A model generated the notes under the pieces. That model was given only the letters and a program-made list of their open reading frames with translations, made no database searches and was not told the origin of the DNA. DNA of 64,000 nucleotides from Polytrichum commune (Eukaryota > Streptophyta > Polytrichopsida > Polytrichales > Polytrichaceae): NCBI GenBank assembly GCA_950295325.1, contig OX485807.1:50870440-50934439 (forward strand), written 5' to 3'. How positions within the stretch are numbered: the stretch's first letter is position 1; every line of letters starts with the position of its first letter. Positions 1 to 64,000 of this stretch are shown in pieces. The position numbers and the translations under genes were made by a program.

Positions 1-760
1 GAAGGACAATAATGAGAGGATGGAGCAAATGCTGAGCAGGCTGATTTTAGAGGAGTTTTTGCATCACCCACCTGAACCAACTGAACCTGTTTCAGTGTGA
101 TGTACATTCTTTGGCTTGCAGCACCTCTTGAAGTTAAATGCGACTCAACCGTAGCAGGACCTGTTGTTAATCCTCACCCTATGCTTGTGTTAGGGGACTT
201 CTCATTTGAGAACAAGAGATTTCTCCCTTGGTATGTGTTCCCGCACATGAGAATTTGATGAAAATTAAACAAGAGGCCAATCTAAATCAGCTGGAAGTTC
301 TAATCTTGAAACTTGAGGGTGCACAACATTACTCAGATGATGAGCTGTGTTCAACTGCCTTGACTTCAAGTTCAGTTTGAAGCAGTGGGATTTTGGCATC
401 CGGTGGCTTTTATCCTCAAATCAGCTGCAGGCCTCATGAACACAACTCATCAACTGAGGACTTGTATGCCCATATCTTCCTTAACATAGTGGACAATAGT
501 CAAGTAGGAGATGGCTTTGTGGAGAATTCACACTCTCTTCTTTAATAACCCCTAACTCTTGAGTTTATGTTCATTTTTACCCCTCTTTGAGTTGGGTCCC
601 CACCATCGCTATCATTGTAAATGGATCTAGTAAAACCACGATCCCCGTATAGTTGTGATTAATTCATTTTATATGGGTCCATCTGCACTAATGTGGGGCC
701 TTTGACAATAATTCTAGGGTTGTAATCTTAGAAAGAGAAAACTACTGTACATGCTATAGT
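1..760. other. No gene recognised
   Basis: AT-rich sequence with no long open frame and no domain I recognise. It ends where a miniature-element fragment begins. Confidence 0.5.
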
Positions 761-937
761 CCTAGGTACGCAACTCCCATATTATATATATGGCCCTTAC
801 TATAAGCACTTATAATGCATTTTAGTCCAATCTCGAGTGACATAATTTGTTTTAATGTAGGAAACTCTTCTAGCCCTTCTAACAAGGAATCCAAAAATGT
901 GATTATATATAAGAAATGAATATTCCTTGGAGCATAT
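761..937 (+). mobile_element. Left-end fragment of CCTGGGTAC-type miniature element
   Basis: The stretch opens with CCTAGGTACGCAACTCCC and stays alignable, with scattered differences, to the left parts of the copies at 39149 and 63652 (shared pieces include TTTTAGTCCAAT and AACAAGGAATCCAAAAATGT). Similarity stops after about 177 bases, and no right end or duplicated target is visible nearby, so this is a truncated, older copy. Confidence 0.7.
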
Positions 938-2410
938 CACGCTGTTCTCTCACATGTAGAATTGGAGCCGACTCGGAAGAAAAGCCCTTTTTTCAATCTA
1001 ACCGAGGCGGTCGTCATATATATATTGATTTTTGACTCAAACGGGGAGCTTTGTAACTATACACCATCAACCCACCAACCAGAAGAGTGCATGACCCAAG
1101 AGATATGATTTATGACATTTACTTTCCTATAATGATAGGACATAAGGCTGGTGAGTTAATTTGACGAACTATCTATTTTCAAAGTTGTGTACTAAGTTGG
1201 GTTCAAGCAACCATTGTGCATTTCTTTGAGCCTCTTGGGGATCCACATAAACTTTATTTTGTAAAATTTGATTAGAGGTAAAGGACACCTCAATGAACAC
1301 AATGGTTTATATGGATTTATATGCTACAACAAAAAAATTAGTAATTATTCACATTTGTCACTTTTAACTATACGTTAGGCATGGTATGAGAGATCAAGCA
1401 TTCACAAAAAGCTATGGGAAAAATGCAACTTGAATTGAGCATAATAGTGTTACATATAAGTCACGAATGATTTTTTGAGTGTTGCTATTGTCCAAAGGTA
1501 AAGCAATCATGAGTTGTGCAATATTTCATGATTCCAAGACAATGGAGGTCAATGATGGAGTCTGAGGTCAAAGGAGTTATCCTTTACTTCAACCTAAGTT
1601 TTGATTGGGAGTTGATTGTTATACATACACCACTTTTCATTTTCAACAAGTTTTCAATGTATACTTGAAGTTGGTGTGAAGCTTTAAATAAAAAGACATT
1701 TCTATATTGGAACTCATTGAGGGCCAAACTCATTGTCGTGCCTCTTGGCATGCTAGTCTGACTATACACAAAAAGACATTGTGGATTTTATACGTCATGC
1801 ATCCAATTATGAAGAGATAACCTACTTGGTAAATTCTTCAACCCTGCTCCACAATATTTAATGCATGAACAAAGTTATTGTGAAGCTTTGAGAGTGAGAT
1901 TGGAGACTGTGACCTGATGGTTGGGGAGAAATTTGGCAAAACCGATTATATTGATCAAATTTAAAATCAATCGGTTACAAGTAGATATTATTTTGGTTTG
2001 GACATATACCAAATAAATTCTCAAATTCAGTCAGATCATCTGTCACTAGCTCGGGGGGGTAGTCATTGGTTGGAGTAGCAATATACGTGCGAACAAATGA
2101 TAGGGTATTTTAAAAACACGGGGGCAAAAAATTATAAATGAACTTAAGAGTAATATAGGGTATCAAAAATGGCACTGGACATCTTTAAAGTACTATAGGG
2201 TATGAAATAATAGGTAATTTGGAATTACAAGTAATGCAAGCCATTTTTCTATTAACCCAAAGTAGAAATTTACATAATGATAGCATGTGAAAAAAAGAAG
2301 AGAATTGAAAGTAATACCCCCCTATAAAATGGTGGTTGTTCGCACCTATATCCTTAACTTTTTAACACACTGCCCCCCCCCCCCCCCCCCGAGGTCACTA
2401 GCCTTCATAT
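938..2410. other. No gene recognised
   Basis: AT-rich intergenic DNA without a credible coding frame. A run of 18 or so cytosines near 2372-2390 lies just beyond the 3' end of the P450 remnant. Confidence 0.45.
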
Positions 2411-4143
2411 TCATGGGCGTGTTTTGCATTGAAGAACTAATGGATGTTTTGGATTCACGTTCAAGTTTAAATTGGATTCTTCGATATCTGTGAGCATAGC
2501 TCATTGCAAGGCTGACCACTTGAAAGCATGAACAAGAGACCCTAATGCAACACAAAGGATTCTCATGGCCAACGCCCTTCCAGGGCATATTCGCCTTCCA
2601 ATTGAGAAGGCGAGGAGGTGGAAATCAGGGCCATATGCACTTTGTTTTGCATCCAAATTAAGAAACCTATTTGGATTAAAGACGGAAGCATCTTTGCCCC
2701 ACATGGTAGGATCTCTATTGATGGCCCATATATTGGCCACCACGGTTGTGCCTGCAGGTATGTGATAGCCAGCAAGCATTGCATCCTCCGTGTTGCAATG
2801 TGGGGCTCCAAGTGTGGCTGGTGGGTGCAAGCGCAAAACTTCCTTCACCACAACTTGCAAAGTATAAAACAACAATCTATTCAAAACAATAAACATGGTA
2901 CAAATATGCTCCACATAATATTGTTTAGCCACTTGTTGTTGGGTTCACATCTTGAGGCATCACATTGGCAACTGTAATAATTGTCTCTGCTGAATCACAA
3001 AGGAGCTTGGTAGAATAAAATCTCAAACATGAGCTGGTATGTCATCGGGAATAATGATTCAATGCAGCCCATTTCACGCTGAATTTAAATCCAAGAGCCT
3101 TCTTCCTTGCTGGTTTCAACCATGTGGTCCCAACTTTGCATGCCCAAAGTACCACAACCATGCCCTAAACCTTGGGCTTCACCCTAGCTCAACCTTTTAA
3201 AATGAGGGTTTTCATAAAATTGTTGTATAACAATGTATAACAATATATAACTGTTACAATGTTGTATAGATGTGACAAATTACAATTGTAGCATTTCTTT
3301 AAATAAAGGCTATATGTGTGAAATTTGGATGTAGAGAAGCAACATATAGAAAACTCAATGTTCAGAGTAGGCAAAAAAGTCGAGCCTTCGTATTCTAGGT
3401 TTGTGTAAAGGTATGTGTCCCTATTGTGGCACTTCCAACTTCTCAAACCTTTTGACCACTGGATCAACTTAGGAATGTTCACATCCAGTTGGCAATTGAA
3501 ATGAATCACTAAGATTGTCATTTCAAGTTCTAGAATTGGATTAAGCATGCAATTGTTACAAGAGTCCAAAGAGAACAACATATCCTCCCAATTCATGTGT
3601 TCAATATTGATCAAGATCAACTAAACATAATTATGTCACGATTGACAACATGTTACGTGTTTGATTGGAATCCTAATTTCCAAGCAATCTCTAAAAGAGT
3701 ATAAGATTTCAATTTGCAATAAATTGGATGCTATCTAAATAAATCCTTAATGCACTACCATCAAACAAGACTTGTGCGACAGATCCTGCGACAATGATTT
3801 TTTTACAATAAAACCTATCCTAGTGAAAGATTTATAGGGTTTTCAACAACGTAGTTCAATTTTCACCGACGCCTGATGTGTTGCCCTTGTCTCACATGCC
3901 TGGAAATGAATCTGTCTTGTAACTGTTTACCTGCAAATATGGCAACTGGCTTGCCGAATCCTCCTCAATGTGCTGACCCAACTCCAACTTCGAGTCTAGT
4001 TCTGATTGCAGTCTTTGCATAACACTGGGGTGGCGCACGAGCTCCAGCATGGCCCACTCCAAAGTTGTTTCCACAGTGTCCATACCAGCCAACACCAAGA
4101 CCTTCATCACAAGACCAGTATGCAAATCAACAAGTAATGTTCT
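2411..4143 (-). pseudogene. Cytochrome P450 remnant, C-terminal half
   Basis: Two exon-like pieces of a plant cytochrome P450 (haem-thiolate monooxygenase, normally ER-anchored). The piece at about 3944-4143 codes for the I-helix with AGMDT, followed by LEWAMLELVRHP. The piece at 2411-2862 codes for the K-helix ExxR (KEVLRLHP), the FNPNRF region and the haem-binding loop FSIGRRICPG with the ligand cysteine. Several lines point to a pseudogene. An in-frame TGA lies at 2501-2503, and beyond it the same frame continues for 29 residues of typical P450 C-terminus to a second stop at 2411-2413. The exon junctions do not join in phase with canonical GT-AG sites. There is a stop just upstream of the I-helix piece, and no N-terminal half was found. 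The family could be any A-type plant P450; I cannot assign it. Confidence 0.8.
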
Positions 4144-5260
4144 AATCTAATGTGATCTTTGGGATCCTGCTGCGACCTACACTATCAGCATTTGATTAGA
4201 CATACTTCTAGGTACCAGGTGCAGAGCGGAGGATGTCCGTTACATGTTTCCAGTTCCCTACAAAACTGTGGTGTCTTCTCCTTAATTGCAACTGGCTTGC
4301 ATAGTTTCCAGAGGCATGTGTCGTGTATGATTCTATTGAGTAACGTGGCTAGTGGAGGGAATGTGCAGGAGGTTCATTTTTCTAGTATGAAACCATCTTT
4401 CATTTGCCATGGGTATTGGTAAATGACACACATGCATCATGACATGTGGTATGTCAGGTTTGAGCATGAGTGGCGTGAAGTTTTCATACTCAAAAATTCT
4501 TTTGTGAATCAATTTTGGTTTGTTGTTTTAGTAGAGCTCTATACTCTTCTATTGCTCTTTTGCAGTTTTGGGAGGTTTGTGTAGTGGTTATTTTTGGTAC
4601 TTTCTGTTGTCCAACCAATTTTGTCTTTCCAATGGGTTATAAGTGGTGGGTGGTGGATTTATGTTGCAAGAGTTATTTGTTTCTCAAATTTCTAGTTTAA
4701 GGTGCCAATTAGGGGGGTATTGGGAATGTGATGGCTTTGATGACCTTTTTTATGAGGTGGTAGGTGTTGAGTTGTTTTTTCCATTTATTGTTTAGGGTTT
4801 GTCCAGGTCATCACTTTGCTAAGTAAAACTTGCCAATTAGGATGTCCATGTAATGAGTTCGCCATCTCACTCTTACTCTTCCCGCTCTCGTTTGAAAGGA
4901 CTATGGTAGTTGCCTTCCTCTTCAAGTAATGATATCATCTCTCTCCTTGGTACCCCTTTTAGTACACACGGGAAGGTGAGTAGTGAGGTTTTGGTGTGTG
5001 TCTTGAGCTCTTGCCTAGGAGTGTATGACAAGGTGTTGCCTATGTAGGTTTTGGTTGTGTGTGATACCGCAGCCTTGTGGTACACAATGTAGTAAAGAGG
5101 GAACTTACTTCACAATGTTTGATGCTTGGTTAAGCTTCTTGATTTATTTCTAACCTAAGTTCGAGTCTTAAAATGTGTTGAAGTCCTTTTTTGTGAGTAA
5201 TATGCATCTTGTTGTAGAAGTCTTTCAATACCATTGTTTTTATGGTTTATGAGGCAAGGA
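4144..5260. other. No gene recognised
   Basis: No N-terminal P450 exons or other coding sequence could be recognised here. Open frames are short and lack family motifs. Confidence 0.4.
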
Positions 5261-5957
5261 TCCCCGTTCACGGGTAGATCACTTAGTGCATTTTAAAAAC
5301 GACGTGCGGCATAATATAGAGAGGATTAAAATCATTTGAAATAAAAATTATAAAGGAATTCCAAATAATGAAGGGGCCATTAAATGTAGACAATCCCATT
5401 ATAAGTAAGTTAGATGGACATAAAACGTGGGCCATTATTTTTTTGTAAAATTAATATAGGGGCTGAAGATAAGGATCCTAGAAGGTATGTTTTGTATGGT
5501 ATGTAAATGGGTTTAGGACTCACGGGGATGGATGATAATTGGGATTTCCGTCTGTCCACCCTAAATTACTATGCTTTGTGTTTTTGGTCACTTGCATTGC
5601 AATGACCACTATGGTATTTGTGTTGACATCTCCTATGTGTTTTCTTCAAAGCTCTGTTTACAATGGTATTACTGTTTGCACCCTTCTTTGTTTCCATGCT
5701 TTCCCTCAACACTCGTCAATTGCGTTAGGAAGTAGATTAGCTTTTATTACTTAAAAGGAATATAAAGTACAAAAAATTGCAGTGACTTGGACAATATAAG
5801 TAATGGAAGGGTGCAAACAAATGGGCATTTTTGAAATTTAAGTAATTATAGGGAGGCTTTAATTCAGCCCTTGAAGGTAAATAGCCCCAAAACAAAAAAC
5901 CCCCAGCCGCACGTGGTGCACAAAAATGCCTTAGAGTGATCTACCCGTGTCCCCGTT
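5261..5957. mobile_element. hAT-like miniature element with 8-bp target duplication
   Basis: The element spans 5269-5949 (681 bp). It starts CACGGGTAGATCACTTA and ends with the matching inverted sequence GTGATCTACCCGTG. Imperfect inverted similarity extends about 42 bases inward on each side, including ACGTGCGGC near 5302 and its complement near 5907. The 8 bases TCCCCGTT stand directly outside both ends (5261-5268 and 5950-5957), a clean target-site duplication. An 8-bp duplication with CA...TG ends is typical of hAT transposons. No transposase is encoded, so this is a non-autonomous copy. Confidence 0.85.
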
Positions 5958-8399
5958 GACGTTTTGTTTATGGGGTGAGGGAGAGGGATCGAGGTGTGAC
6001 ACATGTTTGTTTGGCACATTCTCTTATTGAGCTTGTGATGATTGAACCAAAGTTTACACCAAACAACTACTAGGGCCGGGTTTAGTGGAAGAATAGCTAC
6101 CATGCACAATTCATTTGGACACAATATCTTCTAGTGGTACCTGCTACATAACAATGTCACTTTAAGAATTGACTACCACACAATATTTTCTAGAGCAAAG
6201 GTCACCATCCAAATCCATTGGTTCGCAGTTTCAATTTCAAAGTCATAACAATTTGAAGAAATTTCTAATATTGAAAATGATAGTAACACAAAAGCGACTC
6301 CAAATGTAATTCTTTAGAAGAATAGATCAAAATTGGGTTCTAAAGACATTGATAACTCGTGCACAGGCAAGACTTATAAATAGTTGCCACCCCGGGTCAA
6401 TACAAGCACTACACTAAATATTGTATGTAGTGTCATATGATATTTTATGTCATTGTGGTAACTTTTCTAATGACACTTCTTATGAACAAGTTTTCAAACA
6501 TTTTCATCCCGATTCCCAACTTGCTTTAGTTCATCCAAATGCCAATTTTATCGTAATGAGATTTGGCATATTATTATACATTCTAACATTTATGTAATGA
6601 TATATTGTGATGGATGATTGAAATTTAGATGGAAAATCATCTAGTAAGTGACAGTAATTGCAACATTGTTAAATTTACATGCCCAAAGGTTTTCACAAAG
6701 ATTGACTATTTTTACATATAATGTTAGGCTTACATTGAGTGTTGGTGACACTACGTACACAGGCGGTTTACAATTAGTATTGAGCAAGAGAAATAGAGCT
6801 TGTGACACTAAACACAATATTCGTGTGGTGGACATGTTGTAATTGAAGCCTCACAGTGTCCGGGGAGATTTTTGGGCATAATCGGTTGAGATCCTAGTGT
6901 TTGCAAGTCCAACCGGTTACATGTTGACATCCTTCGGTTTTTCTATATTAATTTGAGGTACATTCCATAGATTCCTCTAAAGTGGTTGGTAATTCTCCTG
7001 AAGTCTTGAACTTCAACTGGTTATTTCTCAAACTCAACCGGTTCATCTGTAACTAACTGTCAGTTCTCCCTGATCATTAAACACCGCTATGCCCCTTTTG
7101 TGTGCTTCCATGCTAATCTTGGAACCGTGGGAATGTGGATGATGATATAACATACCGACACAACATCATGATGCTGGTGGCCATTTTACGGGCCCTTCAG
7201 AGGTTTGTTATGGTGGTGGTGTTTTCCCATCCTAAGGTAGTAGTGCCTTAAAGTAACACCTTCCTTTTGGAGACATTTTTTTTTCATCTTTAAGATGTCA
7301 ACAACTGAGTGCAAGGGTGTCATCGAGTGAGTAATTATCGCAAGTGATTACACTGTAACCTTTGTAATGTCACCCTCCATAATGTCACTCCTTCTCTTAT
7401 ATCTTGAAACCCTAAGGAACAAATGTGCTTAGTCCAAATCTCCCTCTTTGTTGTCATGTTTCCTTCCCATATATCATAGGTTTTGACAATATAATAATCC
7501 ATCATGGGCCATTCACAATTGGGGTACTACTTTTGGGACAAAGGAATTAAGAACTATGTCGCATTGGATCTCGGCGTTTATTATGATATACTATTATTTT
7601 TTTCAATAAAATTTAAATAAATAAGTAGATAGGTCATAGGACTTATCAAGAAATACATTATTTATTATTAAATAATCACCAATAATAGATAAACTCTTTA
7701 ATATGAAATGAGTTGTAGGTTATGGGTAGAAGCACGCTAGGGGTGGTACACTTTGGGCAAAAATCTAAGTATGTTAAGTACATCATTTAGAACAATGCCC
7801 TGAAATTTCTAAAACAAGCCTCACCGTCGATTCTCTTTGCCAGGTTAATCTCAGCCGTTGATTGCAGGGCTTTTTAGGGATTCGACAGTCTGGTTAAGGA
7901 CTTTACTTTAGACGTGGAGGGTTTCGGGGGTGGGCTTGCGGGAGTTAGGGGTTTCTATTTTCTCCCTCTTGCGACTTGGGCAGATTGGGGTAGAGGGGCC
8001 TCTCTCCGATTCTTACGCTTTTAGTTTGTTGATTGCACTTTGGTCTGTGAGGCGGAGCGTCTGTTAGCAGGAGCGTTTGTTAGGCAGGGCTTATGTTTTT
8101 GTTGTTGCGGTTTAGGGAATGTGGACTACTTTTTGGAGTTTAGGTAGGGTTTTGGGTTTTGGAGCCTCACTCATCGAACTAATCACTCCATCTCAAATCT
8201 GTCGCCGGTTGGGGTTTAGGGTGTGATCACAAACTCTCAAATGTTGCCGAACTCAATCTGTAGCATGTTAGGGTTTAGCCTGTGTGATCGCAAACTCAAA
8301 CCCTTAACCCTTTAGCATTGCATTAGTGATTGCACACTCAAGCAGGTTGATCGCAAACTCAAGCAGGTTTTGGTCTTTTTGGGGGTTTAGGGTTTAGGG
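5958..8399. other. Intergenic; telo-box-rich leader at the end
   Basis: No coding region recognised between 5958 and about 7800. From about 8140 to 8400 there are repeated GGGTTTAGG/TAGGGTTT motifs directly upstream of the ATG at 8400. Such telo-box motifs are common in plant promoters and 5' leaders, so this stretch is probably the promoter and leader of the gene that follows. Confidence 0.5.
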
Positions 8400-11156
8400 A
8401 TGGGGAAGAAAGAAAAAAAACAAGATGCTGATCCTGATGAGGATGAGCCTCTCACTGTGGACGATGTAGATGATAAGATTTCGACGCTGCGTAGAGGTGC
8501 ACCTCATCCTGCACTGTCTTTTGAGGACTTTAGGGATAGTTATGGGTTGAATGGGACAGGTATCAATCCTCATAAATCTAGGGACACTACAGAGATCCTC
8601 CAGAGTGATCTCACTGCCGTGTTTGGGCCACAGAGAGCAAAGTCAGGGTTTTGGTTTGGGGATGTAAAGGATACAAAGGTCAAGTCTGCCATAGCTAGAC
8701 TGTACCCTATAGTCTACCAGAAACCCTCTCTAATCAAAACTAAGCTCATAGGTAAAGAATTTGCAATTGGTATTGTCACTGATGTAGTGAAGGGTTTAGA
8801 TGTTGACTGGGCATCTTTTGCCCACATAACTAATCGAAACCAGCGTAGCGCATGGCAAAAAAAAATGAAGGCCGCCTTGGAGCTGAAAGCTTCACTCACT
8901 GACAGGAATTTCAGTGAGGTACTTGAGGAAGAGGATATGGATACCCTGATGCAGGGTGATGTGGTTGTGAAAGGGGAGCCTGGCGAGCTGCCATGCGGAG
9001 GGGTGGGTTCAGGTTTTGGTGGACAGAGCTCGTCATGGATCGAGAAAAAAAAACGGGAGAGCCATGACCTTCAACGCTTGGTTGAGGCAGAGCTGCAGGC
9101 TGTGAAGATTGACATTCAATCTGCTGTGAAGGAGGTTCAGCGGCTAGACTCTAAGGTGGAGGGCGTCCGGATAATGCTGCTCTCCATGGACGCGACGTGC
9201 AAGGAGTACAAAAGGAAGGTTGAGGAATGTTCGGAGCTGCAAGAGTTGCCGATGATGAAGATGACCCTTGACTTCTACGAGGCTACTCTGAAGAAGACCG
9301 AGGGTGAGTACAAGGCCATTGTTGCTAACCAGGGCCTCCAATCTACTCTGCATGAGAAGTTGGTGCGGAGGGAGGCATTCCTCGTAAGTCAGCAATCCTT
9401 GCTGGCCAAGCAATTATCCAATTTGCGAAGTGGACGGCCTGGTTTGGCTTTGCACCCCCACCCCATGTGCAACTCACTTGAGATTGAGCTTGCAGATAGT
9501 GATTCTATAAAATTAACAAATTGTGTTTTGTGTGATTGCCCATTTGCTTACAATGACATTCTAGTGTGTAGCTGTCGGCATGTCTACCATCCATGGTGTG
9601 TTGTGTCCTGGTTTAGTACATCAGTTAAATGTGTAGAAAAATCTTGTACAGTAGTTCACCCAGACTGGTTCAAAAGTTTTGGCTTTGGGGAACTTCCAAT
9701 TAGTCTTGAAGAGAAGGCTGATGCCCTGGATTGCGACCTCCAAAGAAAGCTGGCTCTTGTAGAAAGATCTGCTGCTGCCAAGCGTACTGGTGCAGACATT
9801 GGTATGCCCCATCCACTTGAGCATGTTGTTTTTGTTTGTCATTTGATGTACACAATGTCAAGTTTGGGTTTAGGGTCTGATATGTAATGTATGTTCATAT
9901 ACTTGTAGTACACAGGCTATGGGACTTGTAGTATATTGAAGTGTTTATAAGGCTTTAACATAGTACACTAGTTACACTTTCATTTAGTACACTTAGTACA
10001 TTTTTAATGTACTACTGTGTCTATTAACATACAGATCAATAGTAGTTTGCCAGTATGCTTTGGGTTCTCAAAAGTATTTACACATACTATGTATACGTGT
10101 TACACTCAGAAAATATTGTTAGACTATGTTATTACACCATTCACTGCCATCTTGTAGTGTTTTATAGACTTGGTGGAGTATATAAGTGTACATGTAGTCC
10201 CTAATTAGAGGTACATCCACCCACTCTCTGTATTTACATGTACTTGGAAGTGTAATATGGTACTTTTCTGATTCTGGTCAAGTGGTGTTTTGTTGGTGAA
10301 TTTTTTCGGGTATTTTGTTTTGCAGGGTCCTCTCAACAGCCACCCCTTGGTCAGGCCTCAGTGTGCACAGGGACGTACAGCTTGGGAGAGACTAGTCAAG
10401 CACAGGCTCCACCAAGTAGGTCAAAGGGTTCGGAAACGCCGCCCTCTCGAGTTACATCTGCCAAACTTGGAGTAACTACGCCTCCGAAGTCGCCTTCGAA
10501 GTCGTTATTCATGAATTTGGTTCTAGGGATTAACAAGACACCAGCTGCTCCGCTTGTAACAACTGGAGCGACCCCTTCAGAGGTGATTCACCTCTGATCC
10601 TTATCTTACTTGCAATTACCAACATGCATGGATTTATGTAGTATAAGTTGTCCACTACACATTGTTGATAAAAGGATGGGGTTTATGGTATGTGCAGGTT
10701 GTTCGCGACACAACTGTGAGCAGCCCGGGTTTAAACCAAGAACACGGATCTCAGGATTCAAGTGCTCACGATGAGCCCGAGAAAGACGAGGTCAATGACA
10801 GTGCTTTGGGGAAGGATCCAGAAATTGAACGTCCAGCTGACACCCAGCAAGCTGAACTGTCCAAGGATGATGAGGTGGCCAAATTGAAGGCCACAATTGC
10901 TGAGCTCACCAATCAACAAATGAGTAAGGGAGTAGTACGTAGACCACCAACATTTGAGGAAGAGCATCCTAAGACCATAGTAGCCTCACTGAAGAATAGG
11001 AGTGTACCGAGTGTTGACAATAGTGGCAACCCTACCTCTAGAACCACAAGGAACAAAACAAAATTTGAGAAGGTTAGGACCCGAGCAGATGGGCCTTCGG
11101 AAACGTTGGAGGTCATGGGAAGTGGGTCGAAGAAAACAAAGAAGAAGAAGAAGTAG
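8400..11156 (+). CDS. RING-like, coiled-coil nuclear protein (3 exons)
   Basis: Proposed model: exons 8400-9801, 10326-10582 and 10698-11156, with GT-AG introns whose phases fit, giving 705 residues. The N-terminus is charged (GKKEKKQ, then acidic). Residues about 200-340 are rich in charged heptads and look coiled-coil. A zinc-binding cluster follows near 362-400: CVLC, then CRHVYHPWC (C-x-H-x2-H-x2-C) and two more cysteines, close to a RING-H2 layout except that the last pair is C-x4-C. Exon 2 is Ser/Pro/Thr-rich. Exon 3 has a short heptad stretch and ends in a lysine tail that could serve as a nuclear signal. It could act as an E3 ligase or as a transposon accessory protein. The second idea rests on its convergent arrangement with the transposase-like gene at 12189. 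I do not recognise the family as a whole. Confidence 0.6.
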
Positions 11157-11565
11157 AATATCATGTATTCCAAAGTTTTGATATGATCTGTTTGAATTTG
11201 ACAAACTTAATATTGAAGCTGTCTTTTTGGATTTCAGCAGTTCAAATGATTTAGATTACCTCATTTCAGTATCACCCTAACTGAACAAACTTTAATTAAA
11301 TTACTTGGGTTGCTAGCTAACCAAGTGCTAATTTGTTTACTTTGTTACTTATAGTTAATTATTTTCTGCATGAGCTGCTAGTAACCCACAGTTACCTCTA
11401 ACTCTTAGCCCATGAGTTGACCACAAGTATTCCCATGAGTTGAAACAAGGTGCCATTTGATGTGGCTAGATTATCTGCTTCTCAAATACAAATGGCCCTT
11501 GCACTTAACCTAATACATTAACATTATTGCCTGTCATAAAGAAGTGCAATCCAGAGCAAAAGGTT

Positions 11566-11894
11566 TAAGGTAGAGGGACCAGTAGTCGCCCAGGTCCAGG
11601 CAATAGTCTTCCGTACATGTCTGCAAAACTTGAGTGCTTCTGATTGGTACAGAAACGTTCTCATTTCAAAATTCAAGTGCTCATGTTAACCAAGACTCTG
11701 ATAGGTTAGCGGCCCCCCTAGGACTGAACACTCAGAAAATTAATAGGCCATTATAAACTTACTCATAAAATTTTATTTTTTTTGGAATGGCTTTGCACTA
11801 GCTTTGCAATCCATCCAAAGATTATAAATTTTTTCCACCACTGTCCCAAGTGGGCAAATATGAAAAGTGGGCGACTACTGGTCCCTCTACCTTA
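11566..11894. mobile_element. TA-flanked miniature element, ~325 bp
   Basis: A perfect inverted repeat closes this stretch: TAAGGTAGAGGGACCAGTAG and seven further bases at 11566-11592 pair with 11868-11894. Each end borders a TA, so the element is best read as AGGTAGAGG...CCTCTACCT (11568-11892) inserted at TA, as Tc1/mariner-type elements do. The inside has no open frame. It sits between the 3' ends of two convergent genes. Confidence 0.75.
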
Positions 11895-12188
11895 CACAAC
11901 CCAATAGGTGAACCTGCACCCACACTAAACACGTCACACATCACACATTCACTAACATAGTAGTATAATCCAAACACAGATTCTCCACAAGGCATTTTAG
12001 AGAAAAAGATTCACAGCAGAAGACGACCCAAGACATGGTCCAAGCATGAATTCCCCACAAAAAATCAGATGCGATTGCTTGGCACAAAACATTACCCTTG
12101 CACTTAACCTACCAAAGTAACATCATCATCTATCTCAAATGCACACAAAATATAACGAAGGGGGAAGTTTAAAAACTCCCCCATAATA

Positions 12189-15149
12189 TTATAGAGCCTC
12201 TAGGCTTGTAGTGATTACATCAATTGTCTCACTTAACAATTGGTAAACGGGCTCATCACCCTTTATTCTATGGGCAGCTGGGACCATCTGAAATCTGCAT
12301 GCAAGCACTAATGATGCATCGATATAAGCTACTCTAGAATTCCTCAAGTACACGTAGGAATTAGGGCTATTCCCCCATTTCTGATAGTAGGTTCCTGCAA
12401 TGACATATTCGCCAACCTCAAACTGCCCACCCCAAATACATGTAAACTTCTCGCGTACAATCTGTTTTTTCCTCTGGCATTGTAGAATGTAGAAGTCCAC
12501 CCCTTCTGCATTACCTTCAATCGCTGGGACCGCAAAATTATCGCCAACGTCGACCAAGTCCCCTAGTGTCTCGTCTGTGACATAATCCCATGGCTCGTCA
12601 TCTCCATCTTCAGCCTGCGCTGAAATCATCCGCTCCCTTACAAATGATACATCAGTTGGAACTAGTTTAATAACTCTCCAAGGCTGGACATGGGCCGTCT
12701 TCTCGCAAGCTGCCCAATCACCTTCCATGCATGGGACACAAAAGCAAGACAAATGCCTTACCATTAGCAAGGTAGGATCCGAGATAGACACTCCTTGAAT
12801 TGAGTGCAATTTTCTAGAACCGACGATGGTGTCACACCCGTGAAGGTGCCGACGATCTACATCATCTGGCTGAATAAGGTGAAAGTACCTATAAGACACT
12901 CTTTTGTTTCCACCCAACGAACCTTCCACGATGCCCTCCATAGTCTCCTTCAAGAAGTCAACCGCATCTTTTGCATCTTGTAGCTTCCGCCAGGGGTTGT
13001 GCAGTTGCTCAGTACGCAAAGCTCGCTTCACAACAACACCTGCTCCATCCCACTCGCCTTTCCCATGGCCTGTGCCAAAAAAATTCCAAGACATAACACA
13101 CCCACCAGTAAGACCCGGATATCGGCTAACAAAATACATGGGCCTTGAACCTTTAAATTGCCCGGCACAACCATCACTCCAAACCCAATGACGAGCCACA
13201 TTGACACCTTGACCCTTCAACCACTCCCAGTGCAGCAAGAAGCAATGTTGTACAAATAAGGTGTCATGTGTCTTATCATCTGACACATAGAAGTGACTCT
13301 CCTTCACAATGGTATTAGTCAATGCATCCATTCGGTATGTTATGTGAACAAGAATTGTAATCTGGGACGAATGCCAATGCATGGACTGAATCTCATTTTG
13401 GATTTCAAACGAATAGTTTTCGGCAAAATCAACATGGGAGAGGATAGCATCAGCAGGTAACTCTTTCATACTAACCCTACACTGGACATCTTGCCACCTT
13501 GCAACGAAGTTGTGACTAACAAACTCCTGCAACTTTGGCTTCAAATATTCAAAAAAATCAACACAGGAGGTTTCCATGAAGACTTCTCTTATTCGTTTTC
13601 TGGGTTCCCCATCATCGTTAACTCCAACCACTTCGTAGCTGGAACACCGCCACTTCATATTGAGCGCTGGAGTTGATACCTCCAGAGGGCACATCAGAAG
13701 AGTATGTGCACCGCAATTGGGGCATGAACCCATCAAACAGTCAATTTTATGGAACTCCTCTGATTCCCCTTTTGGACATACAATCTGCTCCCAGAATTTA
13801 GTAACTCCCTCACATTTGGTCAAATGCGCACAACAAGTATCAACAGATAAGTTGTAACACACTTGACATGAACAAGTACAAGAAATGGTAGAGTGTACCC
13901 CCTTCACAGCATCCCTCATTGTGTTGACTGCCTCCCGTAGCATGTCTATCTCAACATGGTACTTGCAGCAACATACATTTCGGTCTTTACACTTTTTGAC
14001 AAAAAATGGCTTCAGGCACTCGAACGCACGCATGGAAATTGTAGCTTCTGGGTGAGACTGAACAAAACGCTCATAGAATGAAGCCTACACAATATATTTG
14101 TGTCACTGGTACTCTACATATGTACTGCCACATACTACAGATGGAGTACTGGCAAGGGATATATGGGAAAAAATATAGAACCCAAAAGTAGTCCAAGGAC
14201 TTTTGAGGAGTACACATTACAAAGCCAATGTATATAGTGTATACTTAGAGATTTCAAAAGTATATTGTAGTAATCTTACAATGCAACTATGTATTAGTAA
14301 TTCATACTCAAAGTACTTCAGGCAAGGACTACTGAAGATACTGACATATACTAATGTATACTAAGATGATGCTGACAAATACTAATTTATACTTAGACGA
14401 GGCTGACATATACTAACGTATACCAAGATGAGGCTGATTTATACTAGTGTATACTAAGATGTGGCTGACATATACTAATGTATACTAAGATGAGGTATAC
14501 CCAACATATATGAGATATGTCTAAACACCAGAATTAGAGTACTATGAAGGTAGTTCTCGTACAATATTGAGTGTGACAAGGTTTTAGCAATACCTCCTAT
14601 CAAACAATATGTACAAACAATATGTAGGCCAAAGTAAACAGGAGCCCTAAAAAACGATTAGTTCTGTGTACATGTACGTTTGAAACTATGTGTACTAACT
14701 GGAACAGGGCACAGCCTTACACCCCAACACGTTTTATTAAAACTGCTCAAAAATTTATGAGAGAACTCAAAACGCCAATTTGAAGAAAACTTCAGATACC
14801 ATACCTGACTTTCCAGTAGAAGGTGGGTAGCGTGAACATCGTACACTTTGGGCCCCAACCTCTTTCTGGTAACATCTTTCTTATTGGGACTCACACGAGT
14901 TTCCGAAGACCACCAAGCGATCACAAGATCCCTAGTCCCGCTGAGAACACCATCTCTCCTTCTCCTCTGAGGCAATTTGAAAATGGAGGATCCATTTGAT
15001 GCTAGTGTCCGCCATCTATGAATGGCAGAGGAAATATTGCCGGGCCTTGTCCCCAACACTCTAGACAAGGCTCGGACGCCAGGGACGTCGCTACTCACTG
15101 CGGCTTCTAGCAATGTCGTCTTCCTTACTAACTTCTGTGCGGAGGTCAC
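12189..15149 (-). CDS. DDE-type transposase-like protein
   Basis: Proposed model: exon 1 from about 15149 to 14805 and exon 2 from 14084 to 12189, a GT-AG intron in phase 0, roughly 746 residues. Exon 1 has a helix-turn-helix-like N-terminal region (LSRVLGT...ISSAIHRW) followed by basic residues. Exon 2 has a cysteine cluster (NVCCCKYH, CTCSCQVC, CPNC) and then HVDFAENY, SDGCAGQFK and GHGKGEWDGAG, spaced like the three acidic sites of an RNase H-fold transposase. I infer that it is a cut-and-paste transposase; I cannot name the superfamily with confidence. No in-frame ATG precedes exon 1 (the frame opens with GTG at 15149 and runs back to about 15213), so the true start is missing or lies in an unrecognised exon. 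Confidence 0.6.
14335..14505. repeat. Tandem repeat inside the transposase intron
   Basis: About four to five degenerate copies of a 36-38 base unit built on GACATATACTAATGTATACTAAGATGAGGCT lie within the intron 14085-14804. Nothing suggests coding. Confidence 0.7.
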
Positions 15150-15213
15150 GGGGGGATCACACCCCCTTACATTTTGTAACCATGTGCGATAATGGGGTAT
15201 TTGATGGGGGGGT

Positions 15214-16266
15214 ATTTATGCACCTCTTGGTATTTTTTCCCTCCCTATTTGTAGATATAAAGCTACTTTGACGTATTTTTTAGCACCCTATATTTATTTG
15301 TAATTTTTTAGAGAGACCAATTTTTGGCATCATATTTTTTTTATAAATCGTACAAGTACCAAATAATGAACGGAATACTATAACATTGCAAAATCAACTA
15401 TGTGATCAACAAACGTTCCACACCATCCATCTTATCATTTAATCGGTTTCAATTAGTTATGCCAATGCTAAAGCATTCAAAGTGCCATTCAAAACACAAC
15501 CAATAACACTTGGAGTTTAGTTAAAAGATTACCAATGAACATGGAGATAACAAAATGTACAAGCTAACATAAACAAGTTATAAACATGCATAGAACAAAA
15601 CAAGGATTATAATCAATTGTTATAAGACATGAAATTTTGCATAATTATCTATTTCAAAACAAAAGATTGCATTCAATTGAAAAAAAAAATACAAAATTGA
15701 AAACATTTACTTTAATTGTGTTCACAAACACATTCAACCTTGTACCAAATATTTACAATGTGAAGGGTTAGCATATAACTATGCACCCTCCAATGCATGT
15801 CAAGGTACATATCGATATCCTCTACAATGTCATGATAAGACAAAATATTTTGGAGAGGTTTAACACCAATGATGACAAATAACTAAAACTAATTGTTGGC
15901 ATGAGGCGGGCAACCTTCGAAGTCTCCAACCACTCCATCACGTATCCTCCAAGGCAAAGCGCAATCCTCCGAGTCTACCATGGTGAGGTGCCAAATGTTG
16001 TAGCGCATCATCGATCATCTACAAAAGGTTGTTGTAGCAAAAAGGCAATGAATAGAATGTTGGCATATTAGACACTACTAGCAAGACAAGTAAAACTAAT
16101 AACAAAAATTTATGAGGAATGAACTATATTCCAATCTTAATTCTCATAATTTCATGGCTTGAAAACTAGGTTTTTTGAGTTAGAGAATTGAACATGCTCA
16201 TTCAAAAATCTATACAAGACCAAACAACAAGAAAATGTGCAAATTCAAGATTTAGGAAAGCATAAA
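15214..16266. other. No gene recognised
   Basis: AT-rich DNA between the transposase-like gene and the left end of element 1. No coding frame or structural RNA recognised. Confidence 0.45.
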
Positions 16267-16796
16267 ACACTATATTCGTTAAATTGAGACTTTCTCTAGT
16301 CTCAAATTAATATATGGATCAAACAACATTCCGTGTTCCGAAACTATATTGCGAACAATCTCAAATATATTATATGTTCTAATATCCCAAATCTATTATG
16401 TGTGGACATAAGCACATATGGTAGAGCACTCAACACCAACTTCATCAACAAAAACACTTTGGGTAGAGCACTCCAAACTAGTTTCATCCAATAAACATAT
16501 AAAATGGTTTATATTATTAGCATGGTCAATAAAATATAGACATTGCAACATACAAAGTGCATGCAATAAATGCATTTTTCTTCAATGGACAATTTAGTCC
16601 CAAACTTAATAAAAAAATGAACTTCACATTTGTATTGAAATATAGTAAATGAATATTCATCCAACCCCAAACAATATAGCATTCGCAAGTTCTACCCAAA
16701 CTTTGCCCCAAGTTTGAGGAGCACACATATGAGTAATATATATTCGTCGAATTACATATTACACTATAATCATGCTAACACAATCCTACCAACTTC

Positions 16797-19700
16797 TCAT
16801 TTAACGTGGGTTGCTTCTTCTGCGATCCGAGCAAGGTTGTCTTTTGCAAAAGTTATGTACTTTTGAGGGATGGACACCGATCCACTATGATTTTTCCGTG
16901 GTTTCCATGCTATGAATATGGAATCTGTATCTATCCAAGATGGACCATGCTCAGAATCCACCTTCCACCGAAAGTTAGGGTTTGTATCCCAGCCTGTATA
17001 ATGCCGAACAACATCTTCATTCCGTGATGTCGGTCGGTAGTACTCTACTTGTATTTGTCGAAAATGAGGGCTGGAAATTACAAAATTTGGTTTGGACAAA
17101 GCTCTTGCCACCCACACTGGCTTTGCATATGTCTCATCTCCAGGACGCAAAATGAGCATATAACCTTCATGACAATCCACTGCAATGCGGAAAGATGGTG
17201 GCGGACGACTACTAGCAGGCCCCACGTAATGGTCGTCCACATCAAACTCCTCTCGAACCTCTCCATTTCCCAAAAGACTAGCCTCCGAAGCTTGTACATT
17301 GACACGTGTTTGTGGCCAAAACCCATGCCTTAAAGTAAGGGGTGTATCTTCATGAAGGTTTGCCAAAGCGCCACGAACACGTGTCCAATATTGTATCCAA
17401 CTTCCGTAACGAAGCCAACACGATCCACCAACATCCGCTACCCTCAAACTCTCCCAATATTGTATGAAGCCTGATATGCCTTTACAAATGTCCTCCAAAT
17501 TCTTCATGGGTATTGGTTTGCAAGGCTTAGGCTCTCCGTCAGGCAACATCGTCCTTCCTTCCCCATCAACACGCCATACAAGGAGACCCTCCGGCGGGCT
17601 CCAGTCTTGTGATGTGCACAACAACTTGTATTGCATGGCGGGGACACCATCGTCACGCACGTAGAACCGAAATTGTTGTGCCTTCGTATGCCCGATCAAT
17701 CGGTGAGCTCCGCTTCGAATATACGGTTCTATAAATGCCTTGAAATCTGGAACCTCCTCAATCATATGTGGGATGACGGGAATGTTCTCCAAATCCATGT
17801 ACGACTTCATCAACAATGGGATTGTTGGAAAATCCTCCTCGCGCAACTTCATGCTCCACCGCCCAAAGGACGCATCAATATCATCGTGCGTGTGGCCTAC
17901 CAATAGAAAGGACACAAAAACCTCCTTGAAAATGCCTTTCGCAACCAACAACGACCAATATGCAAAAACATATCTACTTTTATTGTCCTTCGCACAATTG
18001 TCCAATTGGACACGCAGAGTTGGGGGCAAATTCTTGGCAATCACATCTTCACTTGGTGGCTCCGGCAATGAGTGCACGCATACATCTCTTCCATCCAAGA
18101 CCGCTTCATATAGAGGTGTTGATCCCGAGTTTTCAAATAGCAATCTTGATGAATAGGACGGCGGTTTCTCCAAATCACGTAAAAGCTTTGCAAATGACCC
18201 TATCGTGTGGTTTGAATCCCCCGGATACAAATCAAGAGCATAATGAGCATACTTGACATCTCCATGCCCATGTGCAATCATTCCTGCAAAGGCAACCCAA
18301 TGGTTTAATATTCAACTATAACACCAAAAAATTCACATGGTGTACATGTATGGCCCCAAGTACAAACCTAAACGCACAAATTTGTGTTTAGGTAATGCAA
18401 TGCAATTGTTATCAAAATCACCTGTAACCGAAACAGGAAGCTTAAAAAGGCCGTCCGTGGCTTTTATTCGATTTGCAAAACATGGTGAGGCTGTTTTGGC
18501 ATGGTCCATTTTGTCATGGATGATTGTAAGGACTTCCAAAGGCCTGGAGATGGACAAAGCTCTATTTGTGTAGTAATCATTACGGTGTGCCTCTTGCATG
18601 TTCACATGCTTGAAATAGTTCATTTGATGTGCGGCATAGGACTCTGTCCCCATCGTGTGTGCATCTCGAAGGCGTTTCAACTTCTCGCATTTGGAACAAC
18701 GGGCAAATTTGTCGCCTCGTCTTTTTGTGATGTATTCGCTAAAGTGAGATTTTTTGATAGCACTCAGTTTCGACAACGAAATAGGGTCCAACCCGGCCTT
18801 CTCGCCAACTGCGTTTACGTCCAACAATATGTCTTTCCATTTCGTGCCTGTAGGAAGAACCTTCTCCACAACCTTTTCACCGGTTGTGAGTGTCCGTGTT
18901 TTGTGCGGCATTGCATCGGCAAGGGGGACAATGATGGTTGCCAGAGTGGCTGTTGCTTGTCTCGTTGCTTCTCTTGGTTTCTTTAAGCCCGTGTTCCCAT
19001 GGTGACGGGCACGGCGGCCTTCATTGGCATACGCGGCTTGTCTATAAAATTCCGCTTTCGACACACCGTGAATGGTGTACCATGCCGTACAACACACGTC
19101 TATGCTCTCAAGGGTGATGACCTTGCGACCCGCTCCGTTCACATGTATCGCCCTATGGACATCAAGTTTTTTGGTGGATCTTAGACGGAAATCTCCAAGC
19201 CACATTTCTTCACGGATGGCCTTCAATTTATCTCTTGGGAACAATTGGCAACAACGATGTACACAACAATCCTTCGTAGCAACTTCTCTAATAGACTCCT
19301 CACAGAGCAACCTTTGACGTTTACACTTATTTGCAGACGGAGTAGGACGTGTCAATGTTTCGTACTTCCGAAGGCCTTTGCGTGGCCGAATGTTTGCTTG
19401 GAGCTCCTGTTGGATTTGGACGTGTCGTCGCTCATGGTCGCGCAAACTAACCCCCTCAATTGTCACATTCCTCAACGGCCACCTTCGCAACGAGAACCTA
19501 TGAGTTGGATTGACTTCCGAATGTACAAGTGATTCTAATATAACAACTCCAACGTCCTCGGTGCCAAGGGAGTGTTCATCAATGCAATCTTGTGGATGTG
19601 TGTTACGACAAATACCCTCCGCCACAGCAACTCCACTGTCATTAACAAGTACCACATCCAAATTCACCCATGAAGCTCGTGAAAGCCCCGCACATTCCAC

Positions 19701-19886
19701 AATGGGGCAAAAAGGGTCAGATGGCGAAGGACTCCCCAAATGACCTTCATCTGCACTGTCATCAAAACTATCCTCCCCGACAATGTCTAGCTCATCCCCA
19801 GACAGAGATTGGGTGCTGCCCATGTCTTCAGAGAAGGAATCCCCTCTTCCACCAACTCCCTCCATTGCGCCTACACAAATGCACAT
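16797..19886 (-). CDS. DUF7869-like transposase (2 exons)
   Basis: Proposed model: exon 1 from 19886 to 18368 and exon 2 from 18283 to 16797, joined by a GT-AG intron in matching phase, up to 1001 residues. The start may be the later ATG at 19865, because TTTGTGTAG just before it could be a splice acceptor. Order of parts: an acidic N-terminus, a Cys/His cluster near CCVHRCCQLF, a second cysteine pair (CSKCEKL), then HDKMDHAK, and in exon 2 QLDNCAKDNKSRYVFAYW and VGHTHDDIDASFG. The last two motifs are hallmarks of proteins I know as DUF7869. The D...DN...GHTHxDID layout looks like an RNase H-fold catalytic triad, so I infer a transposase. The gene lies next to the left end of element 1, as expected for its mobilising enzyme. 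The frame is open throughout. Confidence 0.65.
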
Positions 19887-20066
19887 GAAACCTCAACAAA
19901 CATGGACACAACGTAAGGGTCCAAAAAAATCAAATATTGGAAAATGCAAAACATCACGATAAATGGGGACACTGAGGATCAAGACATTTGCAACACAAAT
20001 GCAATGTGAGCTCCCAATACTATGCGCCAGTCCACAAAATGTTCCACAAAATATTTTGGGTGGGAG

Positions 20067-21172
20067 TTTGGGTCGGCCGACCTAAACCCTGTGGCACCAG
20101 GGATTGAGGGCCATCCACACCTTGCCCGTGGGATAGGGTCGGGTTCCGGTCGACCGACTCAAACCTTGTACAATGATGGGTTGAGGGCCATTTAGAATTC
20201 CATCACGCTGTGGGGAAAATTTTGGGTCGACCGACCCAATCTTTGACGGGGTTAATCCACCCACACTGGATAGGGGTTTGGGTCGGTCGACCCAAACTTT
20301 CACAGGCTAAATCCATCCACACTGGGAAGGGGTTTGGGTCGACCGACCCAAACTTTCACAGGGTAAACCCACCACACTCGGAAGGGGTTTGGGTCGGTCG
20401 ACCCAAACTTTCACAGGGTAAGTCCACCCACACTGGGAAAGGGTTTGGGTCGGTCGACCCAAACTTTCACAGTGTAAATCCACCCACACTGGGATGAGGT
20501 TTGGGTCGCTCGACCCAAACATTACATATGATGGGATAAGGTTCCTACTCTGTCCGTCCAAACCTTCTGAGTACCTTGGGTAAGGGCCATTAACAATTCG
20601 TTCACGATGTGCGAAAAAGTTTGGGTCGACCGACCCAAACCTTCTGAAAGGTTTTACGATAAACGCCCATAGTGGGGTAGGGGTTTGGGTCGACCGACCC
20701 AAATCTCAGAAGGGTCAGACTAGACCCCCCCCCCCAACACTAGTGAGGGGGTTTGGGTCGACCGACCCAAACCTCACAAGGGTCAGACTAGACCCCCCCC
20801 CCCCCCCAAACACTAGTGAAGGGGTTTGGGTCGACCGACCCAAACCTCACAAGGGTCAGACTAGACCCCCCCCCAACACTAGTGAAGGGGTTTGGGTCGA
20901 CCGACCCAAACCTCACAAGGGTCAGACTAGACCCCCCCCCAACACTAGTGAAGGGGTTTGGGTCGATCGACCCAAACCTCACAAGGGTCAGGCTAGACCC
21001 CCCCCCCCAACACTAGTGAAGGGGTTTGGGTCGACCGACCCAAACCTCACAAGGGTGAGACTAGAACCCGCCCACACTAGTGGAGGGGTTTGGGTCGATC
21101 GACCCAAACCTCAGAATGGTCAGACTAGAACCCGCCCACACTAGTGGAGGGGTTTGGGTCGACCGACCCAAA
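20067..21172. repeat. Palindrome array A: 17 copies of TTTGGGTCG-N2-CGACCCAAA
   Basis: A 20-bp near-palindrome recurs 17 times starting at 20067, 20144, 20221, 20277, 20333, 20388, 20444, 20500, 20620, 20684, 20752, 20825, 20891, 20957, 21025, 21089 and 21153. The commonest form is TTTGGGTCGACCGACCCAAA. The two centre bases vary (AC, GT, AT, CT, GC), while the 9-base arms are kept except in the first two copies. Two tandem series are visible: about 56-base units from 20221 to 20519, and 64-73-base units from 20684 with poly-C runs and CACTAGTG. The array starts 180 bases upstream of the transposase start, so it could be the promoter or a protein-binding array. Long open frames across it are by-products of the repeat. 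Confidence 0.9.
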
Positions 21173-22029
21173 CCTCACAAGGGTCAGACTGAAACCCGCC
21201 AACACTAGTGTCGACCGACGTATAATACAGCGTATAATGCGGCGTATAATGCAACGGATATTGAGAGGTGTGTGGAATTTCATCTCATTGCAAAGTTCAC
21301 TGCGGACTTGCATGCTGTGAATAGGTCCTCATGAACAACAGCGTGAACGAACCTCGAAGTACAGCTCCGACTAAGAGTTCTCTCTACGAATTCAGGAGTG
21401 GAAGAAGAGCAAAAAAGAACCAACTTTTGGGGGGTGCGCCCCTTTATACTATCCACCTCCACTTGCCCGACTTCCTCATTGGATGCCTTTCCCGCCTTCT
21501 TATTTCAAACCTCCTGACATAATTCCCCGTTTTCTGTTTATTGTAGAAAATGCGCATCTTTCAATGCCCCTCTCATACCCCAGCCGTCATATGTCTTAGT
21601 CTATAATATTTAATATTTTTTTGGTTTTGTGTGTATATGACATACGACATTGGGAGGAAGGGTGGCGGCCACATTAATTTTTTCAAGTGTCACAACGGTA
21701 TATTTTAACCAATATGTATACCCAACCACAACTCCATTCAATGCTTTCAAGTGCAAACCTATTTAGGTGGGGTTGGGGCCATTTGGAGGTTGCAATTATG
21801 AGAGAGTTTCCAAGGCTTGAGGCCATTGTCATGATGAATAAAATTATTTATTTGTCTCCCCTAAACCCTAAACCCTAGAACATTGCGGCTCTGTTATCTC
21901 GCATGGAAGTGTAGCAATGATAAACGTATGTGGACGTTGTTAAGGGGATACTAACTAGCAATGTCGCTTTTTGGTTCAATCTTTTAATGTTATTTCAATC
22001 CATCCTCAAGTTCACTTCAAGTTTACTAA

Positions 22030-22880
22030 TGTGTGTGACCAAAACATCCAAAGTTGGACCCTAAACCCTTATAACATCCACAACATGAAATACGTATTGA
22101 CAAAATACAAAACCAATTAGTATATCATGTTTAAACGTCCCAAATAACATATTAACATGATCAAGATTGTATTTACTATAACCTTCCTATTAGACTCTTC
22201 TTCATATTATGCAAACAATATCTGTTATATCTTTCTCCATTATCCAATACATGTGGAGGGAACAATGAATAAGAACATGATTGCGTGAATGGCTTCATTT
22301 GATGTTGTGCTTCTCTTATTTACTTTTGCATCACATTCCATATATTAAATACATCATGAACCATGGTTTATTGGCAACTATGTGATTCCCTAAAGTGAGC
22401 AAAACATCCAAAGTTGAACCCCTTACCCCTAATAACATCCACAACATTTCATGTTATTTGAATAAACACAAGACCATTCACTATATCACGTTTAAACGTC
22501 CGTAATAACAAATAAACATAATCAAGATCGTCTTTTCTATTACCTTCCAGTAAAAACCTATTCTCACCAGTAAGTCAATGTTATATGTTAATATTGGATA
22601 GATTAATATGTTATAAACCTAACTCCTAAACCCTAAACCCTAAACCCTAAATACAAAAATTCGTAGTTGTTCACTGCTACCTCCACATACAAACAACATG
22701 AACTTTATCTTGCGCCATTATGTAATATACGTGGAGGGAACATTCAATAACAACATGATTGCGTCAAAGGGCTTCATTTGATGTTGTGGTTCTCCGATTT
22801 ACTTTTATATCACATTCGAAGTACATATATCACGATCCATGGTTTATTGGCGACTATGTGATTCATTCAAGTGAGTATGT
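22030..22880. repeat. Diverged tandem duplication
   Basis: CAAAACATCCAAAGTTG followed by CCTAAACCC/CCTTACCCC and TAACATCCACAACAT occurs near 22040 and again near 22404. GGCTTCATTTGATGTTGTG, then ACCATGGTTTATTGGC, occurs near 22290-22380 and again near 22770-22860. This is an imperfect duplication with a period of roughly 370-480 bases, without coding content. Confidence 0.65.
22624..22651. repeat. Interstitial telomere-type repeat
   Basis: Nearly four units of CCCTAAA, the plant telomere repeat read on this strand. A shorter tract lies near 21860-21879. They are too short to mark a chromosome end. Confidence 0.8.
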
Positions 22881-23308
22881 AAGGGATTTACTAAAAACTT
22901 GAGCATGTTAGCATTTCGACATAAGGATCATGCAATTCCAAACCCTGAGAAAATGCTCTTGGGGAAGGTATACATTTAGCAAACACATTCAAATATCCTA
23001 AATTTCCGAATTTCATGTTGGGGGACGGGGGTTATATTTTTTATTCATTGCATATTGTGTGAGTTCTTGGCATCATTGGTAAAGTCTAAATGTCAACGAT
23101 TACATCGTTAAATGTCACGCAATTGTATTATTTTTCTAACTTGCTCAAACAAAAGAGAAACCAATGATTTCAACTTGTTTGGGAAATTTAGGTTATGGTG
23201 TCATGTGAGTAGGGGTTAAGTCTTAGTTTTAGCATAACGTTGCGTTGTAAAAATGCATTAGTTGTATAAATGGTTTCATTTTGTAGAATACCGCATTTGA
23301 TGTGCACC

Positions 23309-23845
23309 TTATGGGGCATTCCCACTTGACATTAGTTAGAAGTAGTATTAGTCTAAATGCGGTTTTAGTTATCTAGGTTTCACACATATGGCTCTTTTTA
23401 GTGCCGAGCCTAGGTGGCAAATGATGTGGCATGGCTTAAAAGTGGAGGTTTTAAGCCTCAACCACCGACGCTCCCATCGGTACCTAAACATTAGGCAAGA
23501 ATATAGGAATTTTAAAAGTGTCGCCTCCCACCCTTGTGATTGGTTGCTTTTTAGTCTTAGCTATGAGGGCACGAGGAGCTTCATTAACAAAAACCGATGG
23601 TAAGATAGGTGAGTAGTAAGGCATTTGGGGATGGGACAAAAACTACCCAACATTCATTGCTTGGTAGATAAAACCATGAACATGTGTGAAAGCTACTTAA
23701 CTAAAACCTACTTGAAAATCTCCGGAGCAAGTTCTTGTAGGTGCATTGGGATAGTTGGATGCCTCCGCTATAACCGAGGGAGCTTTACCCGGTCTTTATA
23801 AAATAGTGAGGGTCTTAACTAAAGTCAAGTGGGAATGCCCCATTA
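23309..23845. mobile_element. Tourist-like miniature element, TSD TTA
   Basis: The 531-bp element 23312-23842 starts TGGGGCATTCCCACTTGAC and ends with its exact complement GTCAAGTGGGAATGCCCCA. The trinucleotide TTA flanks both sides (23309-23311 and 23843-23845). TTA duplication and GGGGCATTCC-type ends are the signature of PIF/Harbinger-derived Tourist elements. No transposase is coded. It is inserted within element 1, upstream of the ParB-like gene. Confidence 0.85.
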
Positions 23846-23899
23846 GGGTACTCCAAAGTGTCTTGAAAATACTAATGCCCGCTAAGGGTTTACAGTTTG

Positions 23900-24756
23900 G
23901 CTTTAGGATTTAGGGTTCCCCGTAATCCTAATTCCGTTGGTGCCCTAATCCCGTTGGCACCCTATTCGTGCGGTTGGGGGCCAATTCCCGAGGCATACAA
24001 AACCCCAGCCGTCACAACTTTTCGCTCTTTCTCTCTCTCTCCGCGCCAAGCATTCGCTCCGCGCCTCTTGTGGAAGCGCCGCCTCTCCTGAAGCGCCGCT
24101 TTCGCGAAGCGCCGTGGCGATTCAGGGTGGCGATTTTCTTCTCTTCCCTCCCTTCTTGTTGCTTTGGCGCCTACTGATTCTTCTCCTTCCCTCCCTTCTC
24201 TTGCTGTAGAAGTTAGGAAGTGTTTGCAATAGAACAGAAACCTAAGGAGAGAGTTTTAGAGTGCGTGAGAGTTAGTAGAGTGATTGTTGTAGAGTGAAGT
24301 AAGTAGAAGATTGTTGAAGGGTTTTCCAACATTCTAAGCTTGCGGGTTTTGGAGGCTGTATTGTAGTTGGAGAGTTTGTGAGATTTAGGAGTTCTATAAG
24401 ATAATCAGGAGGTGTTTGAGAGATACAAAAGTCATTTGAGAGAGTCAGTCATTGTTTTGAGAGATTCACTTGTTCTTAGGGATTCAGAGGTTGTTTGAAA
24501 CACTCAATTGTTGTTTGAGAGATATCTAAGTCATTTGAGAGAGTCAGTTATTGTTTTGAGAGATTCACTTGTTCTTAGAGATTCAGAGGTTGTTTGAAGT
24601 ATTGAATTGTTGTTTGAGAGATTCAAAAGAGATCTAGGAGTTGTATGAGAGATTGTGGATTTGTGTGAGAGGTTACATTCAACTGTTTCTGTGTTATTGG
24701 AAGAAGAACACCTGTTCTAAAGCAACTGTTTACAACAACTGCTACATACAACAAAG
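23900..24756 (+). promoter_or_regulatory. Probable promoter and 5' leader of the ParB-like gene
   Basis: A GC-rich block with CT repeats (24025-24130) is followed by a long GAGAG/TTGTTTGAGAG-rich leader with about two copies of a roughly 97-base repeat (24430-24620). ACAACAAAG|GTATTTTC at about 24757 fits a splice donor, and TTTTCTTACAG just before the ATG at 25461 fits its acceptor. I infer a 5'-UTR exon and an intron that holds palindrome array B. The transcription start is not placed. Confidence 0.45.
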
Positions 24757-24876
24757 GTATTTTCTTTTATTATATGCAATAAGTGTTTGTCAATTGAAGG
24801 TATTGTAGCATACACAACGCATAAGCATTGTATATGCTACGTGCCAACTTTTAAAAATTACATTAAAATAGGAAAG

Positions 24877-25433
24877 TTTGGGGAGACGACCCAAACACGG
24901 CCACAGGTTTGGGTCGGTCGACCCAAACACAGCCTCTTGTTTGGGTCGACCGACCCAAACACAGCCTCTTGTTTGGGTCGACCGACCCAAACACAAAACA
25001 AAGCATCATGTTTGGGTCGACCGACCCAAACACAGCCTCTTGTTTGGGTCGACCGACCCAAACACAAAACAAAGCATCATGTTTGGGCCGAACGACCCAA
25101 ACACAGCCTCTTGTTTGGGTCGACCGACCCAAACACAAAACAAAGCATCATGTTTGGGCCGAACGACCCAAACAACGTCTTCTAATTATAAACTCATAAA
25201 GAAATCCATGATTTTTGCATCAATATAAAATTCACATCCACTAAAAAATAATAATCAAGGAATGTATCAAGGAAAAGTATCAAGTAATCCTGCATGTCAC
25301 AAACAATATAAAATGCAAATCCACCCAATAATCAAAACATTCTTATTATCAATACAAATGATGCTGAAATATATAAATATACAATCCACCTAAACCTATT
25401 CATGTCGTAGATGTTTGGGTCGAACGACCGAAA
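24877..25433. repeat. Palindrome array B (10 copies) in the presumed 5'-UTR intron
   Basis: Copies start near 24877 (degenerate), 24908, 24940, 24972, 25011, 25043, 25082, 25114, 25153 and 25414. Spacers alternate between short ACAGCCTCTTG and longer ACAAAACAAAGCATCATG pieces. Three copies carry an AACG variant in place of ACCG at the centre. The whole array lies between the presumed splice donor at 24757 and the acceptor before 25461. Confidence 0.85.
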
Positions 25434-25460
25434 CTAACATTGCACATTATTTTCTTACAG

Positions 25461-28400
25461 ATGGCTCCAAAGAAAAGACCCGGCGAAAGGTGGTTCATGC
25501 CTGCGCCGGACATGTTGTGGCAGGAGCACGAAACCCCGCAGGATGACTCCTATTCCCCTAAGGACGGGCTTGTCCTCGCGTGGTCTATACAAGTGGTTAA
25601 GGGTTCGCAATACAAAATGATTTTTGTTGTGAAGGTTGGGACCGTGGAGAAGCACACATGGGCTACTCTTACGGGGTGGGAGGTGGCATCGGTTCAGTCT
25701 CTTGGAGACTACGTGGATGTCATCCTCGAGAACAACGCTGTCCAGAACGCGCATATGTTTATGCACCAGTTCTCCGAACCCTTTGACGCTATCTATGCAA
25801 AAGAAACATGTGTAGAACCAGACGTCATCAAACCGGAGTCCATATTCATCGATAACAGTACATCGAACACAAAGGTGTCGAGCAGATTCACGAAACTAAA
25901 GCATGCAATCAGCGTGCTCAACAAAGCCCTGCAGAGCAAAACCAAGTCTCAGCAACCCGTGAGGCGGAAAGCAACCACAGAGGAAGGAGCAGGGTCGTCA
26001 AGATCTCAATCGGTGAGGAAGCCGCGACCAGTACCGGCTGACTCGCGGAGGACCACTCCCTCCCAAACACCTGCGGATAGCGAGACGCCTACACCTTCTG
26101 GGAGCCGTCAAACAACTCCATCCAAGAGGGGGAGAGAGTCATCTGTGATGACTGACGAGCCAGTTTCACCGGAGTTGCGCATGCCGAAGCCCGGCGAAGA
26201 GGTGGATGCAGGGGAGCTGCAGAAAATCGTGAACAATTTCACGACGAAATGCTCCCACTGTTTTTTCATGGGCAGGGATTTTAAGTTCGACGTGAACATC
26301 AGCCAGTGCCATCTAGCGCCACCGGAGAAGTGTGTCCGGGCAAAGGAGGACGCCTACGTTGACTGGATAATCGCGCAGATCGTTTGCGAGCAGTTTAAAG
26401 ACGACAGGCAAACGATAGTAGTGATGCCACAGGGTCTCAAGAAAATGCCTACACCTGAAATGTGGCCCACAATTCAGAAGGGCGATTTTTGGCTCATAGA
26501 CGGCCAGCACAGCGTGGAGGCATCCAAGAAAATCCAACTCATGAATGAGTGGGATGATCCGAACAATCAGAAGGAAAAACTGAAGGTTTGGAAGGCACTA
26601 GTGGTGTGGTCTGACGACGAGACCAAGCTCAGCGACATCTCCCGGTACTTCAATATGGGAAATAAGAAGAGGGCCTACCAAGCTTCCTGGATAAGGAATA
26701 TCATGGCCTCGCGGGAGGTGTGGGAGTTCTATGGTAGGCCTCCCAAGGAGAGGGAGAATGCGAAGGACAAGAATCCCAAATGGGAGGTGAGTATTGTTTA
26801 GGTCGACCGACCCAAACTCCTGATGCAGCCTTGTTTATTTAGTTTGGGTCGACCGACCCAAACTCCTGATGCAGCTAGTTTATTTAGTTTGGGTCGACCG
26901 ACCCAAACTCCTGATGCAGCTAGTTTATTTAGTTTGGGTCGATCGACCCAAACTGTTGTTGCAGATGTTGGTCATGATATGGGTTGGAAATCACATGTAC
27001 ATATCTAACACGCATTCAAATGTTCTGTTTTGTGGACGTGCAGGATTTCAAATACCAAATGATCAACAAATTCTCCTCCATTGATAATTCGAGCCACAAG
27101 CAGAAGAAATACAGCGACCTCAAGGGGGAGATTTACTTGATTACAGCATCTGACTCAGTTTGGAGGAAGTGGAAAACCGTGTTTGAAAAGCACGAGACGG
27201 GGGATTTGATCGACCCCGACACTGGCATTTTCTTCAGCCAAACCTCGCGCTTCAAGCAGATGAAGCCTCTCGTGAGAGAGTTCTTTAGAACTCTTCAAGG
27301 GCTGTCAGAGACGGAGGTGGAGAAGGCGGCATCTCACATCCTGCACGTGGCACCCACGGCGAAGAGGTGTTGGGTGCACCCGAAGATTGTCTTCCAAAAG
27401 CCCAAATCCTTCGTTCCTTCATGCTACACCATGAAGGAATGGACGGATAACAGGAAAAAGAAGACGACTATCGTGCAGGAGCTGCATAAACTAGTGCCAG
27501 AGAGGAATATTGTCGTGGACGGCGAGGTCCATGAGGCTAACTGGAGAGCATTCAAAGCTGAATATAAGTTCACCAGTGCCTCCATGGCGGCTCTAATAAG
27601 GGAAGCGGGGGACAACTTCTTGCGGGCCAAGATGGTGAAGGGTGGGAAGAACCGGGCGCTTCCGGATCACACAGCGCGTGCGTTCTCGAACTTCATCAAG
27701 GAGAAGAAGATTGTCCAGTTTGAAGGGGAAGCGTACTTCAACCTTGTCACCGCCGACCCGTTGAAAATTCAGGGCTGGCCAGGTCAAGACGCCAGAATGG
27801 CGATAAGGACGAAAGCAAGGGACCGCTTTCCTTTTGGGATGATTGATTTCAGGAATATTCCTGGAAGCTCATTTGAGGGCACGATGAGCACCCTCTTCTA
27901 TGACCCCTTCCTATCTAAGTTCGTCGATTATGCAAGCCCTAAGTTCAGGGAGGTAGATATCTGGCTTTGGATAGTCGAGGATAGGAGGGCGGAGCAGGTG
28001 TACGAGCTTGTCCGGAAACTGCAGCCGGAGTATGCAGTCTCCAAGTCTCACTACATCGCCGCACCGGCGGAGGGAGCTTACACGACGTTGAGGGACAAGA
28101 AGACCAAGTTCGTCAACGTCTTGTGTTTGTACTTCGTGTACAAAGCGGAGTTGCTGAAGGTGCCGAACCACCCTATATCCCGGATGGACAAACTCTTCCA
28201 AGTTCCAGAAGGGTTGGGTGTCAACAAGTGCCTCTACGACGAGGCTAAATACGCGAACTATCCTTTAGATGAGCTGCGGATGGAATTTTACGTGAGAATG
28301 ATGAGGACGCTGACGAGGAGAGGGGATTGCATCTTCAACGTCTTCGGAGGCTCTAAACCTATCTATGTTGCCATGGTAAGCGACTTTCTATAACTCGTGC

Positions 28401-30088
28401 GCAGTTTGGGTCGATCGACCCAAACTAGGCTCTGTGTTGGTTTGGGTCGATCGACCCAAACTAGGCTCTTTGTTGGTTTGGGTCGATCGACCCAAACTAG
28501 TCTCTTTGTTGGTTTGGGTCGATCGACCCAAACTACACATTGTACTTGGTCTTGTTTATGTCCCTCGCCTAATTCTAATGTCTATATAACTTGGATTGTG
28601 TAGATGTCGGGGCTGAGTATATACTCCTACATAGAGGATGGCGATCTGCCATTTTACAGGACGCAGAGATCGTTGGCGAAGACGATGGACATCCTCGATT
28701 GGATCCCGGGTAGCTACGTCGACGAGGTTGTTCAGGGGGGCGAAAACCCTCTTGATAGGGTGAGGCGGATCAACCCGGAAGAAATGGCCATGAGGGCCAC
28801 AACCCAAGAACCCGAACCTCTTGTCGGGTTGCATCCGGGCAATCCGTCCCGCACAGAAGGTGGCGATGTCGAGGAGGAGGAGGAAGAAGAGGAGCACGAG
28901 GAGGCGGAGAAGGAAGGCGACGTGGAGGAAGGGGCAACGGGCTTCACGCAAGAATCCGAAGCCCCTCAACGGAAGAAGGCGATGCGGGCGGCAACCCCGC
29001 AGAGTAAGCTCGTGCCCGTCCTGACGGTGGACGATGCACGGGACATGTACTCCAGGGACGCGACCGCCACGTTCAGGGAGAGGAGGAAGATGAAGGGGAA
29101 GAAGCTGTATGGCGACTACTCCGTGGAGGAGACCATTGCCATAAGCAGCGAGGACGACGATGACATTGAGCTCGCCAAACGGCTAAGATCAGATCCCCCG
29201 TCCCCGACAGCGTTCGCTGGCATGGTTAGGGTGAAGCCCGAGGTCCTGACTGTGGAGGAGGCGAACGAGAAGATGAGGAGGGACGAGGAGCAGCGAGTCC
29301 GCCTGCAGAAGGCTGCCGCGGAAGAACCCTCAATGCGGAACGAGGTAGCAGAGCTAAGGGCTCTCGTGTTGGAGTAGGAACGACAGAGGGCGATGGCCCA
29401 ACCTCCGTCCCACGCCGAATTGATATCACAAGTGATACAAGGAATGTGGGCGCAAGGTTTGGTGGTGGCTCCCTCCAGCTCCTTCCCGCACTTGCCCCCC
29501 GGCTTCCCTCCGCAGAGCATCCCTCAGCAGCCTGTGCCGCAATCGTCTTTCAGCTTCCAGCACTTGATTCGGCCCCACCAAGTTCCGTACGCGCCGGTCC
29601 AGCAAGTGGATGACCCCAACATCTGGCGCGTCTCTGGAGCCTCCTCCCCTTTGGGCCCTCCACCACTTCGGCCCCCGATAGTCATGGCGCCCCCTCACCA
29701 ATCGGACGACCCCAGGATGTTTGGGTCGACCGACCCAAACCCACCATCCACTGGAGTGTCCGAAAGGCCCTCTCCAGATGCAGGACAGTTTGGGTCGCCC
29801 GACCCAAACCCCGTTGCAGTGCAGTCCTCCCTTGACCAACATGGGTGTCAACTAGACACGGCCATGCTAGATGTTGAAGGCTTGCAAGGGCCTGGTGATA
29901 CCTCTACTCCTAACCAAATCGATGAACCCATGCATGATGCAAATGCGGAGATTGGTTTAGGACAAGGGCCTGATGCCGATCGTTTGCAGGAGAAGGTTCC
30001 TGACGTCGTCGGAGAAGGCGGTGGCGAGAGAGGCGGGGCAGCGGGGACGGTGGAGGCTTCCACATCGTCGAGACATGACCAGGGCGAG
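25461..30088 (+). CDS. ParB-like / degenerate DNA methyltransferase-like protein
   Basis: Proposed exons: 25461-26786, 27044-28375 and 28604-30088, all GT-AG and phase 0; a further short 3' exon after 30089 is possible. Residues about 300-440 hold a ParB/DGQHR-like domain with WLIDGQHSVEASKKI (D347-S351). C-terminally, RRGDCIFNVFGGSKP (N at about 874) followed by VAMMSGLSIYSYIED matches the order of motif I and the next strand of beta-class N4/N6 DNA methyltransferases. The usual DPF-GSG is changed, and no DPPY-type motif IV is seen (WIVEDRR stands in the expected place), so catalysis is doubtful. An acidic and coiled-coil region follows. An in-frame TAG at 29375-29377 interrupts exon 4; the frame then continues 237 codons. 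The gene is visibly GC-richer than its surroundings. ParB-MTase fusions are known from phages and bacteria; this assignment is by motif reading only. Confidence 0.55.
26797..26952. repeat. Palindrome cluster in intron 26787-27043 (4 copies)
   Basis: Copies start at 26797 (first arm TTTAGGTCG), 26843, 26888 and 26933, each followed by an AACTCCTGATGCAG-type spacer. The last has an AT centre and is a perfect palindrome. All lie inside the intron that splits the ParB-like domain from the rest of the protein. Confidence 0.9.
28405..28532. repeat. Palindrome cluster in intron 28376-28603 (4 copies)
   Basis: Four copies start at 28405, 28441, 28477 and 28513, exactly 36 bases apart. All have the AT centre, TTTGGGTCGATCGACCCAAA, so every copy is a perfect 20-bp palindrome. 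The intron splits the methyltransferase-like motif I region. Confidence 0.9.
29720..29808 (+). repeat. Two palindromes inside coding sequence
   Basis: Copies at 29720-29739 (AC centre) and 29789-29808 (CC centre) lie in frame in the distal part of exon 4 and code for FGSTDPN and FGSPDPN. They fall after the in-frame TAG. Confidence 0.85.
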
Positions 30089-30111
30089 GTAATACACTGA
30101 GCCCTCCCCAG

Positions 30112-30131
30112 TTTGAGTCGACCGACCCAAA
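30112..30131. repeat. Single palindrome downstream of exon 4
   Basis: TTTGAGTCGACCGACCCAAA, one mismatch from the common form, lies 24 bases after the GT donor at 30089, again in presumed intron or 3' flank. Confidence 0.85.
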
Positions 30132-30546
30132 CTTGCTGGGTCATTGTCTTGTTGGCGTGGTCGTGTCCCCCTTGCTAGGAGGAAATGCACACCCCCTGCC
30201 CCCCATGCTCTACACTTGCTCCCCCTCCCCCCAACGTGCCCCCCCGCGATCCCCTTCGTCTCACCTGCACTCGACTATGCTCGACCTTGGCGGCGCGCAA
30301 CCAATTTTGTAGATGTAGAATTAGGATAGTGTGAATGCCCTCGTTCACCGCAGTCCCCCCCCCCCAATCAAATTGTACATAGAGATTTGTAAAAATAAAA
30401 TTATTATTTTTGGCGCCCATATGTTTGCATCCGTGTCCCAATGTATGTTGTTCCCCTTGTATGTTTTTGTTGCCACCAATGGTCCAATTCTTCTTGTGTT
30501 TGCACAAAATTTCCGTTCTGCTTGAGATGGACATAACATAACATAG

Positions 30547-31392
30547 TCCTCGTCCGCCTTCTCTCGCTCGTCGCCGCAAGGTTCGGAGCATAGCGTCGCA
30601 GCTCCCCACCGATCCTCTCCGAGGAGTGTGGAGGACAGCGCGGTGGTCCCCCCGATTTTGCCCTCGCCACCTTCGCCTCCCAAGACCCGGTTCCTGGTGC
30701 TAGACCTCAACGGGGTCCTTGTCCAGTGCGTGCATTGTCCGAGGGTCCCCACGGTGCCTTTCTGCAAGCCCGAGGACGCCAACTACGATGGTCCCCCCGC
30801 GTACATCAAAAGCAAGCTAGTGTACCTCCGCCCGTGGCTTCGGCGCTTCCTGCAGGTCGCCCTATCCAAATGGTGGGTGATCGTGTGGAGCTCCATGAAG
30901 TCCGAGAACACCCAGGCCGTCGTGGAGTTCATCTTCAAGGGACTCCAACCCCCGTGCTTGGTCCTAGGACAGGACTCTTGTAGAACGTTATACACCCCCG
31001 AGGGCAGGGTTGTGAAAAAGCCCAACAACCCCGCCGTAAACCAATTTCTTAAGGTCTTGAAGCCAGTCGTATGGGACCAGCGTCCGACCATGGTCGGCTG
31101 TCCCTACGACGTTCGCCCCACCCGTGACAACACGTTGATGGTGGACGACAGCGCTTCCAAAAACATTTTGAACCCGACCTCGAACTTCATAGTTTGCCCC
31201 ACGTGGACGGTCGAGAAGGTCCGAGACCGCTTTTTGTTAGACCTACTTAAATACATTCAAACGCTCGTGGGGAGCGGACTACCCGTGCCCCGGTTCCTTA
31301 GTTGTAATCCGATAGGCGAAAGATACATGGATCCGAAGGACTATATGTACAGAGAGTTGTACGCTCACGCGAAATATAATAAACTCATTTGA
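30547..31392 (+). CDS. FCP1/SCP-type HAD phosphatase-like protein
   Basis: The open frame runs from 30547 (after a stop) to the TGA at 31390-31392. RFLVLDLNGVL corresponds to HAD motif I (DxDGT/V), but its second acidic residue, the acid/base Asp, is Asn. VIVWSSM fits motif II, and NTLMVDDS fits the final acidic motif. This order and spacing match FCP1/SCP (NIF-type) phosphatases, which act on phosphoserines such as those of the RNA polymerase II tail. There is no in-frame ATG before motif I (30628 is GTG), so the start must lie in an upstream exon, or the copy is broken. It sits inside element 1 between the ParB-like and lysine-rich genes, and a related fragment lies at 47313. Activity is uncertain. 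Confidence 0.6.
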   Translation, partial: SSSAFSRSSPQGSEHSVAAPHRSSPRSVEDSAVVPPILPSPPSPPKTRFLVLDLNGVLVQCVHCPRVPTVPFCKPEDANYDGPPAYIKSKLVYLRPWLRRFLQVALSKWWVIVWSSMKSENTQAVVEFIFKGLQPPCLVLGQDSCRTLYTPEGRVVKKPNNPAVNQFLKVLKPVVWDQRPTMVGCPYDVRPTRDNTLMVDDSASKNILNPTSNFIVCPTWTVEKVRDRFLLDLLKYIQTLVGSGLPVPRFLSCNPIGERYMDPKDYMYRELYAHAKYNKLI

Positions 31393-33616
31393 GATACTAC
31401 ATGGTGTGCCATTGTGTGTGATATATTATGCCTCAATTGTATATCGATTTTCACATGCTCCCCCCTCCCCCCCTGTGAGGCCAAACCCCCCACCCTTAAG
31501 CGTCCGTAGTCCGAGTAGTGGGTTTGGGCTCACATTCCTCCGCGGTATTGGATTTGGACTTGGATGAGTCCATAGTGCAAGGTTCACCCTTCAAGTGGTC
31601 TTGGATTTAACTGGAATTTCACTTTTAACAACTCAATGTACGATTTCAATACGTATGTGGAGAATGCACAAATTAACTATGTTATTTTAACCTCCTTATG
31701 CTCGGGTGCTATTTTGTCTTTGTTTGCTTCTAACGTCCATCCGGCTGCTTTAGCTACACAAGCCCTTAAGGATATCCCTCTCCTAAATGGAGTCCGTGCC
31801 GTTGACTCTATACTACCACTTGAACTATCACTTGTGTATTCCGTATCGCTACTATAAGAGGTCTCACTTGGTGTCTCCATACCGTACATAAGCCTTTAAG
31901 TATTAAGAAATACTTATGTGACTTATGTCAATCTCTCCCTCGCACCTTTGGTCTTTGCTTCCTTTGTCTTGCCATCGCAAGAGTGCTCCACATTCTCCAT
32001 TAAGTTGTGCACGTGGTTTATTTTTAAAGAGAGGATGCAAGTGTTAAAAAAAAACACTATTCTCTATAGTCAATCTCAAATACATTTACTTGTGAAAGCC
32101 ACACATAACACTAACTAGCATAATGTAACTAACTACTTGTCTATGAGCTAATTAGGTAGGCTATCTACTAAGCTCCTTCATGAACCCATCTCTTTACTTT
32201 CTAATTACATAAACCTAGCTCCTTCATAAACCCAGCTCCTTCATAAACCCAGCTTCTTAGCTTCTAACTAAACAAACCCAGCTCCTTCATAAACCCAGCT
32301 CCTTCATGAACCCAGCTCCTTAGCTTCTAACTAAACAAACCCAGGTCCTTCATAAACCCAGCTCTTTACTTTCTAACTAAACAAACCCAGCTCCTTCATA
32401 AACCCAGCTCCTTCATGAACCCACAACTTTGTAGTTGTAATCCCCAACTACCTCACTAATTATTCAAGCCCTTAACTAATCTTCCTACCTAATTTCCCTA
32501 ATTCTACTAACAACCCCTTTCTAATCACACAATTCTTCTCTAATCCTAAAATCCTAAAATCCTAGAGAGGAGAGGGGGAGAGAGAATTTCCTAACTTCAC
32601 TAAGACTAACTAATCCACACAAGTATATTTTTGCACTCATCACAACATCAAGTGCTCAACTCTTAAACATGGAACTTGCAACCACGTGTATTCAAAACAT
32701 GAACTTTAAGTACCACAAATTGGAATCATGAATTAACTTTAAAATCCTTCACGTCAACACTAATTCTACCAAGAGGTCAAGCCCTCTTCAAGGCTAACAA
32801 GCCTTGGCTCTCAAACTAAAAACTAAGCACACACATGTGCTCCAATATGGCTTCCCACACCCACACTTATAACTCGTGGGGTGCCTTGGAGCACAAAGGA
32901 AAGAGAGGATGAGTGAGGGAAGAATGAGGGATTATATAGTAAGCTTGAGGGGGTGAGCACCCTCAAGGCTCACGATAAGCCCTTGAGATTTCCTCCTACT
33001 TAGTAGGCGCCAATCCTATCTTCTAAGTCTTCCTCCCTCAAATGATCAACAAGGATCCTAATTCGAACATTTAACTAGCCTTGGCTTTCTACCTACCACA
33101 CTTTACCAAACTTGGGATGCTTCAACCCAAACTTAGCCTCCTTCGCTTTCCGCCGCCATAACTTTCTCCCCTTACTTTCCCAAATCGTCGCTCACCACTT
33201 AATTCAAACCACGATGCTTAACTCGTGATTTGATTGGTGCTTTGAGAATTTGCTTATCCTCCACCTTGCATTCTTCCTTGGGCCTTCCCCATTAAGTGGC
33301 CATGATGAGGTGGTCCACTTGTGCGCTCCATGTGATCCTCCATTCATCCCAATTCGAATGCACTTGCCTCTTGAGTCACTTTGGTTGTCTCCATCCATTT
33401 GTACTAGCCTACTCACTAACTACTCAATCCAAGTTCTCCTTACCTATCCTCATTCACTCAAATCCTTCCGAAGGTAAAAACACAATAACAACTCACATCC
33501 TAGCCTCTTACAACATGGTACTTCTAAGACTAACATTTCACTCTTTTTATATTTTTGTGAAGTAACATGCTACTTCAAAGTGCATCAACTAACGTTTCAA
33601 GGGTCTAAGACTAAAT
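31393..33616. other. No gene recognised between the FCP1-like and lysine-rich genes
   Basis: Low-GC, pyrimidine-rich DNA without credible coding. In element 2 the phosphatase and lysine-rich pieces lie almost side by side, so part of this 2.2 kb could be a later insertion; I found no clear ends. Confidence 0.4.
32177..32422. repeat. Minisatellite
   Basis: AACCCAGCTCCTTCATAA/TGA is repeated about ten times, with interspersed TTCTAACTAAACA pieces. It is non-coding. Confidence 0.8.
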
Positions 33617-34483
33617 GTGGGCACCCTTTTGGGCTCACACCCCCTCCCCTTGGGTTTTGTTTTGTTTCCTTTTTTGCGCCAGCGTTTGGAGCCCTCGATT
33701 GAGATCGTCAGCGAATCAAACTTGGGGAGCTTCTTCTACGAGACCGTCTACGATGCCGCGTCCACCATCGACTACTCCAAGGAGCCTATCGACGCCGGCG
33801 TCGTCGATAGCCCCCCACCCAAGCAAATCTTCCGGCCATCTCCGTCCCCGTCGCCGCTCAAGGGCATAAATCGCAAATGCGTCCGGACGTCCCCGTCTCG
33901 GCCCGGCGGCAGTAGTACACCTCAACGGCGGCTGCGGATGGACGCTCGGCCTACGAAGAGTGGCACCCTTCCTATTCCTTTGCGGGACGCATTGCCCCTC
34001 CTCGCCGACTCCGACGGGAACGCCCCCGGTGACAAGGTGAACCCCCCCCCCCAAACATGGTTAACCGCGCATTACAATCATCCGGCACTTAAAAAATGAA
34101 CGTGTGACACGTTTGGGTCTTCCTCCCTAAACTAACACGTGTGTTCTTGCATTGACGCGTTGCAGGTTGCTCCCACCCGTAAACCTATGCGGGCTAGTGC
34201 GTCCGTCGAGTTGGAGCGTTTCTACTCCATGACCAGAAATGCAAGACAGTCCACTTCATCGTATTCGAATTCTTCGTCGTATAATTCGGGCGGCCGACGG
34301 AATCCAAAATGTGTTTTTGATGGCGGTCACCCCAAGAATGGCTATAGTCGCGGGGCGGAGATTTTCAGGAATGTTGAAGCAATGCGAGCAAAAGAAGCCG
34401 CAGCAAAAGAAAAAGAGGCAAAAGAAAAAGAGGCAAAAGAAAAAAAAAAGCAAAAGAAAATGAAGCAAAAGAAAAAGAGGTAG
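33617..34483 (+). CDS. Small lysine-rich protein of element 1
   Basis: Proposed exons: 33683 (after the acceptor TTTTTGCGCCAG; an in-frame ATG exists at 33617) to 34036, and 34166 to 34483, phase 0. The first exon is Ser/Pro-rich. The second starts VAPTRK, has SSYNSGGR and GYSRGAEIFRNVEA, and ends in a KE/K-rich tail (AAAKEKEAKEKEAKEK) that could be a coiled coil or a nuclear signal. I do not recognise a family. The second exon has a diverged relative at 47724-48091 in element 2, which supports real coding (VAP start, SYNSGAR, GYSCGPEIF). It is the last gene before the right end of the element. Confidence 0.5.
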
Positions 34484-34654
34484 TCTCCGAGGCTAGATAG
34501 GCCATAGTAGGCGTAGGGTTGTGGGCCATAGGCAAGAACATTTTGGGTCGCACTATCCAATGGATGTGTGGTGTTAGCATGCTATGCATTTTACATGCCA
34601 CACTTTGTATGTTTTTTTTGCAATAATATAAGTGTCACATGATTTCCCCTTCCA

Positions 34655-34880
34655 TATGGTCTAAGGTTTGGATTGCCCTACCTAAACCATCACAAATATG
34701 AGTTTGGAATATTTTGTATGTTATATTATATTGGTTCACATATTTCCCCTTCAATATGATCTATGGTTTGGATTGCCCTACCTAAACCATATTCATACAA
34801 GTTTTTGTGCGATAATATGAATGTTTTAAGATTTCCCCTTCAACTTGGCCTAAGGTTTGGATTGCCCACCCTAAACAATC
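34655..34880. repeat. Three tandem units with an imperfect GGTTTGG...CCTAAACC palindrome
   Basis: GGTTTGGATTGCCC followed by TACCTAAACC or a close variant occurs three times (near 34664, 34767 and 34854) in units of roughly 90-100 bases with ATTTCCCCTTCAA spacers. The arms resemble a worn version of the element 1 palindrome. It lies between the lysine-rich gene and the right end of element 1. Confidence 0.65.
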
Positions 34881-35315
34881 CCAAATATGAGTTATTAATG
34901 GGGATCTTGTTCTAAACACCCGCTTCAAAGTGTTCGCATCTTACAACTTTCTCCAATATGTGTTCCATTTATCCTTGTTCTTATTTTTGTGAATGTCTCA
35001 AAATGCCCAAAAAGTCTCAATTTAACGAATATAGTGTTATAATACCTAGCTTCCTCCGAAATTGGATTGAAAGTCAACTCATCATCTTCATGCATTTGAA
35101 AAGTTTAGTACATGTTTATCACTTCAACCATCCAATGCTCATTAATAAACAACATCTTTGAATGAAGCAAGAAAATTTCATAGATTAAATAACACCTACT
35201 AACTTAGAAAAAAAATTCCACAACAATCATGCATGATTTGTACACTAGAAAGAACATTAGTCATTTTGTGATATGGGTATGGAGTAACAAACAATATCTT
35301 ACATCACTATTAATT

Positions 35316-37722
35316 TCATGTTGACTTTTCAACAAATTCATTCAAAGAGTTCCCATCAACCGGATCAAGCTCAAAGACATCCCTCTCTACATCAAATGAC
35401 ATAGTCACTGTGCAAATTATGCTATCTATATCAACCCAAATAGAATCTGAGTGGTCATATTTGAATTTGAAGTGTCCGGGGACTTTTCTAAAATAATTAA
35501 GATAGACCATAAAACTAGATCCAACAATATTTGTTTTTTACCTTTGTTTACCTCCCGATTAAGAAGGTCAATAGGATGCCTGCAACTTCCCCACCTTGTA
35601 CCTACCTTTCGTCTCATTTTCTGAACTCGTCCTATACACCATGTGCCCCGGTCAACTCCATTAAGGACACATGTAGGTTGCAGATTTTTGGAAAGTTTTC
35701 CCCTAGTCCTCCTAACAACTGATTTAACTGTAGATGAGATAGTTGTCGTACTTCTCTGCATAAAATACACTCCACAATCCATCCCAAGAGCCAACAACAT
35801 TTTTTCTGTAGAAGATGAGGCATTGATATAATCATCAGCATTATTAAAATAGATTGAATTTTTCACTTTAGTTAGTCTATCCTTAGACAAAAAAGGATTA
35901 ACATTCAATTGTGATACTAATGTGGACTTATAAATATTATGACCACCATATTCAACAAAAGGTATTACCTTATCTATGGGAAGTGCAGTGCTAACTTGAG
36001 GCTCCTCCAAGTTCAACATCTCTGACATTGCATTCCGTGTCTCAGATTCTAAAACAAGTAGATTTGAGGCCCCATCTTCAACAATGTCTACTTCTCCTTC
36101 AATATAAGGGTTAGAATTACTATTCACGCTATCATGATCTAGAGCATTCGCTTCAAGATCAACACGAAGAACCTCACCATCACCATCTTCCCCCCTCAAC
36201 GGTGTTTTTGCAGGAACATATGCAAAATTTTGCGGGTCAACTTTTTCCAACAACCAAGGTGTCATAAACCATACCTTATTTGCACAATGAACTAAAGGTG
36301 ACATGTTCAAAACTCTAAGCACAGATTGGGCTTCTTTCAAACCTTCTTGTAAGGCAGCTGTGACATCATCATCAGTGGCAATTAATGTGTAATCTGATAA
36401 ATTGCAAGCAATTTCTCCCTCAACAAGCGGATGTAGGTCAGCCCAAACATTCTTCATTTTATTATGGACCCTACCAAATTTCAACCCATTATCCTTGTAT
36501 TCAGTTGATGTTAAACGATTCAATATGTTTGCAGCATTTACAAGTTGTTGAAAATCATATGCTCTTTCATGCCCTTCCATTCCTCCAACCTTAGAAAAAA
36601 AAAATTCACATGAATCACTTCCAGTGAGATGGAGGGGAACCGCCAATTCAGGATATTTTTCTCGAAAGTGACAAATTAACAACACTACAAAGTGACATGA
36701 CATTTGAACATCTAAAAAACATTGTTGCGATACAAAATTAATGGCAAGAGTAAGTTTTTTTGAATTCCCACCAATTGAATGATTTCCAAATTGAAACCAT
36801 AGTTTCCAAATGCGAAAGAAAAAAGACACTTTAGAAGCTAGAACTATCCTTGACCTCAAATCAAGACTAGGGGATAAAAAAATATCAATGTAGTTAGAAC
36901 AAACCTCCAAATACAATTCCGTGCCAAGAGTGCGCTCTTGGTGAACCTCCTTCGACATCCGCATACTAATGTTTTTCATTCAAATTTGGACAGAATTTAC
37001 ACAATTCTTCATCCAAGTAGTCAAACCCATAATTATTCTATTGGTTCTACTACACACATTTGGGGGGATCCAATATCTATAACCCTATTTTTTTTCTACT
37101 GATTACTAAAATGGAGGAATTATTCACCGCCCTATTTTATATATAATCGTGTAGGGGACATATTTCCAAGGCTATGGTAGATCTAACGAAGTTATAAATT
37201 TTACCCTCAACGAATTAAATTGACCCTATTTTTTATCTCACGTGGTTTCTAAAATTCCGCTAGTCACCTCCCCGTGGCGGAGGTTGGGTTCTTCAATAGT
37301 TGTAACTCTTTCTTATAAGACTGAATAAATGAATGAGTAGCCTTCGCCTCCAATTCAGAGTTATAATACTCCGGCAAGTGTGGAGCAATGCTATTGCTCC
37401 TGAGAACGGATTCCAAAACAACCTTTCGAAATAGCGGCCCATCACAGTCGCACTCCAACTCAACTACAATGAGAGAACAAATCTTGGTAGATACTCTAAG
37501 GACATCACGACGACCTGGGATCGCCAAATCCCCACTCTCTCTCAATAACGCCAACTGATCTGACTTTTGTTTCAGAAGGCTCTTCCTTGCTCTACATTGA
37601 CGCTGGCGTTCTGCAGCATTCTCCCTTGCCAACAGAAGAGAAGCAGTAGGTTCAGCCCTTGACCCTAAGTTTGCTCTCTGGGCAAGTCCAGGCCGTTTAA
37701 CACCCGACGATGATCTTGAGCT
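35316..37722 (-). CDS. Transposase-like protein (3 exons)
   Basis: Proposed exons: about 37722 to 37268, 36965 to 35542, and 35482 to 35316, with phases that join cleanly. The first exon opens with a basic stretch (NAAERQRQCRARK), somewhat like a DNA-contacting bZIP basic region but offset by one residue, followed by helical sequence. The long middle exon has LTGSDSCEFFFSKVGG and AYDFQQLVNAANILNRL, resembling the C-terminal part of RNase H-fold transposases where the last acidic residue lies in a D-x(2)-E-xFF segment. The upstream catalytic half is not obvious. No in-frame ATG is found at the start of exon 1, only TTG at 37632. It lies just outside the right end of element 1. Family not identified. 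Confidence 0.45.
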
Positions 37723-37989
37723 CTACAATTGCCCATCTTGCAAGCACGATGCCACACTGGATCCGCCGTTGTCGATTACAAAACCAGCAACCAGTAGACA
37801 CATCGGTCGGCAAACCGCAAGTCCATCTCGAGCGGCACATGCATCAAAGTCTGAAAACCCTAACAAAGAACAACATCCCCATTGTAACTCCTGCATTCGG
37901 CCACCACCCGTCAACCCTAACGTCAAAACAGACCGCGGTCCCAGATGGAAACCCTTAGACCCACGCGGTATCCATTTTTAGCCGACTTG

Positions 37990-39140
37990 GCCTTAGCCTG
38001 GCAATAGCATTGCCAGGACTGCCAAGAATATAGCAGGATCGGTGATGTCACGCGGCCGTCCACCATTGGCCGAATGACCTTGACAGAGTATGTTAAAGTA
38101 CTATGGTAGTATATAAAGTATATGCACCCTGCCTTTTGGCATTTATTTTTAAGTTCGCATATCTGCAAGGAAAAAGCATTTGAGGCACGAAAATGCAGGA
38201 AGCCCACGTAGTGTTCTCCATGATGTGCACGGGCAGAAGTGTCTAAACCCAAAAAAGTTTTGATACCCTATGTTTTAAGCACGTACAAAAAAAACCCCAT
38301 TATCTTTCATTAACCGGCGAGATGACTGCAAATGTAGGAATTTTTTTACAAAATATGATTCATAGATATATATTACACATGTCACAAAAGAGTCATAGAA
38401 AAATACAACCCTTAACCCACATAATGAAGTACTTTTGGCCCAAAAATATACTGTGTGACAGGAAACCACTGGTATATAAATATACTTACCACGGCCAAAC
38501 CATGAGGAGTTTCTTGATAAAAACTAGATGAGTTATTGCTCATCTATATCTACAACCATATTATTACCTTTTATCCCTCAAAGAGATGCTACTTTGAAAT
38601 CTACACCCAATTGAATGCAACATTCCTCTGAAAATGTACGTTGTGACAACATTTTTGTACTAGTGTAGCGTGCTTTCACCCTTATAGGACTTGTAAAGAG
38701 GTCATATGACTTATTTGGGCCACATCAATAGCAATTTCATTATTGAAGTGTACATCGAAGGTGAATTATTTCTTTTTTTCCATCCTAGTACCTTGGTTAA
38801 GTATCATGTGTCCATACATATATTTTTTATGTCTAATTTTAATACCAAACGTTCGTTTTTCATGTAGCCATGTTATTGTGTATTGTTGGCCATGTTTGGT
38901 GTCGTATGTAAAGCTATATAATTGGTATGCAATACCATTTTAGTTCCATTCGTACACAATTGAACGATAATTGTGAGGAAAAAAATTGGAATCATTTCAA
39001 TTAATTTTTGTTGTCCTTTTCATTCCTTGATCCTAAGGTCAACAATTTTGATGGTACCCATGGATGTCTGTTAAGGAATCAAAATGATATCTTAGATACC
39101 CCTTTTCCTTGTAAATTAACTTTGTCAGTGTAGTCAATAT
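37990..39140. other. No gene recognised
   Basis: AT-rich DNA between the transposase-like gene and the nested stack starting at 39141. No credible coding frame. Confidence 0.45.
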
Positions 39141-40225
39141 GAAATATGCCTGGGTACGCAACTCCCGTATTATATGGTCCTGATTATAATCACTTATAAT
39201 GCGTTTTAGTCCAATATTGAGTGATACAATTTGTTTAATGTAGGAAACCCTTGTAGCCCTTCTAACAAGGAATCCAAAAATGTAATTATATAACACTATA
39301 TTCGTTAATCGGAGACTTTGGAAAGTCTCAAAATCAAATTCACCCATAGTTTGGGATGCCAATATTGTGAGCATACATTATAATGGGAACATTGGGAACA
39401 TTGGGAAAATGATAGTTCATAAGTTTGTACGCAAAGAATATTCACATTACTAAATATAGTAAATTTAAATATCGTGATCAAAACATGAACTTCACATGGA
39501 AAATAACAATCAAATCTCCCAAAAAATGGTTTTATGTCATTATAGAGTCTAGGATGCGCATCCCATATGGAAAGGTCTTATTGAATTAGATGGCATATCC
39601 CAAACTTATTTAAAATAAGTTTGAATGTAGCCACAATACAACCAAGTCTATACAATGCCCCTATTTTCACACTAATTCCAACCTATGTTATGTCCACCGA
39701 AAGATGTATCCACAAACACACCCACCACGATTGTCCCGTCAATATTGTCAGCCGATCGGGAAGAGAGTTCACATTCATTATCTAAAGACGATGCATATGT
39801 CGACAACACAAAGGCACTATCTACTACATCCACTACCATCACACCTAAAAAACAACCATGGAATGGACAACCGCATAACCGATGCTATGCAAATAAGAGT
39901 GGACACACTATATGTGAGTATATATGACCTGAAATACATACATTTTCCAACTAAAGAGACAATAATGACTAGCAAACCAAAGACACGCTCGCATTGTGGA
40001 CATTAAAAAGTAGGTGTTGGGATACCATTGGAGAACCTCATAAATAAACACGAACATGTGTTCCAAAACAATCCATGGTCAGGTGCAAATAATCCTTATT
40101 TTTCCATTCCAATAAACATGGGCATCACATGGTGTTATTTATTATCTTTAGAAGGCGTTGAAATGATTTGTTAAGTAACCATGGACATGGTTCTACATCA
40201 ATACAAGACATGATTTTCACATATG

Positions 40226-41260
40226 TTCACGAACGCGCGGTCGTAAAGCACATCCCATTTCATGATCAAATGTGCATGGGACAAACAACACATGATGTTA
40301 AAGATCACACGATACATATATTCACATTGGTGTCAAAGAACATTATACATGCATATGAAAAAAACTGAATGATATGGATTTAAAAAATATTAGTCGCATA
40401 CACAGTCGACACGATGTATGCCGTCGATTATAGGCCCAAAATACAAAAAAATACGACTTGGGATATACGAATGGGCGTTCGTATACCTCCCTATACATAT
40501 TCCAGGAGGGTATCTTTATGAACGGCCGCGCGTATGTCACATGTTGTATTTTTTATGGCAAATAAAATTTAGACTGTAATAATTGTGGTATTTTACGGAT
40601 GTACTTTCGCAAAACGTATGCCATCATACGGGTATTTGGGGCAATTGGATTGGTATACTCCATACGAATGGCCGTTCCTAAAGCTTTGGTAGGTATCTTT
40701 ATGAATGCCCATTCGTATATCATCATGACAGACTTGTATCATATATCATCATCATATTTGGGTCGATGCATAGATGTGTCTATGTATGGATGTTGTTTGG
40801 ATATATAGACCATATTCACAGGTGGTATTTACAAACGACCGTTCATAAGGCTTTGGGTCATATCTTTACGAACGTGCGTTCGTATATCACCATGACATAT
40901 TATTTGGGTCTATGCATAGATGTATGTCCATCTATGGATGTTCCTAGACACATAGACCATACTCATAGGTGGTATTTACGAACGCACGTTCGTATATCAC
41001 TATGATATATTATTTGGGTCTATGCATAGATGTATGTCTATCTATGGATATTGCTAGATACATAGACCATACTCACAGGTGATATTTACGAACGCACGTT
41101 CGTAAACTCTTAGCCATCACATGTGATTGAATCATTAATACAAATGCGTTCATTTGTGATTTACGAACGCGCATTTGTAAACTCTCAATCACCATATATG
41201 TTTCAACCAATACTACAAATGCGTTGATTTGTGATTTACGAACGTGCGTTTGTAAACTCT
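40226..41260. repeat. Palindrome array, element 2, outer left part
   Basis: About nine degenerate copies of TTTACGAACG-N2-CGTTCGTAAA (near 40226, 40462, 40664, 40702, 40830, 40863, 40977, 41088, 41161, 41236). Between about 40830 and 41090 the unit is roughly 110 bases long and includes TATTTGGGTCTATGCATAGA. Many copies have lost one arm base or have TATATC instead of TAAA. Confidence 0.75.
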
Positions 41261-41326
41261 CAACCATCATCTATGTTTGAACCAATACTACAAATGCATT
41301 GATTTGTGATTTGTGATTTATATTTG

Positions 41327-42275
41327 TACCATAAGTTGGTTGAAGGCTTGAAGCTTAGAAACATTGGATCTGGATTCGGTTTGCGAAAACCACCTTTGAC
41401 CAAAAATGTTAGCTAGTCATAAGGACCCGAAAACTCCACTATAGGTTGTAGAAGGTTACAAATGCCAGCTCTAAGCTTATATTATGGAAACAACATCTAA
41501 AAGTTGGCCATTCAGACCAAAAACGTGAGCTCGTAGGTAGTGTCCAAGACATATTTTTTAGCCTTAAACGGAAGTTTAAGGCGATCATACGTCAAAGGAG
41601 TTTTCTAGAGATGCACTAGGTTGGGAGGTGTTTTTGCAAGGCTTGGAAATGACTAGCAACAAAAGAGTTAATGTAGCAAGGAAGGACTGCAAACACCCAT
41701 TAACAATGGGCTTTCATATATACGTACTATGCAGCATTTGGTTGCTGCGCAGAAGTTTACGAAAATGTGGGCCGATGTTTACGAATGCCCGTTCGTAAAT
41801 GTGCATCGAGGTTTACGAACGCCCGTTCGTAAATGTGGGCCGAGGTTTACGAACGCACGTTCGTAACTGTGCAACACTTGGTTGCTACGCAGAAGCTTAC
41901 GAAAATGTGGGCCGATGTTTACGAACGCCTGTTCGTAAATGTGGGCCAAGATAAATGTGCGCCGATGTTTACGAACGCACGTTCGTAACTATGCAGCACT
42001 TGGTTGCTGCAAAGAAGTGTACGAAAATGTGGGCCGAGGTTTACGAATGTCCGTTCGTAAATGTGCGCTGACGTTTACGAACGCACGTTCGTAACTATGC
42101 AGCACTTGGTTGCTGCGCAGAAGTGTACGAAAATGTGGGCCGAGGTTTACGAACGCCCGTTCGTAAATGTGCGCTGACGTTTACGAACGCACGTTCGTAA
42201 CTATGCAGCACTTGGTTGCTGCGCAGAAGTGTACGAAAATGTGCGCCGACGTTTACGAACGCGCGTTCGTAAAAC
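41327..42275. repeat. Left arm of a long inverted pair with 10 palindromes
   Basis: From about 41327 to 41740 the sequence is the inverse of 45885-46283 at high identity (shared pieces include AAAGTTGGCCATTCAGACC and CAAGGAAGGACTGCAAACA). Then come ten palindromes with arms TTTACGAACG and CGTTCGTAAA, starting near 41778, 41812, 41846, 41918, 41968, 42040, 42074, 42146, 42180 and 42252, separated by TGCAGCACTTGGTTGCTGCG-type spacers. Confidence 0.85.
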
Positions 42276-45223
42276 TCCGGAATACGCGGCGGTATATGCG
42301 GTGGATATACATTGTACGTACATGAAGTGTGTAGTGTGGACGCATAGAAATGTGATATGCGCGCACTCCTACAAGTCTCTAGAGCAGTCTCTAGAGCATG
42401 CCGCAAAAAAGAGCTATGGTGTGGGGGGGAAGACCTTTAAGTACTGCTCTAGGGCGATTCAAAATCCCTTGGATGCTCTTTAAAAAGCGGATTCCCGCTG
42501 CCTACCTTAACCTAACAATATGTCATTCTATCCATGCGAAACATGTATGACGCTATGTATGGAACATGTATGGCATGCATGCAACATATTGAAAATATTA
42601 ATGTCGCTCGCACACCTTAGGTGTTACCAAGGCCTCAGGATAAAAACATAAATACTATAATAGTCAAATGTTATTGAAATATGATGATGCTTAACATTAA
42701 ATAAATGATTTGTGACCAAGTTATGAAATCCAAGTTTTTTGGGCAATTGATACCTATATGTTACCAAGGTCTAAGTGATATATATATATACACATACATA
42801 CAATGAGGTAGGAGTGGGTCAAAATTAGTTGTGGAGGCCCCTAAAATTGTATATATTATATGATTCACATCAAAACATGTCCAGAATATGCTCACTAAGT
42901 GTGTGGACACCAATAAAAAGTCGGATTAATTTGGAATGGCTTGTAAGGTAAAGGAAGGATATGATATGAAACCATACCTAAATATAATGTAGGTCTTAAT
43001 TTAAGTGCAAACCTAGATGTGGAAAGATTGAATTAATCCGGAATGTGTGGCAAGATTGAAATTAATTTGGAATGGTACATAAGGTAGAGTAAGCATATGA
43101 ATTCAAAACATACCTAGGTCGAGTCACACTAATTGCATGTTTTTGCATCCTACGAGAAGTAGGTGCATAACTAAAAGTATTCATTTAAAGTTGAGTCTTA
43201 AGACATGCATGTTAGAATAAGATTAAGTATGGACTGTGTGATCAAAATGCACTCAACATTATTAAGGTGAAAGAGGAAGAATTCCAAACTTCACTTTTGA
43301 CGTAAACCAAAGTTGTATCCCAAATCCAATTTTAAATCTTGAAATGACAATCGGCATGATTCTCAATAGTTGTTATTAACCGGATGAAGCAATATCCAAT
43401 CCAAACAACATTGGTAGACCAGTTGGACATGCCCACATACCACAACATGGCCACATATTTTGAATATTGGTAAGATTAAAAGATTTAGGGATGTAGGGTT
43501 TAGGATTTGGGGTTAGGGTTTGTGAAAGTTGTGCATGCCCGACAGTTAATACAATAGATTACACACACAAACGATATTGACTACTCAATAGCCCATATTG
43601 CACTCACTTAATTATGTAGAATGCACATTTTATACTTACCAAACATCCGATCACATGGCTCAAATACACTTAGTTCAAGTTGAAGTTAAAGTTCAATGCA
43701 CTATACAAATGTTAGTTCAAGTTGACACCTAATTATATGAATTGATGACATGTTCGAAATTGAATTTCCCTCCACCTCTACTAAAATTAAGTTCACCCCG
43801 TCCCCCCAATCTCAAATTGTGTATTTTATGAAGCTAATAATTATTAGAGGAACTAATGAACAACTTGAAAGATATTTCATTTTTGAAAACATTATATTTC
43901 AAAACACCATATGAGCATCCTTGGGGTTGGATTCTTCATCAAATTTCTACTAAATGATGTGCATTGTTCACTACAAATTTATACTCCCTATGTACCTAAT
44001 GTTTACAAAAGAACCAAATGTATAGGGACTAATAGAATGGGGAGAAAAAATTCATTTGTATTTATACTAAGCTATTCAAATCAATATGATAAACACCTAT
44101 ACTACATATACATAATACAAAACATGAATTAAACATGCCTTTATTACTTACAAATTCTACTTTTATTTTCATGCACGAGAGTCATCGAACGCTTTTCCAT
44201 CCTAACAAGTATGGACAAGGTAGTCATATGACTGCCTCTATAATATGACAACAATTCATGTATCGTAACTTGGATGAAACTAACACATTTCAATGGTAAC
44301 AAATTCCCTCCCCACCCTTATCCCATCCCATCCCATCCCATCCCATCCCCTCCCCTCCCCACACCCCATCCCACCACATCCCAACCCTTCTCACGTGGAG
44401 GAGGCCACGTAGCAACGATAGGGAAACCCTAGCGGCGTTGGCTACCTCCCCGCACCCCTTCTTCTCCTTTCATTGTCATTTGGAGCATAGAAAGGAGAAG
44501 CGGAACGCTGAGCACATGCGGAGCGGAGCTCTTGTCATTTCTTACACATATCTTTTTTTTGTTTTGTTGGCGCGCATGTTTGAGAGCCGCAGATTTCTTT
44601 TGAGAGTTGCAAGTTTGCTAGTAGAGAGCTTGAGAGCTACAAACTTGAAAGTTGCATACACATAAGAGTTGTTGCAAGGGTTTGTATGTAACGTGCGAGG
44701 GCTTAAGAGTGTGAGGGAGGAATGACTAATGTGAGGGTGCAGTAGATTGAATTTACAATTCTGAGGTTTTCGAAGTTTTTCACTAAATGAGGAAGCACAA
44801 GTTTTGGATGTATACCAATTCAACGTGCATAGTGTAATCCTCCTGAACTCACTTCCTTCACATTTTGAAATTTTTTTCATTGTTGAATTCCATGTGTTTT
44901 TTTCCATGTATGTTGAGCTTTGGCATGTTTTGTTTGCAAGCTTCCCCATGTTTTTCGATTTAGTGTTCTCTTACAACCTGAAACTCAATTATGTTTTCAT
45001 TCGGTTGTTTCAATTTTTATCGTTCTCAAGTTTTATCTTCACTAGCAGTATGTAAAGGCACCAATTCAAGGTTGATAGGTATCAATCACAAACCAAAAGT
45101 GGCAAGACGCAATGGACAAATCACTGATACATATCAACCACTCCATTATAGACCAATTCATATTTGTATTTGTTTATATATGAATATAAAAAACATATGT
45201 ATATGCGTAAATACCGGAGCATG
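42276..45223. other. Interior of element 2 without a recognised gene
   Basis: No protein recognised. There is a CATCC microsatellite near 44325-44350. The stretch 44400-44720 has CCACGTAG, a GC-rich block and then GAGAGTTG/GAGAGC-rich sequence that resembles in style, though not clearly in sequence, the leader at 24000-24700 of element 1; a palindrome array follows in both cases. Confidence 0.45.
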
Positions 45224-46283
45224 TTTACGAACGGGCGTTCGTAAACTTCAGCGCAACAACCAAGTGCTGCACAGTTACGAACGTGCGTTCGTAAACGTCG
45301 GCTCACGTTTACGAACGGGCGTTCGTAAATCTCGGCCCACATTTACGAACGTGCGTTCGTAAACCTCGGCCCACATTTTCGTAAAATTCTGCGCAGCAAC
45401 AAAGTGCTGCATAGTTAGTAAATGTGCGCCGACTTTTACGAACGGGCGTTCGTAAACCTCGGCCCACATTTTCGTAAAATTCTGCGCAGCAGCAAAGTGC
45501 TGCATAGTTAGTAAATGTGCGCCGACTTTTACGAACGGGCGTTCGTAAACCTCGGCCCACATTTACGAACGGGCGTTCGTAAATCTCCGCCACATTTACG
45601 AACGGGCGTTCGTAAACCTTGGCCCACATTTTCGTAAACTTCTGCTCATCAACCAAGTGTTGCACTGTTACGAATGTGCGTTCGTAAACCTCGACGAGTA
45701 TTTACAAATGCGCGTTTGTAAACCTTGGCAAACAACAAAGGTTGCATATTTACGAACATGCAATTGTGAACTTCGGCGTAATAACCAAGGGCTGCATGTT
45801 TACGAATGCACGCTCATAAACCTTGGCTACATACAATGAAAATGTGCACCACCCCCCTGCTACAATAATCAATAGCGAATAGGAGTACGTATATATGAAA
45901 GCCCATTGTTAATGGGTGTTTGCAGTCCTTCCTTGCTACATTAACTCTTTTGTTGCTAGTCATTTCCAAGCCTTGTAAAAACACCTCCCAACCTAGTGCA
46001 TCTCTAGAAAACTCCTTTGACGTATGATCGCCTTAAACTTATGTTTAAGGCTAAAAAATATGTCTTGGACACTACCTACGAGCTCACGTTTTTGGTCTGA
46101 ATGGCCAACTTTTAGATGTTGTTTCCATAATATAAGCTTAGAGCTGGCATCTCTAACCTTCTACAACCTATAGTGGAGTTTTCGGGTCCTTATGACTAGC
46201 TGACGTTTTTGGTCAAAGGTGGTTTTCGCAAACCGAATCCAGATCCAACGTTTCTAAGCTTCAACCAACCTATGGTACAGTTT
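45224..46283. repeat. Right arm of the long inverted pair with about 9 palindromes
   Basis: Palindromes start near 45224, 45274, 45308, 45342, 45435, 45528, 45562, 45595 and 45668, followed by three worn copies to about 45815. The unique 45885-46283 part is the inverse of 41327-41740. Spacers contain CAGCAACCAAGTGCTGCA, the complement of the left-arm spacer. The frames that read through the array are repeat by-products. Confidence 0.85.
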
Positions 46284-47229
46284 TCAAGTCATTCTAACTA
46301 CTTGCTCTAGACGTCTCCTATGAGTGTCACGTTCGCGCATACCCACCCTTTCTACTTTCTAATGCATTCTTTGTTCCCACATGACAAGTTGTCCAATGCA
46401 CATTTTCAATAACACCTTCAACACCTTTGTCTTGCCAACACTAACGACTATGTTATCTTAGAAGGAGAGCAGTAATAGGAGAATGCCAACAATGAATCTA
46501 CTCTTCAAATCCCTCTTTCAACACTTTGTTGCTTGTTTTCCAAGACTGTTGTCCGTCTGGACTGCCTCACATTTCTAGGTCTAAACTTACAAGCATACAC
46601 ACCTTCTCTAAGAGTCTAAGCTATCTTCACATATGTGTTCTAAGAGAGCCAAAAGGTTCTAGGACAATCTTTATATACCTCAAAACAACTACCTACTAGG
46701 TGGGTCAACTTGGTAGGTTACCACCCTGTCAAAACACTGCAACTAGTTGTCCTCACGCGTTTTTGCCCTTTGTCCAATACATGACCAACTGGCACACTGA
46801 GGTCATAAAAAATGATCAACTAGTCACAGAAATGCAATGCTATTTAATAACTTTGGACCAACAAGTCATTATCTGACCAACTAAATTATTAACACCAAAT
46901 AATTACTACTACTGAATAAATTGCTCAGTAGTAAAACAGTAAAAAACCAATTAGTGGACGTTTTAACAACTAATTGCATTAGGGACAAATTTGACGTCAA
47001 CTAGTAAACTAGCATTCTTTTGCCCTTTCGACAATTCGCGACCAACTAGTCAGTTTTTGATGGGTTGGTTTACTATGAACATTTTATGTTCTTAAAACAC
47101 GGTGCTAACTTCTACCTTAACTTCTATCTTATCTATGTTTGTGCAAATAAACGAAACCACTATACATATTTGCAAACACACATTCGTAAAAATACGTAAT
47201 GTTGATTTACACATTACACATTACACTGA
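46284..47229. other. No gene recognised
   Basis: AT-rich DNA with several CAACTAGT/ACTAGTTG words (46740-47060). No coding recognised. Confidence 0.4.
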
Positions 47230-47251
47230 TTTACGAACGGTTGTTCGTAAA
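47230..47251. repeat. Isolated palindrome upstream of the gene remnant
   Basis: TTTACGAACG-GT-TGTTCGTAAA, one arm mismatch, lies about 60 bases before the phosphatase-like remnant. A worn half-copy lies near 47172. Confidence 0.7.
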
Positions 47252-47312
47252 TATGCTACCAAAATCTACTTTAACAATTGAATGTGGATATACTTTATAT
47301 TGTGCATAAAGT

Positions 47313-48091
47313 ATGGTCTTGGAGAACACGGTGCCCATTTTCAAGTTCCTCATCTATGATCTCCCAAGCCCTTGCCTCGTTCTCGGCCAAGAAGTATGCG
47401 ATGAGCTAATTGACGAGAATGGTGTGCCAATGCCCAAGTTTGGTGGTCGAGGCGGAGGGCAACATTTCCTCAAGGTCTTGAGGTCCAGGTTGTGGCTAGA
47501 AGCCCCCCTATTGGAGGGAGTCCCCCACGGGAGCTGGCCAACTCCGGAGAACACCCTCCTCATCGACGACAACACCGCCAAGAGCCTTCTTTGTCCCCTC
47601 CTATTCTTTCACCGTTGCTCTCATTTTCTTGCATCTGCATGTTATGCACTTTACGAGCGCCCATCCCAAACCGCCCCTCCTTAATTTACCCACTCCACTC
47701 TGTCTATGATATTGTTTCACAGGTCGCTCCACGCTCGTTTGGTGGCCGACCCTCCTTGACTTCTTCATTGGAGACGCACACAACTCAAGGTTGCATCTTC
47801 CGAGTCCGATCGTTGTTTGGCCCTCCGGAGAAGTGCAAGACATTCTCTCTTGCAGATGCCTTTGTATTCCACTACAATACCACTTCGTACAATTCGGGAG
47901 CGCGTTTGGACATATTGAAGAACGACACATATTCGAGGCCAGTCAACAAACTTGGCTATAGTTGCGGGCCAGAGATTTTCAAAGCTATAGAGGCCATTGG
48001 AGCATTACAGAGAGAAGCCACCGTAAAAGATAAGGACATGGCCACGAGAAAAAATATAGTGGGACGTACTAGTGGGACTATAAACGCCTAG
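47313..48091 (+). pseudogene. Truncated FCP1-like plus lysine-rich gene remnant
   Basis: The first part, 47313-47684, is related to the element 1 phosphatase from its motif II onward: MVLENT aligns with MKSENT, PCLVLGQE is shared, and NTLLIDD is the final acidic motif. The N-terminal part with motif I is absent, and the similarity ends soon after the DD. The second part, 47724-48091, begins after a TTTCACAG acceptor with VAP and keeps TSYNSGAR and GYSCGPEIFKAIEA of the lysine-rich protein, but has no lysine tail. The exon that codes for the Ser/Pro-rich part in element 1 is missing, so an internal deletion joined the two genes. It is probably non-functional. Confidence 0.7.
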
Positions 48092-48863
48092 ACTCCCTAA
48101 ATGTGTGTAGGGGTAGAGCATAGTGCTTGGTTATCCATTCTATTTGAAGGTCTTCAAGACATTAATGGTATTTCCATTATGTTTGTATTTCAAACCCGTT
48201 GAATAGATTCAATTTCCAATCATTCTCCACATCTTCTTTTCCATTAGCAACAATTTGTCATTTTATACACATATGTTTTCATGTATGGTTCATTTTTTTG
48301 TTCACTTTGATGCATTTATGTTGATGATTATATCCAATGTTATACATATGGTATTTTAATGTTGTTAACATTGGCTCAAATTTGAAAACCACGTCCTTGA
48401 ATAGTCTCAAAATCATCAAAAAGTCTCCGATTACCGAATATAGTGTTATATATAGGAAATGAATATATTTTGAAGCATATAATTGCATTAAAAACCTAAT
48501 TATATGATTTTTTTTAATACATGTACCATAGGTCAAACTACCCAACTTTTTGGACTTTTTAATAAAATTTTAACATTGTGAATGAATTATAATTTTAATG
48601 GGAGGCAACTATTCATGGCTTATAATTTTAATGGGAGGCTTAATAAATATGCAACCCAACTTTTTTTTCATCTCATTTATTTAATTTGGTCTTTACCCAA
48701 CTTTTTTTTCATCTCATTTTATTTAATTTGGTCTTCACCCAACTTTTTGATCATTTTAATTTGATAAAATTTGATATAATTTTTACAAAAGCCTTCCTCT
48801 AAGCCGTTTTAAGTACGATGCCCCCTGCGTATAATATGGGAGTTGTGTACCCAGGGAAATATG

Positions 48864-51389
48864 AAATGTAGGTATGATCCAAAATATGCTTCACAATACA
48901 AATCTAGGCACACCAATTTTGTAAAGTTATCTAATTTAGTTCTTTAACCGTTAGACACCCAAAAGTAGTACCCCAACCGTGAATGCCCCCATCAAAGAAT
49001 TCAAACCACATCCTTGCATACATTATGTTGTTATCATTGTCCTTATTGTAGTGTTGATTTTTTGTTATTCATAATGTCACATGCTACATAATTTAAGGGA
49101 GGGTAAAGTGTGATCATATGTAGCATTAAGTACAAAATATCTCCACTTTGACCATTCATAGTAGTAGTGTCAGACGCATGCAAGAACGATTTAAGAAGAG
49201 TACCAACTTTGGCTAATCACAATGGCTAATCCGGGATCTCTCAGCTCAACAAGCCAATATAAAAATGATCCACAAATGGAGTACAACACCTTCATCTAAT
49301 AGAACACCCTTGCTTCTAATAAGGCTTTTTGTATGTTGATTCTCACCTAGCAATCCAACATCAATAGACCCCCCTAGTGAAGAGTAAAAGGATCATTTCT
49401 TTAAACAACTTTGCAAACTTTTGTAAGTTACATATGAAATTTTTATTTTTTGAATTATTCTGGGTAGACTCTATATAAATTTGGTAATCTATTCAAGTTT
49501 TTTGAAAAATTTCCAAGCTATCAAACCTACATGAAATGGCAAAAGTTTCTTAAAGTGTTGCTTTTTGACTCAACTACCATATACATTGTATGTTGTCCAC
49601 TTGTGCATGCTCTTCCCCATGCCGGCGTGGTGCTCACCACCTTAATCCACCCAACTATGGTGGGGGGTCCTTGGACCTTGTTATATGGGTACCTCAAAGC
49701 CCTTTGGGGGGATACCATGTCCGGTATCTTCAAGGCACTAGTGGCTAGCTAGGAACTAGTATAGTGTGTCACTATAGTGCCCATCCTCGAAAGGGGAGAG
49801 TAGTATTGCCCCAATGTCCCCTTGTCCGGTGGGCATCGGGTCATTGACATTACGAATGGACACTTTATTCACGCCGGCCCCTTTCAAAAGGCACCGGAGT
49901 TTCTATCATCTATCTATCTATCTATCTGCATGCTCTTCGTATTGGACCGAGGAAGCCTTGAAACTATGAACCGGAGGATCCTTAGTGCTTGCGGTAGTGT
50001 TACTTGTCGTTCCAAAGATGATATTGATTGTTATACAGTGTGAGATAACGTAGCCAAGGGCATGATGGTTGTAGGGATTTAGTGGTACTGGTGCCGGTGC
50101 TAGGCCCGTTAGAAGTGATCACAACAGACAATTAAAACTAGAAACATTGGACACATTCATGCGAGTGTCATTATGCGGTCTTCCAATCGAAAATATGGAT
50201 TGGACTAGAATTTTTGACACTTGGAAATTCACAAAAAAAACTCGAAGACGTTGCCTTTGGAGTTGGATGATGATTAAGTGCATTATGTAGGGAATCTAAA
50301 TATTTTTAGTGCATCATTTTAATGCATGTACTTCCTCAATATAGTGAGACATCATATTATTTTCATATTCAATACATAACGGCCAATATCAAGTTTTTTT
50401 TAGTGAAGTGCTGCAATAAAGTTTGAAAGTTTGAGTGAAGTGTGATTATTTTGAAGCCATTCACATTGAAATGCATAAGCACACTTCAAACTTGAACACT
50501 AGGTGAAGTATGTTGTCGTTTGTTGATAAAGTGAGGACTCTGTTGGGTGCGGATGTTTCAATTATTAACTTATACAAGAGAGTCTCTGAATCCTCTGGGG
50601 AAACACCAAAAGCGCCTCTTTGAAGTTGACGGTGACCTTCACTGGGCGAGGTGGCGGGAGTTGCTCAAACCACATGTACTTACTCAGTGATTTGCACGCT
50701 ATGGACAAAGGTCAACAGCTTCTTTAGCAATCACCCAGCTACTCATGGAAGGAGTTTGAATTCAAAGTTCAGGAAGCCTGAAACCTCATAATTCTGATAG
50801 GTCAAGATAGTTGCAAATCTAATTGATAAGCATGAATCAACTCTTGTAAATATGGCTGTAGTCTCAGAACTCGTACAGAACGCATGACAAACTTGGCACA
50901 TGAATATTACGTTTATTAACACAAAATTGACAAGACTTTTACGACACTGATGAATTCTTCTGGAAATGTTTCATGATCACTGTAATATGGGACATTTCCC
51001 ACATGGATCAGAGAGGACATGAGATTATTTTTGAAGGCTGTGGTATCCGATTAAATCGCTGGTTATCCCTAGACAATTATAGATGACACTAAAGCATGTA
51101 CATGTGTGAGTATACTGGATTTGTATTGAACCTCAAGAATGAACTTCTTGTTCACGCTGTTACTTTACATTACATCGCTAAACTAGCTTGCTTGTGATAC
51201 AATGTGTACTCTCAATGATTCTATTCAGACTCCTGTGGCACAATGTGTACCGTGATAATGCTTTTGTTGTACACTGATTATGGTACAATGCGCACCACGC
51301 AATTTCTGTATCCCATATTCTGCAATGAGTAAGATTAGGATGTTTCTGAGAGGTTGATAATCTTTGTCAACAGTTCCAACTTCCCGGTG
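48864..51389. other. No gene recognised
   Basis: Intergenic. A short ATCT microsatellite lies at about 49910-49926. No protein family, tRNA or clear element ends recognised. Confidence 0.45.
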
Positions 51390-54714
<3,325 letters not shown>

Positions 54715-55035
54715 ATTCTTAACGATTCCCTGGAGAGTTGCCGATCAGCCCTTTTCACTCCCTCTGCAATTTGTATGTCCGCGGGAACTGGTCTACAATT
54801 GGTGTATGAACCCTCTATAGCTGACGATAGATACTAGATGAAATCTGATTCACAAGCTCAGCTTGCAGGGCTGATTCTTTCAACTTCTGTCAAGCTCTGA
54901 TATCAACTGATGTCAACCCACTATTGATGGCGGCTCCGAGAGCGTGTTATTCTGCATGGTCCCTGGGTCAGTTGGTTCCAGGAACCTGAATATGGAATGT
55001 TGTTGACTCTGACGACATTGCAGCTTGAACGATGC

Positions 55036-56540
55036 TCTTTCGTCAACTGTAGGCCTTTTGCACGAGGTGGTCTAGCTCCGGCTCTCGATTTGCGCGTTCG
55101 CTTGCTGGACTGTGCAAATTCTCACACTCTCAGCTATTTGGACCTGCGGGCTCATTTTGGATTTAGCAATCATTCAGGGCCCACCCGGAAGGGGTGTTGT
55201 CTGCGCACAACCTATATGCTGTAAGTCCCTAGACACGACACAAAGATGCCATAATGGATACTTTAATGATATGTGAGCCAAACCACAGTCTGCTTTCTAC
55301 AGCAGAGAGAGAAAAAGAGATGCTGCAGCAGAACTGAGCTTAATACTTTAATCTCTGTCAACCATGATCAAGGTAAGGGTCAGACCTTGACAGGGAGTGA
55401 GAGTACATGTAATGAGCGTAAGATACTCCTAGGTAGTAAGCGCGAGATAAGAGTCGTCAGTATGAACGATCTAGTCCTTTAAGAAGAGGAAAGCGAAAGC
55501 ATGGTATATATGTTCTACTACCCTGTAAGATCGATTAAGGCAAGTAAATATTCACAAGGTATTTTCTAAGTAATAATTTATGGCGAGTTACGTCAGCGCA
55601 CTGGGCTGACGGTGCACAAGTTAAGTTGCCTCACGGGTAGCAAAGAGAAGATGGAAGCCACTTTTTTCTTTTCCTACACAAGATGTACGGAGTGGTTGGT
55701 TGTGTTTTGAGCCCATCTTCAACTGCGGCAAACTATGATTTTGTTGGAGGGGGCGGAGCCTTTGTTCTGGTTACTGACAAAACGAAGTCCTTCGTGTTAA
55801 GCGGCCTCCATCTCAGCCATCGATCTTTTAACTCAATCCCCACCCACTTTGTCCACTGTGTCACTTATTTCGGGTCCACCTCATGGGGACCCAATGATTG
55901 TTTCCATGAACCTCAGCTGTTGCTCCACATCGGGCCTCCATTGCTCCTGTATCAATCGCATGCTGCCTCACCATTCTCTTTTCCTCCTTCCAAACATTAC
56001 GCAGGCAACCAACTTTTGTGCCCGCCTGCTATTCTGTACTAAGTTACCTTCTGTTGCGTGGAATTCTTTTGGATATTTTGTTTTCTTTATATTTCTTGGT
56101 AGAATACTTGCTCATCAAATGGTCATACAGGTCCCTCTAATAATGTTCTTATAGGGCCTTGCCTAGAATGGGTAGCATATGTTTGAGCACGTAGTCCACT
56201 CCTTTAACACACATGATGTCTTTATGGTGTCCATTCTTAGATCCACACCTAACCACATACCACTCAAATATAGGTGTCCGTGTTATTGATATATATGTTG
56301 GTTTAGGCACGTTTACCTTGTATCTGGTTTGAAATTTGAATTCCGATCAGCAAGGTTTGTGTATGCAGCAACTATTGCTTGTCAACAAAAACATCATTAA
56401 TAATTAACACTATGTTGCCTCAATGAGTATATTGTTATGAAAGTGAAAATATGGTGTCCAAGCTGTTTGAAACATTCATGTGATCAGAGGTCTATCAGCA
56501 TCATCTATTCTCAGTTGCCATGGGAGGGCCATGTCAATGA
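55036..56540. repeat. Left arm of a large inverted repeat
   Basis: This arm matches the inverse of 57473-58601 at high identity (shared pieces: TCAACTGTAGGCCTTTT, CATTCAGGGCCCACCCGG, GGTGTCCAAGCTGTTTGAAA). About 369 bases at 55360-55728 are present only in this arm, between AATCTCTGT and GCAAACTATG. No conserved protein is coded; the similar open frames of the two arms are mirror images. Confidence 0.9.
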
Positions 56541-57164
56541 GAAATTGAAATTCTCCATTCTAGATTCAAATGAAATGAGTATCTCATTAAACATTCTAAT
56601 GATGTTTTCTGATTGTTCAAACTTGTGCAAGATCTTTAGAGTCATATTTCCAATAGCAACTAACGTGCATTTGATAGATGTCAACAGCCTCATTAGGCCT
56701 CCACTTGATTGAGATTTTTTGAGATGGATGATGCCAAGTGTTTACATTGTGTACCTTGATAATGAATGGATAGTTCTTACATTCATCCAAGCATTTGGAC
56801 AGATGAATTCTGTAGGTTCATTAAGAACATTCTAGAGAGGATGGTTTTGGAAGAATAGCTAACACGTAGATAGTATTACCATGAGAAATGTCACTTAGGC
56901 TTTATCTTGTAAATGTAGGTATTAGGAATAAGAGCTAAAGCTCTGGTAGATACTGGTTTGCATTGTACACAGATCAAAAGTACACCAGGCATAGGAATGA
57001 TAGGAATTAGTATTCCGTAGGGTGTATGGATACAAAATAGAAATTTTCTTCAACCAGCAGAGTTATTTGCACATATATACTTGTGTAATTCATCCAATTT
57101 GCATCAGGATATGGGCCCAGTGCAATTAAAATAACTTTGCAATTGTTCTCTAAATTGTTTTAAA

Positions 57165-57445
57165 CAATGGATAGAAGGGACTCTGGAGTCTCTTAAAGTA
57201 TTCGATGGTGACAAATTCGCCGTATGGAAATATCACATGGAGATAAGTTTCGAAGACAAGGAAATTATGCCAATCATGAATGGCACAATTCCTAAACCAC
57301 CGGAAACTGCAACAGAAGCGGAAAAGATTGCATGGCAAAAAGCAAATGTCCAAGCACGGCCAATGATAAGTTCATCAGTCTCACTGCCTATTCTTGAAAA
57401 TCTTGTGAACTATTCTACTGCAACATGCATACTCATTTCATTTGA
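57165..57445 (+). pseudogene. Ty1/copia gag fragment
   Basis: In the frame starting near 57165 the sequence reads ESLKVFDGDKFAVWKYHMEI, then EDKEIMPIMNGT and KANVQARPMISSSV, the usual start of a copia gag (UBN2-like) region. The nearby ATG at 57167 is out of frame by one base, and the frame stops near 57475. It lies in the spacer between the two inverted arms. Confidence 0.7.
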
Positions 57446-57472
57446 TCTGGAATGGAGACTTTCAATTCCTCA

Positions 57473-58601
57473 ATGACATGGCCCTTCCATGGCAATTGAG
57501 AATAGATGATGCTAATAGACCTCTGATCACATGAATGTTTCAAACAGCTTGGACACCATATTTTCACTTTCATAACAATATACTCATTGAGGCAACATAG
57601 TGTTAATTATTAATGATGTTTTTGTTGACAAGCAATAGTTGTTGCATACACAAACCTTGCTGATCGGAATTCACACTTAAACCCAGATACAAGGTAAACG
57701 TGCCTAAACCAACATATATATCAATAACACGGACACCTATATTTGAGTGGTATGTGGTTAGGTGTGGATCTAAGAATGGACACCATAAAGACATCATGTG
57801 TGTTAAAGGAGTGGACTACGTGCTCAAACTTATGCTACCCATTCTAGGCAAGGCTCAATAAGAACATTATTAGAGATGACCATTTGATGAGCAAGTATTC
57901 TACCAAGAAATATAAAGCAAACAAAATATCCAAAAGAATTCCACGCAACAGAAGGTAACTTAGTACAGAATAGCAGGCGGGCACAAAAGTTGGTTGCCTG
58001 CGTAATGTTTGGAAGGAGGAAATGAGAATGGTGAGGCAGCATGCGATTGATACAGGAGCAATGGAGGCCCGATGTGGAGCAACAGCTGAGGTTCATGGAA
58101 ACAATCATTGGGTCCCCATGAGGTGGACCCGAAATAAGTGACACAGTGGACAAAGTGGGTGGGGATCAAGTTAAAAGATCGATGGCTGAGATGGAGGCCG
58201 CTTAACACGAAGGACTTCGTTCTGTCAGTAACCAGAACAAAGGCTCCGCCCCCTCCAACAAAATCATAGTTTGCACAGAGATTAGAGTATTAAGCTCAGT
58301 TCTGCTGCAGCATCTCTTTTTCTCTCTCTGCTGTAGAAAGCAGACTGTGGTTTGGCTCACATATCATTAAAGTATCCATTATGGCATCTTTGTGTCGTGT
58401 CTAGGGACTTACAACATATCGGTTGTGCGCAGACAACACCCCTTCCGGGTGGGCCCTGAATGATTCCTAAATCCAAAATGAGCCTGCAGGTCCAAATAGC
58501 TGAGTGTGAGAATTTGCACAGTCCAGCAAGCGCACGCGCAAATCGAGAGCCGGAGCTAGCTAGACCACCTCGTGCAAAAAGGCCTACAGTTGACGAAAGA
58601 T
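57473..58601. repeat. Right arm of the large inverted repeat
   Basis: Inverse of 55036-56540, lacking the 369-base segment. The inner ends are about 930 bases apart, so a transcript across both arms could fold into a hairpin of over 1 kb. Confidence 0.9.
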
Positions 58602-58698
58602 ATTGTTACCTAGACCCAGACCAACTCACGTAATACGCACAACTCATGTGGTTAACTCCTACTCTCTATCTTCATTACAGAAAATCATACAAGAGTGC

Positions 58699-60098
58699 TT
58701 AGGGCATCGCCACCCATTCCCCCCAACGCCAACGGGGGGAGGGTCTAGATGGCGTGGGCCGGGGCAGCTCCCGTGCTCTTTGCCAGCGGGCCCGGGCAGC
58801 GGCCCGCCAACCGCACACGTGGCGGACTGCGGAGGGGGGTCACTGACAAGGCCCCCTTCCTTGTGCTTTCCACCATCCTCCACCCCCTTCCCTACACCCC
58901 CTTCCTCTCCGCCCCTTCTAATGTCACATTGTTTTAGTGATGTTAAATGTCCAACACCAATTCCCATGAGTTTGTCATGGATTTTTCCCATTCCTAACAA
59001 AACCTGAGTGTCGAAAATCTGGGAACCTTGGCTAGCCATAAATTTCAAAACATCTTTAGCATATTTTTAGGCCTCGAGATATGAGAGTCGTGCAACATTT
59101 TATAATGTTGTGACTAATGTGACTAATACCTCAGCAGGGTATTAGTCACATTAGTCACATCATTATACAATCATCTCTAATCTTATTGTATTGTATATGA
59201 ATTTGCATGTGAAACATTCCTATCATTACCATGACCAAAATCAACACACTCCAACATGCACTAGACCATTTTAACGATTTCTCAATTTCTAATTGAATTT
59301 AAAGCAAATAAAAAATAAAAAATTCATTACAATATGTCACAATATCAAATGACCGTAAAAATTTGCACAATTGAACCTTCTGTAATGTGGCAACTATACC
59401 AAAAATTGTAACAAAGTTAAGCCTCACGGTGTGAGAGTTGTGCAAGATTTTATAACGTTGTGACTAATGTGACTAATACCTCGGTAGGATATTGGTTACA
59501 TTAGTCACATCATTATATAATCTTATAAAATATTATTTTATTTTATATTAAATTGCACGCAAAGCATTCTTATCTTGACAATGACAAAAACCAACACATA
59601 CCTATAGGTGTTTGGCCGTTCTATTATTATCTTAATTTAAGCTAAATTTGAGGTTATTTAAAAACTACCATGATAGCGTTCAATTATTTAGTAATTGAAA
59701 TCATTTAAAATATTAAATTAAATAACTATGAGTTACGTTATACTTAACATTTGTATATATGATGTTTTTGCTTTATGCTCTTTTACTTTGATATATTGCT
59801 TTTATATTTAATATACATTTATATTGGACCTTTTGTTGGCCCCCCTTCCGGTGATCCCATTCCACCACCTTGTTCCCTCCGACCAGCCATTGACAAAACC
59901 TCCAATAGTGTCAAACTGAAAAAGTCAAGTTTTGGAGGGTGGAAAAATTGCACACCAAGCTGCCGTCCAAGGCAGCTGGGATGGCATGACCGGCAGTGGG
60001 TTTAGGGTTGCCGGGAGGGCGGTGGCTGCTGTACCGGGACCCGCCCCAGCCACCTGCCATTGGCGTGGCCGTTGGGGGGAACGGTGGCGATGGCCTTA
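58699..60098. mobile_element. Harbinger-like element, TSD TTA, 1.39 kb
   Basis: The element 58702-60095 starts GGGCATCGCCACCCATTCCC and ends with the imperfect inverse ...GGGGGGAACGGTGGCGATGGCC; the ends pair over about 25 bases. TTA flanks both sides (58699-58701, 60096-60098). The ends are GC-rich (58710-58900 and 59900-60095) and the core is AT-rich. There is no transposase, so the copy is non-autonomous. Confidence 0.75.
59055..59590. repeat. Direct duplication, each copy with a hairpin
   Basis: Two copies of about 130-180 bases (59065-59190 and 59425-59590) share GAGAGT-GTGCAA and ATTTTATAA-GTTGTGACTAATG. The first holds a perfect 21-bp stem (59110-59130 with 59138-59158) around a 7-base loop TCAGCAG. 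The second stem has several mismatches. Confidence 0.8.
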
Positions 60099-60124
60099 CA
60101 ACAATAACTTCCCACCTCAAGTGA

Positions 60125-63100
60125 TCGACCCTAAGTATCAGAAAGAAGATGTCAACTAACTACATGAACTAACTACCCTAAGAACTAACTATGTTCTAGA
60201 TGGTTCTACGTTCTTCTATCTTCTAGATGGTTCCTTCTACGTTTTCCTACAATGCTCAATCAACAACTGACTAAACTAATGGTGCCAATACTCCCACTCA
60301 TTGTCGGAGAACGTTCAATTGCATAAACCGGTAAAATCTCCCACTTCCAAAGGAACTTTTTGGCCGATATTGAGTGCATCTCTGAGCTTTTTAAAAATGT
60401 CTGGAGTGAGAGCCTTGGTCAGGATGTCAGCAAGTTGAAGCCGAGTTGGCACATAAAAGAGAGTGATCTCTCCGCGGGATTGAAATTCACGAATAAGATG
60501 GTAAAGTACATCAATATGCTTAGTCCTCTTGTGAAATTTAGGATTCTGCACCAGTCGTATTGCAGATTGGTTATTAGAAAACAAAGGGGTGGGCTTGGAT
60601 TGAGCAAACCCTATATCAGCGAGAAGTCAACGAGCCCACACAATCTCTTTGTTGGTTAGGGAAGTAGCAACATATTCGGACTCCATCGTGGAAGTAGCGG
60701 TGCATGGTTGCTTGCGACTCAGCCACAAAACAGGTCCATTATTAAGAAAAAGAATGGAACCACTACGATTCTTACGGTCATTGAGATCACCAGCATAATC
60801 TGCATCGGTGTAAGCGAGCAAGATTTGATTTCCTGTGGAAACAGAAGAGTAACATAGGGCATAGTTAGTGGTACCACGAAGGTACTTAAGAATCCGTTTG
60901 ATTGCAGTGCAGTGGATTTCACGGGAATTTGTGGCATATTGAGCCACCACAGACACCGCTTGTGCAATGTCAGGTCACGAGTGTGTTGCCAAATAGAGAA
61001 GAGAGCCAACAATTTCCTAATAAGGAAAATTAGGGATCGTTGAATTACGATCATCGAGAGGAGGAGAGCTGAGATGAACATGAGGATCACTGGGAGTGGA
61101 CACAGTATTAACATTATGAAAACTATACTTAACAAGGAGGGTTTCAGTAAAGCGTTGTTGATCCACAAACAGACGATAATTAGGAAGATCCCTGGTAATA
61201 TGCATACCAACGTAGATATCAGCATCTCCCACTGTTACCTCGAACTTTGTTTTCAAGTGAGAAATCATTGTGCGAAGGAGAGACTGATCGCTACACATGA
61301 CCAGGCCATCATCAACCCAGAGCGCAAGAATGAGTCGAGGGGCTTGAGTAGAATAAAAAATACACGGATCAACTGTGCTCTGGATGAGAGCATACTCCTT
61401 TCAGAAATCGGAAAAAAATCTTGTTCCATCCACGGGCAGATTGTTTGAGTCCATAGAGCCCTTTGAGGATACGACAAACTTTACCACGACAACCTGGAAA
61501 ACGGTTGTAGAAATATTCTTCGAAACCAATGGGAAGATCCATGAAAATGAGCTCTTCAATTGTTGAATTGAGATAAGCAGTCTTGATATCAAACTGGATC
61601 ATAAACAAACCTTCAGCGCCGGCAATGAACAAAATAATGCGAATGCTCTCTGCCCGAGCAGTGGGGACGAAAATTTTGGTGTAATCCATCCCATGAGTCT
61701 GAGTGAAACCCTTAGCAACGAGCCGAGCTTTGAAACGTTCAATGGTGCCATCAGATTTCACTTTGATCCAAAATGCCCACTTAATTTTCACAGTAGTGCG
61801 GCCGGGGGGAAGTGTTTCAAATGACCACGTCTCATTCTTCAAGAGAGATTCAATTTCCTCCATCATCGCTTGGTGCCACTCAATGTTGTGTTCAGATTTG
61901 ATGGCTTGATTATATGTCTGGGGCTCAGGAGGTAAAGGGGCAACCCTAGGACTGTGAGTATTCTTGGTAGCGGCGACTAATGTTGTCGATGCTGAAGAAG
62001 GAAGAGATGAATGCACCGGCACGGTATTGCGATAAAGATCTTCGACAGCTCGAGTGCGTAACACGGGATGAATATCATCAGACGCTGGAGACGGGGAAGA
62101 GGGTGTTGAAAAAGAAAGAGGACTCCCAGCTGAGAAATAATCAGGCAGACAAGTGTCGGAGGAAGAAAACGGTGAAGGTTGTCCTGAAGAATTATAAGAA
62201 GGATCTCCCACTGATGAGGAAGACGGTGAGGCCTCTGGTGGAGAAACAGATGTAGAAACAGAAGAAGAAACATTCTCAAATAACGTCTCTCATGACCACT
62301 ATTTTCTGCTTCTGAGGACACCATAGCCGATAGGCCTTGGATGTCGTACAATACCCCACGAAAATACACTCACGAGCTTTGCTATCCAGTTTACGCCGAA
62401 GAGACTTGGGTATATGCGCACAGCACAAACTACCAGAAATTCGAAAATAGCTCACATCAGGTTTATGTCCATACCATTTAGTATACGGAGTATCCCCATG
62501 CAATGTACGGTTGGACACGCGATTAAAAACGTATACAGCAGTGTTGATCGCCTCACCCCAAAATTGAAGAGGCATGGAGTGATGGTACAACATGCTTCGA
62601 GCACTTTCAACCACGGTTTTGTTGTCACGTTCAACAACAGAGTTTTGCTCAAGGGTATAGGGAGCGGTGAATTCGTGACAAATGCCTTTGTGATGGATAA
62701 AATCTTGAAAATCTTTAGCCAGAAACTCACACCCGTTGTCAGTCCGTAGTTTAGTCATAGAGTGACCGGTCTCTTTCTTTGCCAATTTATAAAGAGTCAT
62801 GAACTTGCAGAGAACTTCAGTGCGGTCAGTCATAAAAAAAACGAAACGGAAGCTGTTATGATCATCCTTAAACGTGATGAAATAAGAATGGCCACCATGA
62901 GAAATCACTTGAAAGGGTCCTAATATGTCACAATGGAAAAATAAACCTGGCTTCGAAACGCGTTTACGCTCGTCATTCACGGGGAAAGTTCCACGATGAT
63001 GCTTACCATGTGCGTAGCCAGCACAAAGAAACGAGTCAACCTTCAAAACTCCGGTAAACTTGCAACACGTTCTTGAGTACTCATTTGGTGGAGAGTGCGA

Positions 63101-63651
63101 AAATTCACATGGCCCAAGCGTGAGTGCCACTTCTGAAGTACCCGAGTAGCAACTGGTTGAGAAGAGGTGTTAACGAGATTGGCTGCACTCTGAGATTTGG
63201 TAGCAACAATGTGAAGACGCCAGAGACCGTGGAACTTGGAACCAATCATCAGTAGATAACCATTGCCATCGTCTGTGATTATCTTGCACTGGTCACGAAC
63301 ATGAACTATAGCAACACGTTTTTCGATGAGTCGTCCTGTAGAGATAAGGTTGCACCGCAGTTGAGGAACGTATAAAACGTTTTTGAGCTTGAACGAAGTG
63401 ACTATGCCATTGATTGTGGCTTGAACGTGAATGTCGACAATTCCTCTGACATAGAGAATGTGGTTGTCGGCAACTGTGACTGTCCAACATTGATCATCAA
63501 TAGACTGAAAATTTGTAAACCAATGAAGTTTATCAGTCATGTGCTCAGTGGCACCGGAGTTTGCAAACCAAAAGGAATCTGCATTGGAGGAGGAAGAATC
63601 TTGAGATAGAGTGACACAATACGCATCGTTGGAGACAGAAGAGGATTCAGA
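60125..63651 (-). mobile_element. Decayed Ty1/copia retrotransposon (pol)
   Basis: Order on the minus strand fits copia pol: a protease site (NSGAT, where DSGAT is expected, near 63555), gag-pre-integrase (HSRLGHVNFRTLH), integrase with its D, D and E residues (HCDILGPF, LRTDNG, VVERDN), reverse transcriptase (QFDIKTAYLNS and LWVDDGLV) and RNase H (STMESEYVA, KRTKHID). Frame breaks occur near 63060, 62275, 61397, 61020 and 60600, so no complete polyprotein can be made. A purine-rich tract (GAGTGGGAG, about 60293-60302) and following sequence to about 60125 probably represent the 3' LTR start. The gag part and 5' LTR are missing because the next element begins at 63652. Confidence 0.85.
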
Positions 63652-64000
63652 CCCGGGTACGCAACTCCCGTATTACATGGTCCTGATTATAATCACTTAT
63701 AATGTGTTTTAGTCCAATATTGAGTGATACAATTTGTTTCAATGTAGGAAACCCTTGTAGCCCTTCTAACAAGGAATCCAAAAATGTAATTATATATAGG
63801 AAATGAATATATTTTGAAGCATATAATTGCATTAAAAACCTAATTATATGAATTTTTTTAATACAAGTACCATAGGTCAAACTACCCAACTTTTTGGACT
63901 TTTTAATAAAATTTTAACATTGTGAATGAATTATAATTTTAATGGGAGGCTTAATAAATATGCAACCCAACTTTTTTTTCATCTCATTTATTTAATTTGG
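63652..64000 (+). mobile_element. Miniature element copy, left part, running off the window
   Basis: It opens with CCCGGGTACGCAACTCCC and matches 39149-39292 followed directly by 48453 onward, that is, an uninterrupted copy of the element that element 2 split. It is inserted in the copia remnant. The right end and target duplication lie outside the window. Confidence 0.85.

Follow-up and report, generated by a model that had tools for sequence, protein, structure and literature searches.

The 64,000-bp stretch of Polytrichum commune DNA analysed here (contig OX485807.1; hereafter the window) raises the question of why a plant transposon should carry a gene for a protein with a ParB-like motif amid a single short palindrome repeated dozens of times, and whether the protein and the palindromes belong together. 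The DNA at 16266–35038 is a DNA transposon (element 1), as an earlier note on this locus had proposed: homology to five other copies begins at about 16266 and ends at about 35038, the inverted ends (AACACTATATTCGTTAAATTGAGACTTT) are 28 bp long, and an identical 4-bp flank pair was found at five of the six element-1 insertions examined. The ends read AACACTA, and a CACTA (En/Spm) identity was considered and rejected on the 4-bp duplication, since CACTA elements have ends that start with CACTA and make a 3-bp target duplication. The DUF7869 gene and the DGQH gene of element 1 are divergent, and 37 dyad copies complete the layout. The transposase-candidate gene matched DUF7869 alone in Pfam, has 87 scored genomic copies among 1867 candidates, and gave no match in a literature search under the name 'DUF7869'. 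The parts of the element outside the DGQH gene are as follows.

16262–16265, unstranded: left 4-bp target duplication ATAA, pairing with 35039–35042
16266–35038, unstranded: element 1, whole DNA transposon, 18.8 kb including a 2.17-kb nested insert
16797–18281, minus strand: DUF7869 gene, presumed transposase, C-terminal part (PF25273, E 3.4e-40)
18333–19886, minus strand: presumed N-terminal exon of the DUF7869 gene, an open frame with relatives in families F2–F5 (described below) by blastp
20066–21173, unstranded: 17-dyad array on the 5' side of the DUF7869 gene
30111–30132, unstranded: single dyad just 3' of DGQH exon 3
30628–31392, plus strand: NIF (CTD-phosphatase-like) exon, the third gene of element 1 (PF03031, E 1.1e-13)
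31474–33640, unstranded: nested insert, missing from all five other copies
35039–35042, unstranded: right 4-bp target duplication, read at the right flank of element 1

In outline the DGQH gene is real, judged by its reading frames: the exons are open with GT-AG borders, apart from one in-frame stop in exon 3 (29375–29377) that is missing from all five other copies looked at, and the introns are predicted. Exon 1 has 95 scored matches in the genome among 1135 candidates, at 92–100% identity, and encodes the DGQHS motif that the earlier note had placed in the gene at 25461.

24757–25460, plus strand: predicted 5'-UTR intron with GT-AG borders, the ATG following at 25461; nine dyads at 24907–25434 and a shortened one at 24876
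25461–26786, plus strand: exon 1 of the DGQH (ParB-like) gene, DGQHS at 26499
26787–27043, plus strand: predicted intron 1, four dyads at 26796–26953
27044–28375, plus strand: exon 2, open frame
28376–28603, plus strand: predicted intron 2, four dyads at 28404–28533
28604–30100, plus strand: exon 3, two in-frame coding dyads (29719, 29788)

A window-wide scan at a threshold of at least 19 of 22 matches gave 37 sites of the element-1 type (F1), all within 20066–30132. Seventeen form the upstream array already reported in the earlier note, and 20 lie at 24907–30132 (9 + 4 + 4 + 2 + 1). The same note had counted 21 near-identical 20-bp palindromes at the gene; 20 of them stand at this threshold, the 21st is the shortened copy at the start of the 5' array (24876–24896), and the conserved unit is 22 bp rather than 20, readable as 10+2+10, with information content dropping towards the two edges of the unit and in its 2-bp centre. 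Three degenerate palindromes with 17 of 22 matches (34111, 34666 and 34766) lie nearer the right end of the element. The F1 dyad is not a product of chance: in the 408-Mb genome the 22-mer has 3607 exact occurrences and its reversed pattern none, the parts of the window that belong to neither element (36,074 bp; element 2 is described below) contain no F1-type site, and five Markov resamples of four locus sets gave no sites. The repeat units in the arrays of element 1 differ by region (32/39, 36, 45, 56 and 64–73 bp) with the dyad constant, and the flanks of the F1 dyads are unconserved; across eight near-identical copies, the window copy included, the number of dyads varies from 5 to 9 in the 5' array and from 3 to 6 in intron 1.

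The ParB-like character that the earlier note had ascribed to the protein holds at the level of the motif. The six members of alignment A1 have DGQHS (three members), NGQHT, DGQHV and DGQHI, so that in every member S, T, V or I takes the place of the R of DGQHR; an invariant A stands four residues beyond [DN]GQH, and a conserved N about 48 residues beyond it. Neither the nearly invariant pentapeptide DGQHR of the DGQHR domain (TIGR03187/PF14072) nor its FxxxN motif was found in the six members; at the presumed FxxxN place all six have SxxxN (S142 and N146 invariant), one invariant R (R41) lies upstream of the motif, and the QR pair is absent. The likeness to the DGQHR domain and the ParB-Srx superfamily consists of [DN]GQH, the invariant A and the conserved N, and the difference consists of the replaced R and of SxxxN for FxxxN (PMC4619093; PMC12704722). 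One of these papers, a PNAS survey, names sulfiredoxin as the commonest eukaryotic form, and its main text contains neither 'transpos' nor 'plant'.

Profile searches pointed in the same direction and reached little beyond the motif. Three of the six members matched phrog_1033, a PHROG 'ParB-like partition protein', at E 0.0097–0.12. The phage pattern search gave at least 240 DGQHR loci, with 239 motif ORFs among those listed, and a local hhalign comparison with 235 phage DGQHR proteins reached 95.9% probability over 15 columns, which are the motif itself. Global hhalign gave 82.1% over 142 columns, against at most 0.7% for 55 control clusters; this match was dropped as proof of the fold, because it shrinks to 15 columns in local mode and no match was left once the motif was masked. 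When the sequence profile was run on motif-masked phage ORFs, the 50 best rows included four motif ORFs, not much more than the 1.8 that their share predicts. Searches of Pfam, NCBIfam (six pieces), PADLOC and PDB sequences revealed nothing significant for the DGQH proteins, ParB models of Pfam and NCBIfam included; the best Pfam rows near the motif, for F3 alone, were DUF6551 (E 0.12) and DUF1015 (E 0.15). No relatives were found in viral contigs (with the DGQH protein of locus L030 as query) or in prokaryote genome contigs or phages (F1 query). AlphaFold 2 models were poor, at pLDDT 43.9, or 51.1 with the help of 21 phage sequences. These profiles and models do not confirm the ParB/Srx fold, and the assignment rests on the motif.

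The same genome contains at least four more families with the layout of element 1 (F1–F5, five in total), and, as the earlier note had envisaged for other copies, gene and palindrome are matched in them: protein and dyad change together. The core DGQH proteins of the families share 17–53% pairwise identity. At up to 3 mismatches, the loci of each family contain 37 (F1), 17 (F2), 25 (F3), 15 (F4) and 25 (F5) of their own sites and no sites of the other families, except for F2 and F3, which cross-match (10 and 20 sites); the dyads of these sister families are one base per half-site apart, whereas the half-sites of F1 and F2 differ at 5 of 10 positions. In all five families one array lies upstream of the DUF7869 gene and one before the DGQH gene; dyads were also found within the predicted introns of the DGQH gene in F1–F4, and none within the DGQH gene in F5, where the sites have partly conserved flanks, as a plain tandem array would. 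The geometry is similar, and all five dyads can be read as 10+2+10, with the centre being the least constrained part in F1, F2 and F4; the description '22 bp, 10+2+10' is partly a framing, because the centre is constrained in F3 (CG in 23 of 28 sites) and to some extent in F5, and because F2, F3 and F5 have weak outer bases. The NIF exon is present in F3, F4 and element 2 as well and was not found in F5 loci. Element 2 shares the window with element 1:

39292–48447, unstranded: element 2, with 30 F2-type dyads, a NIF fragment and the 4-bp duplication ATAT; no DGQH or DUF7869 match

Half-site difference follows core protein difference among the five families (Mantel r 0.82, reached in 2 of 120 permutations), though this co-variation comprises few independent events in a small sample (n=5), because F1–F5 are one lineage and F1–F3 are close. 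The DUF7869 protein diverges too (62–78% identity among F1–F3, 41–44% to F4 and 22–25% to F5), and what the co-variation shows is limited to some part of the element changing with the dyad. Some loci lack one of the partners: in one element copy (L023) F1 dyads occur with no DGQH gene within 10 kb, and another (L026) has F5 genes without the array region. In the 9-kb locus L030, which has a DGQH gene outside the layout, neither any of the five dyads nor a repeated exact palindrome was found.

F1 arrays elsewhere lend support to a link between the dyads and genes of the DGxH type. The first 16.3 Mb of C1 contain 14 F1-site clusters, seven of them near listed element genes; six of the other seven were inspected, and three proved to lack element-1 DNA. 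The earlier note had held that the palindrome spread in unrelated DNA without the gene would speak against its reading. In form this is what the three clusters are, yet all three lie just upstream of a different gene of the DGxH type, DGNHR. This gene belongs to a second transposon lineage, X, in which a DGNHR gene and a methyltransferase-like exon (phrog_3008, E 5e-5; the fusion to the DGNHR exon is presumed) are accompanied by dyad arrays. Lineage X carries F1 dyads along with a dyad of its own, CCCTGTGCGTnnACGCACAGGG, which can also be read as 10+2+10. Homology of DGNHR and DGQH proteins is not claimed, because the hhalign match of X to A1 is weak (3.9%). With the methyltransferase-like exon as query, no match at E up to 1 was obtained in element 1, L029 (F3), L027, L297 (F5) or L030, and the matches to F4 loci were at chance level (E 0.35; E 0.042 over 21 residues).

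The reading preferred here, which has about an even chance of being right, is that the DGQH protein binds the dyads of its own family and keeps its own copies expressed, in the manner of VANC. The protein would be an element-encoded, sequence-specific DNA-binding protein for its family's 22-bp dyad, probably a dimer that reads the half-sites, 10 bp each, on either side of the 2-bp centre. Through dyads at the control regions of both divergent genes, which lie ahead of the DUF7869 gene and within the 5' and other introns of the DGQH gene, it may protect copies of its own element from host silencing, so that they stay open and transcribed, as with the VANC proteins of VANDAL. The pairing of protein and site suggests that each element may mark and recognise its own copies.

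The Arabidopsis VANDAL elements offer the closest parallel: VANC is element-encoded, and VANC21-motif repeats lie in introns of VANC and VANB and upstream of the transposase gene VANA; repeat number changes fast between copies; motif and protein diverge together between related families, here in five; and the unrelated element AT9TSD1 can carry the VANC motif, as lineage X carries F1 dyads (PMC5735166; PMC10398659). The differences are as clear, with a DUF1985/DUF287 protein and a 9-bp non-palindromic motif in VANDAL, whereas the moss has a DUF7869 transposon that encodes a DGQH protein and carries a 22-bp dyad; binding and hypomethylation are shown for VANC and proposed here (PMC5735166; PMC10398659). 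DUF1985 and DUF287 were not among the Pfam matches of the element ORFs, and the moss system would be an independent parallel to VANC.

Of the mechanisms offered in the earlier note, escape from silencing or self-regulation fits better than segregation. Self-regulation, in which the DGQH protein would repress both gene starts through the dyads and so set copy number, draws on the same matched pairs and on dyads 5' of the DGQH and DUF7869 genes in all five families, the usual place of feedback sites; we consider it fairly unlikely, as the dyads in later introns, the last exon and downstream exceed what a promoter operator needs and the many near-identical copies suggest spread promoted rather than restrained, neither point being decisive. 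That the DUF7869 protein binds the dyads for transposition would suit the one other element gene common to all five families, and internal repeats bound by transposon proteins are familiar from En/Spm and Ac. This is nonetheless improbable: 3.8 kb separate the left end from the first dyad and 4.9 kb the last dyad from the right end, with degenerate palindromes nearer that end; element 1 and element 2 share the 17 terminal bases of their left ends, despite the different half-sites of F1 and F2; and dyads occupy introns and a coding exon. Comparably improbable is that the dyads act as RNA hairpins or as sites of a host factor. The parts of the DGQH gene predicted to be transcribed do contain 19 of the 37 element-1 dyads, but the F1 arms are constant and conserved up to a 2-base centre, and a hairpin loop needs three or more bases; one unchanging host factor should not require a different dyad in each family. 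A partition-like or tethering role, as of ParB on parS, for extrachromosomal intermediates or on chromatin, would explain the DGQH motif beside clustered short palindromes and the weak PHROG matches of three members. It is very improbable, given an integrated element with 95 scored exon-1 matches on contigs, a scan of four element ORFs that found no ParA-like domain, and a protein that lacks the GERR box canonical in ParB. A functionless satellite spread through the element by slippage, despite the tandem arrays of changing copy number and the conserved flanks in F5, is very improbable too, since differing units share one dyad with sharp conservation borders in F1 and the same places hold a different dyad in each family.

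A more elaborate form of the preferred reading, in which a ParB-fold protein loads at the family dyads, spreads as a nucleotide-gated clamp and shields the copies from silencing, with half-site and protein specificity re-set repeatedly in two lineages (F1–F5 and X), is unlikely; if the ParB fold were real, it would suggest how binding at a short site could spread over the whole element.

ParB-like proteins fused to DNA methyltransferases are already known from algal transposons, such as Sola1-1_Ec32 of Ectocarpus, and were suggested to bind and modify their own transposon; the main text of that paper contains neither 'palindrom' nor 'binding site' (PMC12477816). Sola1-1_Ec32 resembles element 1 as a large DNA transposon (21.5 kb versus 18.8 kb) with the ParB-like gene on the strand opposite the transposase, and the difference lies in the methyltransferase, which is present in lineage X as a methyltransferase-like exon and of which Pfam found no domain in the element-1 and family ORFs scanned (PMC12477816). 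What is new here is the presumed cognate sites, their co-diversification and lineage X with its dyad arrays; the algal proteins came with a suggestion of own-element binding only, and here the presumed sites are visible. Five protein-site pairs of similar geometry and different sequence may form a ready-made specificity code, and swaps of proteins and dyads make it testable how a transposon distinguishes copies of itself from other genomic DNA. Sola transposons have a 4-bp target duplication, reach more than 15 kb and are known in moss (PMC10741241); such a duplication was found at five of the six element-1 insertions and at element 2.

The window (C5:50870440-50934439 of a genome of 408 Mb in 64 contigs) contains the transposon element 1, whose DNA from about 16266 to about 35038 is common to five other copies, with the exception of a 2.17-kb insert. 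Introns and telomere-like CCCTAAA stretches suggest that the genome is that of a plant. The ends of the element are inverted copies of AACACTATATTCGTTAAATTGAGACTTT, and the 4-bp flanks are identical in 5/6 insertions, including that of the window, with L015/L016 as the exception; the ends shared by six copies, their inverted arrangement and the duplicate flanks bear out the proposal of the earlier note that the DGQH gene, encoding the ParB-like protein, is transposon-borne. Element 1 codes on its minus strand for a presumed transposase (the DUF7869 gene; PF25273, E 3.4e-40) and on its plus strand for the DGQH protein; a NIF phosphatase-like exon (PF03031, E 1.1e-13) is also present. Genome searches gave at least 95 scored matches of 92-100% identity for DGQH exon 1, out of 1135 candidates, and at least 87 for the DUF7869 gene, out of 1867. 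GT-AG borders delimit the three exons of the DGQH gene; a single in-frame stop in exon 3 of the window gene is absent from 5/5 other copies, so the window copy is damaged there, while the others are open. Dyads of element 1's family, F1, were counted at ≥19/22 matches to GTTTGGGTCG-nn-CGACCCAAAC, three alternative centres being allowed.

Features of the window
20066-21173: further array of 17 F1 dyads (≥19/22 matches)
24876: shortened dyad copy, beside the 20 full-length dyads
24907-30132: gene region with 20 F1 dyads (≥19/22 matches)
30628-31392: NIF (CTD-phosphatase-like) exon, after the DGQH gene
31474-33640: 2.17-kb insert, only in the window copy among the 6 compared
39292-48447: element 2, with a 4-bp duplication (ATAT), 30 F2-type dyads, 381-bp internal inverted repeats and a NIF fragment

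The palindrome cluster at the gene and the upstream array of 17, both described earlier, were thus recovered. The genome contains the exact F1 22-mer 3607 times, whereas the reversed sequence, used as a control, has 0 occurrences. Palindromes that are degenerate and unequal (GTTTGGATTGCCCTACCTAAAC and similar) occur towards the right end of element 1 (34111-34132 and 34666-34893), in a repeat of roughly 90-100 bp.

At C7:2.29 Mb, an element-1 copy is nested within a related element; this element and eight more loci, chosen from a search for the DUF7869 family in which 150 of 1491 candidates were scored, revealed four additional families of the same layout, each with its own dyad; the earlier note had proposed a search for copies with matched gene and palindrome.

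Additional families (identities are those of the DGQH gene)
F2, L019: three blocks of 34-38% identity to F1; dyad TTTACGAACG-nn-CGTTCGTAAA
F3, L024, L029 and L032: 42% to F2 and 30% to F1; dyad TTTACGGACG-nn-CGTCCGTAAA; NIF exon after the gene at L029:3582-3998
F4, L020, L028 and L296: 23% to F1 (E 9.65e-21), motif NGQHT; dyad CCCACGGGTG-nn-CACCCGTGGG; NIF exon after the gene at L296:6085-6741
F5, L027 and L034: 27.7% to F1 over 119 residues (E 0.002), motif DGQHV; dyad GGGTGAGGCA-nn-TGCCTCACCC

Among the eight loci, L020, L021 and L025 belong to F4, L024 to F3 and L027 to F5; L022 is an F4-like copy with one site at two mismatches, L023 resembles F1 and carries F1-type dyads, the DGQH gene not being found within 10 kb, and L026 shares the F5 coding DNA without the stretch carrying the L027 arrays, a search of it for dyads finding none. 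The F4 gene lies past the first 10 kb of its locus, and the F3 gene is frame-shifted in L024 and open in L032 and L033. The catalytic motif of NIF-type phosphatases is DxDx; the NIF exon has DLNG/DVNG at this position, and its product may therefore be inactive.

At ≤3 mismatches, F1 to F5 contain 37, 17, 25, 15 and 25 own dyads, respectively, and 0 foreign ones, except for the F2/F3 pair (10 and 20 cross-matches), whose half-sites are one base apart. None of the five dyads was found at this threshold in L030, L031 or the window outside elements 1 and 2, nor did any occur in five Markov resamples made from four locus sets. In every family, the DUF7869 gene and the DGQH gene are each preceded by one array; dyads also lie within predicted introns of the DGQH gene in F1 to F4, and none were seen in the interior of the F5 gene. 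A 10+2+10 reading fits each of the five dyads. In F1 conservation ends sharply at the borders of the dyad; in F2, F3 and F5 the outer bases are less constrained, F3 also having a fairly constant centre and F5 partial conservation of the flanks. Families with more distant half-sites tend to have more distant core proteins as well (r 0.82, equalled or exceeded in 2/120 permutations), which is only suggestive of dyad and protein diverging together, since there are five families of a single lineage. DUF7869 proteins are more alike between families than DGQH cores: 62-78% versus 43-53% within F1-F3, 41-44% versus 22-23% to F4 and 22-25% versus 17-20% to F5.

The ParB-like domain proposed in the earlier note remains tentative. 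Local profile comparison with 235 phage DGQHR proteins gave a match limited to 15 columns around the motif, and searches of sequence libraries with the DGQH proteins revealed nothing significant; phrog_1033 'ParB-like partition protein' gave E 0.046 for F1, 0.0097 for F3 and 0.12 for F4, and no match in F2, F5 or L030. The DGQHR domain is described in PMC4619093 with a DGQHR pentapeptide and FxxxN, neither of which is present in the DGQH proteins; the label 'ParB-like' is therefore a lead. An alignment of six members (F1-F5 and L030) indicated invariant G19, V26, R41, G96, Q97, H98, A102, V130, S142, N146, R166, W169, P175 and E178.

Among systems resolved by experiment, the closest parallel is offered by VANC, the anti-silencing proteins of Arabidopsis VANDAL elements, with closely similar anatomy and unrelated parts: according to PMC5735166, VANC21-motif tandem repeats occur upstream of VANA21 as well as within VANC21 and VANB21 introns, binding is specific, and protein and motif change jointly. 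By this analogy, the DGQH protein probably recognises the dyads of its own family; anti-silencing or activation would be the best single reading of the outcome, held at about even confidence. The protein may sit on dyad DNA as a dimer: the form of the F1 dyad suits this rather than an RNA hairpin, because its arms are constant and conserved up to the two-base centre. The main text of PMC12477816, on ParB-like algal transposon proteins, mentions neither palindromes nor binding sites, and among the papers listed on ParB-like proteins in transposons no title or abstract opening reports cognate sites, though an earlier mention is possible.

Element 2 shares the 17 terminal bases of its left end with F1, has no match to the DGQH or DUF7869 gene and appears to be a non-autonomous element that uses the F2 protein. 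L030:2881-5526 (in C2:44395500-44404499) is an open DGQHI frame of 882 codons, with one decayed relative, L031, and none of the five family dyads in its 9-kb locus; it is perhaps a host gene derived from a DGQH-type transposon.

The first 100 F1 sites among the matches listed (C1:0-16.3 Mb) form 14 clusters, of which 7 lie ≤12 kb from a listed F1 gene or DUF7869 match, the gene lists being incomplete; random placement gave 0.2 expected and a maximum of 3 in 2000 trials. Sequence was compared for 6/7 gene-distant clusters (C1:14143515 left out). L294 contains DGQH gene DNA, L295 DUF7869 gene DNA, and L291 short stretches that resemble, at 67-69%, the element's non-coding middle part. The palindrome without the gene, which the earlier note had set against its own reading, was encountered in part: L290, L292 and L293 carry F1 arrays without element-1 DNA, but in 3/3 the array is immediately upstream of a DGNHR-motif frame. 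They are members of another large repeat family, lineage X, whose frame has 153 matches in the genome.

Lineage X, representative locus
C1:2151700-2168900 (L298, L290 and L299): DGNHR frame, methyltransferase-like exon, own dyad and F1 dyads

The own dyad, CCCTGTGCGT-nn-ACGCACAGGG, has 20 copies. Among diverged X copies, L302 and L303 contain 4 and 9 own dyads and no F1 dyads, L300 and L301 contain neither and have other recurring short palindromes, and L304 has 4 copies of TGTCTCGG-nn-CCGAGACA. The methyltransferase-like exon matches phage DNA methyltransferases (phrog_3008, E 5e-5) and no Pfam family, and a minus-strand ORF of lineage X has a weak SWIM match (E 0.076). Elsewhere in the window, an open frame at 8400-9887 matches a RING finger at E 7e-4, which falls short of the curated cut-off.
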